DNA of 64,000 bases from assembly GCA_028689015.1 (NCBI GenBank), contig JAQTXC010000001.1, positions 79,758 to 143,757 of the forward strand. Direction: 5' to 3'. Under the pieces are notes generated by a model. The model searched no databases, was not told the DNA's origin, and worked only from the letters and a program-made list of their open reading frames with translations. This stretch comes from Dechloromonas sp. (lineage in GTDB: Bacteria > Pseudomonadota > Gammaproteobacteria > Burkholderiales > Rhodocyclaceae). The translations under genes were made by a program, and so were the position numbers. Below are positions 1-64,000 of the stretch, in pieces (positions within the stretch are counted from its first letter, which is position 1; each line of letters opens with the position of its first letter).

Positions 1-313
1 TGTTGGTGGCATTGGCGGACTGGACGGCGAGGTCACGCATGCGCAGCAGGTGGTCCTTGATCTGGCCGAGGGCGCTTTCTGCCGTCTGGGCGAGTGAGAT
101 GCCGTCGTTGGCGTTGCGGATGGCGACAGTCATGCCGCGCGACTGGGCGGTCATGCGGGTGGCGATGGCCAAGCCAGCGGCGTCGTCCTTGGCGCTGTTA
201 ACACGCAGACCGGAAGAAAGACGTTGCAGCGATGTATTCAGGGCGTTTTGCGAGCTGTTCAGGTTGCGCTGCGCATTGAGCGACGGAATGTTGGTGTTGA
301 TTGTTTGGGCCAT
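1..313 (-). CDS. fliC: Flagellin, N-terminal part (3' end outside window)
   Basis: This is a flagellin, the structural subunit of the flagellar filament, exported through the flagellar type III apparatus. Only the first ~104 codons are in the window. The start codon is the complement of 311-313, preceded by GAGGAG. The protein begins [18 protein letters not shown], the conserved D0/D1 helix of flagellins. Over 313 bases it differs from the neighbouring complete flagellin (905-1217) at only about seven positions, so the pair is a recent tandem duplication or is kept alike by gene conversion. It lies 76 bp downstream of that gene, and I see no sigma-28 promoter in the gap, so read-through from the upstream promoter is likely. 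The truncation is due to the window edge, not to a broken gene. Confidence 0.93.
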
Positions 314-338
314 GATGGACTCCTCAAGAATTCTGTTG

Positions 339-362
339 GCCGGGTGGGGGCGTTAACCCGGC
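339..362 (-). terminator. Hairpin between the two flagellin genes
   Basis: GCCGGGT and ACCCGGC form a 7-bp perfect stem around a 10-nt loop in the 76-bp gap between the tandem flagellins. No T-run follows on the minus strand, so this is more likely an attenuating or mRNA-stabilising hairpin than a full intrinsic terminator. Confidence 0.35.
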
Positions 363-389
363 AGACCAGGGTGACTTAATCGGTGCTTA

Positions 390-1217
390 TTAACGCAACA
401 GGCTCAGGACGTTATTGGGCAATGCATTGGCTTGGGCCAGCATCGCGACACCCGCTTGCTGCAGGATCTGGGCCCGGGTCAGCGATGCGGTTTCGGAGGC
501 GTAGTCGGCATCCATGATGCGGCTGGCGGCGGCGGACTGGTTTTCTCGCGAAACCTGCAGCACCGAGACAATGCCTTCGAAGCGGCTTTGTGCCGCACCA
601 TAAACCGAACGTTCAGTATTCAGCTCGTCGAGTGCCGCATCAATCGCGGTGATGGCTGCCGCAGCACTGGTGGCCGAGGTGTCGCCACTGATCGAAGCGG
701 CGGAGACCGTGCCGTAAATGCCGGAAACATTGTTCGAAATGATGTCGACCGTTTCGCCTGAGTTAGCGCCAACCTGGAAGGAGTTGGTGCCAGAGTCGGC
801 ATCAAGAATCTTCAGGCCGTTGAAGCTAGTCTGGGTGTAGATGCGGCTGATTTCGTTATTGAGTTCGGTAAATTCGGTTTGCAGTTGCGCACGGTCACCC
901 GAGGTGTTGGTGGCATTGGCGGACTGAACGGCGAGGTCACGCATGCGCAGCAGGTGATCCTTGATCTGGCCGAGGGCGCTTTCTGCCGTCTGGGCGAGTG
1001 AGATGCCGTCGTTGGCGTTGCGGATGGCGACCGTCATGCCGCGCGACTGGGCGGTCATGCGGGTGGCGATGGCCAAGCCAGCGGCGTCGTCCTTGGCGCT
1101 GTTGACACGCAGACCGGAAGAAAGACGTTGCAGCGATGTATTCAGGGCGTTTTGCGAGCTGTTCAGGTTGCGCTGAGCATTGAGCGACGGAATATTGGTG
1201 TTGATTGTTTGGGCCAT
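390..1217 (-). CDS. fliC: Flagellin (complete, 275 aa)
   Basis: This is a complete, short flagellin of 275 residues. The conserved N-terminal D0/D1 helices cover about residues 1-140 (ending near [10 protein letters not shown]). A short variable centre follows at about 145-190, then the conserved C-terminal helix ending [12 protein letters not shown], the usual flagellin terminus. The small variable domain explains the length. Start is at the complement of 1215-1217, with SD-like AAGGAG nearby. A perfect FliA promoter lies ~90 bp upstream on the same strand, so it is a class-late flagellar gene. Ser/Thr residues in the central region would be candidate glycosylation sites if the adjacent glycan operon acts on the filament, which is inference. 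Confidence 0.97.
905..1217 (-). repeat. Tandem-duplicated flagellin 5' half (partner of 1-313)
   Basis: Bases 905-1217 align without gaps to 1-313 (offset 904), with about seven substitutions seen by eye (e.g. TGGACGG/TGAACGG, CTGTTAACAC/CTGTTGACAC). This is roughly 98% identity, most changes being synonymous. Confidence 0.9.
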
Positions 1218-1307
1218 GATCGACTCCTTAAAAATTTGCCATGCAATGCTGACGAGCTGTATTGGGTGCTTGATCAGTCTGGACGGGATAAGCCCCGGTT
1301 GTTTCTA

Positions 1308-1334
1308 TTATCGGCGGGGACTTGAAAAACTTTA
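1308..1334 (-). promoter_or_regulatory. Sigma-28 (FliA) promoter of flagellin
   Basis: Read on the minus strand the sequence is TAAAGTTT, 11 nt, GCCGATAA. Both boxes and the spacing are an exact match to the FliA consensus TAAAGTTT-N11-GCCGATAA. It sits about 90 bp upstream of the complete flagellin start. This supports FliA/FlgM control of the flagellin pair. Confidence 0.93.
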
Positions 1335-1493
1335 GCGTCTTACTTGATCAGGGACTTGTTGGAGTTGCCTGTTGCCGCGCCCTGATCGGGCGGATGGTGG
1401 AGATTAAATTTGCGAATGCCTGCTCGTCAGGCAGAATAGCAGGCATGGTTCTGGCTAATTACTCTGCTCCGTTCGCCCCGCTTCGTCAAACGC

Positions 1494-3245
1494 ATGCGAC
1501 TTTTCCCCGATAAGCATTCAGAACTCGACAAACTGATCTGGTCCATGAGCCGGATCTTTTTTGTGGCCGGGGTATTCAGTTTCTTCGTGAATGCGCTGAT
1601 GCTGGTGCCCTCCTTGTACATGATGCAGGTGTACGACCGGGTGCTCAGTAGCCGCAACGAAATGACGCTGGTCATGGTCACGGTGATTACCTTGGGTCTG
1701 TACGGTTTACTGGGCGGCCTGGAGTGGATTCGTTCGCAGTTGATGCTGCGTGCCAGCATACAGCTCGATACCTTGCTCAATAACCGCGTTTTTAGTGCAA
1801 CCTTTGAGGCCACTTTGCGCGGCGGCGGTGCCAATCCGGCACAAGCCCTGTCCGATGTGACTAATTTGCGCCAGTTTTTGACGGGTCCGGGATTGTTCGC
1901 TTTTTTCGATGCGCCGTGGGCGCCGATCTTTTTGGTGGTCATTACCCTGTTGCATCCGTGGCTGGGCATTTTTTCACTGGTTGGCTCAATCATTTTGGTC
2001 GGTTTGACCTGGTTGACCGAGCGCATGACGCAAAAACCCCTGTCCGACGCCAATGTCTTCGGCGCGCAGGCCAGTAATTTTGCCGGTAACAACCTGAAGA
2101 ATGCCGAGGTGATTGAGGCGATGGGCATGTTGCCTGGCGTGCGTTTGCGCTGGGAAGCCAAACATCGTGCCAGCCTGGCTTTGCAGCAGCTGGCCAGTGA
2201 GCGGGCGGGGGCCATCAGCGCTGTCACCCGTTTTGTCCGTCTGGCCCAGCAATCACTGATTCTCGGGCTGGGCGCCTTGCTGGTTATTGAAGGCGAGTTG
2301 TCGCCTGGCGGCATGATTGCTTCGTCGATTTTGATGGGGCGCGTGGTCGGCCCGGTAGAGCAGGTGATCGGGGTCTGGAAAAGCCTGATTTCGGTCCGTG
2401 CCTCCTACGACCGGTTGCAGAGTTTGCTGCTGGCGGTGCCGGCTCGGCCTGTCGGCATGCCCTTGCCCCCACCAACCGGCCAGGTCAGTATCGAAAATCT
2501 GGTCGCAGTGGCGCCCAATAGTGAAGCGCCGATACTTAAGGGAATCAGCGCCAGTTTCGGGCCGGGTGAGGTGCTGGGCGTGATCGGCCCCAGTGCTTCC
2601 GGTAAATCGACATTGGCCCGCTTGCTGGTGGGCGTCTGGCCGGCAGCAGCCGGCAAGGTTCGCTTGGATGGGGCGGATATCTATGACTGGAACAAGGCTG
2701 AAGTGGGGCCCTATATTGGCTATCTGCCGCAGGATGTCGAGTTGTTCGAGGGAACGGTTGCCGAGAACATTGCACGCTTTGGTGAGTTGAATGCCAAGGA
2801 AGTGGTGCTGGCCGCCCAGCGGGCCGGTATACACGAGATGATCTTGCGCTTTGCCAATGGCTATGCCACCTTGATCGGTCCGGGCGGTAATTTCCTGTCC
2901 GGTGGCCAGCGGCAGCGTATTGCCCTGGCTCGCGCCCTGTACGGCACGCCGACCCTGGTGGTGCTGGATGAGCCGAACTCCAATCTGGATGATGCAGGCG
3001 AGCAGGCTTTGCTCAAGGCGATTCAGTGGCTGAAGGAAAAGGGCAGTACTGTGGTCTTGATTACGCATCGGACCAATGTGGTGGGGGCGGTTGATAAGCT
3101 GATGATGTTGCGTGACGGCATTATTCAATTGTTTGGGCCGCGCGACGAAGTGATGGCAACGCTGACGCGCGCTGCGCAGGTTCGCCAGATTACGCCAGGT
3201 AAAGCCGAGCCGGCCAAGCGGGTCGCGGTGGGAGGGGGGGGATGA
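1494..3245 (+). CDS. Type I secretion ABC transporter (PrtD/AprD-like)
   Basis: This is the inner-membrane ATPase/permease of a type I secretion system, 583 aa, the usual length for the PrtD family. Residues ~20-300 form the transmembrane domain (LMLVPSLYMMQVYDRVL is typical of PrtD/AprD). The nucleotide-binding domain follows, with Walker A GPSASGKST near residue 365, ABC signature LSGGQRQR near 468 and Walker B LVVLDEP near 488. There is no N-terminal C39 or C39-like domain, which points to RTX-protease/lipase-type or S-layer-type substrates rather than bacteriocins. The start lacks a clear SD; an in-frame ATG at 1545 is an alternative. It overlaps the adaptor gene by 4 bp (ATGA), showing translational coupling. 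No obvious RTX substrate gene is in the window. Confidence 0.93.
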   Translation: MRLFPDKHSELDKLIWSMSRIFFVAGVFSFFVNALMLVPSLYMMQVYDRVLSSRNEMTLVMVTVITLGLYGLLGGLEWIRSQLMLRASIQLDTLLNNRVFSATFEATLRGGGANPAQALSDVTNLRQFLTGPGLFAFFDAPWAPIFLVVITLLHPWLGIFSLVGSIILVGLTWLTERMTQKPLSDANVFGAQASNFAGNNLKNAEVIEAMGMLPGVRLRWEAKHRASLALQQLASERAGAISAVTRFVRLAQQSLILGLGALLVIEGELSPGGMIASSILMGRVVGPVEQVIGVWKSLISVRASYDRLQSLLLAVPARPVGMPLPPPTGQVSIENLVAVAPNSEAPILKGISASFGPGEVLGVIGPSASGKSTLARLLVGVWPAAAGKVRLDGADIYDWNKAEVGPYIGYLPQDVELFEGTVAENIARFGELNAKEVVLAAQRAGIHEMILRFANGYATLIGPGGNFLSGGQRQRIALARALYGTPTLVVLDEPNSNLDDAGEQALLKAIQWLKEKGSTVVLITHRTNVVGAVDKLMMLRDGIIQLFGPRDEVMATLTRAAQVRQITPGKAEPAKRVAVGGGG

Positions 3246-4603
3246 CTCTCCCCTGGAAAAAACCGGCAGATGGCGCGTCGACCGCAGCGGCTGCCTTGAG
3301 CGAACCAGCGGAACTCAAGTTGGAAACCGATACTGCGCCGATTGTCCGACGCGGCATTCTTTTTTTGCTGATTGGCTTGGGGGGGTTCATGGCCTGGGCC
3401 ATCTGGGCGCCACTTGATGCCGGGATTCCGGCGCAGGGCGTGGTCACGGTGGATACCAAGCGCAAAACCGTGCAGCACCTGACCGGTGGCATCATCGAAC
3501 AGGTTTTGGTGCATGAAGGGCAGTCAGTTAACCAGAACGACCTGTTGATTCGCCTCAACGATAGTCAGTCGCGGGCCGAGTTTGAAACGGTACGGCAGCG
3601 CTACATCAGTCTGCGTGCGACCGAGGATCGCTTGCTGGCCGAGCAGGCCAATTTGCCGGCCGTCGTTTTTCATGCCGATGTCCAGAAGGAGCGGGGTGAT
3701 CCCCTGATCGCCCAGCATGTCGTGTCGCAGGAGCAATTATTCCTGAGTCGCAAGCAGGCATTGCGCAGCGAGCTGGCCTCGCTCGACGAGGCTGAACAAT
3801 CACAGCGCGATGCGATTCGTGGCTACAGTGAGCAACTGGAATCGCGGCGCCGGCAGGCGGTTTTTTTGCGCGAGGAAGTCAGTGGTATGCGCGAAATGGT
3901 CAAGGAGGGCTATGCACCGCGCAACAAGTTGCTTGAGCTGGAGCGCATGTCGGCCGAACTGGATGCGACGGCGAGCGAGTTGCGTTCCAGCCTGGCCCGG
4001 GCCCAGCGTGCCGTTGCCGAGCTTGCCATTCGCAAACAACAGCGCACGCAGCAGTTCGGCAAGGATATCGACTTCGAGCTGGCCCAGTTGCGGCGCGATG
4101 TCAGCGCCGATGCGGAGCGCATCAAGGCGGCCAGGGAAGCCTTGGCCCGGAGTGAAATTCGTGCCCCGGTCAGTGGTTCGGTCATTGGCATTGCCAACCA
4201 GACGGTGGGCGGGGTGCTGACGCCGGGGGCGCGCATCATGGATGTGGTGCCGCGCGATGAGTTGTTGATGCTGGAGGCGAAAATTCCACCTCATCTGATT
4301 GACCGCATCCGGGTCGACCAGGAAGCCGATATCCGGTTTTCAAATTTCTCGAGCAGTCCGCAGTTGGTGGTCGAAGGCAAACTGGTTTCCCTGTCGGCGG
4401 ATCTGCTGGTCGACCCGGTCGGTGGCGGCTATTATCTGGCCCGCGTGGCCGTCACCCCCAAGGGCGTGGAAGCGCTGGCGCAACATCGTTTGCAGCCGGG
4501 TATGCCGGCCGAAATCATCATCAAGACTGGGGAGCGTTCCTTGCTCACGTATCTCCTGCATCCGCTGACCCGGCGTTTGGTGCAAGCCATGAAAGAGGAG
4601 TGA
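3242..4603 (+). CDS. Type I secretion periplasmic adaptor (HlyD/PrtE family)
   Basis: This is the membrane fusion protein linking the ABC exporter to the outer-membrane channel, 453 aa. A short cytoplasmic N-terminus is followed by one transmembrane segment at about residues 37-58 (GILFLLIGLGGFMAWAIW). A lipoyl/barrel-sandwich half (GVVTVDTKRKTVQHLTGGII) comes next, then a long Q/R/E-rich coiled coil at ~110-300, the second lipoyl half (SEIRAPVSGSVIGI) and a C-terminal beta-barrel typical of the AprE/PrtE/RsaE type. The ATG overlaps the end of the ABC gene, and the stop abuts the tolC-like gene. This three-gene ABC-HlyD-TolC order is classic for a self-contained T1SS operon. Confidence 0.94.
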   Translation: MTLPWKKPADGASTAAAALSEPAELKLETDTAPIVRRGILFLLIGLGGFMAWAIWAPLDAGIPAQGVVTVDTKRKTVQHLTGGIIEQVLVHEGQSVNQNDLLIRLNDSQSRAEFETVRQRYISLRATEDRLLAEQANLPAVVFHADVQKERGDPLIAQHVVSQEQLFLSRKQALRSELASLDEAEQSQRDAIRGYSEQLESRRRQAVFLREEVSGMREMVKEGYAPRNKLLELERMSAELDATASELRSSLARAQRAVAELAIRKQQRTQQFGKDIDFELAQLRRDVSADAERIKAAREALARSEIRAPVSGSVIGIANQTVGGVLTPGARIMDVVPRDELLMLEAKIPPHLIDRIRVDQEADIRFSNFSSSPQLVVEGKLVSLSADLLVDPVGGGYYLARVAVTPKGVEALAQHRLQPGMPAEIIIKTGERSLLTYLLHPLTRRLVQAMKEE

Positions 4604-4605
4604 GC

Positions 4606-6546
4606 ATGGCGATCCGTTCGGTTTTTCGCTGCACTGCGCTGTTCGTTTGTTTGCTGCCATCGGTCCAGGCCGATGATTTATTGTCCTTGTTGCTCGATGC
4701 GCAGATCAGCAATCCCAATTTATTATCGGCAGCCGCGGGCAATGTGGTTGGTCAGGCGGGTAAGGACATTGCCCTGGGCCAGTTGTTGCCCAATCTCAGC
4801 CTGAGCGGCAGCATGACCCAGAACAGCGCTGACCGGCAGACCGGCAATACTCCGAAGGAACATTTCGGTTACGGAAGCCAGAGTTACAACCTGAGCCTGC
4901 GCCAGCCGATTTTTCGAAAATACAATTTGGCGCTCTATGATCAGTCGCGGGCCCAGAGCGAAGCGGCTGAGGCCGATTTCAAACTGGCCTCCAACGCGCT
5001 GGCGGTCAGCCTGACCGAGGCCTACATGAACGCCTTGTACGCCGACGATCAGCTATCACTTCTTGAGGCACAACGGGCGTCGACCGCGGCACAACTGGAG
5101 GCTGCCAAGAAAGCGCAGGCGGTGGGGAGTGGAACGCGGATTGATGTCGATGACGCCCAGGCGAAATATGACCTGATTTTGGCCCAGGTTTCAGAGGCCA
5201 AAAACCAGCAGCAACATACCCGGCGGCAACTGGGCGCCTATGTCAATCGCGAGATTCGCGATCTGGCTGGACTGGACGTCAACAAGTTCTCACCCCTGCC
5301 GCCGCAACCGCTCAATGTCGATGACTGGCTGACAGCAGCCAATGCCCATAGTCCCAGCTACCTGGCGCAACAGGCGCAATTGAAGGCTGCCGGTTTTGAG
5401 GTGGATAAAGCACAGGCCGGGCATTTTCCGGCGCTGGATCTGGTGGCCAATATTGGTAGCGCCAGTAACGACAGTCTGTCGTCGCTGAGTAGTAGCGGCG
5501 ATAGCACGTATGACACGCGCAGTTTGGGCGTTCAGCTGACCATCCCCTTGTTTGCCGGCGGACAGGTGAATGCCACCGTTCGTCAGGCCAAAGCGCGCGA
5601 AGAACAGCAGCGCCAGCGGACCGAGGATGCACGGCGCAACCTCATGGTTGAAACCCGGCGTGAATATGACAACCTAACGCAGGGGATAGAAACCATCCGC
5701 GCCCTGGAAAAAGCCGAACTGTCAGGTCAGAAATCGATTGCATCGGCCAAAAAAGGGATTGCCGCCGGAGTTCGGACCATGCTCGATGTCCTGCAGGCCG
5801 AGCAGGCTTACTTTAATGCCAAGAAAAATCTGGCCCAGGCCCGCTACCGTTACTTGATTTCTGATCTGAAGCTGAAGGCCTTGGCGGGGCGTTTGACGGT
5901 CGGTGATGTGGAGGCGCTGAACCTGCAATTGAAAGGGGGGCAGAAGATCGTGTCCCCGGCCGAAACGAGCGAGCCGAAGCCGGCGACACCGGTGTTGGTC
6001 GCGTCGGTGATGCCGCTGACGGCCGACCGGCCCGTAGCAAGCAAGCTTGCCGAGCCAGCACCGGCCAAGAAGCCGGCGCTGCCAGTTGTCCCGGTGGTTG
6101 TGGAGAACGACAGTCCGCGACCCAACGCGGTCATTTTGTCACGCGTGGGTACGCAGCCGCCGGCGCCGCCCGCCATGCCGGTCCTTCCGGCTGAGAAAAG
6201 TCTTGCCCTGGCCGCGTCGACCGCGACCATCCTGCCCGCACCCGCACCCGCACCCGCACCCGCACCCGCACCCGCACCCGCACCGGGCGCGCTGAATCGG
6301 CCAGTCATGGTCGCCAAGGGGATTTTTGTGCAGTTGGGTGCCTTTTCCAGTCAGGAAAATGCCGCTGCCTTGCGGGAAAGCGTCTTGCAGGCGCAGGTCG
6401 TCCCCGCGGACCAATTACAACAGGTCTTTGTCGATAAGCTGTATCGGGTCTATGTTGGTCCGTATGGCAGTCGGGACCTGGCCGAGGCGATGCGCGGCCG
6501 GTTGACCGCAGCACTGGGTTCGCGGGCAGTGCTGGTGGTGCGCTAA
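4606..6546 (+). CDS. TolC-family outer membrane channel fused to a SPOR domain
   Basis: The mature N-terminal ~420 residues are a TolC/AprF-type outer-membrane efflux channel (signal peptide ending near PSVQADD; repeats rich in LRQPIFRKYN, and GTRIDVDDAQAKYDL). After it comes a Pro/Ala/Val-rich region of ~130 residues that includes an eight-unit Pro-Ala stretch (~544-560). A SPOR domain follows at ~570-646 (IFVQLGAFSSQENAAALRES ... YRVYVGPY). SPOR domains bind denuded glycan strands of septal peptidoglycan, and I do not know this fusion from classical PrtF/AprF proteins of ~450 aa. I chose ATG 4606 (AGAGGAG 5-6 nt upstream) over the GTG at 4600. The fusion could localise or anchor the secretion channel to peptidoglycan; this is inference. 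Confidence 0.92.
   Translation: MAIRSVFRCTALFVCLLPSVQADDLLSLLLDAQISNPNLLSAAAGNVVGQAGKDIALGQLLPNLSLSGSMTQNSADRQTGNTPKEHFGYGSQSYNLSLRQPIFRKYNLALYDQSRAQSEAAEADFKLASNALAVSLTEAYMNALYADDQLSLLEAQRASTAAQLEAAKKAQAVGSGTRIDVDDAQAKYDLILAQVSEAKNQQQHTRRQLGAYVNREIRDLAGLDVNKFSPLPPQPLNVDDWLTAANAHSPSYLAQQAQLKAAGFEVDKAQAGHFPALDLVANIGSASNDSLSSLSSSGDSTYDTRSLGVQLTIPLFAGGQVNATVRQAKAREEQQRQRTEDARRNLMVETRREYDNLTQGIETIRALEKAELSGQKSIASAKKGIAAGVRTMLDVLQAEQAYFNAKKNLAQARYRYLISDLKLKALAGRLTVGDVEALNLQLKGGQKIVSPAETSEPKPATPVLVASVMPLTADRPVASKLAEPAPAKKPALPVVPVVVENDSPRPNAVILSRVGTQPPAPPAMPVLPAEKSLALAASTATILPAPAPAPAPAPAPAPAPGALNRPVMVAKGIFVQLGAFSSQENAAALRESVLQAQVVPADQLQQVFVDKLYRVYVGPYGSRDLAEAMRGRLTAALGSRAVLVVR
6235..6282 (+). repeat. 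Eight tandem copies of CCCGCA
   Basis: Eight perfect hexanucleotide units encode (Pro-Ala)8 between the TolC and SPOR parts of the channel gene. The unit is a multiple of three, so slippage would change linker length without a frameshift. Confidence 0.95.
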
Positions 6547-6580
6547 GCCCGTTGCCGGGTGAGCGCACACCGGGCGTGCG

Positions 6581-9500
6581 TCAGCGGGCCGGTGTCACCG
6601 CCGTCACCCACTGCGGCAGATGGTCTTCCAGGAGGTAGTGGGTCAGTACCCAGTCACGCAGGCGATCACCTTCGCGGGCCGTGGCGTCGAGGTCGTATAT
6701 CCGCTCACGGATGGCCGCAATCCATTCGCTTGCCACATTGTTGACCCGTTTTACCGGCGCGTGATTGGTCTGGTAGGGGTAAATGTCGGTGCATACCACG
6801 GGCCAGCCCATGATGCCGTACTCCAGTAGCCGCAGATTACTTTTGCCTTCGTTGAACAGGTGTTGTTCGAGCGGGGCAATCGCCAGGTCCAGATTGAGCG
6901 AGGCCAGCTTGGCCGGGTAGTGATTGAAGGCAACAAATGCATGTTCTTCGCGGATATGCGGTTTCAGGAAATCCGGGCACATGCCCATGAAAACCCAGTC
7001 CACTTCGTCCTTCAGTGCTTCGACCACCTGGCAGATCAATTCCAGATCGCCGAGGTGTTGCTGCGCGCCAGCCCAGCCGACCCGTGGTTTTTTGCTGGTG
7101 CGGCGTTGTGGGTTCAAGCCGAGCCAGCGTTCCTTTTCGAGGCGATTGGGGACGACGACGATGTCGTCGATCATGTTGCGGCAGTAGTCGGCCAGGGGTT
7201 CGGTCGACACGATCAGGCGGTCGCAGTACGCCAGTCCTTCGCGCATGCGGGATTTGCCTTCGCGGGCCTGGTAGTTGTAGAGGTAATGCTTGCGCGGCAA
7301 ATTGCCCATCGCATCATCAACGGCATAGGTGATGAAAATATTCCGGTTGTACTGCCGGTAGCGTTTTAACTGGCTGATTTGCGTATCGTCGATCGCTTGC
7401 TGCAGCATCAGGACGTCCGGTGCAGCGCGGGCCAGTTCGATCGGGTTGATGACCCGGCTGACTTTCTTGCTGATCGGATGAACCAGGCAGCATTGGGCCA
7501 GACCGGCGCGCTGCAGGGCGCGGAAAGGGGCGGTCATGCGGTACTCGCCGGACCCACTGGTCAGCGGCACCCCCAGAACGCGGAGCCGGTCGTGGACACG
7601 GGTATCCCAGTCGACCACCGCGTGTGGTTCAATCGCAAAAGGTGTGAGCAGCGACAGTTGACGGTGATAGTTGGGGTCGTTGGCCAAGGTCGGCAGATGC
7701 TGGCGCAGCAGGTAATCCTGCTCAGCCAGCAGGCTTTCCGATTGCCGGTTGCGTTCCGGTGCATCGTTCAAGGCCCGGCGGCGACTGATGCCGCCATGGT
7801 GGATGACATCGACCCACGGAGTCCAGATCAGTTTGCCACCGGCTTGTCCCAGTCGTAGCGACAGGTCGGTCACGCTTTCCTGCAACGGGGTATTGATTTC
7901 GTCGAATTTCCCAGCCTGGAGGAAAGCGTTGCGCTGGACGAGCAGGCAACTGCCGCTGAGCGCTGACATTTCCTGCGAAATTTGCAGTCGACCGCAATAG
8001 CCGGGCTCCAGCAGACCTTTGCCTTCTTCGCCCAGCGGCGCGGTCAGGCCGGCGATGCCGAGCAAACGTGGCAACTGATTGATTTTTGAAAATTTGCCAT
8101 CAGGGCAGGAGAGGCGCGGGGCGACCGCGACGACGTCCTGTTGCTGCACCAGACCCAGCAGGCGAGACAACCAGGCGGGCTGAATGATTTCGGTGTCGTT
8201 GTCGAGAAAGAGCAGATAGTCACCACGGGCTTCGCTGGCGCCCAAATTGGCCAGTCGGGCCCAGTTGAATTCACCATCGCTGCGAATGCAGCGCATGCGA
8301 TCAGCCAGGTCGCCTCGTTCAAGCCAGCCACAAATCAGGTCGAGGGCATCCGGGTCGGTCGTGTCATGGTCAACCAGGATCAGTTCGAAATTTTTGTAGT
8401 CGGTTTCGCTCAGCAGACTGTCAACACAGTGCTGCAGATAGCCAGGTTGGTCGCGGGTCGGGATGATGATGCTGACTTGCGGGTTGCCCTGGGGGGGGTA
8501 GGTGATGGCTTGCGTCCCTTGCAGTACCCCAGGCTCAAGCTGCGCGGCAATGCCCTGGCGGGCAAAATGGGCGTGCAGCGCGGCATGCTCATCGTCCACC
8601 GGCAGCTCGCGCAGCATGGCGTGACTGGTGTGGACCAGAATTTCCGGCAGATGGACCATGCCACGCTGGCCGTACAACTCGCAGAATTTGAGGGCGATGT
8701 CGTAATAACCGGCGCTGCCGGCCCACTGCAGCCCGCCGCAGCCCGCCAGGCTGCGTTTTTCAACAGCCAGGCAGGGGCCGAGGTAGTACATCGAGCGCAG
8801 CATTTCGCGATTGAGCGCCGGCTTGAAGCGCGGATTGGCGAACTCGCCGCTTGCGGTCAACTGGTCTTCATCGCAATAAATCAGCCGCGGCATGCCAGCC
8901 AGATTGAGGGTGTCGGCAAAATAAGCCAGCGCATGCGCCTCCAGCTGGCAACCGGTTTCGAGCAGCAGCAACCAGTCTCCCGGCAAGTCGGCCAGGCAGT
9001 GATTGAATGCATCGACGAAACCGCCTGCCGGCACGGTGTGCCAGGTAACTTGCGGAATCTGGGCCAAGTCGTCGCTGAACGGCGGGAATTCGGCAAAGAT
9101 CGTCAAATGCCAATCGCCATACCACTGCGGGCCCAGGTGATCGAGTGTGTCCGCCAACAGGTTTTCCTCGCCGGCACGAACTTCCAGCACGATGTTGAAT
9201 AGCGGCCGACTCGTCCAGTCGCGCATCATGCGCTCAGCCAGCAACTGCCCGTCGATTTCCTGCAGGGATTTTCGACTGCGCCAGAGGGCGTAATCCTTGG
9301 CGGCTTGATTTTCGTTTGCGGCGATCGTGTTTGCTCGGATGCCTCGCTGGGCGACATGACGGCAGGCAATTTTCTGGGTATGGCGAACAAAGCGCCGGAG
9401 CTGTTGCCAGAAGACTTTTTCACGTGCCTGGAAAATCTCGAAGGCCTGATTGACCGTCTCTTTCGCCCGCTGCCAGCCTTCGGCATCGCCGAGAAGTGCG

Positions 9501-10234
9501 GTACCGAGGGTGCCAAAAATCTCCTGGTTGGGAATGTCAGCATAAAACGGGTTGGGGATATAAACGACCGGACAGCCGCACAACATGGCTTCAGTACAGG
9601 TCGCCGACGGTTCGTAGGCGTACAACACCTCTGCCGATTTGAATAACTTGGCCAGTTCTTCCGGCGAACGGGGGTGGTCGTGGGAGACTTCGAGGGCATC
9701 AGCTGGGTGCTGGTTCAGCAAATCAAGGGTCAGCAGTTTGGGTTTGGCCCGGCTGACAAAAAATAGACTGCCGGTGCGCCGGGTGTGCGCTGGCGGCGGC
9801 TGGAAGAGCGAGAGATCAGAGGTGGGTGTGAAAAGCTGCGGGGCCTCGATACCTGGCGGTAGAAATTCCTTTTTGTAGGCATAAAGAATCTCCTCTGGAT
9901 TGATGTCGTCAGCCCCTCCCACGATTCCTGGCCGATTCAGCAGGTAACGAACGACCAGATCACTGTTTTCCGGATTGCCGTGGACGACTTCCGGATAAAT
10001 GACAATCGGTTTCAGCTCAGCGGCGGCATGTTGCTCGCGCAGTTCAGGCGTTAATAAGGCGGTATTGAGGCGTGGATTGAGTTGCTCAGTGACCAGATAG
10101 GCTTCTTCACCCAGCAAACGAAGCGCATGCGCTAAGTAATGCAGCACCCGGATACCGGATGAACGGTAGGTGTAGGCCGGGGCGTGGATGTAATACGGAT
10201 GATGGCGTTCCCGGTGCAGTTTGCTTCTGGCCAT
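6581..10234 (-). CDS. Multidomain glycosyltransferase (1217 aa)
   Basis: This is a large cytoplasmic protein combining several glycosyltransferase modules. The first ~330 residues resemble a GT-B-like region (HAPAYTYRSSGIRVLHYLAHAL; later EALFCGCPVVY-type motif seen as TEAMLCGCPVVYIPNP). A central GT-A/GT2 domain of the rhamnosyltransferase type begins near residue 585 (VSIIIPTRDQPGY), with a DxD-like LFLDNDTEI near 675. A C-terminal GT-B/GT4-like domain at ~1050-1190 carries RVGWAGAQQHLGDL and LLEYGIMGWPVVCTD. Start at ATG 10234 was preferred over upstream 10288, which lies inside the previous gene; it leaves a 17-bp gap. It is the last gene of the eight-gene glycan operon. Donor and acceptor sugars cannot be read from sequence. 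Confidence 0.88.
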   Translation of the reverse strand: MARSKLHRERHHPYYIHAPAYTYRSSGIRVLHYLAHALRLLGEEAYLVTEQLNPRLNTALLTPELREQHAAAELKPIVIYPEVVHGNPENSDLVVRYLLNRPGIVGGADDINPEEILYAYKKEFLPPGIEAPQLFTPTSDLSLFQPPPAHTRRTGSLFFVSRAKPKLLTLDLLNQHPADALEVSHDHPRSPEELAKLFKSAEVLYAYEPSATCTEAMLCGCPVVYIPNPFYADIPNQEIFGTLGTALLGDAEGWQRAKETVNQAFEIFQAREKVFWQQLRRFVRHTQKIACRHVAQRGIRANTIAANENQAAKDYALWRSRKSLQEIDGQLLAERMMRDWTSRPLFNIVLEVRAGEENLLADTLDHLGPQWYGDWHLTIFAEFPPFSDDLAQIPQVTWHTVPAGGFVDAFNHCLADLPGDWLLLLETGCQLEAHALAYFADTLNLAGMPRLIYCDEDQLTASGEFANPRFKPALNREMLRSMYYLGPCLAVEKRSLAGCGGLQWAGSAGYYDIALKFCELYGQRGMVHLPEILVHTSHAMLRELPVDDEHAALHAHFARQGIAAQLEPGVLQGTQAITYPPQGNPQVSIIIPTRDQPGYLQHCVDSLLSETDYKNFELILVDHDTTDPDALDLICGWLERGDLADRMRCIRSDGEFNWARLANLGASEARGDYLLFLDNDTEIIQPAWLSRLLGLVQQQDVVAVAPRLSCPDGKFSKINQLPRLLGIAGLTAPLGEEGKGLLEPGYCGRLQISQEMSALSGSCLLVQRNAFLQAGKFDEINTPLQESVTDLSLRLGQAGGKLIWTPWVDVIHHGGISRRRALNDAPERNRQSESLLAEQDYLLRQHLPTLANDPNYHRQLSLLTPFAIEPHAVVDWDTRVHDRLRVLGVPLTSGSGEYRMTAPFRALQRAGLAQCCLVHPISKKVSRVINPIELARAAPDVLMLQQAIDDTQISQLKRYRQYNRNIFITYAVDDAMGNLPRKHYLYNYQAREGKSRMREGLAYCDRLIVSTEPLADYCRNMIDDIVVVPNRLEKERWLGLNPQRRTSKKPRVGWAGAQQHLGDLELICQVVEALKDEVDWVFMGMCPDFLKPHIREEHAFVAFNHYPAKLASLNLDLAIAPLEQHLFNEGKSNLRLLEYGIMGWPVVCTDIYPYQTNHAPVKRVNNVASEWIAAIRERIYDLDATAREGDRLRDWVLTHYLLEDHLPQWVTAVTPAR

Positions 10235-10251
10235 GGTCAATACTTTCAGAT

Positions 10252-11307
10252 CTATTTTTTCTGGATATACAGGGTGTCGCCAAGACAATAGGCTTGCTCG
10301 ATCAGGTCAGCGTGCTGCTGCAGATAGTGGTCGCCCGCTTGCCGGGGGCCGCTGCCAAAACTCCAGCAATAATCGTCGATCAGTATCCAGCCGCCGCTGC
10401 CTACCCAGGGGCTCCAGGCGGCGATATCGGCGCTCACCGCTTCAAGCGCATGATTCCCGTCAATGTGTAGCAAGGCAATTGTGCCGGTGGACTCTGTCCG
10501 GCTGAACGCCGTACCGGCACGATAGCTTTCTGCGCCCTGGCATGAGGTCGACCGCAACCAATCGAGATTGTCGAGGTTGAAGGCTTGGCGTATGGCTCGA
10601 AAGTAGTGATGGACGTCGTTATAGCGCCGATGTCGGGAGGCGGTGTTGACCAGCTTTGCAGAATCGCCCTGGTCGCCAGCTTCTTGATTCGACCAAGGGT
10701 CAATACAGAGCACATGGCCCAGATTCAATCTGCGGGCCAGATAGGCAAAGGCATAGGCACTACGTCCAAACAGGCTGCCGATTTCGACAATGTCACCCGC
10801 CGGACAACGGCCCATGAGTTCAACGATGGCCTCCAGTTTGGCAAGATCACTTTGCCCTGGGATGGTAAAGAAGCCCAGATGTAGACCGGATAGCGTGTCC
10901 AGAGCGTCGCTTCCCAGGCGGCTGACGGCGGTGGCCGGCATGACCGCAAGTTGTTTTTGTGCCCAACTGACGGCAAGGCGATAGCGGCTTAGATCTTGTT
11001 CGTAAGGCGAGGGTTGCAGTAACGATAAACTCAATTGTCCCTGTCGGATCAAATCGTCAAGACTGGCCCAGACCACCGGGTGCGGGCTGTAGAGGTGGGT
11101 AATCCGCTCGGTTGTGATCAGTGCGCGTAAGGCGTCGATAAAACCCCTGTCGGAGACGTAAGGCAAGTACAGAAAATGGTCATTGCCTCGATCTGAATGA
11201 GCGCAGGCGACCTCGATTCCCAAACTGTGGGCTTGGTGTTGCATTTGCCCAGCAGCATCGCCATCAAATGGAAAAATAAGGAGTTTGGGTGGGTTGACCG
11301 TGGTCAT
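10252..11307 (-). CDS. SAM-dependent methyltransferase with N-terminal ligase-like domain
   Basis: This protein has 351 residues. The C-terminal half (about 165-350) is a class I methyltransferase of the Methyltransf_24/TylF-like kind. The SAM-binding motif is GDIVEIGSLFGRSA near residue 169, then VLCIDPWSN, and the acidic LLHIDGNHALE and ILIDDY motifs. The N-terminal ~150 residues (LLIFPFDGDAAGQMQHQAHSLG) look like a nucleotide-sugar or pre-ATP-grasp style Rossmann domain, with low certainty. It overlaps the upstream sulfotransferase gene by 4 bp and is followed by the large glycosyltransferase, so sugar or glycan O-methylation is the likely role (inference from context). Confidence 0.82.
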   Translation of the reverse strand: MTTVNPPKLLIFPFDGDAAGQMQHQAHSLGIEVACAHSDRGNDHFLYLPYVSDRGFIDALRALITTERITHLYSPHPVVWASLDDLIRQGQLSLSLLQPSPYEQDLSRYRLAVSWAQKQLAVMPATAVSRLGSDALDTLSGLHLGFFTIPGQSDLAKLEAIVELMGRCPAGDIVEIGSLFGRSAYAFAYLARRLNLGHVLCIDPWSNQEAGDQGDSAKLVNTASRHRRYNDVHHYFRAIRQAFNLDNLDWLRSTSCQGAESYRAGTAFSRTESTGTIALLHIDGNHALEAVSADIAAWSPWVGSGGWILIDDYCWSFGSGPRQAGDHYLQQHADLIEQAYCLGDTLYIQKK

Positions 11308-12251
11308 CTCGGAAGTTTCCTGGAAATCTCGAATTGGGTGGGCCCTCGATATTCTTTGGCTGGCAAGCCTGTTTTCATCAGCAGCTCGGCAAAGTAAGGC
11401 TGCGGGTGTCGACAGAAGTCTTCGTAAGACACGTGCATTTTCCTTTCCGGGCTGAGCTTGGCCATCCCGCGTTCAATGGCGGCATTAATATACTCAACCT
11501 GTCCTATGGCTTGCTGCTCCGGAGAGGCGCTTTCTAGTAGTACTCGTTCTGGAATGTCGAATGAGTACCAAGTTTCAGTATTGCCAAACTGGCGCTGCCG
11601 AGCCTCGAGAATTGATGCCGCATTGCTAGCTGTATCCCGCTTGAGCTGAATGAACAGAGCTTTTTCGAAAATTGAATCAAGAAAGGGGATGTTGTAATTA
11701 AACAGCATGCCCTTGGCTGCGAAAGGCCGGTCAAAAACATCAATCAAGCCGTTGATTTCCGATTGCAAAGCCACGGTGTCAAAAGTGTCCCGCAGTTCGT
11801 CGTCTGACCAGATATCGCGTTCTGGGTCGGCCAGAAAGCGACGCCAGAAATACCAGAACTCATGAGGTGATAGGCTGCCCTTGGTTTTGCCGTTGTTTGA
11901 ATTGAAGTCGCCGTTGTTGACCAGATCGTTGAGTTCATCGCGAAAGTTGAAGCGGGGGTCGGTGAGTAGCAACTGGATTTTGGCGCCGATGATCGGGGCA
12001 CCATAAAAACGCGACAGTAGGTTGCTGGGGTAACCAAAAAGACCGCTTTGCGCCAGCCACTGCATGAACAGGGTTGTGCCGCTACGCAAGGGGCCCATCA
12101 CGAAAATAAGGGGATGCCGCATACCTTGTCCGAAATGCTCGGTCATCGCCTGTTGTTCCGCCACGCCGAGTCGGTTGTTGATGTCCTGCAGCAGTGTTTC
12201 CAGGGCGGCGTTGCGCGAGAAGTGGCTGGTACGTGTTCTAGCGGAGGTCAT
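11304..12251 (-). CDS. Sulfotransferase family protein
   Basis: This is a predicted PAPS-dependent sulfotransferase of 315 residues. The 5'-phosphosulfate-binding loop is visible near residues 49-65 as FVMGPLRSGTTLFMQWLA (the PxRSGTT motif). A later 3'-phosphate-binding region is plausible around FIQLKRDTASNAASI. Length fits the Sulfotransfer_1/3 families. It overlaps neighbours at both ends (14 bp with the WbqC gene upstream, 4 bp with the methyltransferase gene), so it is co-translated within the glycan operon and probably sulfates a sugar. PAPS supply would come from sulfate activation genes such as the cysNC at the right end of the window. Confidence 0.85.
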   Translation of the reverse strand: MTSARTRTSHFSRNAALETLLQDINNRLGVAEQQAMTEHFGQGMRHPLIFVMGPLRSGTTLFMQWLAQSGLFGYPSNLLSRFYGAPIIGAKIQLLLTDPRFNFRDELNDLVNNGDFNSNNGKTKGSLSPHEFWYFWRRFLADPERDIWSDDELRDTFDTVALQSEINGLIDVFDRPFAAKGMLFNYNIPFLDSIFEKALFIQLKRDTASNAASILEARQRQFGNTETWYSFDIPERVLLESASPEQQAIGQVEYINAAIERGMAKLSPERKMHVSYEDFCRHPQPYFAELLMKTGLPAKEYRGPTQFEISRKLPR

Positions 12252-12927
12252 AGGCTCGTAAAAACCTCTGGCATTGGCTGGGGGTGTTGAACATGATCAG
12301 ATCAATGATTGAGAGCATTGGAACAAATGGTGCCGAGAATTGTGGGTAGCAGATGTCGTGCGGGGCAATGAACTCAAGCGCGATGCCGTGTGCCCGGAAT
12401 TGCTCGCGATCATAGAGCGCTGTGCCACCGGGTAGATTGACGTAGTGGGTCGCTTGCAGTGTCTGGCATAAATCCAAAATTTTCTGCGTGCCACGTTGTG
12501 TTGGGTCTTGCTCAATCTGCGATGAGGTTAACCATTCTGTTTCTATTCCGAGGTAGTCGGCCGTGCGAATCAGGCTGGTGCTTAGAAAGCGGGCGAGATT
12601 CGTTTCCTCGTTGGTCAGACATTGTTCAATGAGTGGAAATGCGCGACCAAAGCAGGGGGCCTTCCGGTAGTTTTGGTAGAGGGTGTCGAGCAGTTTTTTC
12701 GGAATGGGCAATCGTTCGTGTTCGTCAATGTGTCGATTTTGGCTGGCAGCTTTGACCGGTAGGGTGATACGTTGCGCTTGTTGGTGCCCCAGAATGACGT
12801 TGCGATTGATCCAGCCGCGGGTGATGTAATTGACGTCATCGAAAAAGACGAAATGGTCGACTGCCATCATCAGCTGAAAATAGCCGATATAGGGGAAAAA
12901 ATAGGGTTGCATCACCGCAAGTTTCAT
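12238..12927 (-). CDS. WbqC family protein
   Basis: This 229-aa protein starts MKLAVMQPYFFPYIGYFQLM and continues FVFFDDVNYITRGWINRN, both signatures of the WbqC family. WbqC proteins occur in O-antigen and sugar-modification loci, usually next to DegT aminotransferases. Their exact reaction is not firmly established, but they are treated as acyl or aminoacyl-transfer-like enzymes on amino sugars. Here it lies directly after a DegT-family aminotransferase, which fits that pairing. ATG 12927 begins a family-typical N-terminus with no extra residues. Confidence 0.87.
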   Translation of the reverse strand: MKLAVMQPYFFPYIGYFQLMMAVDHFVFFDDVNYITRGWINRNVILGHQQAQRITLPVKAASQNRHIDEHERLPIPKKLLDTLYQNYRKAPCFGRAFPLIEQCLTNEETNLARFLSTSLIRTADYLGIETEWLTSSQIEQDPTQRGTQKILDLCQTLQATHYVNLPGGTALYDREQFRAHGIALEFIAPHDICYPQFSAPFVPMLSIIDLIMFNTPSQCQRFLRAYDLR

Positions 12928-12949
12928 GGTGCCTGACTGTTCGCTTGGC

Positions 12950-14086
12950 TTAACGAGTCTTGTAAGCGGAAATGACAGCGGTGATGCGCATGATTTGCTC
13001 TGAATCCAGGTGAGGCGACAGCGGCAAGCAAATCACTTTCTGGGCGCGGTCACGGGCGTTTGGCAGGCGTTCTGGCATGGCTGACGGCAGGCCGCGGTAC
13101 ATCGGCAGGTCGCTGATCAGTGGGTAGAAATAACGTCGGCCGTGAAAGCCGGCGGCGCGCAGGTGCTCATAGAGTTGGTCGCGGGTCAGCGGGTAGTCGG
13201 CTTCGACCCAGATCGGGAAGTAGGCGGCATTGTCGAGGATGCCTGGCGCGGTTTGGCGAGGGTGGATGCCGGGAATGCCGTGCAGTGCGTCGCGATAGCA
13301 GTCGACCAGCGCCCGTCGGCGGTCGAGGACTGCGTCGATGTGTTTGAGTTGAAGCAGGCCGAAGGCGGCATTGAGTTCACTCATCTTGCCGTTGATGCCA
13401 GGGGCGACGACGGTGACTTCATCAGCAAAACCAAAATTTTTCAGGTAGTCGATGCGCTGTTTGGTACGAGCGTCCGGGCTGATGATGGCGCCGCCTTCAA
13501 AGGTGTTGAAAACTTTGGTGGCGTGAAAGCTCAGGATGGATAGGTCGCCGTGGCGCAGGATGCTGCCACCGGGGTCGCGGACGCCAAAGGCATGGGCTGC
13601 ATCGTAAATAACCTTGAGGCCGTAGGCGTCGGCAATCTGCTGAATGCGGTCGACGGCGCACGGGGTGCCATAACAATGGACTGGCAAGATGGCGGTGGTT
13701 GCCGGCGTGATGGCTTCTTCAATGCGGGCCGGGTCGAGATTGCAGGTTTCGGGATCGATATCGACAAAAACCGGTTTCAGGTTGTTCCAGAGCAGCGAGT
13801 GGGCGGTGGCGGCGAAGGTGTATGGGGTGGTGATGACTTCGCCGTTGATGCGCAGGGCCTGAAGCGCCGTCATCAGGGCTAGGGTGCCGTTGGCAAAAAG
13901 CGAGATGTGTTCGACGCCCAGGTGTTCGGCCAGTGCGCTTTCGAATTGCTGATGAAAGGGGCCGCCGTTGGTCAGTCGCCGGCTCTGCCAGATCGCCTCG
14001 AGGTAGGGCTGGAATTCTTCCAGGGGCGGTAGATAGGGCTCGGTGACGTAGATCGGCGGGTTTTGGGCGGGCGGTGACGTCGGCAT
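12950..14086 (-). CDS. DegT/DnrJ/EryC1/StrS aminotransferase
   Basis: This is a PLP-dependent sugar aminotransferase of 378 residues. Conserved features are LFANGTLALMTALQAL (phosphate-binding region), VIYDAAHAFG (Asp contacting the PLP ring nitrogen) and LSFHATKVFNTFEGGA, where the Lys is the Schiff-base residue. The C-terminus has the RRYFYPL segment typical of the family. ATG 14086 was chosen because the longer ORF start (14170) lies within the upstream gene; the gap to that gene's stop is 11 bp. It likely makes an amino sugar nucleotide for the glycan assembled by this operon. Confidence 0.9.
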   Translation of the reverse strand: MPTSPPAQNPPIYVTEPYLPPLEEFQPYLEAIWQSRRLTNGGPFHQQFESALAEHLGVEHISLFANGTLALMTALQALRINGEVITTPYTFAATAHSLLWNNLKPVFVDIDPETCNLDPARIEEAITPATTAILPVHCYGTPCAVDRIQQIADAYGLKVIYDAAHAFGVRDPGGSILRHGDLSILSFHATKVFNTFEGGAIISPDARTKQRIDYLKNFGFADEVTVVAPGINGKMSELNAAFGLLQLKHIDAVLDRRRALVDCYRDALHGIPGIHPRQTAPGILDNAAYFPIWVEADYPLTRDQLYEHLRAAGFHGRRYFYPLISDLPMYRGLPSAMPERLPNARDRAQKVICLPLSPHLDSEQIMRITAVISAYKTR

Positions 14087-14097
14087 GATCCGGTTAC

Positions 14098-15480
14098 TCA
14101 GGTCAGAATGCGGATGTCGATGCAGGTTTTGTACCAAGGGCTGCGCCGCTCGGCCAGATTCCAGCGCCATTCGCCCTCTTTGCGGCTATATAAACAGAAG
14201 GGAATGCCGAGGGCGCCGGCGAGATTGGCGCCTGCGGTGTCTACGGTCAGTAGTTTTTGCAGGTTTACGGTCAACGCGGCTGCCAGGTCAAAATTGCTGA
14301 GCCATGGGCTTGGGTCGGGCACTTGTTGTGTGGCCAGGGTGTGGCGCTCGTCGGGTGTGGCGGCATGTTGCAGGCTGATGGCCGGTCGGTCGGTTGCTTC
14401 GAGTTGGCAAAACAGGCGGTCGACTGTCGTTGACCGTAAGGCATCTTGCGGGTGCTGTGGGTTGCCACGCCAGATGAGGCCACAGCGCGGACGATGGGCT
14501 TGTTCGCTTAGCCAGTGCTCGACTTTGGCGTGTGCGGCGGCGCTGGGTTGCAGGTAGCCGTCACTGGCAGGGGGCGTCAACCAGCCACGGCGGAGCAGGT
14601 GCAGCGGCAGGCTGCCGATTGGGCAGGCGTAATCGACGGGGCTGCTTACTGTGTCAGTGCTGCTGCAGACGTGGATCGCCGGAAAACTGGCTTGCAGCAG
14701 CGCTTGTAGCGGCTTGGGTACAAGCAGCGTCAGTTGTCTGGCCTCGTCGATCAGTGCGGGCAGGTAGCGGGCAAACAGCAGGTTGTCGCCCAGTCCTTGC
14801 TCTGGCAGAACGACGAGATGCTTGCCGGCGAGTGACTGGCCTTGCCAGAGGGGGCGTCCGGGCAGGGTGCGGGGCTGCTCGTCATCCCGCCAGCGCGCTT
14901 CGTACAGCGGCCAGGCCTCGGCCCAGCGCTCGGCGCGCAGCAGGGCTAAGGCGGCGGCAAAGCGATGCAGGCGTTGCTGCGGGGCGAGGCGCATGGCTTG
15001 CTGGATGGCCGCGATACCGGCGTCGATCTGCCCGGCGGCAACCAGGGCTTGGCCGAGGTCGCACCAGGTGCTATCGGCGCGCGGATGGCGGCGGACGGTG
15101 TCGCGGTGAACGTGAATGGCTTCGGAAAAATGGCCCAGGCGATAGAGCAGGGCGCCCAGGTTATGCGCCCCGGCCAGGTGATCAGGGTGGCGGTTGAGTA
15201 GGTCGATATAGGCGGCAATGGCGTCGTGCGGTGCCTTGCAGTCGGCCAGCAGATTAGCCCGGCAGGTGAGTAGCGTGGGGTCGTTGGCGTCTTGTTCAAG
15301 GGCGTATTCGATGGCGACGCGGGCTTCATGGAAGCGCTGGCGTGCTTCAAGGGCCAGCGCCAGGCCCAGCAGATGGGCCGGATTCGTTGGGTCGGTCAGC
15401 AGTCGTTGATGAAAAAACTGCTCGGCGGCGCTGGTCTGGCCCGTTTGTAACAGGGCTTTGCCGGCCGGATCGATCAGCAT
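14098..15480 (-). CDS. TPR protein with GT9-like glycosyltransferase domain
   Basis: This protein has 460 residues. The N-terminal ~210 residues are tetratricopeptide repeats (HLAGAHNLGALLYRLGHFSEAIHVH and similar 34-residue units). The C-terminal ~240 residues resemble the heptosyltransferase/GT9-like fold that follows TPRs in many bacterial proteins (LVVLPEQGLGDNLLFARYLP; CGLIWRGNP; LLTVDTAGANLAGALG). Proteins of this architecture are common next to flagellin and surface-glycan genes. It overlaps the upstream SPINDLY-like gene by 7 bp. The acceptor is unknown; a protein acceptor is suggested by the TPRs (inference). Confidence 0.82.
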   Translation of the reverse strand: MLIDPAGKALLQTGQTSAAEQFFHQRLLTDPTNPAHLLGLALALEARQRFHEARVAIEYALEQDANDPTLLTCRANLLADCKAPHDAIAAYIDLLNRHPDHLAGAHNLGALLYRLGHFSEAIHVHRDTVRRHPRADSTWCDLGQALVAAGQIDAGIAAIQQAMRLAPQQRLHRFAAALALLRAERWAEAWPLYEARWRDDEQPRTLPGRPLWQGQSLAGKHLVVLPEQGLGDNLLFARYLPALIDEARQLTLLVPKPLQALLQASFPAIHVCSSTDTVSSPVDYACPIGSLPLHLLRRGWLTPPASDGYLQPSAAAHAKVEHWLSEQAHRPRCGLIWRGNPQHPQDALRSTTVDRLFCQLEATDRPAISLQHAATPDERHTLATQQVPDPSPWLSNFDLAAALTVNLQKLLTVDTAGANLAGALGIPFCLYSRKEGEWRWNLAERRSPWYKTCIDIRILT

Positions 15481-16973
15481 GTTGCGCTGAGGGCGGTGAC
15501 GAGTTGCGTGAATTGCGCTTCCAGTTCCCGGGTCAGGCCGGCCTGATCGAGCAGGGGCGATGTCCGGAGATGCCCCCGTTGCTGGCGACGTTGTGCGTCC
15601 AGACCAGCCGGTTCACTCGCCCAATGGATGGCGGTCTGCACATAGGCTTGGGGGCTCTCGACGATGCCGGCCGGCAAATTTGCGGCGGCGAGAATTGCCG
15701 CTGCGGCACGTTCTGCTGGCAGGGTGCCGGCCAGGGTCAGGCAGGGCAAGCCTTGCCACAAGGCGTGCGCGGTGGTGACGGCGCCGGACAGGGGGAAGGG
15801 CTCAAGGGCAATGTCGATGGCTTCGCCCTGGCGAAAAAAGTCGCTGCGCGATTGTTGCGGCAACAGGTCGACCCGCGCGTTTGGCACGCCGTGGGCCGCC
15901 AGGTGTTGACGCCAGTGTTGGCCTTGGCTGTGCTCGGTGCCCGGCGCGTGTGGGCCGATCAAGCGTAGCCGGGCATTGGGTACGGCATCGAGGATTTGTC
16001 GCCAGCAGGTGAGTGTGGCCGGCGATACTTTTTGTACATTGTTTAGACTACCGAAGGTGACGTAGCCGTTTTGCAGACAAGGGGCCGGGCCGGGCTCGGG
16101 CAGATCAGGTGGCGGGGCGAAACAGGCAAAATGTGGCAGGCGGATGATGGGTTCGGTAGCCCATTGCTCGTTGCCCGGCGGGTCCATGATCGAATCGCTG
16201 AGTCGGCCGTCCAGTACACTCAGGCCACTGGTGCCGTTGTAGCCAAACCAGGTCAGTTGAATGGGGGCGGGACGGCGCGCCAAGGTCAGCAGGCGCGTCC
16301 CTTCGCTATGACCGGAGAGATCAATCAGGATGTCGATGCCGCGGCGCTGGATCAACTTGGCCAGCGCGGCATCGTCCAGGGTTCGGACCTCGTTCCAGTA
16401 ATCAAAGCGCGCTTTGATGCCGGCGGTCAACGCATCCGCCTGGCCGGAAAAGAAGGCGATCAGCTCGAATTGTTGCCGGTCGTGCTGTTCGAGCAGTGGC
16501 GCGAAGAAATCCATCAAGGCGTGCTGGCGAAAGTCGGCCGACAGATAGCCCAGGCGGATTTTTCCCCGGGGTTTTCGCAGGGCGGGGCGGGCAGAGGACA
16601 ATGGGTCGGCAAAGCGCTGGCCCCAGTCGCGGTAAGCGGCGAGTACGGTCGCTGGCGTGCTGCCACAGGCCTGGTGCAGATAGGCCAGGGCAGAGTACAG
16701 GCGCTGATCGTTGGGCGAACGGCGAATGGCCTCACTGATGGCCGCCCGCGCGGCCGGGGGGTCGCCCAGCTTGAGCCGGGCAATCGCCTCACCGAACCAG
16801 GCGTCGCCCAGGCGCGGGGCAATTTGTTGCGCGGCGAGGAAAGTCGCCAGGGCCTCGGCAGGGTCGTGAATTTTCAGGTAGAGAAAACCCACTTCGCACC
16901 ACAAGGCACCGTTCTGGGGGGCCTTGCTCAGGCGTTGCAGGCAGTCCGCCAGTTGTTCCAGCGGGTTCTTCAT
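15474..16973 (-). CDS. SPINDLY/OGT-like O-linked glycosyltransferase (GT41)
   Basis: This protein has 499 residues. N-terminal TPR-like repeats cover ~1-130. A GT41 (O-GlcNAc transferase/SPINDLY-type) catalytic domain begins at ~136 (KIRLGYLSADFRQHALM). It continues with DILIDLSGHSEGTRL, PIQLTWFGYNGTSG (matching the conserved P-Q-V-x-W-x-G-Y-x-x-T-x-G motif) and YVTFGSLNNVQKVSP. This family transfers a sugar to Ser/Thr of proteins. The position 14 kb from flagellin, in an operon of sugar-modifying genes, makes flagellin or a secreted protein the leading acceptor candidate (inference). It overlaps the cyclase gene by 4 bp. Confidence 0.88.
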   Translation of the reverse strand: MKNPLEQLADCLQRLSKAPQNGALWCEVGFLYLKIHDPAEALATFLAAQQIAPRLGDAWFGEAIARLKLGDPPAARAAISEAIRRSPNDQRLYSALAYLHQACGSTPATVLAAYRDWGQRFADPLSSARPALRKPRGKIRLGYLSADFRQHALMDFFAPLLEQHDRQQFELIAFFSGQADALTAGIKARFDYWNEVRTLDDAALAKLIQRRGIDILIDLSGHSEGTRLLTLARRPAPIQLTWFGYNGTSGLSVLDGRLSDSIMDPPGNEQWATEPIIRLPHFACFAPPPDLPEPGPAPCLQNGYVTFGSLNNVQKVSPATLTCWRQILDAVPNARLRLIGPHAPGTEHSQGQHWRQHLAAHGVPNARVDLLPQQSRSDFFRQGEAIDIALEPFPLSGAVTTAHALWQGLPCLTLAGTLPAERAAAAILAAANLPAGIVESPQAYVQTAIHWASEPAGLDAQRRQQRGHLRTSPLLDQAGLTRELEAQFTQLVTALSATC

Positions 16974-18778
16974 GTGGCGGGAGATTTGACGACCCGGTTC
17001 TTGCCGGTTTGCTTGGCGTTATACATGGCTTCATCGGACCGTTTGATAACGGTGGCCTGGGTGTCGTCTTCGGTCATCTGGGTGACGCCGGCACTGAAGG
17101 TGATAAGAATTTTTTCATTGCCACCCAGGAAAAAGCGCTTGGTCAGCTCGCGCTGCAACCGGGTCAGCACGGCGGCCGCATCGTCTAGGGGGGTTTCTGG
17201 CAGCAAGATGATGAATTCTTCGCCGCCGTAACGGGCGACCGTATCTTGCGGGCGCAGGGTTTCCCGGCAGACTTGGGCTAGGTGGATTAGCGCCTGGTCG
17301 CCCACATCGTGACCGTGGGCATCGTTCAATTTCTTGAAATTATCGATGTCAAGCAGGGCGACGCAGAGGACGGTGTCGTGGCGCTGGCTGCGCGCCATTT
17401 CCTTGTTGAACATGTCCTCCAGGCCGCGTCGGTTGAGGACGCCGGTCAATTGGTCATGGCGGACCAGGTTGCTGGTTGCTTCCAGTTCCTTTTCCAGTTG
17501 CTGGATGCGGGCTTCGGATTCTTGAACTTTTTGCTGGGTCGACCGCAACTCGTCACGCGCGTGCTCGGTGCTTAACTGGATGTTGCGCGTTTCCTTCATC
17601 ACTTCGGTGATGACGCTTTCCAATTCCGACAAATCATTGGCCGCGGTGATTTTTTCCGCGCATTCGCCTATCTTGCCGTGATAGTCCGAGGTCGCATCAG
17701 AAAACAACGCCAATTGGTCGATAAAACCGGCCAGCAAGTGCTTGATCGCATCGCGTGCATCACGCAGGCTGCTCTTCAGCTGGCTCTGCTTGAACAGGAC
17801 TTCCTTCAGTCGCCGTTCGGCATCGTCGATGGTCCGCTGCGACAAGGGTTTGTCGATGATGTCGCGCACTATGTCGATTTGGCCATTCAGCCAGACATCA
17901 TCGACGACCAGTTCATGCACGTTTTCAACCAGTAGACGCAGCAACTCCAGTAGGCTGCGCCGCAATTCGGCTTGGTCTTCGGTCAGTAGATCCAGCTTAT
18001 AAGCAAAGCGCTTGAGGCGTTCGAGAAAACCGCTTAGTGCCTCCGGGGCCTGGGCACGACGGACCTCATCGGCCAGTTGGCGGGCATCTGTGGCGAGGGC
18101 CGGGCTGTCCACCAATTGCGTGGCGACGGTTGCTTCTAGCGTGAATGCGAATAACTCGCGCAATTCGGGCAACAAGGCGCCACCCTCATCGACGCTCGCG
18201 GGTGGCGTAGAGGAGAGATCATGCGCTGCCGTATCGTCATCGCCTGCGGCTGATTCGTCCTCTGGCGTGGTCGTATCCACCGTTTTGCCGTTGCCCCAGG
18301 CGCGCAGCAAATTTTGCAGGCGCTTGAACAGGATTTCGGGATTGCTCGCGCTGTTGTTCAGGACATGATCGAGTGATTCACGCTTGCGGGCAGTGGTTAG
18401 CCCCGGGTGTTTGGCTTCGGCCTGGCGTAAAACATCGGCGATCAGGTCGCCCCAAGTCAGGCGCTGGCTATCGACCAGGCCACTGACAAAATCCGCGAGA
18501 TATTTCCGGTAATCGTCCCAACTACTGTTTTTGACGGCTTCGTCGAGCAGACGGGCCAGGCGCAACTGGTCCGGCGAGCTTTTGGGCAGTGCGGCGGCGA
18601 GGGAACGCAATTGTTTGTCGGGAAATTCAGCGGCTTCGGGCTTTTTGCTGCCTGGTCGAGTACCAGCAATCTCGTGGTATAGCGTCAGGTAATTGTCGGG
18701 TGTCGGCGGCGTGCGGCGTACCGCCAACTGTTTCAGCGTCTCGCGGGCGATCTCGAAAGGATTGGTCGGCGTGCTCAT
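16970..18778 (-). CDS. Diguanylate cyclase (GGDEF) leading the glycan operon
   Basis: This is a cytoplasmic GGDEF protein of 602 residues that makes c-di-GMP from two GTP. The active-site motif is GGEEF at about 516-520. An RxxD inhibitory site (RPQD) sits five residues before it, so product inhibition is likely. The C-terminal SFSAGVTQ and DEAMYNAKQTGKNRV motifs are intact. The N-terminal ~330 residues contain no known sensor that I recognise but have a heptad-rich stretch just before GGDEF (~385-430), typical of dimerisation. No transmembrane segment is visible. It is the first gene of eight that overlap or nearly abut; its ATGA overlap with the SPINDLY-like gene links c-di-GMP synthesis to glycan synthesis. 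Confidence 0.92.
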   Translation of the reverse strand: MSTPTNPFEIARETLKQLAVRRTPPTPDNYLTLYHEIAGTRPGSKKPEAAEFPDKQLRSLAAALPKSSPDQLRLARLLDEAVKNSSWDDYRKYLADFVSGLVDSQRLTWGDLIADVLRQAEAKHPGLTTARKRESLDHVLNNSASNPEILFKRLQNLLRAWGNGKTVDTTTPEDESAAGDDDTAAHDLSSTPPASVDEGGALLPELRELFAFTLEATVATQLVDSPALATDARQLADEVRRAQAPEALSGFLERLKRFAYKLDLLTEDQAELRRSLLELLRLLVENVHELVVDDVWLNGQIDIVRDIIDKPLSQRTIDDAERRLKEVLFKQSQLKSSLRDARDAIKHLLAGFIDQLALFSDATSDYHGKIGECAEKITAANDLSELESVITEVMKETRNIQLSTEHARDELRSTQQKVQESEARIQQLEKELEATSNLVRHDQLTGVLNRRGLEDMFNKEMARSQRHDTVLCVALLDIDNFKKLNDAHGHDVGDQALIHLAQVCRETLRPQDTVARYGGEEFIILLPETPLDDAAAVLTRLQRELTKRFFLGGNEKILITFSAGVTQMTEDDTQATVIKRSDEAMYNAKQTGKNRVVKSPAT

Positions 18779-18798
18779 GGCAATAATCGTTTATCAGT

Positions 18799-18804
18799 TA
18801 TAAT
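18799..18804 (+). promoter_or_regulatory. Probable -10 box of the tRNA gene
   Basis: A perfect TATAAT lies 13 nt before the tRNA 5' end. I see no good -35 box at 17 nt; the upstream position falls in the start region of the divergent cyclase gene. Confidence 0.55.
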
Positions 18805-18817
18805 CCGAGCCTCGCTG

Positions 18818-18891
18818 GCCCCCGTAGCATGAAGGTCGTGCAGTTGATTTGTAATCATCAGGTAGCGGTTCGATTCCGTTCGGGGGCACCA
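18818..18891 (+). tRNA. tRNA-Thr(UGU)-like gene with atypical D-arm
   Basis: The 74-nt segment folds as a cloverleaf. The acceptor is GCCCCCG/CGGGGGC plus ACCA encoded. The D-stem is GCAT/GTGC, the anticodon loop TTTGTAA (anticodon TGT), the T-stem AGCGG/CCGTT and the T-loop TTCGATT. Oddities: the D-loop GAAGGTC lacks the usual A14 and A21, the anticodon stem has one U-U mismatch, and the variable loop is four nt. A TATAAT box and a strong intrinsic terminator flank it, so it looks transcribed. It could be a diverged functional tRNA-Thr or a decaying extra copy. Confidence 0.75.
18848..18862 (+). repeat. 15-bp direct repeat, copy in the tRNA anticodon arm
   Basis: TTTGTAATCATCAGG occurs here and again at 19367-19381, 519 bp downstream in the same orientation. 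It covers the anticodon loop and 3' anticodon stem, a usual crossover site for tyrosine integrases. Confidence 0.85.
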
Positions 18892-18907
18892 GTAAAATCA
18901 AACACTT

Positions 18908-18933
18908 AAGCCATTCTTTGGAATGGCTTTTTT
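18908..18933 (+). terminator. Intrinsic terminator after the tRNA
   Basis: AGCCATTC and GAATGGCT form an 8-bp stem around TTTG, followed by six T. It starts 17 nt after the CCA end. Confidence 0.9.
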
Positions 18934-19366
18934 GTTTTCTGGGTTCTGGGTACGCCATGTGTACGCGAATTTCATCAATGACTCCCGATCGATCTTGTTA
19001 CATGGCGTGTGATGATAGCGCCTTGCGCTACATCTGTTCATGGCTGTTCAAGCATTTAGTCATGCGGCGGTTACGTTTTTTCCGCAGCCGAGGTGCTCCG
19101 GCGTGTGAAAGTACGAAAACGTAGGGCGTGCCCAAGCTTTACGACGAGAGGCGGGGCACCAGCAGTTGGTTACAGTATTTCGAGTCATATGGAATGCGGC
19201 CACGACGACTGCCAACAGTAGAGGTGATAGCTGTTTAATTTGGCCGAATGCTAATTGCATGCTTCACTGAGCCCGGTAATCGATGGTAAAGTTCAATATG
19301 AGAGGGCAGGTCAATTCTTTGAATTTATTGGTGTGTCTGGCTTGGTTGCAGGGGGGCGGGAAGTCT

Positions 19367-19410
19367 TTTGTAATCATCAGGCGCTGGTTTGATTCCTGAT
19401 CGGGGCCACC
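19367..19410 (+). pseudogene. Degenerate copy of the tRNA 3' half (att-like)
   Basis: The sequence begins with the exact 15-bp repeat and continues as a diverged T-arm and acceptor end: GGTTTGATTCC against GGTTCGATTCC in the tRNA, then CGGGGCCACC against CGGGGGCACCA. There is no matching 5' half upstream. It may be the far attachment site of a lost or eroded integrated element, or a decayed tRNA. Confidence 0.65.
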
Positions 19411-19548
19411 CGTGTAACGCCAGTGAGTCATACTGCCCAGTTCGTCGACGGCTACTTTGGTATTTTCAAAGCATACCCGAGCATCGGCGTGATTATGTTT
19501 TTCGCCTCGGGTTTCTGCTAGGCGAGCCAAGCTCTTGTTCGTGCTAAG

Positions 19549-19559
19549 GTGATTATCAC
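19549..19559. promoter_or_regulatory. 11-bp palindrome upstream of the TonB receptor
   Basis: GTGATTATCAC is a perfect inverted repeat (GTGAT-T-ATCAC) ending 38 bp before the receptor start codon. It is well placed for an operator, but I cannot assign a regulator. Confidence 0.35.
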
Positions 19560-19597
19560 TTTGGTCGTAGCTGTAAGCGATAGGGAACAAATTTGTC

Positions 19598-21781
19598 ATG
19601 ACACGCTATTCTTTTTGGCGCCAATTGCCACTGACGTCGATCTTGCTGGGTGTGTTATCGCCTTGGCCGGTGATGGCCAGTGAAGATTTGTTTTTTGAAG
19701 ACTTTCCGATTGTCGCTTCGGTTAGTCGCTTGCCGCAGCCCCTCTCGGAAACACCCGCCTCGGTGACGGTTATCGATCAGGAGATGATTCGCGCCTCCGG
19801 CATGCGCACGGTCGAAGACCTGCTGCGCCTGGTGCCTGGCTTTCAGGTGGCTTCTCACAATAAAGATTCCGCTATCGTCGCCTACCATGGCCTGAATAGC
19901 GGCATGAATACCGACGAATATGGTCCGCGTGTTCAGGTGCTGGTTGACGGTCGTTCGGAGTACTCGCCCCTCTTTAAGTCGGGCGTTAACTGGAACTTGC
20001 TACCGGTCGCGCTGGAGAACATTGAGCGTATTGAAGTGACGCGCGGTGCCAATACCGTGTCTTACGGCTCGAATGCCTTCATGGGGGTGATCAACATCAT
20101 CACCCTCGATACCACCCAGACGCCTGGTTGGATGACTGCGGTCAACGTCGGAAATAACCAGATTCGTGATGAAACCCTGCGTTGGGGCGGCAAGGTCGGT
20201 GAGGCTGACGTGCGCTTTACGGCACGCCAGTTGAGCGACGGTGGTTTTCAGAATGGCCTGTACAGTAGGCAATGGATGGCGGAAACGGATGACCGACGCA
20301 CCAGCCTGCTTGAACTGCGTGCTGATCTCCCGTTGACCCATCGTGACGAGCTGGGGGTGACGGCCAGTTTGGTCAAGAATGTATCGGGCTACGGTCAGCC
20401 GGGGAGCCCGGTGGGTAATCCGATTTATGATTTTAATCAGTCATCGGCTGCTTTGGGTTTGCTCTGGCGGCACTTCGGCGAGCAAGGCGATGAGTACAAA
20501 CTGCGCTATGCCTATGTGCAGGATGATGCCAGTGCGAATTATTTACAGACGGTCAACATGAACTGTCCGACCATCCCGCCTGTTCCTGTCACGGCGGCCG
20601 ACAAAGTCGCATGGTGTTTGTTGCCGCCCGTGAGCTTTGTTCGCAATGTTGATCCGGGCGGTAAGTCGATTCAGCACGAGCTTGAATTCGAGCATGTGTT
20701 AACCCCGGTGGGATCATGGCGAGCGGTCTGGGGGGGCGGTTTGAAATCGATCGAGTTACATTCGGTCGCCCAGTTCTCAACGAACGCCGCCGTACGGCGG
20801 CAGACAGGGCGGGTGTTTGGCAACCTTGAGTACCGGCCGACGCAGTCCTGGTTGTTCAATTTCGGGGCTGGTCTGGAAAATGATAGCCGGATGGGCTGGA
20901 TGTTCGACCCCCGGGCCAGTATCAGCTATCACCTGATGCCTGGACATACCGCACGCTTTGGCGCCTCGCGGGCGCATCGCAACCCCAGCCTGTATGAAAT
21001 TGCTGGTTTCGCCGAGCGTCGGGACCCGAGTGGCAGTGGCCTGACCAACATCGATTACTTCGCGCAAGGTGTTCAGCCTGAGCGAGTGGATACCCTGGAA
21101 CTCGGTTATCTGGGCGAATTGAAGTTGCTTAATGCCAGTGTCGATGTGCGGGCGTTCATTGAGCGCATGCCGAACCGGATTCAAATTATTCCGATGGCCT
21201 TGCCGGCCAGCCAGCCTGATAACGATGATCCGATGATCGGGCGGTATCTGGCAGAAACGATGCCGGGGTTAGCCAATACCATATTTCCTTATGGCCGGGC
21301 GGACAGTGCCAACAATATCGAGGATGTCAAGATTCGTGGCTATGAATACCAGTTGCGCTGGCAGCCGACATCGCGGACGCGCCTGATTTACAACGGGGCG
21401 ATCGTGGCCATTGATGCCAGTCTGACTGATGTCTCGCTAGTGGCCGAATCGAGTAATGAGAACACGACAAAAATTCCGCAGCAGACTCGGGAATCGGCAC
21501 CGTTGCATGCCCAGTCAGCGATGCTGATCCAGAAACTGCCTTATAACCTGACGGCCTCGGTCATGTATTTCCGCAGTGGCTCGATGCGCTGGCGGCGCAA
21601 TGGCAATCCTTTGTCGGAGACTGAGCGGATCGACTGGCGTCTGGCCAAGTCCTTCCGGGTGGGTGGGCAGCGCGGGGAAGTCGCGTATACCGTGCAAATG
21701 GCTAATGGCCCGCAGTATGGTCGTAATACGACGACGCTGGCCGACCGTTTGCAATGGCTGAGCCTGCGTCTCGATTTCTGA
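19598..21781 (+). CDS. TonB-dependent outer membrane receptor
   Basis: This is a 727-residue outer-membrane active transporter. A signal peptide ends near VMASED, followed by a plug domain at ~45-170 (SVTVIDQEMIRASGMRTVEDLLRLVPG and the conserved IERIEVTRGANTVSYGSNAFMGVINI). A 22-strand barrel ends in an aromatic LSLRLDF, the expected terminal Phe. The plug and barrel resemble the vitamin B12/colicin I receptor class of TonB receptors, which does not by itself identify the ligand. The gene ends 2 bp before the end of the convergent hvf operon, so a role in metal or metallophore uptake is possible but unproven. A TonB-like protein lies at 57.2 kb. Confidence 0.93.
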   Translation: MTRYSFWRQLPLTSILLGVLSPWPVMASEDLFFEDFPIVASVSRLPQPLSETPASVTVIDQEMIRASGMRTVEDLLRLVPGFQVASHNKDSAIVAYHGLNSGMNTDEYGPRVQVLVDGRSEYSPLFKSGVNWNLLPVALENIERIEVTRGANTVSYGSNAFMGVINIITLDTTQTPGWMTAVNVGNNQIRDETLRWGGKVGEADVRFTARQLSDGGFQNGLYSRQWMAETDDRRTSLLELRADLPLTHRDELGVTASLVKNVSGYGQPGSPVGNPIYDFNQSSAALGLLWRHFGEQGDEYKLRYAYVQDDASANYLQTVNMNCPTIPPVPVTAADKVAWCLLPPVSFVRNVDPGGKSIQHELEFEHVLTPVGSWRAVWGGGLKSIELHSVAQFSTNAAVRRQTGRVFGNLEYRPTQSWLFNFGAGLENDSRMGWMFDPRASISYHLMPGHTARFGASRAHRNPSLYEIAGFAERRDPSGSGLTNIDYFAQGVQPERVDTLELGYLGELKLLNASVDVRAFIERMPNRIQIIPMALPASQPDNDDPMIGRYLAETMPGLANTIFPYGRADSANNIEDVKIRGYEYQLRWQPTSRTRLIYNGAIVAIDASLTDVSLVAESSNENTTKIPQQTRESAPLHAQSAMLIQKLPYNLTASVMYFRSGSMRWRRNGNPLSETERIDWRLAKSFRVGGQRGEVAYTVQMANGPQYGRNTTTLADRLQWLSLRLDF

Positions 21782-21782
21782 G

Positions 21783-22280
21783 TTACAGATAACGACGGCG
21801 CAAGCCGTGGTCGATGGACAGCCGGCCGGGGCCAAGCAGGACCAAAGGCAAGAACATGCCGATAAACAGCGCCGGTAATTTGAAATTGCCAAAGCCTTGA
21901 TCGGTAAAAACATAGCCCTGCATTAATTCGCCCCAGGTGTGCCATTGGGCAGGCCAGTGCACGCTGATCATGGCGACTACGGTCAACACGATTAAAGAAA
22001 CCGAAAAGAAACTGGTGGCCAGGCCAACGATGAGCGCGATTCCTCCCAGTAATTCAAACCAGGTTGCCATCTGCCAGCTGATCTCGGGGGGGACGAGATT
22101 GAACGGGAAGGGGAATTGCCCTTGGATATCGGCGAACCAGTTGCTGCCGTTGAATTTCTCCAGGCCGGATTCGAAATAATCCCAGCCGAGCAGGACGCGC
22201 AGGCTCAGCAAGCCCAGCCAGAGACCGAGTAGGTCGATGCCATTTAGGCCTTGGCGGGCGATGTGTCGTAGGGTGTTCAT
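21783..22280 (-). CDS. DoxX family membrane protein (HvfD-like)
   Basis: This 165-residue integral membrane protein of the DoxX family has about four transmembrane segments (LDLLGLWLGLLSLRVLLGWDYFESG; LLGGIALIVGLATSFFSVSLIVLTVVAMI; ALFIGMFLPLVLLGPG). DoxX proteins commonly close hvf/MNIO RiPP operons (called HvfD there), with an undefined redox or quinone-linked role. The start overlaps the end of the HvfC-like gene by 4 bp. It is the final gene of the four-gene cluster. Confidence 0.87.
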   Translation of the reverse strand: MNTLRHIARQGLNGIDLLGLWLGLLSLRVLLGWDYFESGLEKFNGSNWFADIQGQFPFPFNLVPPEISWQMATWFELLGGIALIVGLATSFFSVSLIVLTVVAMISVHWPAQWHTWGELMQGYVFTDQGFGNFKLPALFIGMFLPLVLLGPGRLSIDHGLRRRYL

Positions 22281-23017
22281 GGATGACTCCCAAGAATGAT
22301 GCCTTGTTGCCGTAGCGTATCCAGTATGCTGCGACCCTGTTCGACCAGTTGTTCTGGGTGCGGGTGTTGTAACTCGCTGGCTAGACTAAGTAAGGCTTGG
22401 CGGCCAGGGCCGGGGGCGGTGGTTAACAGGCCGACCAGACGGTGGGTGGTCGGATTCACTTCAGAAAACTGGACGCGTTCGTCGCCGTCGCGATAGACGA
22501 TCAGGCAGCTCAGCGCCGTTTTGCGTGGCCGCCAGTTGGGGCCGATGCGGTGTACCGGCCAGTGGTAGGCAAGATTCATTAGCGCCGGGTTGAGAATGAC
22601 GTTTTGTGCCAGTAGATCGCCTGCGGGGTCATACGTGATTTTTGGCGTTTCCAGCAGGTCGACCGCAAGTTCCGCCCATTCGTAGTGCGCCAGTTCGCCT
22701 AGCCAGCGGGGATGGGGCAGGCGGGCGTGGTCGCTGTTCAGGTAACGGACGAAGTCGCGGGGAATGTCGCGGAACCAGGCACTGTCGAGTGGCCAGTCGC
22801 GGTAAAAGGCACGCTTGAAACGCAGCCAGCGGTTCGCGCCGAGCAGCTCGCGGCAGACCGGGAAGCAGGGGTCGAGAAAGCTGCCGATGTTGTTGAACAA
22901 TAGTTCGTTATAAACTGCCATCCGGCGGGCCGGCACGCCGGCCGGGCGGGGGGTATGCGCGGGGTCGCGCAGATGGCGGCCGAAGGCGCGCTGAAAATCC
23001 TGAAAATCGGCGCTCAT
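22277..23017 (-). CDS. HvfC-like RiPP maturation partner (DUF2063)
   Basis: This 246-residue protein has an N-terminal DUF2063/putative DNA-binding domain (FQRAFGRHLRDPA; RMAVYNELLFNNIGSFLDPCFPVCRELLG; WLRFKRAFYRDW) and a C-terminal domain with HLRVLVYRD-type features (CLIVYRDGDERVQFSEVNP). In hvf and related clusters this protein binds the precursor leader and delivers it to the MNIO enzyme. It overlaps both the hvfB-like gene (4 bp) and the DoxX gene (4 bp), consistent with a stoichiometric HvfBC complex. Confidence 0.88.
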   Translation of the reverse strand: MSADFQDFQRAFGRHLRDPAHTPRPAGVPARRMAVYNELLFNNIGSFLDPCFPVCRELLGANRWLRFKRAFYRDWPLDSAWFRDIPRDFVRYLNSDHARLPHPRWLGELAHYEWAELAVDLLETPKITYDPAGDLLAQNVILNPALMNLAYHWPVHRIGPNWRPRKTALSCLIVYRDGDERVQFSEVNPTTHRLVGLLTTAPGPGRQALLSLASELQHPHPEQLVEQGRSILDTLRQQGIILGSHP

Positions 23018-23880
23018 GCGCTTCTCCGTTGCGGCGGTGCGGCGGCGGCTTGCAAACGGGCAATGTGGGCGACTTCCGCGGTCAACGTCGTCAGGTCGGG
23101 AATATTGAAATCACGCTCCAGGCAGGTTGGCAGATCGCCACCCAGGCGTTGGTAGGCACGCGTCAGCAGCGACCATACGGGGTCGATGACGGCAGCGCCG
23201 TGTGTGTCAATGAGCAGGCCATCTGACTCGACGTAATGACCGGCGACATGCAGGTAGGCTGTTCGTTCCAGTGGTAGGGCATCGAGGAAAGCGATGGGGT
23301 CGAAGGCAAAATTGCAGCTATTGACGTAGATATTATTGATGTCGAGGTGGAGCAAACAATCGGCTTGCGTAATTACGGCACGGATGAACTCGCTCTCACT
23401 CATTTCTGCGCCGGGTGGGGCGACATAGTAAGAGGCGTTTTCGATCGCAATGCGTTGCCCCAGGATGTCCTGAGCCTGGGCAATACGGTCAACCGTCCAG
23501 CGGACGGCTTTTTCAGTCAGCGGGATGGGGAGCAGATCGTAGAGCTGATGGGCATCAGACGACCAGGATAGGTGTTCGGTGTATAGGGTCATGCCATGTT
23601 CGCGCATGAAGGCTTTGATCCGGCGGAGCAGCGCTTCATCGAGGGGCGCGATACCCCCCAGCGACAGCGACAGGCCGTGACAGACGAAAGGGTAGCGTTC
23701 GGTGAATTCGCGCAGGTCGCGCGCCGAACGGCCGCCAATCCCGGCCCAGTTTTCCGGAGCCACTTCAAAGAAGCGGATGCAGTCGGGAACTCCCTGACGC
23801 AGGGCGCCGATCAACTCCCGGCGAAACCCGAGCCCGGCACCCTGCGGATGCTGGGGGGTGACATATGGGGGTGAGGACAT
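23014..23880 (-). CDS. MNIO enzyme, HvfB-like (DUF692)
   Basis: This is a multinuclear non-heme iron-dependent oxidative enzyme of 288 residues, the usual MNIO length. The TIM-barrel metal ligands are visible in HGLSLSLGG, YTEHLSW, IENASYYV, HLDINNIYVN, YLHVAGHY, IDTHGAAV and LERDFNIP. Family knowledge: MNIOs such as MbnB and HvfB oxidise Cys residues of a precursor peptide to oxazolone/thioamide or thiooxazole groups that bind copper. The substrate here is most likely the Cys-repeat peptide encoded 62 bp upstream. It is translationally coupled to the HvfC-like gene. Confidence 0.94.
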   Translation of the reverse strand: MSSPPYVTPQHPQGAGLGFRRELIGALRQGVPDCIRFFEVAPENWAGIGGRSARDLREFTERYPFVCHGLSLSLGGIAPLDEALLRRIKAFMREHGMTLYTEHLSWSSDAHQLYDLLPIPLTEKAVRWTVDRIAQAQDILGQRIAIENASYYVAPPGAEMSESEFIRAVITQADCLLHLDINNIYVNSCNFAFDPIAFLDALPLERTAYLHVAGHYVESDGLLIDTHGAAVIDPVWSLLTRAYQRLGGDLPTCLERDFNIPDLTTLTAEVAHIARLQAAAAPPQRRSA

Positions 23881-23907
23881 GGGCGACTCCAGCTTAGGTG
23901 AGGGGGA

Positions 23908-23929
23908 ACGGCGGGCTAGCGCCCGCCGT
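23908..23929 (-). promoter_or_regulatory. Strong hairpin between precursor and enzyme genes
   Basis: ACGGCGGGC and GCCCGCCGT form a perfect 9-bp GC-rich stem with a TAGC loop in the 62-bp gap between hvfA- and hvfB-like genes. No T-run follows on the minus strand. It probably sets the ratio of precursor to enzyme by partial termination or 3'-end protection, as in many RiPP operons (inference). Confidence 0.6.
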
Positions 23930-23942
23930 CACTACAATTGAC

Positions 23943-24257
23943 TTACTTGTTGCCACCGCAGGCGGCATCTTTCTTCTTGTCGCCACCACATTTTGCTTCG
24001 GCGGCTTTTTTATCGGCACCACATTTGGCATCGCTCTTCTTGTCGGCGCCGCACTTGGCTTCGGTTTTTTTCTTGTCAGCGCCGCACTTGGCTTCGCCGC
24101 ATTTGCCATCGCTCTTTTTGTCTGCCGCAGCCAGTTGGTAGCCGGCTTCCAGTTTCTGGGTCGAGAACGGTGAGTCAGCGGCCTGGGCCAGCGGGCTCAG
24201 CGTCACTGCGGCAAATGCGGAGCCAAGGGCGAGGGATACGAATTGTTGCTTTTTCAT
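23943..24257 (-). CDS. HvfA-like Cys-repeat RiPP precursor
   Basis: This is a 104-residue secreted precursor peptide. A Sec signal peptide covers ~1-26 (MKKQQFVSLALGSAFAAVTL, then QAAD). A short leader (~27-45) is followed by a Lys/Asp-rich repeat core with six Cys at ~10-13-residue spacing, mostly in the form [ED]AKCGADKK (first unit DGKCG, last AACGG). Canonical HvfA proteins carry EGKCG motifs that the MNIO modifies; here Gly is replaced by Ala in most units. The SD GGAGAAAT precedes ATG 24257. It leads a four-gene operon hvfA-B-C-D. The modified peptide is expected to sit in the periplasm and bind copper (inference from family). Confidence 0.88.
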   Translation of the reverse strand: MKKQQFVSLALGSAFAAVTLSPLAQAADSPFSTQKLEAGYQLAAADKKSDGKCGEAKCGADKKKTEAKCGADKKSDAKCGADKKAAEAKCGGDKKKDAACGGNK

Positions 24258-24319
24258 GATGATTTCTCCGTCAGGTAGTGGTTGGTAGCGGCCGGCAAAA
24301 TGTTCGACCTATGTGCTTG

Positions 24320-24344
24320 GTCGGTTTTCTAGCCAAAAAATTAC
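24320..24344 (-). promoter_or_regulatory. Possible ECF-type promoter of the hvf operon
   Basis: On the minus strand GTAAT is followed after 16 nt by CGAC, a layout like ECF sigma promoters (GTAA-type -35, CGA/CGTC-type -10). It lies ~63 bp upstream of the precursor start. No ECF sigma gene is in the window, so this rests on pattern alone. Confidence 0.35.
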
Positions 24345-24394
24345 AATTATTTTTGTCTGGGACCGAAAAAGTTTTTTGCTGCGAATCTGCGTGG

Positions 24395-24421
24395 AAAAAA
24401 AACCCCGCCACGAGGGCGGGG
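24395..24421 (-). terminator. Strong intrinsic terminator after the small ORFs
   Basis: On the minus strand CCCCGCC and GGCGGGG (7 bp, 5-nt loop) are followed by eight T. It ends the transcript of the small genes below RstAB and insulates the hvf promoter region. Confidence 0.92.
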
Positions 24422-24471
24422 TAACAGGGAGGTCTCGAATTGGGGGAATTCGAGAGGAGGGTTTTCGGTGT

Positions 24472-24642
24472 TTAGTCGCGGCCTGTCTTGGGGCGCAGGT
24501 GGCGCAGCGTCAGAATGACTGCGCCAGCAGCAAGGGCGGCCAGCAGGGCGGCCAGCGGGTCGGCTTGACCATCCGTTAGCCAGTCAAAACCTGCGACGCC
24601 AAAAAAGACGCCCAGAGTTTCGTTGACCGGTAACTTGTCCAT
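24472..24642 (-). CDS. Small membrane protein (56 aa)
   Basis: This is a predicted 56-residue protein beginning MDKLPVNETLGVFFGV. It has one clear transmembrane helix (PLAALLAALAAGAVILTL) and a basic tail LRHLRPKTGRD, so the C-terminus is probably cytoplasmic. The ORF track gives a longer GTG-start form (24690). I prefer ATG 24642 because the longer version overlaps the small ORF upstream, but no strong SD is seen for either. It sits 8 nt after that ORF and just before a strong terminator, so the two look like an operon. Function unknown. Confidence 0.55.
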   Translation of the reverse strand: MDKLPVNETLGVFFGVAGFDWLTDGQADPLAALLAALAAGAVILTLRHLRPKTGRD

Positions 24643-24650
24643 GCCGAGGC

Positions 24651-24761
24651 TTAGCAAACGTCGCCCGCTGGGCAGGTGCTGGCTGGGCACGAAGTCTGGA
24701 TAGCGGCCAGCAAGTGGTGGCGGGCGATGGTCAAAAATTGAGAGACGCTTTGTTCGTACAT
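24651..24761 (-). CDS. Unlisted 36-aa Cys-containing peptide
   Basis: This ORF is absent from the track. It starts at ATG 24761 behind a strong SD (AAGAGGA, about 7-9 nt spacing) and begins MYEQSVSQFLTIARHHLLAA. An amphipathic N-terminal helix is followed by a Cys-rich end with three Cys (SCPASTCPAGDVC). A longer 49-aa version from ATG 24800 (METPTSQQEENKK) is possible but lacks a good SD. It lies below the RstB-like kinase gene and directly before the 56-aa membrane protein gene. I recognise no family. Confidence 0.5.
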   Translation of the reverse strand: MYEQSVSQFLTIARHHLLAAIQTSCPASTCPAGDVC

Positions 24762-24902
24762 TTTTTTGTTTTCCTCTTGTTGGGATGTCGGTGTTTCCAT
24801 GGCCTGCATTCTAGGCATGCCTGGGCAAGCTGTCTGTTGCTCGCCCGTGCAGACGGGGTAACAGGGCTTGATCTTTGATGACGCTGTGTAACCGGCGGGA
24901 AA

Positions 24903-26336
24903 TTACTGGTGGGCGCGCCAGCACAGGGTAAAGCGGGCGCCGCCGAGCGGGGAGGCTTGGGCACAGGCCGTGCCGCCATGCATTTCAAGTACGCGGCGGG
25001 CGATGGCCAGACCCAGTCCGTAGCCACCGGTTGAGCGGTCGCGAGAGCGATCAAGCCGGGTGAAAGCAGAAAAGACGTGTTCGCGTTCGGCTTCTGGAAT
25101 GCCGATGCCATCGTCGTCGACATGGACAAAAATACGTTCGCCATCGAGTTCGGCGCTGACCCGAATATCGCGCTGGGCGTATTTAAAGGCATTGCGCAGT
25201 AGATTGCGCAGGGCGTAAGGCATGGCCTTGCGATCGAGGTCGATGCACAGGGATTCTGGCAAATTTTGAGTGTCGACCGTGACATTCAGCGTGCGGCCGA
25301 GTAGGCGGACTGCTTCCACCTCGTCGGCTAGCCAGTCGGCAAACTTAACGCTGCTGAAATGCGCCTCCGGCGCTTCTCGTTCAAAGCGGGCATAGGTCAG
25401 GCTGGTGTCGATCAATTGATCGAGTTCGTCGAGATCGGCTTCCATCATCGCCCATAGCCGTTCGCGTTCCAGCATGTCGTCAGTTTCGGCCAGCATTTCG
25501 AGGGCGAAGCGCATGCGGGCGATCGGCGTGCGCAATTCGTGTGAAATGCCGCAGGATAATTCACGGTGCGTGGCCAGCAACTGGCGGATCCGTTCGGTCA
25601 TGCCATTGAGGGTGTCGACCAGCGGCAAAAACAACTGGCTGCGTGGCCTGGGGGCGAGGGCATTGAAGTCGCCGTCGCCAATGTCGCGGGCGGTTTGCCG
25701 TAAGGCTTCAAGGTCGCGCCAGACGGGGCGCACCCAGAACCACAGGGCCACGGCGAAAATCAGGCCGATCAAGCTCCAGGTTAACAGGCGCAGACGTAAT
25801 TCAAGCGGCAGGCGCTCGGTGCGCTCGGGGTTGCGCGAGGCTGACAGGGGGCCGACGACCAGCACTTTGCTGCTGGTGCCCAGGCGGTGGTACATGATGT
25901 CGTGTTCGTGGTCGATGGCGATGTCGCCAGTGTCGAGCTTGGCGACCTGGGCGGCGGTCAGCTTGGCATCGAGGGTCATGCGTTCGACGATGCCCAGACG
26001 ATAGGAGAATTTTTCGTCAATATCCTTGATGACGTTTTGCCACTGCCGCCGTGGGTAACGAAATAGTTCGTCTTCGATCAGCGTGATTGTGCCGCGCATG
26101 AAGCGGCGGGCGTAATCGTCGGTGATGCCGCGCTGGGCCGTGGAGATGACAAAATCAGCGGTGAAGGCGATGGCCACGAAGGAGCCCATGGCCAGTAGGT
26201 AGAAATTGAAAAAAAGTTGCGACAGGCTGTAACGCCCACTACGCCAGCGCGGCAAGGATCCTCGAAAGAGCGAGCGGGCCAGGCCTTGCTTGACGGCGCT
26301 GCCGTGTTCGCTGGTGGGCGGCTCAGTTCCAGTCAT
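24903..26336 (-). CDS. rstB: Sensor histidine kinase, RstB-like
   Basis: This 477-residue membrane kinase has a first transmembrane segment at ~42-62 (FFNFYLLAMGSFVAIAFTADFV), a periplasmic sensor of ~120 residues, and a second segment at ~180-200 (LTWSLIGLIFAVALWFWV). HAMP follows, then HisKA with the phosphoacceptor in CGISHELRTPIARMRF. The HATPase has N-box LRNLLRNAFKYA, DDDGIGIPEAERE and STGGYGLGLAIARRV. Layout and motifs match RstB. The start overlaps the end of the regulator gene by 14 bp. The signal is unknown; in enterics RstB responds to acid or magnesium through PhoP, which need not hold here. Confidence 0.9.
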   Translation of the reverse strand: MTGTEPPTSEHGSAVKQGLARSLFRGSLPRWRSGRYSLSQLFFNFYLLAMGSFVAIAFTADFVISTAQRGITDDYARRFMRGTITLIEDELFRYPRRQWQNVIKDIDEKFSYRLGIVERMTLDAKLTAAQVAKLDTGDIAIDHEHDIMYHRLGTSSKVLVVGPLSASRNPERTERLPLELRLRLLTWSLIGLIFAVALWFWVRPVWRDLEALRQTARDIGDGDFNALAPRPRSQLFLPLVDTLNGMTERIRQLLATHRELSCGISHELRTPIARMRFALEMLAETDDMLERERLWAMMEADLDELDQLIDTSLTYARFEREAPEAHFSSVKFADWLADEVEAVRLLGRTLNVTVDTQNLPESLCIDLDRKAMPYALRNLLRNAFKYAQRDIRVSAELDGERIFVHVDDDGIGIPEAEREHVFSAFTRLDRSRDRSTGGYGLGLAIARRVLEMHGGTACAQASPLGGARFTLCWRAHQ

Positions 26337-27024
26337 GCTTGCTGAACAGGTAGCCCTTGCCGCGTACCGTCTTGATCCGGGTCGGGTTCTCCGGGTCGTC
26401 GTTCAGTTTTTTGCGCAGGCGCGAGATGCGGGCGTCGATCGAACGGTCCAGGCCGTCGAAGCCGATGCCGCGCAATTCCTGCAACAGGTCGTCACGCGAC
26501 AGCACATTGCCGGCGTGCGAGGCGAGCAGCCAGAGCAGGTCGAATTCGGCGGTGGTCAGGTCAATATGGCTGCTGCTCAACAGGGCCGTGCGGGTCGCCT
26601 GGCTGATGCGGAACTGACCGAACGCCAGCGATTCAGCATCGTTGCCGCTGTCGGCATTGCCCGGCAGGCGGCGCAGCAGTGCCTTGATGCGGGCGAGGAG
26701 AACGCGCGGTTGAACCGGTTTGGCGATGTAATCGTCAGCCCCAAGCTCCAGGCCGAGAATTTGGTCGAAGTCCTCGTCGCGTGCTGTCAGCATCAGGATG
26801 ACGCCGCGAAATTGCGGCCGGACAGCGCGGCAGACCTCGAAGCCGTCTTTGCCCGGTAGCATGACATCGAGAATGACCAGATCGGGCTGTTCGGCCAGGA
26901 TCCGTGCTTCAGCGGTGTCGCCACGGGGCTCGATGGTGACTGCGAGGTCGTTACGGGTCAGGTATTCGGCGGTTAGGCCAGCCAGGCGTTCGTCGTCTTC
27001 GACCAGGAGGATGCGTGTGCTCAT
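26323..27024 (-). CDS. rstA: OmpR-family response regulator, RstA-like
   Basis: This 233-residue regulator has an N-terminal receiver domain (ILLVEDDERLAGLTAEYL, phosphoacceptor Asp53 in VILDVMLPGKDG, conserved Lys in DDYIAKPVQPR). A C-terminal winged helix follows (LDRSIDARISRLRKKLNDDPENPTRIKTVRGKGYLF). It is the first gene of the two-component operon and overlaps the kinase gene. Targets cannot be read here, although the small ORFs downstream may be co-transcribed. Confidence 0.93.
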   Translation of the reverse strand: MSTRILLVEDDERLAGLTAEYLTRNDLAVTIEPRGDTAEARILAEQPDLVILDVMLPGKDGFEVCRAVRPQFRGVILMLTARDEDFDQILGLELGADDYIAKPVQPRVLLARIKALLRRLPGNADSGNDAESLAFGQFRISQATRTALLSSSHIDLTTAEFDLLWLLASHAGNVLSRDDLLQELRGIGFDGLDRSIDARISRLRKKLNDDPENPTRIKTVRGKGYLFSKHDWN

Positions 27025-27139
27025 CCGGCAATCTTAGCGGCCTGCCGGGGCGCGGTCCACTCTCGCGGTCAACGGTGGCTGGCGAGGGATTTCCAGGCTG
27101 CGGTTAAAATGCGCCCATGGCATTGATGAGAGCACATGA

Positions 27140-27631
27140 ATGAGCGGTTTTAATTTTCCGGTACGGGCCTGGTTCGCAGCCCTCGCCCTTGGGGCCTTGG
27201 GTATTACGGCGGTGGGGATGAACTTGCAGCATCTGTTTCGTTTGTCGCCCTGTCCCTACTGCATTTTCCAGCGCGTCCTCTATTTGCTGATCGGTGGGTT
27301 GGCCCTTGCCGCGGTTTTCTGGCCCCGGGCACGGCTGGCCTGGTCCGGGCTGATCGGCGGGCTGGCACTGGGTGGGGCGGGCCTGGCGGGCTATCAAAGC
27401 TGGATGCAGGCTTATCCGGAGTTAGCGCCTGAATGTGGCTTGAGTCATCCCAACCTGATCGAGCGGCTGGTGGATTGGCTGGGCATGCAATGGCCCAGTT
27501 GGTTCATGGCGACAGGTTTTTGCAGCAGTCGGGAGTGGGAATTTGCCGGTTTGTCGATGGCTAACTGGTCTTGTCTGCTCTTCCTGGCGATTGCAGGTTA
27601 TGCGGCTGCGCTGGCGAAATATCCGCGCTGA
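27140..27631 (+). CDS. dsbB: Disulfide bond formation protein B
   Basis: This inner-membrane protein of 163 residues reoxidises DsbA and passes electrons to quinones. There are four transmembrane helices. The first periplasmic Cys pair is CPYC at 38-41, and the second pair is formed by Cys in APECGLSHP and GFCSSREW. Length and motif order match DsbB. It stands alone between the divergent rstAB operon and the convergent ribosomal-protein genes. It supports cytochrome c and Sox protein folding in the periplasm, a sensible need in this genome. Confidence 0.95.
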   Translation: MSGFNFPVRAWFAALALGALGITAVGMNLQHLFRLSPCPYCIFQRVLYLLIGGLALAAVFWPRARLAWSGLIGGLALGGAGLAGYQSWMQAYPELAPECGLSHPNLIERLVDWLGMQWPSWFMATGFCSSREWEFAGLSMANWSCLLFLAIAGYAAALAKYPR

Positions 27632-27646
27632 ACCCCTGGTAAAAGA

Positions 27647-27668
27647 AAACCCGCCAAAAGGCGGGTTT
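27647..27668. terminator. Bidirectional terminator between dsbB and rpmG
   Basis: AAACCCGCC and GGCGGGTTT pair around AAAA. On the minus strand the stem is followed by TTTTCTTTT-like sequence, so it serves rpmBG well; on the plus strand the T-run is short. Confidence 0.85.
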
Positions 27669-27693
27669 GTCGGATGCAGGTCGTCAGGCTCGA

Positions 27694-27864
27694 TTATTTG
27701 AGCTTAACTTCCTTGTAAGCCACGTGCTTGCGTGCTTTCGGGTCGTACTTCATGAACTCCAGTTTTTCAGGCGTCGTACGCTTGTTCTTGGAGGTGGTAT
27801 AGAAGTGCCCGGTACCCGCAGTGGATTCCAGCTTGATCTTTTCGCGACCGCCTTTGCTAGCCAT
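27694..27864 (-). CDS. rpmG: 50S ribosomal protein L33
   Basis: This 56-residue ribosomal protein is not in the ORF track. It starts [20 protein letters not shown] and ends [14 protein letters not shown], typical L33. It lacks the zinc-binding Cys pairs, so it is the Zn-independent (C-) form. Start at 27864, stop TAA at 27694-27696. It lies 17 bp after rpmB on the same strand, the standard rpmBG operon. Confidence 0.97.
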
Positions 27865-27881
27865 TTTTCAATCCTTCTCGG

Positions 27882-28115
27882 TTAGATTTCGCCACGGGCA
27901 CGCAGATCGGTCAGAACGGCATCAATGCCCTTCTTGTCGATCAAACGCAGACCGGCGTTGGAAACGCGGAGGCGGACGAAGCGGTTTTCGCTTTCGACCC
28001 AGAAGCGACGATACTGCAGGTTCGGCAGGAAGCGGCGCTTCGTTTTGTTATTGGCGTGGGACACATTGTTCCCAACCATCGGGCCTTTACCCGTTACTTG
28101 GCAGACTCGCGCCAT
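27882..28115 (-). CDS. rpmB: 50S ribosomal protein L28
   Basis: This 77-residue protein starts [20 protein letters not shown] and has [14 protein letters not shown], the standard L28 signatures. It is the first gene of rpmBG, with a good vegetative promoter just upstream. Confidence 0.98.
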
Positions 28116-28151
28116 GATGGTGCTCCAGAATTCGCTAGAAGAAAGCCCGCG

Positions 28152-28181
28152 ATTTTACCGAACATGTCCGTTGTGGATCAA
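28152..28181 (-). promoter_or_regulatory. Sigma-70 promoter of rpmBG
   Basis: On the minus strand TTGATC is followed after 18 nt by TAAAAT, starting about 30 bp before the rpmB ribosome-binding region and lying between rpmB and radC. Confidence 0.65.
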
Positions 28182-28196
28182 GTACTTTTTACATCT

Positions 28197-28877
28197 TCAC
28201 AGCATGCCGCGTTCAGCGAAGGACAGTGGTGAGGCATTGCCGGCGACAATGAAATGGTCGAGCAGTCGCACGTCGACCGTGTTCAGCGCGGTTTTTAGCG
28301 TGCGGGTCAGCAATTCGTCGGCGGTGGAGGGTTCGGCCAGTCCGGAGGGGTGGTTGTGCGCCAGGATGACGGCGGCGGCATTGTGCGCCAGCGCAGATTT
28401 GATTACTTCGCGCGGGTAGACCGCAGTTTGATTGAGGGTGCCACTGAATAATTGCTCGGCTGCCAACAGGCGATTCTGGTTGTCCAGCCACAAGGCCATG
28501 AAAACTTCATGCGGTGTTTGGCCGAGGTGCAGGCGTAGCCAATCGCGAACCTGGCCGGGTGAGGTGAGATTGTCGCGTTCTTGCATCTGTTGGAGCAGGG
28601 CGCGGCGCGACAGTTCGAAACTGGCTTTCAGTTGCGCCGCTTTGGCCTGGCCAATGCCTGGTACGGTTGCCAGGGCGCTGACCGGTGCGTCGACCAGGCG
28701 ACCGAGTTGCCCCGAGAAATGTTGCAAAAGATCGCGCGCCAGATCGACCGCACTTTTGCCGCGGATGCCGACGCGCAAATAGATGGCCAGTAGTTCCGCG
28801 TCCGATAATGCGGCTGCACCGTGCGCCAGCAGTCGCTCGCGGGGTCGTTCGGCGCTAGGCCAGTCAGTGATCGCCAT
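28197..28877 (-). CDS. radC: RadC/JAMM-domain DNA repair protein
   Basis: This 226-residue protein has an N-terminal helix-hairpin-helix region ([21 protein letters not shown]) and a C-terminal MPN/JAMM metalloprotease-like domain with [14 protein letters not shown]. The motif is intact, although the biological role of RadC is still unsettled. Start at ATG 28877 ([20 protein letters not shown], with GGAAAG upstream) is preferred to the GTG seven codons earlier. It is divergent from coaBC. Confidence 0.93.
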
Positions 28878-28918
28878 GGGCTTTCCAGTAGAATTCACAA
28901 GCGTTCATTCTAGCGAAT

Positions 28919-30115
28919 ATGAAAATGGAATTAAATGGCAAGCGTATCGTTCTTGGGGTGACTGGTGGTATCGCCGCGTACAAGTCGGCAGAGCTGGTTC
29001 GTTTGTTGGTTCGCCAGGGGGCGTCGGTTCAGGTGGCGATGACTGAGGGGGCGGCGCATTTCATCACAGCCACCACGTTTCAGGCCTTGTCCGGTCAACC
29101 TGTATACAAGGATGCTTGGGATGAGCGCATGCCGAATGCGATGGCGCACATTGATTTGTCGCGTCAGGCCGACCTGATATTGGTTGCCCCGGCATCGGCT
29201 GATTTCATGGCACGGATTGCCCAGGGGATGGCCGATGATCTGCTGGCCACCATGGTGCTGGCGCGTGACTGCCCCTTGTTGCTGGCGCCAGCAATGAATC
29301 GCCAGATGTGGGAGAGCCCGGCGACGCAGCGCAATGTGGCCCGCTTGCAGGCAGATGGCGTTGGCCTGCTTGGTCCAGCCAGCGGCGCGCAGGCCTGTGG
29401 CGAGGTGGGGCCGGGTCGCATGCTGGAGCCGGCGGAAATTCTCGAAGAGGTGCTCGCTTTCTTCACGCCCAAGCGCCTGGCCGGTCGACGCGTGTTGTTG
29501 ACGGCCGGGCCCACGTTTGAAGCCATTGACCCAGTACGCGGCATTACCAACTTGTCCTCCGGACGCATGGGTTACGCCCTGGCGCGTGCAGCCCGCCACG
29601 CCGGGGCCGAGGTGGTGCTGGTGTCCGGGCCCGTGGCGTTATCGACGCCGGCCGGGGTTGACCGCGTCAATGTCCGCAGTGCGCTGGACATGCACGCTGC
29701 GGTGATGGCTCGGGTGGCGGCGGCCGATATTTTCATCGCCGTGGCGGCGGTGGCAGATTATCGGGTGGCCCAGGCGGCTGAGCACAAGTTGAAGAAGGAC
29801 GATGGCGGGATTGCAAGCATCAAACTGCTCGAGAATCCCGATATTCTGGCCGAAGTGGCGGCCTTGGCTGATGGCCCGTTCTGCGTGGGCTTTGCGGCGG
29901 AAAGCCAGAATCTGGCTGAGTACGCACAAAACAAACGACGCAAGAAAAAAATTCCTCTCATCGCCGGCAACCTGATTCAGGAGGGCTTTGGCGGTGATGA
30001 CAATCGCTTGGTGCTGTTTGACGAGGCGGGGGCGCATCCATTACCACCTGGCCCGAAGGCCGTGCTGGCGCGCCAGTTGATTGACCATATTGCCCAACTG
30101 ACAGGGAGCAGGTAA
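28919..30115 (+). CDS. coaBC: Phosphopantothenoylcysteine synthetase/decarboxylase
   Basis: This bifunctional 398-residue enzyme of CoA synthesis has an N-terminal CoaC flavoprotein (~1-185; [17 protein letters not shown], and [16 protein letters not shown] with the active-site region). The C-terminal CoaB (~190-398) has [17 protein letters not shown] and the KLKKDDGG and FAAES motifs. Its stop codon overlaps the dut start by one base, the common coaBC-dut arrangement in proteobacteria. Confidence 0.97.
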
Positions 30116-30564
30116 TGCATCAGATTGATCTCAAAATTATCGACAGCCGTTTGCGGGATACGCTACCGCAGTATGCGACACCGGGTGCTGCGGGTCTGGA
30201 CTTGCGAGCGTGCATCGAGCAGCCGCTGCATCTGGCCCCTGGCCAGACGACGCTGGTGCCGACCGGCATGGCCATTCATCTGGCTGATCCGGGCCTGGCA
30301 GCGATGATCCTGCCGCGCTCGGGACTGGGGCATAAGCACGGCATTGTGCTTGGCAACCTGGTCGGGCTGATCGACAGTGACTACCAAGGGGAGTTGATGG
30401 TGTCGGTGTGGAATCGTGGTCACAGCACCTTTACCCTCAATCCGCTGGATCGCGTGGCGCAACTGGTGGTGGTGCCGGTGCTGCAGGTAGGCTTCAACCT
30501 AGTGGATGATTTTTCGGCCAGTAGTCGGGGCGAGGGCGGTTTTGGTAGTACCGGGCATGCATGA
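30115..30564 (+). CDS. dut: dUTP diphosphatase
   Basis: This 149-residue trimeric dUTPase hydrolyses dUTP to dUMP. The five family motifs are visible: [41 protein letters not shown] and the C-terminal [10 protein letters not shown] loop that closes on the active site. It is coupled to coaBC. Confidence 0.98.
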
Positions 30565-30628
30565 GTGCTTGTAAGCGAAGGCGGAGCAAATTACGATTCG
30601 CTTATTTTCTGATTGAAGGAGGGTGACG

Positions 30629-31243
30629 ATGAAAACAAGAATGTGGCAGGCTCTGGCGGTGGTTTTTGGTCTGGCGACGACGTTGACCGCGAGTGCGGCG
30701 GATGCGGTCGACCTGGCGCGCGCTGAAGAAATTGTTTCCGGTCGGTGTTTCTTGTGCCACGGTCTCGAAGGCGAGGCGGCTAGTCCGGTATTCCCGCGCC
30801 TGGCGGGGCAGCATTCGGAATACATCGCCAAGCAGTTGGCTGACTTCAAGGCCGGTAAGCGCAAGAGCGATACGATGCGGCCGCAGTCCGAAGAGCTGAC
30901 GGCGCAGGAAATGCGCGCTTTAGGCATGTTTTTTGAAGGCAAGACTGCTGAGCCAAGACAGCCGGATGATGCTGAGTTGCTGGCCGTCGGCAAGTATGTC
31001 TTTAATCGCGGTAATAAATTCACCAGTCTGCCCTCTTGTGCCAGCTGCCATGGCGCCAAGGGGCTGGGGACGCCCCTGCTGCCGCGCTTGGCCGGTCAGC
31101 ATCCGAGCTATATCGTCGATCAGTTGAAGCAGTTCAACAAGCGTGAGCGGACCAACGACAACGCGGTCATGCATACCGTGGCTTCTCGCTTGTCGGAGCT
31201 GGAAACGCATGCAGTGGCCGAGTACATCGCGACCTTGCACTAA
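30629..31243 (+). CDS. Diheme cytochrome c4-like protein
   Basis: This periplasmic 204-residue protein has a signal peptide (cleavage near TASAADA) and two CXXCH heme sites, CFLCH near residue 47 and CASCH near 135. Each is followed by a repeated PRLAGQH[SP] segment, the hallmark of tandem c4-type domains. It probably shuttles electrons to a terminal oxidase. ATG 30629 with SD GAAGGAGGG is preferred to the GTG at 30623. It stands alone after dut. Confidence 0.93.
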   Translation: MKTRMWQALAVVFGLATTLTASAADAVDLARAEEIVSGRCFLCHGLEGEAASPVFPRLAGQHSEYIAKQLADFKAGKRKSDTMRPQSEELTAQEMRALGMFFEGKTAEPRQPDDAELLAVGKYVFNRGNKFTSLPSCASCHGAKGLGTPLLPRLAGQHPSYIVDQLKQFNKRERTNDNAVMHTVASRLSELETHAVAEYIATLH

Positions 31244-31251
31244 GCGCAGGA

Positions 31252-31287
31252 GATCGCCCGCCGGAATTGGTGCTTCAGGCGGGCGAG
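31252..31287. terminator. Inverted repeat between cytochrome c4 and hybrid kinase
   Basis: TCGCCCGCC and GGCGGGCGA form a 9-bp stem with a long AT-rich loop, overlapping the kinase 3' end. There is no T-run, so its termination activity is doubtful. Confidence 0.3.
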
Positions 31288-34200
31288 TTCAACTGGTGGT
31301 GTAACCAGTCACTACTTTGCACAGCATAGCGGGCGATTTCGGCGTGCAGTTGCTCGATCTGCGTTGTGAGATGCGTCATCTGGCCGCTACTCACACCTTC
31401 TTCCAGCGCGCGCGCCTGTGCTTCCAGCAGGGGGCTGCAGGCGGTCGCTGCCAAGCCTTTCAGGGTGTGGGCCGCCCGTTCCGCCGTCATTGCATCCTGG
31501 GTGGCCAAGGCTTGCTGGATCACTGTCAGTTCGTGTCGCAGACTGGCCGGCAAGTCGGGAAGGATCAATTGGGTTAGCTCAAGATCTTGCCCCATGTTGT
31601 CGAGCAGATTCTCAGGCAAAAACAGGCTTAGCGTCGGGTCGACCGTAAGTGCTGACGGGGGGGCGGACAGTGGTTTACGAGTTGTTGCCTCGCGGCCTTG
31701 TTGCCAGCGAGTGACCATGGCCGCCAATTGTTCCGGGTTGATTGGCTTGCTCAAGTAGTCATCCATGCCGGCAGCTAGTGTGTCTTCGCGGTCACCTTCC
31801 ATGGCATTGGCGGTCATGGCAATAATAGGAATATTGGGGTCGAGTGTTTCGCCCTGGCGAATACGGCGGGTTGTTTCGTAGCCATCGAGTACCGGCATTC
31901 GGCAGTCCATGAGCACCAGATCGTAGGTTTCCTTGGTTAGCATGTCGAGTGCGATGGCGCCGTGGTCGGCGATATCGACTCGGTGGCCTTGTTTACGTAA
32001 CAGGGTTTCGGCCAGCTTCTGATTGGTCGGATTATCCTCGACGAGCAGGATATAGGCTTGTCGTGCGGCCTCAGCCAGTGTGTGGCGGGTGATCAGCGCT
32101 GGTTTTTCCAGGTGGGGCGGCGTATCACCACCCAGCAGGGAGCACAGACAGTCACGTAGCAGGCCTTCCTTGATGGGCTTATTAAGATAGGCGGCAAAGC
32201 CGGCGGCACTCATCCGTTCGCCATCGCCGCGCATGGCTGCCGAGGTCAGCAGGACCAGAGGAATGTTCACGAGTGCTGGATCTTGGCGAATGAGCAAAGC
32301 GGTATCTTCACCACTCAGGCCAGGCATCTGCATGTCAAGCAGGATGGCATCGATCTGCTGGTTGGCCGCTTGTTCGTCTTTGATCAGTTGGAGTGCGGCC
32401 TGGCCGTTATGGGCTGACAGGGTTTTGCATTGCCAACTGGCCAGCAGGAGTTCAAGCAGGCGGCGATTGGTCGGGCTGTCGTCGACAAAAAGAATGCGTT
32501 TGCCGGTCAGGCTGTCGATGCTGGGGCGCCGGGCCGGTCGCTTGGCGTCTGACTGAAGCGGTAATGGCAACTCGAACCAGAAGGTCGAGCCTTCACCTTC
32601 CGTGCTCTGCACGCCGATCTGCCCCCCCATCAGTTCGCACAGGCGGCGGGCGATGGACAGGCCGAGGCCGGTGCCGCCAAATTGTCGGGTGGTTGAACTG
32701 TCGGCCTGGGTGAACGGAGTGAAAAGCCGGGACAGTTTTTCGCTGGGAATACCGATGCCGTTGTCGACGATCTTAAAATGGACGTGGGCCAGTTGATCGG
32801 TTTCCTGTTGCAAGGACACCGTCAGGGTGACTTCTCCTCGGGGCGTGAATTTAATGGCGTTGCCGAGCAGGTTGAGCAGGATCTGGCGAAGGCGGCCAGG
32901 GTCGCCACGGAGTAGCGATGGGACGGCCGGTTCGACGACGTAAATCAGTTCGACTGCTTTTTCATCGGCACGCAGGGCCAGCAGGTCGCAGATTTCGCTG
33001 ACCAGGATACGCAGGTCGAAATCAATGATTTCAACGTCCAGCTTGCCGGCTTCGATCTTGGAAAAGTCGAGAATGTCATTGATCAGGCCGAGCAAGGCTT
33101 TGGCGCTGCTGGAGGCGGTTTGCGCGTATTCTCGTTGCTCGGCATCGAGTTCGGTGTCGAGTAGAAGTTCGGTCATGCCCAGCACCCCATTCATCGGCGT
33201 GCGAATTTCGTGGCTCATGTTGGCCAGAAATTGATTTTTCGCCTGGCTGGCGGCTTCAGCTGCCTCTTTGGCCTGCTTGAGATCAGTGATGTCGACCCGG
33301 AAGCCGACGATGTGGCCGCTGGCACTCTTGCGGTCGACGATGCGCAACCAGCGGCCATCCGCCATTTGCTCTTCGATGCAGCAATTGCCGGAGCGATGCT
33401 CGCTGAGGCGTCGGCGCAGCCAGTCAGCAGGATCCTTGAGGGCATCCGGAAACATGCCCGAGGCAATGCCATTGCGCAGCATGTCTTCAAAACGGGTGCC
33501 GCTGGCCAGTTGGCCCTGAGGGCCGGCAAATAATTGACGGTATTTCTGGTTGCAGTAAACCAGCCGATCGGCTGGATTGAAGAGAACGAAGGCTTCGTCG
33601 ATGGCATCAATGGCTGTCCGCAAGGTGTCTTCGGTTTCACGTAGCGTATGTTCAGCACTTTCCCGTTCGCGTTGCTGGGCATCGAGTAAGGATTGCGCCA
33701 TGGCGTTGACGGCGTCGGCAATGTCGCCAGTCTCACCTGTCATATCTGGAATGCGGATGTGGAGATCCTTTTCCATGGCCTGCAGGCCGGTCTTGATCGT
33801 TTCAACGTCGCGGCTCAGGCGAGTGATGATCAAATAAATGGCCGCCAAAGCAAAGAGCAGGGTGAGCAGGGTAAAGGCCAGGATGGTGTTGCGCATGGCC
33901 GCAATTTCATTGGCAATATCAGCCAGTAGTTCATTCGCCCAGATGTAGCCAACGACCTCCCCATTTTCAATGATCGGCGTCATCGCATTCATGATTTCGC
34001 CACGTACCTGAGCCCCATTGACGACTTGGGCGCTAGCGTTGTCCATCACACTGCGCCCCGGATGATCGGTGGCGATGGCCTGACCAACTGTCTGGCCGTA
34101 TTCTCGGCTGGGGCCATAGGTCACGATGGCATCGAGTTGGCGATGGTAAAAACCGACGCCGACGCCGGGAAAGGCCGAGGCGAGGCGATCGCTGGTTTCG

Positions 34201-34484
34201 GCCAGGCGCTGATTCAGGTAATGGATGCGACTTTTACGGTCAACGGCCTCGAGCGGGGCATATTGCTCCAAGCGGGAGAATCCGCCCATGGCTTGCAGAT
34301 TGACCAACTGAACACGTGTTACCCCCAGCAGGTGCTGGCGCTTTTCCTTCAGAATGGCTTCTTTACCGGACAGGGTCAGGAAATAACCGCTGCCGAGAAT
34401 GCTGGCGCTGATTAACGGCACCATGAGCCACATGAGTCGGGCGCGCAGTGTCTTGGGCAGGATGGCGCTTAGGGAAAAAGGCAT
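31275..34484 (-). CDS. Hybrid sensor histidine kinase (HAMP-PAS-HK-REC-REC-Hpt)
   Basis: This 1069-residue BarA-like hybrid kinase has a first transmembrane segment at ~18-38, a periplasmic sensor of ~140 residues, and a second segment at ~193-213. HAMP follows, then a PAS domain (~285-405). HisKA has [19 protein letters not shown] near 421 and HATPase has [19 protein letters not shown]. Receiver 1 lies at ~670-790 ([11 protein letters not shown]), receiver 2 at ~815-935 ([11 protein letters not shown]) and the Hpt domain at ~975-1060 ([10 protein letters not shown]). All phosphorelay residues look intact. It has no adjacent DNA-binding response regulator, so its output partner is elsewhere. 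Confidence 0.94.
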
Positions 34485-34548
34485 CGGAGGAGGCTGGGCT
34501 GCCAGTTGGAAAGGGCCATTCTAGCGATTTTCGCTCAGCATAGGGCGC

Positions 34549-34572
34549 AAAAAAGCCGTCCCGCAGGACGGC
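34549..34572 (-). terminator. Intrinsic terminator after the sulfide dehydrogenase genes
   Basis: On the minus strand GCCGTCC and GGACGGC form a 7-bp stem with a 4-nt loop followed by six T. It lies 22 bp after the flavoprotein stop codon. Confidence 0.93.
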
Positions 34573-34593
34573 TTGCAAGAGGCGACAGGTTAA

Positions 34594-35871
34594 TCAGGCC
34601 AGCATGTCGGCCCAAATGTTCTGTGCCCAGCCCATGGCCACCTTGGCTTCCAGTTCGTTACGTGCCATCGAAACACCGCCGGCACCCTTGACGGGCTGCG
34701 GTGCCTTGGTGGCAACATCGTATTGATGGATCGAGGCAACGTGGATAACGCTCTTCTCGGCCACGAAGCTATAGCAGGTATTCATCAACACCGGGTTCGG
34801 ATTGGGCTCCTGACCGGCCAGCAGGTTGAGGATCGCTGCTGCGGCCAGTTTGCCGTGCTGGTTGGCCATATGCCCGGATTTGGGCATGGTCGGTGCCGGG
34901 AAAACGGCGTCGCCAATCACGTGAACGCCCGGGGTGTTGGTCGACTCCATGCTCAACCAGTTGACCGAGACCCAGCGGTTGTTGACCAGATCCAGACCGG
35001 CCTTGGCCGCGATATTGCCGGCCCGGTGCGGCGGAATAACGTTCAGGACATCGGCCTTGAACTTGTCGAATTCAGTCAGAGCGGTCGTGTTAGCCACATC
35101 CACATCTTTGACATCGCTGTTGTTGCGATATTCGATCATGTCTTTGTAAAGATCGTTCCAGGCCTTGAGGAAGAGCGGTTTCTTGGACTGGATATCTTCG
35201 TTGGCGTCGAGAATGACAACCTTGGATTTTGGCTTGTTGGCTTTGAAATAAGCGGCGACCAGGCAGGCGCGCTCGTAGGGTCCCGGCGGGCAGCGATAAG
35301 GGGCCTTGGGGATGGAAATTGCGTAAACTCCCCCATCTTTCATGCTTTCAAGTTGCCGACGCAGGGTGACGGTCTGGCTACCAGCCTTCCAGGCGTGCAC
35401 GATTTTTTCCTGGGCAGCGGCATTGTTCAGGCCTGGAACCTGATCGTACATGAAGTCTACGCCAGGGGAGAGAACGATGCGGTCATAACTCAGGTTGCCA
35501 CCCTTGGCCAGGGTCACCGTGCGCTTGGCTGTATCAACGCCCAGTACATCGTCCTGAATGACGCGGACGCCCCATTTGTTTTTTAAGTTGTCGTAGCTGA
35601 CCGTAATGTCGGCCATATCCTTCAAACCGCCAACCACGAGGTTGGAGATCGGGCAGGAAATGAAGGTTGGATTGCGTTCGATCAAGGTGACCTGAACGCC
35701 ACCTTCGCTCCACATACGCAGGTACTTGGCGACGGTTGCACCGCCAAATCCACCCCCGACCACGACGACATGGCCACCCGCCTTGTTACCTGCTGCGCAA
35801 CCGTACATCGAAGCCATGGCGCCGGTAGCGGCACCCATCTTCAGAAAATCACGTCTTTTCATCAGCATCAT
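34594..35871 (-). CDS. fccB: Flavocytochrome c sulfide dehydrogenase, flavoprotein subunit
   Basis: This periplasmic FAD protein of 425 residues oxidises sulfide (FccB/SoxF). It has a Tat-type signal (KRRDFLKMGAATGA). The FAD-binding motif VVVVGGGFGGATVAKYL lies at ~35-50, and a redox Cys occurs in SCPISNLVVGG and a second near the C-terminus in NTCYSFVAE, the FCSD pair. The C-terminal FCSD domain is complete. The SD GGGGAGA precedes ATG 35871. It is paired with a monoheme cytochrome gene 12 bp upstream and is divergent from soxR, so sulfide oxidation is likely co-regulated with sox. Confidence 0.93.
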   Translation of the reverse strand: MMLMKRRDFLKMGAATGAMASMYGCAAGNKAGGHVVVVGGGFGGATVAKYLRMWSEGGVQVTLIERNPTFISCPISNLVVGGLKDMADITVSYDNLKNKWGVRVIQDDVLGVDTAKRTVTLAKGGNLSYDRIVLSPGVDFMYDQVPGLNNAAAQEKIVHAWKAGSQTVTLRRQLESMKDGGVYAISIPKAPYRCPPGPYERACLVAAYFKANKPKSKVVILDANEDIQSKKPLFLKAWNDLYKDMIEYRNNSDVKDVDVANTTALTEFDKFKADVLNVIPPHRAGNIAAKAGLDLVNNRWVSVNWLSMESTNTPGVHVIGDAVFPAPTMPKSGHMANQHGKLAAAAILNLLAGQEPNPNPVLMNTCYSFVAEKSVIHVASIHQYDVATKAPQPVKGAGGVSMARNELEAKVAMGWAQNIWADMLA

Positions 35872-35883
35872 GCTTGTCTCCCC

Positions 35884-36189
35884 TTATTTTTGTGCGGCGT
35901 AGTAGGTGGCGATGAGATCCAGTTGCTCGTCGGTGTAGCCCTTGGCAATCTGGTGCATGATCGAAGCGGGTTTGACGCCGCTCTTGAAGTCAGCAAGCTT
36001 CTGCAGAGTCTTGGTTTTTTCCATGCCGGCCAATGCGTCCATGCCGGAACCGGCAACTGCTTGGCCATTGGTGCCATGGCAATTGGCGCAGGTGGCGGCC
36101 AGGTTGCGTCCCAGATTGGGATCGGCTGCATGTGAGATACCGCTGGCCGCCATCAGGCAAAGCGCGGTAATCGGGGCGAATAGTTTCAT
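35884..36189 (-). CDS. Monoheme cytochrome c, FCSD/SoxE-like small subunit
   Basis: This 101-residue periplasmic cytochrome has a signal peptide (ISHAADP) and one heme site, CANCH, near residue 34. Its distal Met is probably in KPASIMHQIAKG. It is followed directly by the FCSD flavoprotein gene, matching FccA/SoxE electron-acceptor subunits. The real start is ATG 36189 (SD AAGGAG), not the 218-aa ORF of the track, which would run through the promoter. Confidence 0.9.
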   Translation of the reverse strand: MKLFAPITALCLMAASGISHAADPNLGRNLAATCANCHGTNGQAVAGSGMDALAGMEKTKTLQKLADFKSGVKPASIMHQIAKGYTDEQLDLIATYYAAQK

Positions 36190-36286
36190 CGTCAAAACTC
36201 CTTCCTCGGTGTGTGAATTGAACGACGCCGAAGCCGTTTGTAGGGTTTGGTTCGCTCTCGGCGCAAACTCAAGGGTATAAGGGTTT

Positions 36287-36298
36287 GCAATAAATTGC
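36287..36298. promoter_or_regulatory. 12-bp palindrome in the soxR-fcc intergenic region
   Basis: GCAATAAATTGC (GCAAT-AA-ATTGC) lies 98 bp upstream of the cytochrome start, a plausible operator for the fcc side. Confidence 0.4.
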
Positions 36299-36324
36299 AT
36301 GCTGCATCGCAACAATATTAGTTG

Positions 36325-36349
36325 TTGACGATATAAGCATGCAGTTATA
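36325..36349 (+). promoter_or_regulatory. soxR promoter with overlapping operator palindrome
   Basis: A TTGACG -35-like box (36325-36330) is followed by TATAA-N8-TTATA (36332-36349), an inverted repeat placed between -35 and -10 positions. ArsR-family sulfur sensors (SoxR, SqrR, BigR) bind such short inverted repeats with an 8-nt spacer. Autoregulation is inferred. Confidence 0.5.
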
Positions 36350-36378
36350 GAGTAGAAGAAAGAGAGATTGAAAAAACC

Positions 36379-36711
36379 ATGGACGAGACATCCGAAATAT
36401 TCAAGCAGGTGGCCGAGTATTTCAGCTTGCTGGCTGATCCTACACGCTTGCGCATCCTTTCTTGTCTCTGTGCAGAAGAACGCCCCGTGCATGAAGTGGT
36501 TGAAAAGGTCGGTTTGACGCAAGCCAACATTTCCCGTCATCTCAATATTTTGTACCGCGCTGGCGTGGTTGATCGCCGGCGTGGGGGGAACTCAGTTTTT
36601 TACCGGGTGGTAGACCCAAACTTTGTCGATATTTGTCGAACGGTCAGCATTACCGTGGCCAGTCGGGATATCGGTGAGCAGTTCGGCGTTGTCGCGCGGG
36701 AAGTGCAGTAA
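36379..36711 (+). CDS. soxR: ArsR-family regulator of sulfur oxidation (SoxR-like)
   Basis: This 110-residue winged-helix repressor has DPTRLRILSCLCAEERPVHEV and QANISRHLNILYRAGVVDRRR as the DNA-binding helices. Cys29, Cys31 and Cys86 are present. Family knowledge: SoxR/SqrR/BigR sense persulfides through a Cys in this helix region and one in the C-terminal helix, a layout fitted by Cys31 (or 29) with Cys86. It lies between fcc and soxC, divergent and leading the sox genes respectively, so repression of both sides with release by sulfide or thiosulfate products is likely. Confidence 0.88.
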   Translation: MDETSEIFKQVAEYFSLLADPTRLRILSCLCAEERPVHEVVEKVGLTQANISRHLNILYRAGVVDRRRGGNSVFYRVVDPNFVDICRTVSITVASRDIGEQFGVVAREVQ

Positions 36712-36745
36712 TCGACGTCAATACAAGTGGAGGGGAGAAATCTCT

Positions 36746-38095
36746 ATGGGTGACATTTCAAAACAGCCGGGGCACCTGCAGCCCGCACCGGAAAGCTTCC
36801 TGACGGAAGCCGAGGTTCAGGCAATTGCGGCCGGACGGCGCAGTTTTCTTCGAAAAAGTTTTCTGGCAGCCGGGGCGGCGATGGTTGCACCGATGGCCGC
36901 GCGTGCTACAGAGGCGGGTGATCCGGAGATTCTCAATCTCCCTACCTGGTCAACGACGCTGGGTAAGCCAGTGGCTACCAATCCCTACGGCATTCCGTCG
37001 CAGTATGAAAGCCAGTTGTTGCGCCGCGAGTCACCGGGTCTGACCCGGGTGGGCGGGGCGTCGGTGTCCTTCTGCCCGCTGCAGGGCTTGTTTGGCATCA
37101 TTACCCCCTCTGGCCTGCATTTCGAGCGTCATCACCAAGGCTGGCAGGATGTTGATCCGGCTCGTCATCGTTTGATGATCAATGGGTCTGATCCGGCTTT
37201 CCTGAAGTCACCCAAGGTCTACACGATGGACCAGTTGATGCGCCTGCCGTCGGTTTCCCGTATTCACTTTATTGAGTGCGGCGCCAATACGGGCCTTGAG
37301 TGGGGCAATGTGGCCGTGCCGACAGTTCAGTACACCCACGGCATGCTGTCTTGTTCCGAATTCACCGGGGTGCCGCTGAAGTTGTTGCTGGAAGACTGTG
37401 GCGTCGATTACAAAAAAGCACGCTATGTGCTGGCTGAAGGGGCCGATGGCTCATCGATGACCCGGACCATTCCGATGGAAATGGTCGAGAATGGTGAGGT
37501 TTTTGTCGCTTACGGCATGAATGGCGAAATGCTGCGCCCGGAAAACGGCTATCCGCTGCGTTTGGTCGTGCCTGGGGTGCAGGGTGTCTCTTGGGTCAAA
37601 TGGCTGCGCCGCATCGAAGTGGGTGACAAGCCTTATGCCACCAAGGACGAAGCGGTGCACTACATTGATCTTTTGCCGAGCGGTCTGCATCGGCAATACA
37701 CCTCGGTTCAAGAGTGCAAGTCAGTCATTACCACGCCTTCTGGCGGTCAACGCTTGCTGGAGAAGGGTTTTTACAACGTCTCCGGTTTGGCCTGGTCGGG
37801 CCGTGGCAGGATCAAGCAGGTCGATGTCTCCTTCGATGGCGGTATCAACTGGAAAACCGCTCGTATCGAGGGGCCGGTCCAGAACAAGGCGCTGACCCGA
37901 TTCAATATCAACTGGGTGTGGGATGGCAAGCCCGCCATCCTGCAATCACGCGCCATCGACGAAACCGGTTATGTTCAACCGTCTTACGGTCAGTTGCGCG
38001 AAGTGCGTGGGACCAAGTCGATTTACCACAACAATGCCATCCAGTCCTGGAAAATCGTCGAAAGTGGGGAGGTCAGCAATGTCCAGGTTCTCTAA
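36746..38095 (+). CDS. soxC: SoxC, molybdenum subunit of sulfane dehydrogenase
   Basis: This 449-residue periplasmic molybdoprotein has a Tat signal (RRSFLRKSFLAAGAA). The sulfite-oxidase fold includes the molybdenum-ligand Cys in HFIECGANTGLEW, followed by VQYTHGMLSCSEFTGVPLK and a C-terminal dimerisation domain (VDVSFDGGINWKTARI). SoxCD removes six electrons from the SoxY-bound sulfane. ATG 36746 behind GGAGGGGAGA replaces the longer ORF start, which lies within soxR. The 3' end overlaps soxD by 17 bp. Confidence 0.96.
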   Translation: MGDISKQPGHLQPAPESFLTEAEVQAIAAGRRSFLRKSFLAAGAAMVAPMAARATEAGDPEILNLPTWSTTLGKPVATNPYGIPSQYESQLLRRESPGLTRVGGASVSFCPLQGLFGIITPSGLHFERHHQGWQDVDPARHRLMINGSDPAFLKSPKVYTMDQLMRLPSVSRIHFIECGANTGLEWGNVAVPTVQYTHGMLSCSEFTGVPLKLLLEDCGVDYKKARYVLAEGADGSSMTRTIPMEMVENGEVFVAYGMNGEMLRPENGYPLRLVVPGVQGVSWVKWLRRIEVGDKPYATKDEAVHYIDLLPSGLHRQYTSVQECKSVITTPSGGQRLLEKGFYNVSGLAWSGRGRIKQVDVSFDGGINWKTARIEGPVQNKALTRFNINWVWDGKPAILQSRAIDETGYVQPSYGQLREVRGTKSIYHNNAIQSWKIVESGEVSNVQVL

Positions 38096-39137
38096 GTCCA
38101 TCCTGGTCCTGGCATTGGCCGGGGCTGCTACGTCGGCCTTCGCGTTCGACAATTTTTCCGGCATCGGTCGTCTGGCAACGCCGGCTGAAGTGAAGGCGTG
38201 GGACATTGATGTTCGCCCTGACTTCAAAGGCTTGCCGAAAGGTTCGGGTAATGTGGACCGCGGCACAGAGTTGTTTGAGGAGAAATGTGCTTCCTGCCAC
38301 GGTTCCTTTGGCGAGTCGAACGAGGTGTTTACGCCTTTGATTGGTGGCACGACGCCGGCGGATGTCAAGAATGGCCGGGTCGGCGGCTTTCTGACGGGTG
38401 ATATTCCGCAGCGCACTACCTTCACCAAGGTGGCGACGATCTCGACGGTGTTTGACTACATTCAGCGGGCAATGCCATGGACGGCGCCCAAATCGCTGAA
38501 GCCGGATGAGGTCTACGCCATCATGGCCTATTTCCTCAATTTGGCTGAAATTGTGCCGGCTGACTTCGTGCTCTCCGATCAAAATATTGCCGAAGTGCAG
38601 AAGAAAATGCCTAACCGTAATGGCATGACGACTGATCACGGAATGTGGCCAGGCCCGTCGGCGGCCAAGGGTGGTATTGGTAACGGTGGTAAGCCGGATG
38701 TGAAGAACACGGCCTGCATGAGCAATTGCAAGAAAGAGGTTCGTATTGGCTCGGTGTTGCCGGACTATGCGCGGACTGCCCACGGTAATCTTGAAGAGCA
38801 GAATCGCAGCTTCGGCCCCGTCCGTGGTGTGCGTACGGTCGACGGCGATGCAGCGGCAGTTTCTGCCAAGCCGGCAGGTCCGTCTGCTGAGACGGCCCTG
38901 GCGACCAATAGTGGTTGTCTCGGTTGCCATGGGACCAACAACAAGATTGTTGGTCCGGGGTTCAATGAAGTCCAGGCCCGTTACAAAGATCAGGCCGACG
39001 CTGAAAGCCGTTTGTTCGACAAGGTCAAGGCGGGTGGTCAGGGCGTTTGGGGTTCCATTCCGATGCCGCCGCATGGGCATGTCAAGGATGAGGACATCAA
39101 AACTTTGGTGAAGTGGATACTTTCAGGTGCGAAATAG
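38079..39137 (+). CDS. soxD: SoxD, diheme cytochrome subunit of sulfane dehydrogenase
   Basis: This 352-residue periplasmic cytochrome has a signal peptide (TSAFAFD) and two heme sites, CASCH near residue 70 and CLGCH near 285. The N-terminal domain matches SoxD (RGTELFEEKCASCHG; MPWTAPKSLKPDEVYAI). ATG 38079 lies inside soxC with GGGGAGG upstream. Its presence with SoxC predicts complete oxidation of thiosulfate to sulfate without sulfur globules. Confidence 0.96.
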   Translation: MSRFSKSILVLALAGAATSAFAFDNFSGIGRLATPAEVKAWDIDVRPDFKGLPKGSGNVDRGTELFEEKCASCHGSFGESNEVFTPLIGGTTPADVKNGRVGGFLTGDIPQRTTFTKVATISTVFDYIQRAMPWTAPKSLKPDEVYAIMAYFLNLAEIVPADFVLSDQNIAEVQKKMPNRNGMTTDHGMWPGPSAAKGGIGNGGKPDVKNTACMSNCKKEVRIGSVLPDYARTAHGNLEEQNRSFGPVRGVRTVDGDAAAVSAKPAGPSAETALATNSGCLGCHGTNNKIVGPGFNEVQARYKDQADAESRLFDKVKAGGQGVWGSIPMPPHGHVKDEDIKTLVKWILSGAK

Positions 39138-39160
39138 TCCCAATTTTGAGAGGAGAAGTC

Positions 39161-39628
39161 ATGAATAATCAACGTCGTAATGTACTGAAGAGCGGTTCTG
39201 GTGCGGCCATTCTCGGCGCTTTAGCTGCTGCCGGCATCATCAAGCCGGGTGTGGCTCTGGCTGATTGGAACAAGGCTGCTTTTGAAGCCAAGAGCATGGC
39301 GGATACGCTGAAGGCGCTGGGCACTGAGAAGCCGGCCGAGAGCAAAGATGTGCAGGTGACGGGTCCGGACATCGCAGAAAACGGTGCCGTAGTGCCGGTT
39401 GGCGTGGTCTCCACCCTGCCGAACACCACCATGGTGGCCATTCTGATTGAAAAGAACCCGAATGCACTGGCCGCCAGCTTCATGTTGCCGGCGGGCACCG
39501 AAGCCAACGTGCAAACCCGAGTCAAGATGGGCCAGACCTCCAATATCTACGCTTTGGTCAAGGCGGATGGCAAGTTCTACATCGCGACCAAGGAAATCAA
39601 GGTCACCCTCGGCGGCTGCGGCGGCTAA
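39161..39628 (+). CDS. soxY: SoxY, sulfur carrier protein
   Basis: This 155-residue protein has a Tat-like signal (RRNVLKSGSGAAILG). It carries the C-terminal GGCGG arm, whose Cys holds the sulfur intermediates. The Ig-like body is complete. SD GAGGAG precedes ATG 39161. It is exported as a complex with SoxZ, encoded 36 bp downstream. Confidence 0.97.
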   Translation: MNNQRRNVLKSGSGAAILGALAAAGIIKPGVALADWNKAAFEAKSMADTLKALGTEKPAESKDVQVTGPDIAENGAVVPVGVVSTLPNTTMVAILIEKNPNALAASFMLPAGTEANVQTRVKMGQTSNIYALVKADGKFYIATKEIKVTLGGCGG

Positions 39629-39664
39629 TCAGACAACACAATTTCGGAATACAAGGAGAAAACG

Positions 39665-39976
39665 ATGGGTAAGCCGATGAAAATTCGCGCCTCCGCAAAG
39701 GATGGCGTTACTGAAGTTAAGGTGTTGATCAGCCACGACATGGAAACTGGTCAACGCAAGGATGCCAACGGTGCTGTGATTCCGGCGCTGTTCATTACTG
39801 AAATGTCCGCTACGCACAATGGCAAGACGGTCTTGTCCGGTGAATTCGGTACGGCCATTTCCAAGAACCCCTACCTGGCCTTCAAGTTCAAGGGCGGCGC
39901 AGCGGGTGACAAGGTGGCTGTTAGCTGGAAAGACAACAAGGGCGATAGCCGTACCGACGAAGTCGCGATCGGTTGA
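39665..39976 (+). CDS. soxZ: SoxZ, sulfur carrier partner
   Basis: This 103-residue beta-sandwich protein has no signal peptide (MGKPMKIRASAKDGVTEVKV), as usual for SoxZ, which is carried out with SoxY. The SRTDEVAIG end is typical. SD AAGGAG lies 7 nt before the ATG. Confidence 0.96.
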   Translation: MGKPMKIRASAKDGVTEVKVLISHDMETGQRKDANGAVIPALFITEMSATHNGKTVLSGEFGTAISKNPYLAFKFKGGAAGDKVAVSWKDNKGDSRTDEVAIG

Positions 39977-40092
39977 GTCGTTCTCAAGCAGGCTGGTGCG
40001 GCCCTCGTCGCGCGCTGGCCTGTTTGTTGTTCTGGCGTGAGGTTGTCATCAAGAAGCAACTCGCAGCCAACCAATCCCATGGAGGAGTGTTT

Positions 40093-40905
40093 ATGCCAAT
40101 CCCGCAGAAACTCAAAACGCTTGTTCTGGCCACTGTGGTCGGAATGACCCCGCTGGCAGCAACTGCTGCCGACAGTGCAATTGATGCCATCAATGCTTAT
40201 CGCGAATTGCTCGCTGACGGCAACCCATCCGAACTCGTGGCGGCCCAGGGCGAGGAGCTTTGGAAAACACCACGCGGTCCCAAAAATGCAACACTTGAAC
40301 AATGTGATCTGGGGCTCGGTCCGGGCGTCGTCAAAGGTGCATCTGCTCAGTTGCCGCGTTATTTCAAGGATACCGGTCGGGTTCAGGACCTCGAAACCCG
40401 TCTGATGACTTGCCTGCAGACCTTGCAGGGCGTCGATACCAAAGAACTCAACAAGGCACGCTTTGGCAAAGGCTTGATGGAAGAAATGGAGTCCTTGGTC
40501 GCCTACGTGGTGACCGAATCGAAGGGCCAGAAAATCAAGGTCGACATGCGTCACCCGGAAATGAAGAAGATGTATGCCCTCGGCAAGACGGCCTTCTTCT
40601 ATCGCGGTGGCAGCATGGATTTCTCCTGTGCGACCTGTCATGGCGAGAGTGGCAAGCGAATTCGTTTGCAGGAACTGCCCGATCTGCGCACGCATGAAGG
40701 TGCAGCCGCCGGTTGGGGTAGTTGGCCGGCTTACCGAGTGTCCAACGGTCAATTCTGGACCATGCAGCATCGTCTCAATGACTGCTATCGTCAGCAGCGT
40801 TTCCCTGAGCCGATTTACGGTTCCGACGTCACGATCGCCCTGTCGGTCTATCTGGCTGCCAATGGGAATGGCGGCACAGTGATGACCCCGGGTATCAAGC
40901 GCTAA
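40093..40905 (+). CDS. soxA: SoxA, L-cysteine S-thiosulfotransferase heme subunit
   Basis: This 270-residue periplasmic cytochrome conjugates thiosulfate to the SoxY Cys with SoxX. A signal peptide ends near ATAADS. Only one CXXCH is present, CATCH near residue 180, so this is the monoheme type, with Cys in LEQCDLG and LMTCLQT as the remnant pair of the N-terminal domain. The catalytic Cys ligand lies in RLNDCYRQQRFPE. ATG 40093 (GGAGGAG) is preferred. A 116-bp gap separates it from soxZ. Confidence 0.95.
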   Translation: MPIPQKLKTLVLATVVGMTPLAATAADSAIDAINAYRELLADGNPSELVAAQGEELWKTPRGPKNATLEQCDLGLGPGVVKGASAQLPRYFKDTGRVQDLETRLMTCLQTLQGVDTKELNKARFGKGLMEEMESLVAYVVTESKGQKIKVDMRHPEMKKMYALGKTAFFYRGGSMDFSCATCHGESGKRIRLQELPDLRTHEGAAAGWGSWPAYRVSNGQFWTMQHRLNDCYRQQRFPEPIYGSDVTIALSVYLAANGNGGTVMTPGIKR

Positions 40906-40916
40906 GGAGAAACGAC

Positions 40917-41522
40917 ATGAAAAAAATGACTTTGATCGCCGCCTTGCTGGTGGCCATGCCGACAGCCTGGGCGGACGGTGATGCGCAATATGCCGATTTC
41001 AAGGCAATGATGGATAGTTCATTCCGGACCAAGGGGATTGTCGATAAGTACCGGATGTACCAGCTGGATTTCCAGAAGGCATGTTCCGGCGACAAACTGC
41101 CTGGCAAGAAAGTGCTGGCCGAGATTGAGGCAGCCCAGCTCAAGACCATTGTTTATCCGGCCGATGGCAAGTATTTCGGTGACTGGAAGCGTGGCGAGAA
41201 GATTGCCATCAGCGGCAAGGGCCTGACCTGGTCGGACAAGACGCCCCATGACAACGGGGGAGGCTGTTACAACTGTCACCAGTTGAGCCACCACGAAATT
41301 TCTTACGGCACGATTGGTCCCTCGTTGCTCGAATACGGTAAAGCACGCGGCAGTAGTGATGACGTCGTGAAATACACTTGGGGCAAGATCTACAACGCCA
41401 AAGCCTATAACGCGTGTAGCAACATGCCGCGTAACGGCGATGCCGATATTCTGACTGAGCAACAAATTAAAGATGTAATGGCTTACTTGTTTGACCCGCA
41501 ATCGCCGGTCAACAAAAAATGA
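40917..41522 (+). CDS. soxX: SoxX, L-cysteine S-thiosulfotransferase small subunit
   Basis: This 201-residue periplasmic monoheme cytochrome has a signal peptide (PTAWADG) and a heme site CYNCHQLSHHE near residue 120. The N-terminal ~85 residues are an extension seen in longer SoxX forms. It starts 11 nt after soxA behind AAGGAG. Confidence 0.94.
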   Translation: MKKMTLIAALLVAMPTAWADGDAQYADFKAMMDSSFRTKGIVDKYRMYQLDFQKACSGDKLPGKKVLAEIEAAQLKTIVYPADGKYFGDWKRGEKIAISGKGLTWSDKTPHDNGGGCYNCHQLSHHEISYGTIGPSLLEYGKARGSSDDVVKYTWGKIYNAKAYNACSNMPRNGDADILTEQQIKDVMAYLFDPQSPVNKK

Positions 41523-41580
41523 TCCTTGCGTGACTTTTCCCGGCGGGGTGACTCGTCGGGTATTTTTTTGGGATGAAGAA

Positions 41581-43302
41581 ATGAGCATGAATCGTCGTGA
41601 GTTCTTGCAGGTGATGGCTGTCGCCGCTGCCGGTGGCATGTCATTGCATAGCGAAATGGCGCTGGCCGAAAAAGGCGCCGCCAAGATGTATGATCTGCCC
41701 AAGTTTGGCAATGTCAGCCTGCTGCATATCACGGACTGTCATGCCCAATTACAGCCCATTTATTTCCGCGAACCGAGCGTCAACCTCGGCTTTGGTGACC
41801 AGTTCGGCAAGGTGCCGCACTTGGTTGGCGATAACTTGCTGAAGCATTTCGGCTTCAAGCCGAACAGCATTGAGGCGCACGCCTACACCTATTTGAATTT
41901 CGAAAAAGCCGCCGAGACCTACGGCAAGGTCGGTGGCTTTGCGCATCTCGCCACGCTGGTCAAGCGGATGAAGGCCAATCGTCCCGGCGCCCTGCTGCTC
42001 GATGGTGGCGATACCTGGCAAGGCTCCGGCACGGCATTGTGGTCGAACGCACAGGATATGGTCGATGCCTGTAAGGCGCTCGGCGTGAATGTCATGACCC
42101 TGCACTGGGAGTCGACCTACGGCGAGGAGCGGGTCAAGGAAATCGAGGAAAAGGATTTTGCCGGCGTCGTCGATATTGTCGCCCAGAACGTCAAGACCAC
42201 CGATTTCGGTGATCCGGTGTTCAAACCTTTCGTCATGAAGAACATGAATGGCGTGCCGGTCGCCATTATCGGCCAGGCCTTTCCCTATACGCCGATTGCC
42301 AACCCGCGCTGGCAGACACCGAACTGGAGCTTCGGCATCCAGGAAGAAAACATGCAGAAGACCGTCGACGAAGCCCGTGCCAAGGGCGCGCAGGTCGTTG
42401 TCGTGTTGTCGCACAACGGCATGGACGTCGACTTGAAGATGGCCTCCCGGGTCAAGGGCATTGACGCCATTCTTGGCGGCCATACCCACGACGGCATGCC
42501 GGCGCCGGTCATCGTCAAGAATGCTGGCGGTCAGACGCTGGTGACCAATGCTGGCTCCAACGGCAAGTATCTGGGCGTGCTCGACTTCGACGTGAAGAAC
42601 GGCAAGATTGCCGGCTACCGCTACAAGTTGATGCCGGTTTTCGCCAACCTGCTACCGGCCGACCGGGACATGCAGGCGCTGATCGACAAGGCCCGGGCGC
42701 CGTATCTCGACAAGTTGAATGAGAAATTGGCGATCAGTGAAGGGACGCTCTATCGCCGGGGTAATTTCAACGGCACTTTCGATCAGGTCATTGTCGATGC
42801 GCTGATGAAGGTGAAAGATGCCGAGATCGCTTTCTCACCGGGTTTCCGCTGGGGGACCTCGTTGTTGCCGGGCCAGCCCATTCTGATGGAGCATGTGCTC
42901 GACCAGACCGCGATCACTTACCCCTGGACCACGGTCACCAACATGTCCGGCGAAATGATCAAGACCATCCTTGAGGACGTCTGCGACAACCTGTTCAATC
43001 CTGATCCTTACTACCAGCAAGGTGGCGACATGGTGCGGGTGGGCGGCTTGCAATACACCTGCGAGCCGATGGCCAAGATGGGTAGCCGGATTCAGAACAT
43101 GACCTTGCGCGGTCAACTGATCGATCCGAAGAAAATGTACAAGGTGGCGGGCTGGGCACCCGTGTCCGAAGAAGCCAAGAATTCAGGTGAGCCGATCTGG
43201 GATGTCGTGGCGCAGTATCTGCGGGATATCAAGACCGTCAAGCCAGTACAACTCAACATGCCCAAGCTGAAAGGCGCAGACAAGAATCCGGGGATCGCAT
43301 GA
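41581..43302 (+). CDS. soxB: SoxB, S-sulfosulfanyl-L-cysteine sulfohydrolase
   Basis: This 573-residue periplasmic hydrolase releases sulfate from SoxY-bound sulfonate. It has a Tat signal (NRREFLQVMAVAAAGG). The dimanganese metallophosphoesterase motifs are HITDCHAQLQP, LLDGGDTWQGSG, VVVLSHNGMDVD and ILGGHTHDGMP. The C-terminal 5'-nucleotidase-like domain has FSPGFRWG and PWTTVTNMSG. ATG 41581 is preferred to 41491, which lies in soxX. The stop overlaps the rhodanese start. Confidence 0.97.
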   Translation: MSMNRREFLQVMAVAAAGGMSLHSEMALAEKGAAKMYDLPKFGNVSLLHITDCHAQLQPIYFREPSVNLGFGDQFGKVPHLVGDNLLKHFGFKPNSIEAHAYTYLNFEKAAETYGKVGGFAHLATLVKRMKANRPGALLLDGGDTWQGSGTALWSNAQDMVDACKALGVNVMTLHWESTYGEERVKEIEEKDFAGVVDIVAQNVKTTDFGDPVFKPFVMKNMNGVPVAIIGQAFPYTPIANPRWQTPNWSFGIQEENMQKTVDEARAKGAQVVVVLSHNGMDVDLKMASRVKGIDAILGGHTHDGMPAPVIVKNAGGQTLVTNAGSNGKYLGVLDFDVKNGKIAGYRYKLMPVFANLLPADRDMQALIDKARAPYLDKLNEKLAISEGTLYRRGNFNGTFDQVIVDALMKVKDAEIAFSPGFRWGTSLLPGQPILMEHVLDQTAITYPWTTVTNMSGEMIKTILEDVCDNLFNPDPYYQQGGDMVRVGGLQYTCEPMAKMGSRIQNMTLRGQLIDPKKMYKVAGWAPVSEEAKNSGEPIWDVVAQYLRDIKTVKPVQLNMPKLKGADKNPGIA

Positions 43303-43913
43303 TGACCAAACTCAAATATGCGCTGGCTGGTGTGGCCCTGAGCTTTTCGCTGGCCAGCTTTGCCGCGGACTGGGCGCCGGGTACGACGACCTGGAGTGGT
43401 TTGCCAGATATCAAGGTCACTAAATTGGCCCTCTATCTGACACCGAAGCAGGCTTTCGACATGAAAAAGGCGAATCCAAAGGGGGTCGCCTTGTTCGATG
43501 TGCGGACACGGGCCGAGGCCATGTATGTTGGCATGGCGACTGATGCCGATGCCTTGGTGCCGTTTGTCGAGCATCCTGAATTGATGAGCGACTGGGATGA
43601 ACGGCGGACGATGTACAAACTCGATCCGAACCAGGATTTTGTCCCGGAACTTGAACGTCGCTTGGCCGAGATGGGGCTGAACAAAAATGCCCAGATCATC
43701 CTGCTTTGCCGTTCCGGCGACCGTAGCTCCAAGGCGGCGGATCGCTTGCAAACCGCAGGGTATACCCAGGTTTTTAGTGTGGCGGAAGGCTTTGAAGGCG
43801 ATCGGGCCAGCGATGGGCCCAAAAAAGGGCAGCGCGTGGTGAACGGCTGGAAGAATGCCGACTTGCCCTGGAGCTACAAGCTCGACAAAGCCAAGATGTA
43901 CTTTCCGCGTTAG
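43299..43913 (+). CDS. Periplasmic rhodanese-like protein
   Basis: This 204-residue exported protein (signal MMTKLKYALAGVALSFSLAS) has a rhodanese domain at ~45-165 with active-site loop CRSGDRS and the CH2A-like LFDVRTRAEA. Rhodaneses move sulfane sulfur between thiols and thiosulfate or sulfite. It is the last gene of the sox operon, coupled to soxB (ATGATGA) and followed by a strong terminator. It could supply or clear periplasmic sulfane sulfur (inference). Confidence 0.9.
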   Translation: MMTKLKYALAGVALSFSLASFAADWAPGTTTWSGLPDIKVTKLALYLTPKQAFDMKKANPKGVALFDVRTRAEAMYVGMATDADALVPFVEHPELMSDWDERRTMYKLDPNQDFVPELERRLAEMGLNKNAQIILLCRSGDRSSKAADRLQTAGYTQVFSVAEGFEGDRASDGPKKGQRVVNGWKNADLPWSYKLDKAKMYFPR

Positions 43914-43946
43914 GACCTTAGGGAAAAACCCTGTTTCTTGCGGTCG

Positions 43947-43971
43947 ACCCTGCGTAAGCAGGGTTTTTTTT
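43947..43971 (+). terminator. Intrinsic terminator of the sox operon
   Basis: ACCCTGC and GCAGGGT form a 7-bp stem with a GTAA loop followed by eight T, 34 bp after the rhodanese stop codon. Confidence 0.95.
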
Positions 43972-44087
43972 GAACTTTAAAATAAGCAATCGATTATTTT
44001 TCGGCATGGCTGCATGCGGGTACCTGACCGGAGGTGGTGAGGTGACAAAAGATGATGAGCAGCCAGTCGTTCGCTGAGATAGAGGTA

Positions 44088-45155
44088 CTACGGTTGGAGC
44101 GCTGCCTTGCGCTCTGGCCGGTCGATGAGTGCATCGGCCAGGCCGCCGCCGGCCCACATGCCGATCAAGGCCACCCAGGCGGTCAAGGCAAAGACCGAGG
44201 CGCCCGAAACGCCCGCACCCACCGCACAGCCCCCGGCCAGCATGCCGCCAAAGCCCATGAACAGGGCGCCAGCGATATAGCGCCGCATGCTCAAGCCATC
44301 CTTGAAGCCTTCCAGCTTGAGCTCCTTTCCCCACAGTGCAGCCAGGAAAGAACCTAGTACGACCCCTGGAACCAGGCCGATATCGAAATCCCAGGGCTGG
44401 CCAGGCGGGGACAGGACCAGCATCAGAATGTCGGCAGAGGGGCCGGTAAAGCTGAGGCTCTGCACGGGCATGACGTCAAAAGTCTGGCTGCCGACCTGAA
44501 AGGTGGCGAGCCAGGCCAGGGCAACCATCAAACCCACCCCCATCCCGCCCAAGTATTCGCGGCGGCTCAGGGCCGCCTGGCGGCCAAAATAAAGCGCTGC
44601 CACTAGCCAGAGCAGGCCAAAGGTCAGTCCGCCGCCATGACCGAGATGGGTCACTGTCAAGAGATCACGCGTGCTGCCGTCGATGGTGTGCCAACTGGAT
44701 ATCCATGTTCGCAGGGGCGACAGGATGCCGCTCAGCGATGCTTGCGCCGTCACGGCGAAGATCAGTCCGGTGAGCAAGGCACGCAGGTTGCCATTGGCGG
44801 CGAGGACCAGCATGCGCGACGAGCAGCCGCGGGCCAGGATCATGCCAATGCCGAAGCAGAGCCCGCCGACCAAGGCTCCGGACAGACTACCCGTGGCGGA
44901 CAATTGTCGGGCTTGCGAAACATCCAGCCAGTCCAGGGTGATGAATAACTGCGTGGCGATGACCGCACTCGAAAAGGCATACAGCCAAATGGCCAGCTTG
45001 CTGGTGCCCTGGCGGCTCCAGAACTCGACCACGGCTGAACGCAGGCAAAAGCGTGATCGTTGGGCGAAGAGACCAAACAGCAGGCCAATACAGAGTCCGG
45101 CCAGGGTGATGCTGGTCTTTTCGCCCAGCCATTCAATCAGTTGTGCAAGCGTCAT
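44088..45155 (-). CDS. YeeE/YedE family transporter (SoxT/TsuA-like)
   Basis: This 355-residue integral membrane protein has about nine transmembrane helices. The conserved Cys motifs of the YeeE/TsuA thiosulfate-uptake family are RSRFCLRSAV, ILARGCSSRM and LAGGCAVGAG. Full-length two-domain form. It is convergent with the sox operon, just after its terminator. SoxT-type members are encoded in many sox loci. Thiosulfate or another sulfur species is the likely cargo. Confidence 0.88.
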   Translation of the reverse strand: MTLAQLIEWLGEKTSITLAGLCIGLLFGLFAQRSRFCLRSAVVEFWSRQGTSKLAIWLYAFSSAVIATQLFITLDWLDVSQARQLSATGSLSGALVGGLCFGIGMILARGCSSRMLVLAANGNLRALLTGLIFAVTAQASLSGILSPLRTWISSWHTIDGSTRDLLTVTHLGHGGGLTFGLLWLVAALYFGRQAALSRREYLGGMGVGLMVALAWLATFQVGSQTFDVMPVQSLSFTGPSADILMLVLSPPGQPWDFDIGLVPGVVLGSFLAALWGKELKLEGFKDGLSMRRYIAGALFMGFGGMLAGGCAVGAGVSGASVFALTAWVALIGMWAGGGLADALIDRPERKAALQP

Positions 45156-45206
45156 GGGTTTTTCCGCAAAAGCCCGGTTGACCGCGGGAAATCAGCGCCA
45201 GCCGGC

Positions 45207-46442
45207 CTAGAACAATTCAATATCGCCGTTGTCGGCTGCCGCGATGTCTTTACCGGTTTTGGCCGAGGAGTGGGACTTGATTTGGTCTGTTTTGAGATGC
45301 GAGTCGACGAGCAACTGAACCAGCCGCTCACTTCGCTGCCGGAAGCGGTTCAGTCCATTCTTTTCCGTCTCATCATGCTGCAAGCTGAGGAAGGCGTGGA
45401 GGTATTCGCCCACATTGGTGGTGCGCCGCGAAATGCGGTCGATCATCTGGGTCACGATATCTTCGAATTGCATGGCCATCACACCATCCTGGGTCATGCC
45501 GTGCATCCGTTCGGTGATCGCTGTGATGTTGGTCGAGTGCTGCCGTGCCTTGTCGGTCAGTTCAATCAGCTCGGCCCCTAATTCTTCCAGCGTGGTTTGC
45601 GAGCGTTCGGCAATGGTCATGTCGATGGTGGTGGCGTCATGAATGCGACCGCCGACGTCTTGCAGCGAATTCAGGATATCGGACAGGGCATTACGGATGT
45701 CGACATTGAACTCACCCGTACGGGCTGCCAGGTTGCGGACTTCGTCGGCGACCACGGCAAAGCCGCGCCCAGCCTCGCCGGCCCGAGCCGCCTCGATGGC
45801 AGCATTGAGCGCCAGCAGGTCGGTTTGCTTGGTGATGCCAGCGATGTCGTTGAGCGTGCCGGTGATACGTTTGACCTGGCTTTGCATCTCTTCAAAACTG
45901 ACAGCGATGCCCTGGCTGGTGCTCCGCAGGTGGCCCATTTTGCTGACGAACTCGCCGATCAGCGTATTGGTTTCATCGAAGAAGCGTTTGAGGCCCGCCT
46001 GTTCCTGCGCGTGCACATCGCCTGAGCCCGTCATTTCCAGCATTTCGTTGATCAGCGAGCGAAGGATCTGACGTTGGTCGGAGGATTCGGACTCCAAACC
46101 GGTCAGGCTGCCCGAGAGTTTGCTGACCGATTCTCGGATGATGGTCTGCGCTTCCTGCATTTCTTGCTCTAGCGAAGAGAACTGCAATTCAGCATGGTTC
46201 ATCGCTTCATCGGACAAGACCTGATATTCGGCCATGACAGTGTTGAGTTCCTCAACACGTTTGCGTTGCTCGTCTTTCCAGCGTTGCCGGCCTTGCAGCG
46301 AAAAGATGGCGGCTACGATCAAGAGTGCAGCAATGGCCATGAACCAGAAGGCCGGGATCGTGCTGCCCGACAGGGACCAGGCACCCAGGCTGACGCTGAG
46401 CAGGATGGCTGCACCGATCAGGAAGTCATCGATTCTTTTCAT
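45207..46442 (-). CDS. Methyl-accepting chemotaxis-type signalling protein
   Basis: This protein has about 411 residues. Two closely spaced N-terminal transmembrane segments (~6-50) leave almost no periplasmic domain, so it senses in the membrane or cytoplasm. The C-terminal signalling domain contains the hairpin tip region [40 protein letters not shown]. No pentapeptide CheR tether is seen. Start at ATG 46442 ([12 protein letters not shown]) is chosen; ATG 46472 is an alternative. It is followed by soxT on the same strand (52-bp gap), but a functional link to sulfur taxis is speculative. Confidence 0.88.
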
Positions 46443-46507
46443 GGGAATTTCCGGAACGCGAGAAGTCTGCATTGTAAGGCCCTCGCGCCCGGATCGGTAG
46501 GTTCAAC

Positions 46508-47878
46508 TCAATTCATTGTCTTCAAGTGCTGGATGATTTCGCCCGCCATCGGCTGGGCATCACCGTACAGCATCCGGCAATTGTCGGTGTAAAACAGGGC
46601 ATTCTCGACACCCGAGTAGCCGGTGCCTTTACCTCGTTTGATGACGATGACGTTGTGCGCCTTGTCAGCATCGAGAATGGGCATGCCGTAGATTGGGCTG
46701 CTCTTGTCAGTCCGGGCGCTGGGATTGACCACATCGTTGGCGCCGATGACCAGGGCGACGTCGGTTTGGGAAAATTCGCCATTGATCTCGTCGAGGTCGA
46801 GAATCTTGTCGTACGGTACACCGGCTTCGGCCAGCAGGACGTTCATGTGGCCTGGCATGCGACCCGCTACCGGATGAATGGCGAATTTCACTTCGACGCC
46901 GGCTTCTTCAAGGATTTCAGTCATCTCCCAGACTTTGTGCTGGGCGTGCGCCACAGCCATGCCGTAGCCGGGCACGATGATGACCTTGCTGGCGTAACGC
47001 ATCAATGCTGCCGCATCCAGGGCGCTGAGTTCCTTCATCGTGCCGGTGATGGCTTCGCCCGGCCCGCTGGCGACCAGGGGCGTGAACAGGATGTTGGAGA
47101 TCGGCCGGTTCATCGCCTTGGCCATCAACTGGGTGAGCAGGGTGCCGGCGGCACCCACCACGATGCCGGCAATGATCAGCGCCGGGTTGCCAAGGACGTA
47201 ACCTTCGAAACCGACTGCCAGGCCGGTGAAGGCATTGAACAGCGAGATGACCACCGGCATGTCGGCACCACCAATGGGCAGGGTGACGATGAGGCCAAGC
47301 AGCAAGGCGACGGCGAAGAAGAAATAGATCAACTCAGGCTGGGCAGGGGCCATGATGATCATTGCCAGGCCAAGGCCGAGCGCATTGAGTGCCAGCACCA
47401 CGTTGACCGTATTTTGCGCTGGCAGGCGAATGGCTTTTTTTAACACGCCCTGCAATTTGGCCCAGGCAACGCAGGAGCCAGTAAAGGAAACGGCGCCAAT
47501 CAGTGCGCCGAGGACGGCGAGCGTCGTGGTGACGGTGCTGTGCGCATCGCCTTTGGCGAATTCGACCGCGGCAATGGCCGCTGCCGCACCGCCACCCATA
47601 CCGTTATAGATGGCGACCATTTGCGGCATGTCGGTCATTTTGACCTTCTGGCCGGAAATCCACGCAGCGGCGCCGCCAACAACGAGGGCCAGCGCCATCA
47701 GGCCGAGGTTTTGCAAACCGGGAATCAGGAAGGTGGCGGCGATGGCCAGCAACATGCCGTAGCCGGCAGTCACAATGCCGCGGCGGGCACTGGCCGGCGA
47801 GCTCATCCCCTTGAGACCGACGATGAAAAGAGCGGCGCCGGCAAACCAGGCGCCCTGAACGTAAATGGGCAGGGACAT
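46508..47878 (-). CDS. pntB: NAD(P) transhydrogenase subunit beta
   Basis: This 456-residue subunit has transmembrane helices through ~1-260 and an NADP-binding dIII domain at ~280-456 (VIIVPGYGMAVAHAQHKVWEM; ALVIGANDVVNPSA; VIKRGKGTGYSGVENALFY). It couples proton entry to NADPH formation. The track ORF is longer; ATG 47878 with AAGGAAG upstream gives the conserved MSLPIYVQGAWF start. It lies one base after the pntA2 stop. Confidence 0.97.
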   Translation of the reverse strand: MSLPIYVQGAWFAGAALFIVGLKGMSSPASARRGIVTAGYGMLLAIAATFLIPGLQNLGLMALALVVGGAAAWISGQKVKMTDMPQMVAIYNGMGGGAAAAIAAVEFAKGDAHSTVTTTLAVLGALIGAVSFTGSCVAWAKLQGVLKKAIRLPAQNTVNVVLALNALGLGLAMIIMAPAQPELIYFFFAVALLLGLIVTLPIGGADMPVVISLFNAFTGLAVGFEGYVLGNPALIIAGIVVGAAGTLLTQLMAKAMNRPISNILFTPLVASGPGEAITGTMKELSALDAAALMRYASKVIIVPGYGMAVAHAQHKVWEMTEILEEAGVEVKFAIHPVAGRMPGHMNVLLAEAGVPYDKILDLDEINGEFSQTDVALVIGANDVVNPSARTDKSSPIYGMPILDADKAHNVIVIKRGKGTGYSGVENALFYTDNCRMLYGDAQPMAGEIIQHLKTMN

Positions 47879-47879
47879 G

Positions 47880-48161
47880 TCAGTCTTCCTTCTTTTTGAA
47901 CATGGCCAGCATGCGTTCGGTGACGACGTAGCCGCCTGCCGCGTTGGCGGCGCCGAGGGCGACAGCAAAGAAGCCGATGGCTTGCTGCAGCGGCGTATCC
48001 GCCTGGCCGAGCACGATCATGGCGCCGACCACGACGACGCCGTGGATGAAATTGGACCCCGACATCAGCGGGGTGTGCAAGATGACCGGCACCTTGGCGA
48101 TGATCTCGTAGCCGGTAAAGGCGGCGAGCATGAAAATATAGAGTGCGAGCAGGCCGTCCAT
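47880..48161 (-). CDS. pntAB: NAD(P) transhydrogenase subunit alpha, part 2
   Basis: This 93-residue membrane portion of the alpha subunit has three to four helices (LLALYIFMLAAFTGYEII; HGVVVVGAMIVLG; AIGFFAVALGAANAAGG). Split alpha subunits (PntAA and PntAB) are typical of alphaproteobacteria and many betaproteobacteria. It overlaps the part 1 stop by one base. Confidence 0.96.
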   Translation of the reverse strand: MDGLLALYIFMLAAFTGYEIIAKVPVILHTPLMSGSNFIHGVVVVGAMIVLGQADTPLQQAIGFFAVALGAANAAGGYVVTERMLAMFKKKED

Positions 48162-49288
48162 CAGGCATCTCCCAAAATTTGTTTAACTGTGGCGTTGACC
48201 GTGGCACCGTTGTGACAAAGCGCTGTGCCGGCGATGACCTCATCGCTCCAATCCAGTTGCAACTGCCCCTCCTTGATGGCGGGTGAGAGGAAATTGTAAA
48301 GATTCTTGGCGTACAACTCAGAGGCGTGGGTGGGCATGCGCGACGGCAGATTGAGCGGACCGTGGATATGCACATCATTGGCGATGACATGCTCGCCTGG
48401 CTGGGTTAGCTCACAATTACCGCCGGATTCAGCCGCCATGTCGATGATGATGGCACCGTATTTCATGCGTCCGACCATGTCGCGGGTGATGATCTGCGGT
48501 GCCTTTTTGCCGGGGATAGCGGCCGTACAGATCACGACATCGGCAGCCGCGATGGCCTTGGTCAGCTTCTCGGCTTGCGCGGCTTTTTCATCGGCACTGA
48601 GCTCACGGGCATAGCCACCGCGACCATCAGCCGACACCCCGGTGTCTACAAATTTGGCGCCGAGCGATTCGATTTGCTCCTTGGCAGCAGCGCGCACATC
48701 GTAGGCCTCGACCATGGCGCCCAGGCGCTTGCAGGTGGCGATGGCTTGCAGGCCGGCGACGCCGGCACCGATGACCAGCACCCGGGCCGGACGAATGGTG
48801 CCAGCGGCCGTGGTCAGCATCGGGAAGAATTTGGTGCAGCGAGCGGCGGCAATCAGGCCACACTGGTAGCCGGCACAGGCGCCCTGGCTGGATAGCGCGT
48901 CCATGCTTTGCGCCCGGGAAATGCGCGGCAGCAATTCCAGCGCGAAGGCGGTGATTCTCCGGGCATTGAGTGCGGCGAGGCGTTCCTTGCTTTCGAAGGG
49001 CTTGAGCAGGCCGATCAAGACCGAGCCTTCCGGCATGGCCGCAATTTCCGCGGTCGACGGGGGGGCAACCCGCAAAATCAATTGCGCGGCGGCGTAGGCT
49101 TCCGGCAGACCGGGAACGAACTCTACCGCGCTGTAATCCGGATCGAGAAAATGGCTTTCAATACCGGCGCTCTGTTCCATACGGATGTGGGCGCCAAGGG
49201 CGATGAATTTTTTGGCGGTTTCAGGCGACAGCGCCGTCCGGCTTTCACCGTTGGTGCGTTCGCGTGCTATTGCCAGGGTCAGCGACAT
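48161..49288 (-). CDS. pntAA: NAD(P) transhydrogenase subunit alpha, part 1
   Basis: This 375-residue NAD-binding dI domain is related to alanine dehydrogenase (RTALSPETAKKFIALG; RSQSMDALSSQG-like RAQSMDALSSQG; VLVIGAGVAGLQAIATCKRLGA). A perfect SD (AGGAGG) precedes ATG 49288. It is the first gene of pntAA-AB-B. Confidence 0.97.
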   Translation of the reverse strand: MSLTLAIARERTNGESRTALSPETAKKFIALGAHIRMEQSAGIESHFLDPDYSAVEFVPGLPEAYAAAQLILRVAPPSTAEIAAMPEGSVLIGLLKPFESKERLAALNARRITAFALELLPRISRAQSMDALSSQGACAGYQCGLIAAARCTKFFPMLTTAAGTIRPARVLVIGAGVAGLQAIATCKRLGAMVEAYDVRAAAKEQIESLGAKFVDTGVSADGRGGYARELSADEKAAQAEKLTKAIAAADVVICTAAIPGKKAPQIITRDMVGRMKYGAIIIDMAAESGGNCELTQPGEHVIANDVHIHGPLNLPSRMPTHASELYAKNLYNFLSPAIKEGQLQLDWSDEVIAGTALCHNGATVNATVKQILGDA

Positions 49289-49435
49289 GGCCGGCCTCCT
49301 ATAGATTGCTGCTGATATTAGAAATGGTTAATTTTGTGACCCAGTCGCCGGCCTTGGTGGTGCACTCTTGAGGTCATGGTGGGCTTACTTTTCCGAGTGC
49401 GAAGATAAGGGATTTCTGATTTTTCTGGCATCAGC

Positions 49436-49460
49436 ATTGCTGACTGCAGTCGTCAGCAAT
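49436..49460 (-). terminator. Hairpin downstream of aceK
   Basis: ATTGCTGAC and GTCAGCAAT form a 9-bp stem with a 7-nt loop just after the aceK stop. Only a scattered T-rich tail follows. The centre CTGCAGTCGTCA is repeated in the last aceK codons. Confidence 0.4.
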
Positions 49461-49466
49461 TCCTTA

Positions 49467-51248
49467 TCAATGGCTGCAGTCGTCATTTGGGCGACTGTTG
49501 GCAAAGCGTAAGTCTTGCGGATAGGGGAAGAAATCCTCGACGTGGCCGGCGCGGATTTTTTCCTGGGCATCCTGCCAGAAGGCGGGTTTCAGCAAATCCT
49601 TGTGGTGCGTCATGAACAACTTCCGGACCATCGGTGAGCCGAGCAGGAAGGTTGAAAACTCCTCGGGGAAAACGTCGTTGCGGGCGACCGGATACCAGAC
49701 CTCGCCCGACATTTCTGTTTCGAAGTCCGGTGCTGGTGGAATTTTCCGGAAGTTGATGTCGGTCATGTACTCGATTTCATCGTAGTCGTAGAAAACGACT
49801 CGGCCGTAGCGGGTAATGCCGAAATTCTTCCACAGCATGTCGCCGGGGAAAATATTGGCCTGGGCCAGTTCGCGGATGGCGTTACCGTATTCGCGGATGG
49901 CATGTTCGAGGGCGTCCTGCTGATTGCTCTTGTCCATCCGGTCGATGTGGATGTTGAGCGGCTCCATGCGCCGTTCAATGTAGAGGTGCTTGATGATCAA
50001 TTGCTCGCCATCGACCTCGAATTTGGATGGCGCCAAGTGGCGCAATTCGTCAAGCACCTCGTCGGAAAAACGTTTCAGCGGAAACATCACGTTGGAAAAT
50101 TCCAGCGTGTCCGCCATCCGGCCGACGCGGTCGACCTGCTTGACCATCAAAAATTTGCGTTTGACGGTAGCCTGGTCCATTTCCTTCGAACTGCCAAATA
50201 CGTCCTTGATGATCTTGAAGACATACGGGTAGGAGGGCAGCGTAAAGACCAGCATGACCAGGCCACGAATACCCGGTGCCATGATGAATTTGTCTGCGGA
50301 GTGGTGCAGGTGGTAAATGAAATCCCGGAAAAACATGGTTTTTCCCTGTTTGCCCAGGCCCAGCATGATGTAAATCTCGGAACGTGGCTTGTTGGGCATG
50401 ATGGCACGCAGGAACTGCACGTAGCCGGACGGGACTTCCATGTCGACCATGAAATAGGCGCGCGATAGCGAGAACAGCAAGCCGATCCGCCAGGCATCAA
50501 GCAGGATGGTGTCAAGGTAGAGTGCGCCTTGGTCGTCATGCAGCACCGGAATGGCGAAAGGATATTCGGTCGCGCCGTTGATCGCTTTGCCGATGATGTA
50601 GGCGGCCTTGTTCCGATAAAAAGCCGAGCCCAGAACCTGGATCTGGAAATTGAACTCGCGATTTGGCATGGCGCGAAAATAGCGTCGGATGGCGTGGTAA
50701 ACGTAGTTGACGTCGCGCTCAAGGTCAGCAAACGGACGTTGCCAGGAAAAATCGGTAATGATCTGGCGAATTGCCCCGCGCAAGCCTGCGGCATCGGCGT
50801 AGTAGCTGCGGTAGGTGGCGTCTTCGTCGCCCTCCAGATTTTCGGTTGAGATGGTCGGCCGGACAAAAATGAAATCGTTGTGAAAATAAGTGCGGTGCAG
50901 AATTTTCGTCGTCACCGAGTTAAAGAAGGTTTCGGCCAGTTCTGGCTGTCGGTGATTGAGCAACAGGCCGATATATAAGAGCTTGACTTGCTGCCAGGTG
51001 GCGTCATCAATGTTTTGAGCATCGAATTCCGAGCGCAGGCGCTCGACGCATTCATCGACCCGGTCGTCGTAGAAGCGGATACGTTCCTTGACCGCCCGAT
51101 GGACGCCTAGCCAGTCGCCCTGTTCAAAACGCATTTTGGCTTCGCAGCAAGTTTGCCGGAAGAGCCGGTAGTGTTTGTTGAAGCCTTGAATCAGGGCCAG
51201 CGCAATCTGGTGCGCGTTGGTGCCATAGAGGCCGACGGAAATCTTCAT
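49467..51248 (-). CDS. aceK: Isocitrate dehydrogenase kinase/phosphatase
   Basis: This 593-residue bifunctional enzyme inactivates and reactivates dimeric isocitrate dehydrogenase, controlling flux between the TCA and glyoxylate cycles. Family features are FVRPTISTENLEGDE, the P-loop-like APGIRGLVMLVFTLPSYPYVFKIIKD and the metal-binding DMLWKNFGITRYGRVVFYDYDEI. ATG 51248 (GGAG eight nt before) is preferred to the track start at 51284. It is divergent from icd2, and the likely substrate icd is encoded 2.7 kb away. Confidence 0.97.
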   Translation of the reverse strand: MKISVGLYGTNAHQIALALIQGFNKHYRLFRQTCCEAKMRFEQGDWLGVHRAVKERIRFYDDRVDECVERLRSEFDAQNIDDATWQQVKLLYIGLLLNHRQPELAETFFNSVTTKILHRTYFHNDFIFVRPTISTENLEGDEDATYRSYYADAAGLRGAIRQIITDFSWQRPFADLERDVNYVYHAIRRYFRAMPNREFNFQIQVLGSAFYRNKAAYIIGKAINGATEYPFAIPVLHDDQGALYLDTILLDAWRIGLLFSLSRAYFMVDMEVPSGYVQFLRAIMPNKPRSEIYIMLGLGKQGKTMFFRDFIYHLHHSADKFIMAPGIRGLVMLVFTLPSYPYVFKIIKDVFGSSKEMDQATVKRKFLMVKQVDRVGRMADTLEFSNVMFPLKRFSDEVLDELRHLAPSKFEVDGEQLIIKHLYIERRMEPLNIHIDRMDKSNQQDALEHAIREYGNAIRELAQANIFPGDMLWKNFGITRYGRVVFYDYDEIEYMTDINFRKIPPAPDFETEMSGEVWYPVARNDVFPEEFSTFLLGSPMVRKLFMTHHKDLLKPAFWQDAQEKIRAGHVEDFFPYPQDLRFANSRPNDDCSH

Positions 51249-51447
51249 TGTCATGACTCCGGAGGGACCGGCCGATTCTAGCACCCGGACCCGGGTCTTT
51301 TCGGGGAGTTCACACTGTGAAATGTGCTTTCACCGTTGACCGAAGCGGTGTGGGCGCGGATACTCCCGAGGTTGCATTTGTAAGCACCGCGCAAGGGGGC
51401 CGCCGTATCATCGGCTCGCGTTTTCATACTAATGACAAGGGGTTCGC

Positions 51448-53685
51448 ATGTCCGCAGGCAAGTCCAAGATTATCTATACGCTCACTGACGAGGCGCCGCT
51501 GCTGGCGACTTGTGCATTTTTGCCCATCATCCGCACCTTCGCCGGTCCGGCCGGTGTTGAAATCGAGAAAAGCGATATTTCAGTTTCCGCCCGCGTTCTC
51601 GCTGAGTTTTCCGAGTTTCTGACTGAGGAACAGCGGGTGCCGAACACCCTGGCTGACCTGGGCGCCCGCACCCTGCTGCCGGAAACCAACATTATCAAGC
51701 TGCCGAACATTTCGGCCTCGGTCGCCCAGCTCAAAGCCTGCGTCAAGGAATTGCAGGCCAAGGGTTATGCCATTCCCGATTACCCGGAAGTGCCGAGCAG
51801 CGACGAGGAAAAGTCGATCGTTGCCCGCTACGGCAAGTGCCTGGGGTCTGCGGTTAACCCGGTACTGCGCGAAGGTAACTCCGACCGTCGTGCGCCGCTG
51901 GCCGTCAAAAACTACGCCCGCAAGAACCCGCATTCGATGGGCAAGTGGGTGTCGTGGTCGCAGACTCACGTTTCGCACATGCATGGGGGTGATTTCTACC
52001 ATGGCGAAAAATCAATCACGCTGGACAAGCCGCGTCGCGTGCGCATGGAGTTGATCGCCAAGGGCGGCAAGCGCACCGTGCTCAAGCCGGAAGTGAAGTT
52101 GCTGGCTGGCGAAATCATCGACTCGATGTTCATGAGCAAGAAGGCCCTGTGCGATTTCTACGAAAGCGAACTGGAGGATTGCCGCAATTCCGGCATTCTG
52201 TTCTCGCTGCACGTCAAGGCGACGATGATGAAGGTGTCGCACCCCATCGTTTTCGGTCACTGCGTCAAGATCTTCTACAAGGAAGCCTTTGAGAAGCACG
52301 GTGACCTGTTCAACGAACTGGGTATCAACGTCAATAATGGCATGGTCGATCTGTATGAAAAGATCAAGACCCTGCCGGAATCGAAGCGCGACGAGATCAT
52401 CCGCGATCTGCACGCCTGCCAGGAGTACCGTCCGAAGCTGGCCATGGTGGACTCGGCCAAGGGCATTACCAACTTCCACTCGCCGAACGACATTATTGTC
52501 GATGCCTCGATGCCGGCGATGATCCGTTCCGGCGGCAAGATGTGGGGGGCCGACGGCAAGCAGTATGACGCCAAGTGCGTCATGCCGGAATCGACCTTTG
52601 CCCGCATCTATCAGGAGATGATCAACTTCTGCAAGACCAACGGCGCCTTCGATCCAAAGACCATGGGCACCGTTCCCAACGTCGGCCTGATGGCCCAGAA
52701 GGCCGAAGAATACGGTTCGCACGACAAGACCTTCGAAGTCACTGAAGATGGCATTGCCAACATCGTGGATATCGACAGCGGCGAAGTGCTGCTGACGCAG
52801 AATGTTGAAGCCGGCGACATCTGGCGCATGTGTCAGGTCAAGGATGCGCCGATCCGCGACTGGGTCAAGCTGGCCGTCACCCGCGCCCGCAACTCCGGCA
52901 TGCCGGCCGTCTTCTGGCTGGACCCGTACCGTCCGCACGAGAATGAGCTGATCAAGAAGGTCGAAACCTACCTTCAGGATTACGACACCAGCGGCCTGGA
53001 AATTCACATCATGTCGCAGGTTCGCGCCATGCGTTTCACGCTGGAGCGCGTGATTCGTGGCCTCGATACCATTTCGGTGACTGGCAATATCCTGCGCGAT
53101 TACCTGACCGACCTGTTCCCGATCATGGAACTGGGCACCTCCGCCAAGATGCTGTCCATCGTCCCGCTGATGAACGGCGGCGGCATGTACGAAACCGGTG
53201 CTGGCGGTTCGGCCCCGAAGCACGTGCAACAGCTCACCGAAGAAAATCACCTGCGCTGGGATTCGCTGGGTGAGTTCCTGGCTCTGGCCGTGTCGCTCGA
53301 AGATCTCGGCATCAAGGAAGGCAATGTCCGTGCGCAATTGCTGGCCAAGACGCTGGATGCGGCGACCGGTAAGCTGCTCGACAACCGCAAGTCGCCGTCG
53401 CCAAAAACCGGTGAACTCGACAACCGCGGTTCGCAGTTCTATCTGGCCATGTTCTGGGCCCAGGAACTGGCAGCGCAGAAGGAAGATGCCGAACTGGCCG
53501 CTCATTTTGCCAAGTTGGCCAAGACGCTGACCGACAACGAGGCTCAGATTGTGGCCGAGTTGAAAATGGTTCAGGGGCAGCCAGTGGATATCGGTGGCTA
53601 CTACAAGGCGGATTCCGAGAAGTGCAAGGCGGTTATGCGGCCGAGCCCGACGCTCAATGCGGCACTGAAAGCCGCCCGCCTCTAA
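51448..53685 (+). CDS. icd2: Isocitrate dehydrogenase (NADP), monomeric
   Basis: This 745-residue monomeric IDH oxidises isocitrate to 2-oxoglutarate with NADP. It starts [20 protein letters not shown] and has [26 protein letters not shown]-type substrate motifs ([19 protein letters not shown]) and [14 protein letters not shown]. Length is standard. It is preceded by a 160-bp gap shared with aceK and followed by a long intrinsic terminator. Confidence 0.98.
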
Positions 53686-53725
53686 ACGCAGCTTGCCTGT
53701 CCGCGCCAGCGGCGGGCCTGCTGAT

Positions 53726-53764
53726 CAAAAAAAGCGAAGATCTGACAGATCTTCGCTTTTTTTA
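53726..53764. terminator. Bidirectional terminator after icd2
   Basis: AGCGAAGATCTG and CAGATCTTCGCT form an almost perfect palindrome flanked by A and T runs of seven, so it can act in both directions. Confidence 0.95.
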
Positions 53765-53907
53765 TTGGTTTTGGCGGGTCGACCGCGATTGGCCTTTTGC
53801 GACATAATCCTCGTCACTGTCCGTGGCCGCTTGTCAGGTGGCGGACTATCCCGCACCAGGGATTCATTATTGACCAGCTCGTCCGATAACAACGCACAGG
53901 AGTGGCT

Positions 53908-55149
<1,242 letters not shown>

Positions 55150-55171
55150 TTGCGTTTACTTTGTGCTTGAA

Positions 55172-55203
55172 TGAGGCCCCCGCTCGCGGGGGTTTCTTTT
55201 TTC
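55172..55203 (+). terminator. Intrinsic terminator after icd
   Basis: CCCCCGC and GCGGGGG form a 7-bp stem followed by TTTCTTTTTT, about 30 bp past the icd stop. Confidence 0.92.
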
Positions 55204-55223
55204 GGCTAGCTGCAGGTGCGTGT

Positions 55224-56021
55224 TTGAATCGTCATCCCATTGCTGTCTTCGACTCCGGCCTCGGCGGCCTGACGGTCCTGCGGGCCTTGCGCGGTCAACT
55301 GCCGCAGGAAGATTTTTTTTATTACGCCGATACCCGTTATCTGCCTTACGGCGATCGCCCGGAAGCCTTCATTCGCGAACGTGGTGTGCGCATTGCCGAA
55401 GGCTTGGCGGCACGGGGCGCCAAGGCGCTGGTGATTGCCTGTAATACCGCGACAGCGGCGGCAGCCGAAGCCATCCGGGCGGCGGTCAGTTTGCCGGTGG
55501 TGGCGCTCGAACCGGGCGTCAAGCCGGCGGCAGCGCTCAGCAGGCGTGGCGTCGTTGGCGTGCTGGCGACAACCCGTACTTTGCACAGCGCGCGTTTTCA
55601 GCGCTTGGTGGCCAGCCATGCGGGTCATTTGCAGGTGCTGGCCCAGGCATGTCCGGGCTTGGCCGATGCGATCGAAGTGCATGGCGCACATAGCCCGGCC
55701 GTGGACGAATTGCTTGATCGTTTTATACCGCCACTGACGCAAGCCGGGGTGGATGTTGTGGTTTTGGGATGTACCCATTACCCGTGGGTCGCTGAGGGCA
55801 TTGCCCGTCGCTTGCCCGATACCTGCCAATTGCTCGATACCGGCGAGGCAGTGGCTCGGCAACTGGCGCGTTTGCTGCAAGCCGGTAGTCTGTTGGGTGG
55901 GGGGCAGGGGCGCTTGGTGATGGCGACCAGTGGCCAGCCCGCCTGGGTTGATGCCACGGTCAACCGCCTGTGGCAGCATGATTTCGGGCAACGTCTGCCC
56001 GTTCAATATTGGGAGCCCTGA
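55224..56021 (+). CDS. murI: Glutamate racemase
   Basis: This 265-residue enzyme interconverts L- and D-glutamate for peptidoglycan. FDSGLGGLTVLRAL, YYADTRYLPYGDR and the two catalytic Cys in ACNTAT and GCTHYPW are visible. There is no in-frame ATG near the conserved N-terminus. The track start at 55161 lies upstream of the icd terminator, so I place the start at TTG 55224, preceded by AGGTG. TTG starts imply modest translation. Confidence 0.93.
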   Translation: MNRHPIAVFDSGLGGLTVLRALRGQLPQEDFFYYADTRYLPYGDRPEAFIRERGVRIAEGLAARGAKALVIACNTATAAAAEAIRAAVSLPVVALEPGVKPAAALSRRGVVGVLATTRTLHSARFQRLVASHAGHLQVLAQACPGLADAIEVHGAHSPAVDELLDRFIPPLTQAGVDVVVLGCTHYPWVAEGIARRLPDTCQLLDTGEAVARQLARLLQAGSLLGGGQGRLVMATSGQPAWVDATVNRLWQHDFGQRLPVQYWEP

Positions 56022-56022
56022 A

Positions 56023-57222
56023 ATGAGCGAAACACCCAAACCCTTGGCTGGCCTCAAGGTGGTCGAACTCGGGACCTTGATTGCCGGCCCCTTCTGCACG
56101 CGCATTCTGGCCGAGTTTGGCGCCGAGGTGATCAAGGTCGAGTCCCCTGACGGTGGCGACCCGCTACGCCAATGGCGCAAGCTGTATGACGGAACCTCCT
56201 TGTGGTGGTACGTGCAGGCGCGCAACAAGAAGTCGGTGACGGCCAATCTCAAGCACCCGGAGGGCCGTGAATTCGTCCGTCGGCTGATTGCCGAGGCCGA
56301 CATTCTGGTCGAGAATTTTCGCCCGGGTGTGCTGGAGAAATTCGAGCTGGGCTGGGATGACCTGCGCGCCGAAAACCCCGGCCTGGTCATGGTCCGGTTG
56401 TCGGGCTTCGGCCAGACCGGGCCGTACAAGGAGCAGCCGGGCTTTGGTGCAGTGGGTGAGTCGATGGGCGGCCTGCGTTACATCACCGGCTTTCCGGATC
56501 GGCCGCCGGTGCGCACCGGCATTTCCATCGGGGATTCGATTGCTGCTCTGTGGGGGGCGATCGGCGCGCTGATGGCTTTGCGCCACAAGGAAGTGAATGG
56601 CGGGCTGGGGCAGGTGGTCGATGTCGCGCTGTATGAAGCGGTTTTTGCGATGATGGAATCGATGGTGCCGGAGTTCGATGTCTTTGGCTTCGTCCGCGAA
56701 CGGACCGGCAACATCATGCCCGGCATTACCCCATCCAACACCCATACCACCCGCGATGGCAAGCATGTGACCATCGGCGCCAATGGTGATGCCATTTTCA
56801 AGCGTTTCATGCGCGCCATCGGGCGCGACGACCTGGCTGACGACCCCGGTCTGGCCGATAACGCCGGGCGCGATGCGCGGCGTGACGAGGTCTATGCCTT
56901 GATCGACAGTTGGTGTGCGCAGCACGACGAAGCCGATATCCTGCGTGTGCTGGCAGCGGCCGAGGTGCCGTCGTCGCGGGTCTATTCTGCGGTCGACATG
57001 CTGGCTGACCCGCAATTCATCGCCCGCCAGATGTTTGAGTCGGCGACCTTGCCGGACGGCCAAGCCTTTCGTCTGCCCGGTATCGTCCCTAAATTGTCAG
57101 CCACACCCGGCGGCACTGCCTGGATTGGACCGGCATTGGGCGAGCATACGGACCGCGTGCTGGCGGCCCTCGGCTACGATGCGGCGGCCATTGCCCGGTT
57201 ACATGCGGCAGGTGCGGTTTAG
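56023..57222 (+). CDS. Class III CoA-transferase (CaiB/BaiF family)
   Basis: This 399-residue enzyme transfers CoA between acids. The family motifs are LKVVELGTLIAGPFCTRILAEFGAEVIKVE, LLVENFRPGVLEKFELGWDDL-like and GLGQVVDVALYEAVFAMME, where the Asp is the catalytic residue. The substrate is not predictable. It starts one base after the murI stop. Confidence 0.93.
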   Translation: MSETPKPLAGLKVVELGTLIAGPFCTRILAEFGAEVIKVESPDGGDPLRQWRKLYDGTSLWWYVQARNKKSVTANLKHPEGREFVRRLIAEADILVENFRPGVLEKFELGWDDLRAENPGLVMVRLSGFGQTGPYKEQPGFGAVGESMGGLRYITGFPDRPPVRTGISIGDSIAALWGAIGALMALRHKEVNGGLGQVVDVALYEAVFAMMESMVPEFDVFGFVRERTGNIMPGITPSNTHTTRDGKHVTIGANGDAIFKRFMRAIGRDDLADDPGLADNAGRDARRDEVYALIDSWCAQHDEADILRVLAAAEVPSSRVYSAVDMLADPQFIARQMFESATLPDGQAFRLPGIVPKLSATPGGTAWIGPALGEHTDRVLAALGYDAAAIARLHAAGAV

Positions 57223-57231
57223 ACTGTGGGA

Positions 57232-57774
57232 TCAGCGCAAACGGAAACTGACGGGCAGTAGCATGTCGCGCGGCGTATCGGCCGGCAGTGAGCGCAACTG
57301 GCGCACCGCCCGCAGGGCGGCGTCGTCGAGGAGGGGGTGGCCACTGCTTGCTTCGACGCGGGCGGCCGCCACGGCACCGCTTTCATCAACCAGCAGCAGG
57401 ACCAGGACTTCGCCTTCGATGCCCTGACGGCGGGCAGCTTCCGGGTAGTACAAGCCTTGAGCTTGCTGGTCGCTGAATTGTTGTCGGATGTGCTCGCTCC
57501 AGGTTTTGGGGGTGTGCACGCGGTCGACCGTCGAGTGGGTCCTTTTTTTGTTCCTTTCCGGCGGTGCTCGCTCGGCCTTGGTGGGTGGTTCGGGCAGGCT
57601 GAGCGGCAGTGCGCTGGGCGTAGCAGGCGTCGGTGGGGTGGCCAGCGTGGCCTTGAGGGGCGGCGCCGCGGATGGCGGCACAGGGCTGGCTGGGGCCGCG
57701 CTCAGGAAAGGCGCGCCGTGCAGCAGCAAGGACAGGCCCAGGGCCGGCCACAGCGGGCGCATCAAGGACAACAT
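57232..57774 (-). CDS. TonB-like energy transducer
   Basis: This 180-residue protein has one N-terminal transmembrane segment (LWPALGLSLLLHGAPFL), a Pro/Ala-rich spacer (~28-75), a basic patch, and a C-terminal TonB domain (~115-180; YYPEAARRQGIEGEVLVLLLVDESG, then SGHPLLDDAALRAVRQL). No exbBD is adjacent. It could serve the TonB receptor at 19.6 kb, though genomes carry several TonBs. ATG 57774 is preferred to the longer ORF, which overlaps the divergent ankyrin gene. Confidence 0.85.
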   Translation of the reverse strand: MLSLMRPLWPALGLSLLLHGAPFLSAAPASPVPPSAAPPLKATLATPPTPATPSALPLSLPEPPTKAERAPPERNKKRTHSTVDRVHTPKTWSEHIRQQFSDQQAQGLYYPEAARRQGIEGEVLVLLLVDESGAVAAARVEASSGHPLLDDAALRAVRQLRSLPADTPRDMLLPVSFRLR

Positions 57775-57807
57775 GAGAGAATCGGGGCTGACTGAATGAG
57801 GGAGAGT

Positions 57808-58848
57808 ATGCAGGTGAGCAAGCACATGACGCGCTGGAGTCTGGCCATGATAATCGGGATTGCCGGAATTGTTCCGGTTCAGGCAGCCATTTGGGCCAGC
57901 GATGAAGGGCAGTTACCGACCCCGACCGCATTGTCTACCCAGCTCGAACTGGGTGATCTGGCCCAGGCCAAGGCCTGGCTGGCGGCTGGTTTGCCACCTG
58001 ATTTCATGGGCAGCCGGATCGGCTCCGGGTTGATGATCGGTGCCTGGGAGGGGCATGTGGCCTTGATGGAGCTTTTTCTGGCGAGTGGGGCCGACATCAA
58101 CCGGGTTAACGCGAATGGCGAGTCTGCTTTGGCGCTGGCCGCCTGGCGGGGGCAAACGGCGGCCGTTGATTGGTTGCTGGCGCATGGTGCCCAGCTCAAT
58201 ACCGCAGGGCGGCGCTGGTCGGCGCTGCATTACGCGGTGTTTGCCGGACACGAGGCGCTGGCAAACGACTTGCTGGCGCGGGGGGCGGACATCAATGCCC
58301 AAAGCCCCAACGGGTCCAGCGTGTTGATGATGGCGGTGTATGAGGGGCGTGAAACCTTGGCTCGCCAGCTGATTGAAAAAGGGGCTGATCGCCGGCTGAA
58401 AAATGATTGGGGCGAGGGGGCGCTGGACTGGGCGATGCGCGGCAATCGGCTGAATATTGCCCGACTGGTCAGCGATCCGCAGGAATTCAATACGGCGGTG
58501 AGTCAACCGCGCGACAGTTGGGGCGCTGCGCCGCGCTCGGTGTTCATGTCCAAGGCGCTGGAAGATTTGCTGACCATGCGTCAGGCCCTGGCCGAGCGCA
58601 AGATGTCCACCGAGGTCATCGACCGGCGAATTGCTGCCGAACGGATGCGGATTGTTCGCGCTGAATTCGACCGCCCGGCGACGCCGCAGAAAGCCGTGAC
58701 GCTGGAAGTGTCGGCCAGTCGCAGCAAGGCCGACCAGCAATCGATCCGCATTGTACCGACCGGCAAGGCGGCCCCACCGGTCTATCAAGTGCCGCCGGCG
58801 ACCTACTTCGGAAAACCGCGCATGCCGGTGCCAACGCGCAATTACTGA
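57808..58848 (+). CDS. Exported ankyrin-repeat protein
   Basis: This 346-residue protein has a signal peptide (MIIGIAGIVPVQAAIW) and about five ankyrin repeats at ~45-220 (e.g. GHVALMELFLASGADINRVN; GHEALANDLLARGADINAQ). The C-terminal ~120 residues are unassigned and low in motifs. SD GAGGGAG precedes ATG 57808. Periplasmic ankyrin proteins usually mediate binding or stress protection; function is unknown. Confidence 0.85.
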   Translation: MQVSKHMTRWSLAMIIGIAGIVPVQAAIWASDEGQLPTPTALSTQLELGDLAQAKAWLAAGLPPDFMGSRIGSGLMIGAWEGHVALMELFLASGADINRVNANGESALALAAWRGQTAAVDWLLAHGAQLNTAGRRWSALHYAVFAGHEALANDLLARGADINAQSPNGSSVLMMAVYEGRETLARQLIEKGADRRLKNDWGEGALDWAMRGNRLNIARLVSDPQEFNTAVSQPRDSWGAAPRSVFMSKALEDLLTMRQALAERKMSTEVIDRRIAAERMRIVRAEFDRPATPQKAVTLEVSASRSKADQQSIRIVPTGKAAPPVYQVPPATYFGKPRMPVPTRNY

Positions 58849-59471
58849 GCGTCGCGCGGTGTTGATTGCAAACTCATCACCGCCGTGACCAGTTCGGCCA
58901 GGGTGCGCACGGCCATCTTGTCCATTACCCGCGCCCGATGCGCTTCAACGGTTTTCATGCTGATCGCCAGTGTGTCGGCAATCTGCTTGTTGAGCTTGCC
59001 GGCGACGACCAGTTCCATGACTTCCCGTTCGCGCTGCGTTAGTTGGTCGATGCGGTGATTGATCGCCTCGTGCTGCTGGCGACGGCTGCTCAGTTGCTGT
59101 TCGAGTTCGAGCGCCCGCCGGATGCGATTGAGGAGATCTTCGTTATGGAAGGGCTTTTCGATGAAATCGCAGGCGCCGCGTTGCAGTGCGCTGACCGCCA
59201 TCGGGACGTCGCCATGACCGGTGACGAAGATGATTGGCAGGGGCGACCCCAAGGCGTCGAGTTTTTCATGGAGTTCGAGGCCACTCATTTCCGGCATCCG
59301 GACATCAAGTACCAGGCAACCGTGCATGTCGTCATGGCGGGCAGCCAGGAAGCTTTCGCCAGAGGGGAAACAGGCCACCGGGAAACCTTCGCCTTCCAGT
59401 AGCCAGGTCATTGAGTCGCGCATCGCGTCGTCGTCGTCGACGACATAGATAATTTGCTGGGCTTCATTCAT
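58842..59471 (-). CDS. FixJ/NarL-type response regulator
   Basis: This 209-residue regulator has a receiver domain with Asp56 in CLVLDVRMPEMSG and a LuxR-type HTH (LTQREREVMELVVAGKLNKQIADTLAISMKTVEAHR). It overlaps the kinase gene by 8 bp (start 59471, kinase end 59464), so they form a pair. FixJ-type regulators activate promoters. The nearest candidates are lrgAB, which share the strand and lie upstream of the kinase gene. Confidence 0.93.
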   Translation of the reverse strand: MNEAQQIIYVVDDDDAMRDSMTWLLEGEGFPVACFPSGESFLAARHDDMHGCLVLDVRMPEMSGLELHEKLDALGSPLPIIFVTGHGDVPMAVSALQRGACDFIEKPFHNEDLLNRIRRALELEQQLSSRRQQHEAINHRIDQLTQREREVMELVVAGKLNKQIADTLAISMKTVEAHRARVMDKMAVRTLAELVTAVMSLQSTPRDAQ

Positions 59472-61863
59472 CGGTGATCTCGCTGGCATTTTCAATGGGG
59501 ACAGTGAAGTGGAAGATGCTGCCGCCATCACGCTGGGTCTCGACCCACAGTCGGCCCTGGTGAAACTCGATGATCGAGCGGCAGATGGCTAGACCGATGC
59601 CCATGCCATCCGGCTTGGTGGTGAAGAAGGGGGCAAAAATTCGTTCGATGTCGTCTTCGGCCAGGCCATGACCGTGGTCGGTAATGCTGATTTCGGCCAT
59701 TCGCTCATCGAGCGGGCGAGCGCGAATCTCAAGCTGGCGGCGTTCCGGCGCCAAGTCATTCATCGCTTCGATGCCATTCTTGATCAGGTTGAGCAGCACT
59801 TGTTCGATCATGATGCGGTCGACAACGATACGCGGCAAGTTTTCCGGGATGGCGACGATGATTTGTGTGCTGGTGCGGCGCGCTTCGATGTCGGCAAAGG
59901 CGCGGGTTTCCTCGATCAGATCGGCGAGCGCAACCGCTTGCCGGTTGGGTTCGCCTTTTTTCACCATGTCGCGCATGCGGCGAATGATCTTGCCTGCCCG
60001 TTCAGCCTGATCAGAGGCTTTTTGCATGGCGGCGAGCAGATCGTCCAGCCGGTAATTACCGGCCTGCATGCGCTTGACGCAGCCGGCGCAGTAGTTGGCG
60101 ATGGCCGACAAGGGCTGGTTTAACTCATGGGCCAGCGACGAGGCCATTTCGCCCATGGTGATCAGACGCGAGGTTTGTTCCAGACGCTTCTGCTGCTGCT
60201 GGTTAACCTCGTCGATGTGTTTGCGGTCGGTGATGTCGGCGGCAATCTGGACCCGCACGGTTCGTCCATCCACCCAGCGAATTGCCCGTTCATGGACGTG
60301 ATACCAGTGGCCGGACAGTTGGTGGCGTACCTCGCCGTCGAATAATTCGTAGGGTAGCTGGTCGACCGTGAGCAAGGCGGGATCTTGCCGCATGGCATCG
60401 ATATCGGGGCGGCAGGCCGTAGTGAGTGTTGCTGAGTCGCGGCCGACGGCATCGAAGCCGAAAATGCTCTGGAAGGCGCGATTGGCAAAGAGGATTTCTC
60501 CAGTCTGCACGTCGGCGACATGGACCGCCGAGTCCAGCCCGTCGATGACCGTGACGAAGCGTTCATGCGCCCGCTCGAGTTCGACGCGAACGCGCTTGGG
60601 CTCGGTGATGTCGTTCATCGACGCCATCCAGCCGATTTGCCGGCCACTGGTCTCAATCAGCGGCGAGAAATAGAGGCGGACATCGAAGCGTTCGCCGTTG
60701 CGCCGCATGATGCGCATTTCAAAACCGCTGGCTGGTGCCTTGCCTGCCAGCGCCTGATCGACGTTGCGCTGTAATTGATCCATTTCTTCCGGCGGCCAGT
60801 AGGGGTAGGGCGGTTTGATGCCGACGAGTTCGCTTTCGCTGTAGCCAGTCATCCGGCAAAAGGCAGCATTGACGAAGGTGATGCGGCCTTCCAGGTCGAT
60901 GGCGCGCAGGCCGGTGATTACCGAATTAGACATGGCCTGGCGGAAGGCATAGGCAGCACGCAGCTGTTCTTCCGTGTTGGCCCGGTGCTGGGCGTGGCGG
61001 CGTAGCTGAATCAGGGTGACGGTGGCGATCAGTGTCAGGGTGATGATCAATGCGGCGGGCAGCAGCGGTAGCCAGGCGCCACCGCTGCGGTAGGCGACGA
61101 CATCAAGACCCAAACGGTTGTTGGGCAGGTCTATGCTGAACGAGCCGGAGATCTTGCGCTCGGTCGGTTGAACTGACGAATTGCGGAATACTTCGCGATT
61201 GGCTTCGTCGAGCACCGTGAGATGGTAGCGGGTGGTAAATACCGCCGGCAGGTTGGCGCGCAGCAGGGTTTCCAACGATTGCATGGCGACAAAGGCGCCG
61301 GCGTCGGCGCTGCCGCGCTGGACCGGAATGATCAGGTCGTGGGCCGGCCGGCCGAGGGCATCCGGATAGTCGTTGGAGACGACTTCATGGTGGCGTAGCA
61401 AGGCGGTTTGCAGCGCAGCGAGGCGGGCACCGCTGAGTTGTTCGCCGACAAAGGTGACATTCGATTCATTGGGTGCCACCCATTCCACCTTGCCACTGGT
61501 GCTCAGCCAGACGATGGCCTGGATCTCCGGGTTGTCGCGAACGTAGCGACCGGCTTTGACCTGGAAGCCTTCGTAGTCGAGCTGACGAAACTCCTGGTCA
61601 CGTCCCAGTTCGGTGATGAAATCAAGGTGGGCATGCAGCCGATTGGCCAGGGTGCGCTCGGCCCAGTGCATATCGCCTTCGAGGGCGGAACGGGCAGTAT
61701 CGAGTTCTCGCCATTGCAGTAGAGCGGTGACGATCAGCATGGCTAGCGCAAACGCACCGATGGCGACATAGGGGGCATTCCACAGCCAGGTCTGGCCGGG
61801 AACGCCAGTTTGGCGTTGTGAAAACATGCCCCGATTCTTCGTCGACCGTGGGCGCGAGGCCAT
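59464..61863 (-). CDS. PAS-containing sensor histidine kinase (FixL-type)
   Basis: This 799-residue kinase has a first transmembrane segment at ~30-50 (VAIGAFALAMLIVTALLQW), a periplasmic region of ~190 residues resembling a CHASE-type sensor, and a second segment at ~262-282. Two PAS domains follow (~305-425 and ~432-545; the first has FVNAAFCRMTGYSESELVGI). HisKA has MGEMASSLAHELNQPLSAIANY, and HATPase has NLIKNGIEAM and GMGIGLAICRSIIEFH. No heme-type FixL His pattern is obvious. It drives the overlapping FixJ-type regulator. Confidence 0.92.
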   Translation of the reverse strand: MASRPRSTKNRGMFSQRQTGVPGQTWLWNAPYVAIGAFALAMLIVTALLQWRELDTARSALEGDMHWAERTLANRLHAHLDFITELGRDQEFRQLDYEGFQVKAGRYVRDNPEIQAIVWLSTSGKVEWVAPNESNVTFVGEQLSGARLAALQTALLRHHEVVSNDYPDALGRPAHDLIIPVQRGSADAGAFVAMQSLETLLRANLPAVFTTRYHLTVLDEANREVFRNSSVQPTERKISGSFSIDLPNNRLGLDVVAYRSGGAWLPLLPAALIITLTLIATVTLIQLRRHAQHRANTEEQLRAAYAFRQAMSNSVITGLRAIDLEGRITFVNAAFCRMTGYSESELVGIKPPYPYWPPEEMDQLQRNVDQALAGKAPASGFEMRIMRRNGERFDVRLYFSPLIETSGRQIGWMASMNDITEPKRVRVELERAHERFVTVIDGLDSAVHVADVQTGEILFANRAFQSIFGFDAVGRDSATLTTACRPDIDAMRQDPALLTVDQLPYELFDGEVRHQLSGHWYHVHERAIRWVDGRTVRVQIAADITDRKHIDEVNQQQQKRLEQTSRLITMGEMASSLAHELNQPLSAIANYCAGCVKRMQAGNYRLDDLLAAMQKASDQAERAGKIIRRMRDMVKKGEPNRQAVALADLIEETRAFADIEARRTSTQIIVAIPENLPRIVVDRIMIEQVLLNLIKNGIEAMNDLAPERRQLEIRARPLDERMAEISITDHGHGLAEDDIERIFAPFFTTKPDGMGIGLAICRSIIEFHQGRLWVETQRDGGSIFHFTVPIENASEITDE

Positions 61864-61875
61864 AGGGACTTACCC

Positions 61876-62598
61876 TTAGCGGACCAGCCACTGGCTGATC
61901 AGAGGCAGCAACAGCGCGGTGAGCAGGCCGTTCAGGCCCATGGCCAGGGCGGCGAAAGCACCGCTTTGCTCGTTGACCTGCAGTGCCCGCGCCGTACCGA
62001 TACCGTGCGAGGCGACACCCAAGGCAAAACCGCGAATCGCCGGATCATGGACCTTGATGGCATCGAAAATGTGGCGGGCGCTGATGGCACCGAGCACCCC
62101 GGTAAAAATAACCAGCACGGCGGTCAGCGATGGCAGGCCACCGATGCGTTCAGCAATGCCCATGGCGATCGGCGTGGTGACTGACTTGGGTGCCAGCGAC
62201 AATTGGGTGCTGGCGCTTGCACCGAAAAGCCGGCCGACCAGGACGGCCGAGACGATGGCTGTCAGACTACCGGCGAGCAAGCCGGCGAGGATCGGAGTGA
62301 GCAGGCTGCGCACCCGGCGAAATTGCGTGTACAGCGGCACGGCCAGGGCGACAGTAGCCGGGCCAAGCATGAAGTGCACGAATTGCGCACCAGCAAAATA
62401 GGTTTCATAGGCTGTTCCGGTCAACCAAAGAAAAATGGCCAAAATGGCGACGGCAATCATGACCGGGTTGGCCAGCGGATGCTGACCGGAGCGCTGGAAA
62501 AGGGCAAAGGCTGTCTGGTAGGCAAGCAGGGTCAGGGTCAGGCCGAGCAGCGGCGATGCCGCCAGGTAAACCCAGATCTGGGCGATGGGTTCGGTCAT
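61876..62598 (-). CDS. lrgB: LrgB/CidB family membrane protein
   Basis: This 240-residue protein has about seven transmembrane helices. The signatures are TPIAMGIAERIGGLPSLTA and ASHGIGTARALQVNEQSGAFA. LrgB/CidB proteins affect autolysis and metabolite export at the membrane. ATG 62598 overlaps the lrgA stop by 4 bp. The 319-aa track start is inside lrgA. Confidence 0.94.
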   Translation of the reverse strand: MTEPIAQIWVYLAASPLLGLTLTLLAYQTAFALFQRSGQHPLANPVMIAVAILAIFLWLTGTAYETYFAGAQFVHFMLGPATVALAVPLYTQFRRVRSLLTPILAGLLAGSLTAIVSAVLVGRLFGASASTQLSLAPKSVTTPIAMGIAERIGGLPSLTAVLVIFTGVLGAISARHIFDAIKVHDPAIRGFALGVASHGIGTARALQVNEQSGAFAALAMGLNGLLTALLLPLISQWLVR

Positions 62599-62948
62599 GC
62601 CTGTGGCTCCGCAGGGTGACGCTGACAAAGCCGCATGACGGTGGCGGTCACCACCAGGGTCAACACGGTGCTGACCAGCAGGGAGAGTAGCAGCGGTAAC
62701 CATTCGTCGCCAACCCGGTGCAGGTGCAAGACGATGCCGGTGCCGGCTGGCACGAAGAGCAAGGAGAGATGCTGCAGCACATGCTGGCTGCCCTGGCGCA
62801 GCGCATCGCCCGGGCCACCGCGTAGGCTGAGCCACAGGAACAGCAACAACATGCCGAGCACTGGGCCGGGGAGCGGCAGCATTAGCCAGCGGGTCAGGGT
62901 TTCGCCAATCAATTGGCAGAGCAACAGGGTGGACAGGGCCGTGATCAC
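62595..62948 (-). CDS. lrgA: LrgA/CidA family holin-like protein
   Basis: This 117-residue protein has four transmembrane helices (LLLCQLIGETLTRWLMLPLPGPVLGMLLLFLWL). The start is taken as GTG 62948 behind GGAGAAAT; the track start (TTG 62972) lacks a site. It is coupled to lrgB. In this family the pair acts as a holin/antiholin-like module or pyruvate-linked transporter. Confidence 0.9.
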   Translation of the reverse strand: MITALSTLLLCQLIGETLTRWLMLPLPGPVLGMLLLFLWLSLRGGPGDALRQGSQHVLQHLSLLFVPAGTGIVLHLHRVGDEWLPLLLSLLVSTVLTLVVTATVMRLCQRHPAEPQA

Positions 62949-63042
62949 GGATATTTCTCCGGCAGTGAACAAGGCCTGCAGTTTATTTTCTCTGCTGGTT
63001 TTTGATAAGCGCTGTCCGGGTGTGATTATCTTTTACTTTTTA

Positions 63043-63237
63043 TCAGCTAATCGATGACAAGGATTGGTCGTCTGACTGCATTGAAGTATTGAAACGAATC
63101 ACCCGGTTGCGCCCTTGTGCCTTGGCCTGATAAAGCGCTACGTCAGCAAACTTGACGGCTTGCGCCTTTTTACGCTGGACGCTGGCGAGCAGGAAGCCTT
63201 GCTGGAGCAATGTTGGATGAACTCCGATGATGTTCAA
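63043..63237 (-). pseudogene. C-terminal remnant of a GGDEF protein
   Basis: The 64-residue ORF contains VKFADVALYQAKAQGRNRVIRF, the characteristic last helix of GGDEF domains (ADxALYxAKxxGRNRV). Upstream of it only a vague IIGV resembles the SIGV strand, and no GGEEF motif or catalytic region exists before the cysNC end at 63259. It is therefore a truncated diguanylate cyclase fragment, probably left by deletion or rearrangement. Confidence 0.75.
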
Positions 63238-63258
63238 GTGGCAAATTTTTCTGCAGGC

Positions 63259-64000
63259 TTAGTGGGCTGGTACGGATACGTCGAGCAAGGTGTCGATCAT
63301 CTCTGTCAGGGAGGCATGATCTGTGCGAAGCAGTACATCGGGGGCGAGCGGGGCTTCGTATGGACTGCCAATGCCGGTCAGGTTGGGCAGCTCACCGCGT
63401 CGTGCTTTTTTGTAGAGCCCTTTGGGGTCGCGTTGCTCGCAGATTTCAAGCGGTGTGGCGACGTAAACTTCGATGAAGTTCTCCGCCCCGATGCATTGCC
63501 GGGCGGTTTCCCGGTCCTGGCGAAACGGCGAAATGAATGCCGTCAGCACGATCAGACCGGCATCGAGCATCAAGCGGGCAACTTCGGCGACTCGCCGGAT
63601 ATTTTCAACCCGGTCGGCTTCGCTGAAGCCGAGGTCCTTGTTCAGGCCATGGCGGACATTGTCGCCATCCAGTAGATAGGTATGGCAGCCGCGCGCATAG
63701 AGTGCTTGTTCGAGCGCGTTGGCCAGGGTTGATTTGCCAGCGCCGGACAAGCCGGTGAACCAGATAACTTTTCCCGGATGGCCGTTCAGCGCCTCGCGGT
63801 GTGGGCGGAGAATGCTGACAGCCTGGGGGTGGATGTTGTCTGAGCGGCGTAGTCGGTGTTGAAACTGGCCGCTGGCGATAAGCTGCTGACTGCCCGGGTC
63901 GAGAAGCACGAAAGGGCCGGCGCAATCGTGGTCGGTGTCTGGTAGCGCCTGGTGCAACGCGAGCGTGCATCGGTAGTTACGCTGGGGGTCGAGTTGGCGC
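63259..64000 (-). CDS. cysNC: CysNC 3' part: adenylylsulfate kinase with CysN tail
   Basis: This ORF is open to the window edge. The C-terminal ~190 residues are APS kinase, with Walker [27 protein letters not shown] and the lid region [25 protein letters not shown]. The preceding residues ([39 protein letters not shown]) match the end of the CysN GTPase subunit, as in bifunctional CysNC. It makes APS and PAPS. PAPS would feed both assimilation and the sulfotransferase of the glycan operon. The track ORF starting at TTG 63957 is only an internal codon. The 5' part is outside the window. Confidence 0.88.

Follow-up and report, generated by a model that had tools for sequence, protein, structure and literature searches.

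A conserved diguanylate cyclase gene at the border of the flagellin locus and a putative flagellin-glycosylation island behind it in Dechloromonas

Why a diguanylate cyclase gene should stand first in a series of glycan genes near a flagellin gene is the question raised by a minus-strand run of eight genes extending from position 18778 down to 6581 of the window, the term used here for the whole 64,000-nucleotide stretch of Dechloromonas sp. DNA that was analysed. An earlier note had described the genes as overlapping or nearly abutting and had read them as linking motility and glycosylation. The eight open reading frames were all confirmed at the coordinates and strand of that note, and direct reading of the junctions revealed that neighboring genes overlap or lie no more than 23 bp apart. 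The cyclase gene overlaps the following gene, encoding a GT41 glycosyltransferase, by 4 bp (ATGA), and the GT41 gene overlaps that of a 460-residue TPR protein by 7 bp. An 11-bp gap separates the latter from the DegT gene when the ATG at 14086 is taken as the start of DegT, which is more likely than 14170. The DegT and WbqC genes are 22 bp apart, the WbqC and sulfotransferase genes overlap by 14 bp, the sulfotransferase and methyltransferase genes overlap by 4 bp, and the final glycosyltransferase gene follows after 17 bp when counted from the ATG at 10234. Internal promoters separating the cyclase from the other genes would have spoken against the earlier proposal; a scan for sigma-70-like sites on the minus strand, of an admittedly weak kind, found none inside the run. 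Co-directional genes that overlap or abut with no internal promoter found are consistent with a single operon, and one transcript is predicted.

The first gene (16970..18778, minus strand) encodes a 602-residue GGDEF protein (Pfam, 2.5e-44) composed of a helical N-terminal domain, a long coiled coil, a GGEEF active site and, five residues before it, an RxxD I-site with the sequence RPQD. The GG[D/E]EF motif and the metal and GTP residues of the GGDEF domain identify the protein as a predicted diguanylate cyclase. The GGEEF motif, D477 and D479, and the I-site residues R509 and D512 are invariant across 25 orthologues, in agreement with the intact I-site claimed previously. The protein is predicted to be soluble, as no transmembrane helix was evident in the AlphaFold model; the GGDEF part resembles the structures of SiaD, DgcB and PleD, and with a pTM of 0.38 the structure matches are dominated by that part, the model adding nothing on the N-terminal domain. 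The source genome contains 37 GGDEF matches. The expected product, c-di-GMP, is a "stop swimming" signal.

The second gene (15474..16973, minus strand) encodes a 499-residue protein with TPR and a GT41 catalytic region (Pfam, 7.9e-37), the plan of SPINDLY/OGT-like protein glycosyltransferases, and along almost its whole length it matches TtOGT (PDB 5djs, 3e-73) and plant SPINDLY (7y4i, 8e-72) significantly; it differs from the SPINDLY/OGT family in being a bacterial protein encoded in a flagellin locus. The 460-residue protein encoded next (14098..15480, minus strand) matched only TPR models in Pfam, and the closest relatives of its predicted fold (AlphaFold, Foldseek) were SPINDLY and OGT, with low overall TM-scores of approximately 0.4 or less. 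With moderate confidence the protein fits the plan of the FlmG class, a soluble protein with N-terminal TPR and a C-terminal GT-B-like domain. FlmG of Caulobacter is a cytoplasmic flagellin O-glycosyltransferase and a precedent for flagellin transferases combining TPR and GT-B domains (PMC7591256), although the window differs in encoding two TPR and glycosyltransferase proteins in tandem, one of them clearly GT41. A related gene of 40% identity occupies the position of the 460-residue protein in one other locus (L083). The remaining minus-strand genes encode a DegT/DnrJ nucleotide-sugar aminotransferase (12950..14170; Pfam 4.8e-101; PDB 2po3, 7.7e-73), copies of which with 61-72% identity are present in other islands; a WbqC-like protein (12238..12927; Pfam 8e-70); a sulfotransferase (11304..12251; Sulfotransfer_3, 5.7e-14) with no sequence relative in PDB and no homologue in the other islands fetched; a methyltransferase (10252..11307; Methyltransf_24, 9e-19); and a glycosyltransferase with a central GT2 domain (6581..10234; Pfam 1.8e-18). 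The length of 1217 residues given previously for this last protein is obtained from the ATG at 10234, whereas the mechanical open reading frame with a TTG start extends to 10288 and encodes 1235 residues. The amination, methylation and sulfation functions ascribed to the operon are supported by the DegT, Methyltransf_24 and Sulfotransfer_3 matches. A complete sugar-nucleotide pathway is absent from the cassette, and neither NeuB nor PseB was found among the eight genes.

Beyond the operon lies the flagellin gene fliC (390..1217, minus strand; Pfam), at which a cluster fliC-flaG-fliD-fliS-fliK-flhB-like-ycgR begins and runs past the start of the window (L138, G000:C21:60000-79999). The glycan operon is thus in the flagellin locus but not directly "next to flagellins" as had been stated, since type I secretion genes (ABC, HlyD and TolC+SPOR by Pfam; 1494..6546) on the opposite, plus strand intervene before fliC. 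The position of these secretion genes, which are shared with only a handful of other islands (L101, L133, L187), would suit a cassette that serves a type I secretion substrate, and DegT, WbqC, sulfotransferase and GT2 families are also found in O-antigen loci, which would suit O-antigen or capsule as the target. Such a target other than flagellin is nevertheless unlikely: homologues of the 1217-residue enzyme (33-37% identity) lie immediately before fliC in many relatives (L041, L042, L049, L062, L071, L093, L104), the two cytoplasmic TPR and glycosyltransferase proteins suit protein targets, and no Wzx, Wzy or ABC glycan exporter was found by Pfam among the eight genes.

The site behind the cyclase is constant, whereas its genes differ among related genomes. 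Among the 35 genus loci that extend 9 kb downstream, 26 have sugar genes after the cyclase and 31 have either glycan or flagellin genes there, compared with 0/17 on the upstream side. The first gene encodes a nucleotidyltransferase in 11 loci, GT41 in the window, an epimerase in L194, a hexose dehydratase in L082 and DegT in L089. Transferase and sugar genes in a flagellin locus, here with the secretion genes intervening, and a content that changes at a fixed site are features of flagellin-glycosylation islands; the glycan genes are best read, from their sequences and arrangement, as a polymorphic, exchangeable cassette of this kind between the cyclase and fliC. Junctions of the ATGA type or near zero recur across loci between the cyclase and unrelated first genes. 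Together with the first position of the cyclase and its conserved active site and I-site, these recurring overlaps would be expected if c-di-GMP from the cyclase directly controlled the glycan enzymes or island expression, the decoration shifting as cells slow and attach. That form of coupling is quite improbable, given that none of the seven glycan proteins matched the c-di-GMP-binding domains PilZ, MshEN or EAL in Pfam and that in several genera the cyclase and fliC have no glycan genes between them.

The position of the cyclase in relatives was evaluated in the 70 Rhodocyclaceae genomes with the cyclase and fliD on the same contig. In 56 of these, fliD lies 0-50 kb downstream of the cyclase, always co-oriented. 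The island-free order cyclase-fliC-flaG-fliD was found in eight loci sampled from other genera (L177-L184) and in genus members L058, L060, L080 and L109. Two families besides Rhodocyclaceae have the cyclase ahead of the flgB-flgK operon. In the Accumulibacter loci fetched the cyclase is away from flagellar genes. The cyclase locus is carried by the cultured Dechloromonas denitrificans, D. hortensis, Azonexus fungiphilus and A. hydrophilus. Chance neighborhood is ruled out by the conserved gene order, widely kept, and by the empty upstream side. In Rhodocyclaceae, a family of bacteria from water and sludge, the flagellin locus has the cyclase as a constant landmark at its left border, and since fliC is directly behind the cyclase in several genera and flgB-flgK in two other families, the primary partner of the cyclase is the flagellum and not the glycan genes.

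Loss of the cyclase tends to go with loss of flagella, although there are exceptions. The numbers of genomes with both cyclase and FliD, cyclase only, FliD only and neither were 54/5/2/16 in the genus (p=2e-10) and 136/7/11/16 in the family (p=1.7e-10), the p values computed from per-genome counts. In each of seven genera one species is without both and a sister species has both. Four flagellum-less genus members have lost the cyclase but retain its neighbors on the other side, ParA-IclR-tRNA-Thr. A single deletion could account for joint loss wherever the genes are linked. In the family count, the exceptions with FliD only recur in genera g30 and g51, and four of the seven with cyclase only belong to genus g33. 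In Accumulibacter the cyclase is present in 26/28 genomes and FliD in 25/28, so that these genomes say little about co-loss of unlinked genes. A housekeeping role of the cyclase independent of flagella is not favored given the co-loss, yet g33 retains the cyclase without FliD.

A conserved border is also formed by a divergent tRNA-Thr gene (TGT; 18818..18891, plus strand; ARAGORN) approximately 40 bp before the cyclase, kept in nearly all genus orthologues and found in several other genera. tRNA genes are frequent sites of recombination. The adjoining tRNA gene would suit a competing account, a serious one at somewhat below even odds, in which the cyclase is a mere conserved border gene and cassettes landing behind it were fixed because its promoter and ribosome traffic can serve them, with no functional link between c-di-GMP and glycans. 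Several genera keep the cyclase without an island, and the widely varying first genes include non-sugar ones encoding Uma2, a 2-hydroxyacid dehydrogenase and a lipid A acyltransferase, both consistent with such a landing site. This account leaves unexplained the tie of the cyclase to flagellin, and to flgB in other families, and its loss with flagella, and it contradicts only the part of the preferred reading that joins the cyclase to the glycan genes.

Transcriptional control shared with flagellin is not supported, because a perfect sigma-28 promoter stands before fliC itself and no such promoter was found before the cyclase. The fliC promoter, TAAAGTTT-N11-GCCGATAA (1308..1334, minus strand), is the sole zero-mismatch site in 20 kb. 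No sigma-28 or sigma-54 site was found in the 300 bp upstream of the window cyclase gene, and in relatives only sporadic, low-quality sites of these types were found, none convincing; the cyclase is therefore not visibly timed with flagellin. The short upstream region is shared with the tRNA promoter, and the GATTATA conserved in it is taken to be the -10 element of tRNA-Thr on the opposite strand. Overall, the proposal of linked motility and glycosylation stands as far as a widely conserved cyclase gene in the flagellar locus, first in a packed glycan operon, and lacks support with regard to transcription shared with flagellin and the secretion genes as a conserved part. Linked control itself is a plausible possibility.

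The reading that we prefer, with a probability of roughly 0.6, is a flagella-associated c-di-GMP synthase at the border of the flagellin locus with a seven-gene exchangeable flagellin-glycosylation island behind it. Transcription of the operon would start at the cyclase gene. Before export, the cytoplasmic GT41 and 460-residue proteins would place sugar on flagellin and the 1217-residue enzyme would lengthen that sugar, while DegT, WbqC, the methyltransferase and the sulfotransferase may serve to build an amino sugar or to modify one. Held in check by its I-site, the cyclase would feed c-di-GMP to flagellar readers, presumably YcgR among them, and the motor would slow. YcgR, a flagellar brake, is encoded by the PilZN+PilZ gene that closes the flagellin cluster of the same genome; it is an effector whereas the cyclase is a synthase, and what is unusual is that a single cluster has a writer at one end and a reader at the other. 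That a cyclase dedicated to flagella is co-translated with the resident cassette throughout the family, forming a module in which its c-di-GMP coordinates flagellin decoration with motor braking by the reader at the opposite end, is doubtful.

The island resembles those of Pseudomonas aeruginosa, P. syringae and Aeromonas (PMC7874193 for Aeromonas), in which a polymorphic set of transferase and sugar-synthesis genes, variable between strains or species, lies beside flagellin with fliC-flaG-fliD next. Unlike these, the window island has a conserved diguanylate cyclase gene at its head and type I secretion genes inserted, and contains GT41 and a sulfotransferase without a Pse synthase. DgcP of Pseudomonas, by its description, is likewise a GGEEF cyclase tied to motility; it is polar, acts through FimV and lowers swimming when overproduced, but the part of the source consulted describes no position in a flagellin locus (PMC7033161). 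Within the literature open to searching, no earlier description of a cyclase heading a flagellin-glycosylation locus was found. Flagellin-glycosylation islands and motility control by c-di-GMP are each well known and have been studied apart. The results provide a likely job for one named gene among the 37 GGDEF matches of the genome, because its place before flagellin or flgB is kept across many genera, its reading frame contacts changing cassettes and it tends to be lost together with the flagellum. They suggest that swimming control and flagellar decoration are managed jointly, and the locus offers a direct test of coordinated decoration and motor control.

The eight minus-strand ORFs that an earlier note had assigned to a glycan operon (6581-18778) were all found in place, and the tight packing described there was confirmed, every junction overlapping or at most 23 bp apart. 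The Pfam families across the eight are GGDEF, GT41, TPR, DegT, WbqC, Sulfotransfer_3, Methyltransf_24 and GT2. The intact I-site reported for the leading cyclase (16970-18778, minus strand) is a conserved property, with RxxD and GGEEF kept in 25 of 25 orthologues; no transmembrane helix is visible in its AlphaFold model. The GT41 protein (15474-16973, minus strand) gave a near full-length match to bacterial OGT (5djs) and plant SPINDLY (7y4i). The Pfam search revealed no transferase domain in the 460-residue TPR protein (14098-15480, minus strand). The AlphaFold model of this protein is nearest to SPINDLY and OGT structures, which suggests that the operon encodes a second TPR+GT-B transferase. 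No glycan protein matched a c-di-GMP-binding domain in the Pfam search.

The host genome is a 2.87-Mb draft with 37 GGDEF matches. The flagellin cluster, which begins in the window with fliC (390-1217, minus strand), continues on the same contig past the window start; therefore, only the opposite-strand T1SS operon (1494-6546) parts the glycan operon from fliC. The description of the operon as next to flagellins needs this T1SS block added between the two. The T1SS genes, of which the TolC component carries a SPOR domain, are also found in or beside the cyclase-fliC gap of relatives L101, L133 and L187. With the window's fliC included, the cluster contains two intact flagellins and one frameshifted, followed by flaG, fliD, fliS, fliK, an flhB-like gene and ycgR (PilZN+PilZ), then fliE, a sigma-54 regulator with its kinase, and fliF. 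The frameshift divides the second of the three tandem flagellins (window 1-313 with G000:C21:79007-80070 of the host contig, equal to L197:1508-2571) into N-terminal and C-terminal ORFs, either a pseudogene or an assembly error.

A perfect sigma-28 site precedes the window's fliC, and none with up to two mismatches was found on the operon's minus strand. The short region upstream of the cyclase is filled by a conserved divergent tRNA-Thr(TGT) (18818-18891, ∼40 bp before the cyclase), present genus-wide and in several other genera, and by the tRNA promoter, whose best match in the window has a -35 hexamer that overlaps the start codon of the cyclase. Since these elements occupy the upstream region and no such sigma-28 site was found for the operon, the cyclase is probably expressed from a housekeeping-type start and flagellin from sigma-28. 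Window positions 21783-24257 encode DoxX, DUF2063/NGO1945, an MbnB/TglH/ChrH-family enzyme and a 104-residue ORF without Pfam match, adjoined by a TonB receptor (19598-21781), and look like a copper-related HvfABCD/RiPP-type operon.

Orthologues were fetched with the non-GGDEF part of the cyclase because the common GGDEF domain could mislead. Co-oriented sugar genes stand in 26 of the 35 genus-level loci that extend at least 9 kb downstream, and the count rises to 31 when flagellin genes are admitted as well. On the upstream side neither kind occurs in any of 17 loci that extend 9 kb both ways. The marker set came from these same loci, so the fractions are a description of the locus and not an independent test. 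Island content differs among species, with nucleotidyltransferase-epimerase-DegT-NeuB, PseB/PseC-like and TylF-oxidoreductase-WbqC-DegT-GT sets; the GT41-TPR-DegT set of L083 comes closest to the window cassette. Flagellin follows the cyclase at once in L058, L060, L080 and L109. A 4-bp overlap joins the cyclase stop to the next start in the window, in L194 (epimerase) and in 11 relatives (nucleotidyltransferase), and contact within a few bases is made by a hexose dehydratase (L082), DegT (L089) and another GT41 (L083). That unrelated first genes have come into such contact with the cyclase speaks for selection for co-translation, but in many loci 30-300 bp separate the two. A simpler rival explanation is that the cyclase is only a border gene behind which sugar cassettes become fixed, which accounts for the position of the cassette without an effect of c-di-GMP on glycosylation. 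In genus relatives L061 and L064, a Uma2-family gene instead of a sugar gene lies 15 bp after the cyclase.

The same cyclase is carried by named relatives Azonexus, Dechloromonas, Propionivibrio and Accumulibacter, which places the window in Rhodocyclaceae. Among 170 Rhodocyclaceae genomes at least 90% complete, cyclase and FliD share a contig in 70 among the matches listed; in 56 of these 70, again among the matches listed, FliD lies 2.7-46 kb downstream, co-oriented in all 56. In eight of 20 such loci that were fetched the order is cyclase-fliC-flaG-fliD with no intervening sugar marker; most of the other loci contain islands with sugar genes. Beyond the family, a second GGDEF gene and then fliC, flaG and fliD follow the cyclase in L054, and in two more families (L053:2863-14642, L056:2823-15086) it directly precedes the flgB-to-flgK operon, with sigma-54-like sequences ahead of flgB. 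What these loci share is the flagellum; it is the glycan genes that vary.

Co-occurrence was scored with FliD counted only on a strong match. Both were present in 54 genomes of the genus, neither in 16, the cyclase alone in five and FliD alone in two (p = 2e-10); the 57 genus genomes at least 90% complete gave 47, seven, two and one (p = 1e-6) and the family 136, 16, seven and 11 (p = 1.7e-10), all p-values ignoring relatedness. Genomes with only one of the two, found in either direction, show that flagella do not require the cyclase, which is accessory. Joint loss was not a single event, as seven genera (g18, g25, g56, g58, g70, g74, g78) each contain a species without both beside a sister with both. 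In four flagellum-less genus members the cyclase is gone and its ParA-IclR-tRNA-Thr neighbours are retained. The two genes are linked in most lineages and therefore block deletion accounts for part of the joint loss; one g18 relative with cyclase and FliD 1 Mb apart hints, as a single case, at joint loss beyond linkage.

The best reading is a flagella-associated cyclase, for which YcgR from the same cluster would be the natural reader, with a flagellin-glycosylation cassette that would be co-expressed with it. Cytoplasmic glycosylation of flagellin by a TPR+GT enzyme is established for FlmG of Caulobacter (PMC7591256), and polymorphic islands adjoin flagellin in Aeromonas and Pseudomonas (PMC7874193). 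The new element would be the conserved cyclase as leader of such a cassette; no earlier account was found in the literature searched, a claim limited by most subscription journals falling outside its scope. Genus g33 has kept the cyclase without FliD in four of five sampled species (G152, G208, G246, G273), and would reveal the role of the cyclase in the absence of flagella.

Follow-up and report, generated by a model that had tools for sequence, protein, structure and literature searches.

The locus studied here lies in a 64-kb stretch of DNA from a Dechloromonas genome (the window, 64,000 nucleotides), in which ARAGORN recognised a single tRNA gene, a tRNA-Thr with anticodon tgt at 18818-18891 on the forward strand. 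The gene matches the covariance model of Rfam RF00005, with a UGU anticodon, at 57.2 bits (gathering score 29), and a partial copy of it lies 519 bp downstream. From left to right, the features of the locus are as follows.

16970-18778, reverse strand: GGDEF-domain gene (Pfam GGDEF, 151 bits), the conserved upstream neighbour of the tRNA gene
18799-18804, forward strand: -10 box TATAAT of the tRNA promoter, read from the sequence
18818-18891, forward strand: tRNA-Thr(UGU), CCA encoded, with G14, A15 and C21, a 7-nt D-loop, U28-U42 and a 4-nt variable loop
18848-18862, forward strand: 15-bp identity block in the tRNA gene, from anticodon loop to variable loop; putative crossover region (attL), the same sublocation as the 3' fragments of G241 and G234
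18892-19019, forward strand: putative left end of an erased element, 86% identical to the DNA after the same tRNA in G003 and L128
18900-18937, forward strand: intrinsic-terminator-like hairpin and T-run, probably brought by the element (filled sites have it at their left ends, whereas native right flanks lack it)
19020-19366, no strand assigned: rest of the scar, without recognisable gene or homologue
19367-19410, forward strand: displaced 3' half of the tRNA gene, from anticodon loop to 3' end; putative attR scar with a decaying T-stem
19411-19597, no strand assigned: right flank, not native, the native neighbour IclR being 65.6 kb off

The tRNA itself departs from the usual pattern at several points. 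Specifically, the near-universal A14 and A21 (usual, not strictly defining) are replaced by G14 and C21, position 15 is A, and the anticodon stem contains a U28-U42 mismatch; the D-loop has 7 nt, the variable loop 4 nt (AGGT), and CCA is encoded. By comparison, position 14 was A in 29/29 other distinct tRNAs sampled from the same genome. A first-pass annotation, made from the letters alone, had singled out the missing A14 and A21 and the U-U mismatch, all of which can be read in the sequence, and had credited the gene with a promoter and a terminator, which are likewise present: the TATAAT box stops 13 bp short of the gene, and a hairpin with a T-run follows the 3' end. The promoter is conserved, in that a GCTATAAT block is kept upstream of tRNA-Thr(UGU) in relatives, and in most relatives from the genus the GGDEF gene sits at roughly -115 to -120 relative to the tRNA. 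A fifth D-stem pair, between G14 and C21, is conceivable.

The same annotation had noticed an exact 15-bp repeat and a diverged T-arm downstream, without a 5' half, and coordinates and alignments agree with it. The direct repeat TTTGTAATCATCAGG occupies 18848-18862 and 19367-19381, with 83% identity extending over 30 nt, and the 5' half of the tRNA is not present at the second copy. In searches of the whole genome, the partial copy is 81% identical to the adjacent tRNA over 47 bp (E = 8.5e-5), and it matches a second natural type of 3' half, the GCGTTGG type, at 87% (E = 3.7e-9); given these E-values, chance is an unreasonable explanation. The fragment has drifted so that its T-stem no longer pairs fully, and its 3'-half type is read from the 87% match. 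It starts at the same part of the tRNA as do the fragments left by islands in G241 and G234.

Comparing the same locus among relatives for an inserted island, as the first-pass annotation had proposed, yields both filled and empty versions. G241 and G239 are two complete, close genomes of which the latter has an empty site and the former a filled one: in G241, the intact tRNA is followed by a terminator and, after 31 kb, by a second copy that spans the anticodon stem through the 3' end and whose flank equals that of G239. The 31-kb island includes heavy-metal-type efflux genes, as read from its ORFs, and an integrase with Arm-DNA-bind_3 and integrase domains. In G234, the island measures 35.3 kb, with the tRNA and a terminator at its left and, at its right, a 3' fragment joined directly to the native IclR flank, with the integrase ~200 bp from that fragment and no terminator on that side. 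Because the left side has a terminator and the native IclR side has none, the terminator is best read as carried by the element. Further, G636 aligns with G249 and G009 at 87-88% identity as far as the tRNA end and diverges from there: G249 and G009 continue with GCGTTGG and IclR, whereas G636 has a TAGCGG T-arm, a terminator and an element left end that matches the G241 island at 88% identity over 3.1 kb. The difference of G636 from G249 and G009 is what identifies integration here as a swap of the tRNA 3' half. A tree of the GGDEF gene upstream, built by a quick method from 83 rows, requires at least 25 changes of T-stem type and at least 13 of the terminator, counts that mix swaps with point changes. 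Other integrases lie within ~0.7 kb of tRNA-Thr(UGU) in several other Rhodocyclaceae, which marks this site as a recurrent target.

The 31-kb (G241, L289-L290) and 35-kb (G234, L293 and L362) islands carry related integrases. That of G241 looks truncated (364 aa, with an incomplete catalytic domain), and its island may be stuck.

The window presents the swap pattern of these relatives, with a TAGCGG T-arm and terminator at the tRNA and a GCGTTGG-like displaced copy, and comparison also places an element-type left end directly after the gene. We conclude, with a probability of roughly 85%, that the locus combines a tRNA of a lineage-specific type with the scar of an integrated island that has since been lost but for its left end and the displaced fragment. 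Under this reading, an island with a tyrosine integrase, like those of the relatives, would have crossed over at the anticodon loop and supplied a new 3' half (with a TAGCGG...CCGTTC T-arm) together with a terminator, restoring the tRNA as a hybrid gene, so that everything from the anticodon loop onwards would be element-supplied. The old 3' half, of the GCGTTGG...CCGACC type, would have been pushed to the far end of the island, and the island would later have disappeared except for ~130 bp of its left end and the fragment 519 bp downstream. That the same integration took place in the window genome, and the order and mechanism of the loss, we infer from the two ends only, since the scar contains no integrase or other element gene. 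Specifically, neither an integrase nor a phage gene is found in the scar (18892-19366), which is thus a remnant rather than an island; the integrase genes of this genome sit on other contigs. No homologues of 19020-19366 were found in 40 genomes of the genus, or in a six-frame comparison with the compared loci. In G003, one of the two matches to the left end, integrase-domain DNA lies 5.3-5.8 kb downstream of the tRNA, although the 128-bp segment could also be ordinary intergenic DNA common to the window and G003. The first-pass annotation had offered two readings, an integration site with a nearly erased element or a tRNA in decay; the former is well supported, by the filled and empty sites of relatives and the shared fragment start, and the latter is not.

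What counts against the loss of an island is the right side of the locus, where the flank is not native and the stretch between the scar and IclR is occupied by core genes. Place searches served to examine synteny. In the window genome, IclR lies 65.6 kb downstream of the tRNA, with the last codons of its C-terminus apparently replaced (a reading of the sequence). The intervening DNA (window 19411-64000 plus L338 and L339) carries core genes, among them monomeric IDH, AceK and PNTB, and the first of these lies 33 kb from the tRNA here, compared with 98 kb to >1 Mb in complete relatives. A 65-kb island between the scar and IclR was considered and rejected, as the segment carries these core genes. 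To the lost island one must add either an error of the draft assembly or a subsequent rearrangement that broke near the scar, and such a rearrangement could be related to the scar or independent of it. In the related version, the 519-bp scar would itself be a rearrangement joint, produced by recombination between two distant att-like tRNA fragments rather than by an internal deletion within one island. The distance to IclR, its altered C-terminus and the displaced core genes all speak for such a joint; against it, deletion of a single island is enough to account for the left end and the displaced fragment, and no second tRNA fragment was found near IclR. We consider the joint rather unlikely, without losing sight of it. 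A 3554-codon repetitive ORF adjoins IclR just outside the window (L338-L339, window coordinates 72955-83619), and a similar long repetitive ORF follows ParA in G239 (L291).

Another alternative is that the partial copy arose by local duplication of the tRNA 3' half, through replication slippage or unequal recombination, and is no attachment-site scar at all. The short distance between the copies and a window devoid of integrases would suit it, but the fragment is nearer to the other natural 3'-half type than to the tRNA beside it, begins at the anticodon loop as the real island fragments at tRNA-Thr do, and lies downstream of a tRNA that bears an element-type terminator and left end. Local duplication seems improbable on these grounds. 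A strict pattern search of the viral contigs for the element 3' half as an attP gave 0 matches.

The unusual bases of the tRNA pose a different question from the partial copy, and the two are separate oddities, because the former lie mainly in the 5' half, which elements do not replace, while integration replaces the 3' half. Comparison shows the odd tRNA to be conserved: it recurs in the genus with an invariant D-arm, and the same D-arm occurs in ~15 Rhodocyclaceae genera among the matches listed, including Dechloromonas, Azonexus, Accumulibacter, Propionivibrio and Rhodocyclus. G14 and C21 are invariant in all relatives that carry the type. A survey of the family that placed no constraint on the D-arm sequence returned 73 genes with a 7-nt-loop D-arm; in 67 the D-arm is exactly GCATGAAGGTCGTGC, one has a single change (C13) and five are canonical, with no intermediates between the two forms among the 73, so the odd D-arm is unchanged in 67 of 68 odd-type genes. 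Outside the family, the pattern gave no match in 398 other Pseudomonadota genomes with up to two mismatches allowed. Among 23 distinct odd-tRNA sequences, bacterial and phage, chosen by hand, two-sided changes occur in 13 of 21 pairs, with strong covariation of the acceptor, anticodon and T-stems, and 95.9% of stem cells are paired, a value as high being reached in 0 of 500 shuffles; the column pair 27-41 (U28-U42) is unpaired in 19 of the 23.

Further, no second tRNA-Thr(UGU) was found in the genome, either by ARAGORN on most of its 47 tRNA loci or by a whole-genome anticodon-pattern search, a check for another such gene that the first-pass annotation had advised; tRNA-Thr(GGU) and tRNA-Thr(CGU) are present. 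With no other such tRNA found, the gene at 18818-18891 is the expected reader of ACA. Judged by its sequence and that of its relatives, it appears to be a working tRNA-Thr(UGU) of lineage-specific type. Decay of the gene, with the partial copy a random tRNA fragment, is what the lost A14 and A21 and the U-U mismatch suggest from one genome alone, but it is refuted on present data by the near-invariant D-arm, the covarying and almost fully paired stems, the conserved promoter and the lack of any other tRNA-Thr(UGU) found in the genome, and we regard it as wholly implausible.

In some sister genera, a canonical tRNA-Thr(UGU) occupies the same place, between GGDEF and IclR genes, from which it follows that the odd gene resides at the ancestral locus. 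The two types share the UGU anticodon, G1-C72, C2-G71 and an encoded CCA in these Rhodocyclaceae, and they differ in the D-arm, GCATGAAGGTCGTGC in the odd type and GCTCAGTTGGTAGAGC in the canonical one. The odd type also lacks A14 and A21 and has A15, a 4-nt variable loop and, mostly, U28-U42. The main known cases of an altered U8-A14 contact are special tRNAs such as tRNA-Pyl and tRNA-Sec (PMC7609411), with which the apparently working odd tRNA-Thr shares a change of the near-universal 8-14(-21) tertiary contact. Unlike them, it is an ordinary elongator with an otherwise standard cloverleaf, in which U8 is kept and A14 and A21 are changed. The literature searched yielded no clade-wide elongator tRNA of this type, which does not prove that none has been described. 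Should the mature RNA really have the odd core, ~15 genera would decode ACA without the near-universal 8-14-21 contact, and the tRNA would constitute a natural test of what a tRNA core requires.

The exact odd D-arm with a UGU anticodon also occurs in 36 viral contigs of IMG/VR (L300-L335), many of which have more than 10 tRNA genes; among the contigs tested, several encode phage proteins such as portal, terminase, tape measure and primase. The phage tRNAs are 1 to 16 bases away from their nearest bacterial counterpart, and that of L320 is one base off the tRNA in the window. In isolated phages and plasmids, the search for the odd type gave only partial, weak matches to other tRNAs. The locus shared with the canonical gene speaks for evolution in the host and capture by phages, since tRNA-targeting elements replace the 3' half, not the D-arm. 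As no intermediates are seen, a phage gene may instead have replaced the host's. Specifically, the clade's only tRNA-Thr(UGU) might be of phage origin, a gene with a non-canonical core that took over the locus of the ancestral canonical one, turned essential and still has its like in the tRNA arrays of large uncultured phages; we think this unlikely. Whichever the direction, the odd core in uncultured phages could mark phages of Rhodocyclaceae such as Accumulibacter and Dechloromonas.

Two further occurrences came to light. One termite-gut MAG contains two different odd-type tRNA-Thr(UGU) genes (L150 and L172), with a GGDEF gene near both, which may reflect either a duplication or a mixed bin. 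A contig assigned to Dechloromonas aromatica by binning (L167) has Gly, Pro, Ser and Ala tRNAs clustered with a tRNA-Thr of the odd type whose acceptor stem is different, and looks like phage DNA in the bin.

With respect to known systems, the scar is an ordinary but well-documented case of a tRNA island swapping the 3' half and terminator. Islands of the Islander type that cross over at the anticodon loop of a tRNA gene, restore the gene and displace a fragment of it are of the textbook kind (PMC4383910), and the present locus resembles them in the tyrosine integrase and restored 3' half of the relatives' islands, in the regenerated gene and displaced 3' fragment at the two ends, and in the crossover at the anticodon loop. 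In contrast to them, the island in the window is down to ~480 bp and without genes, the element also brings a terminator, and the target tRNA is of an unusual type.

Elsewhere in the window, an operon at 21783-24257 encodes a DoxX-like protein, a DUF2063-like protein, a RiPP enzyme of the MbnB/TglH/ChrH type (Pfam, 329 bits) and a small Cys-rich protein, which could serve this enzyme as its precursor.
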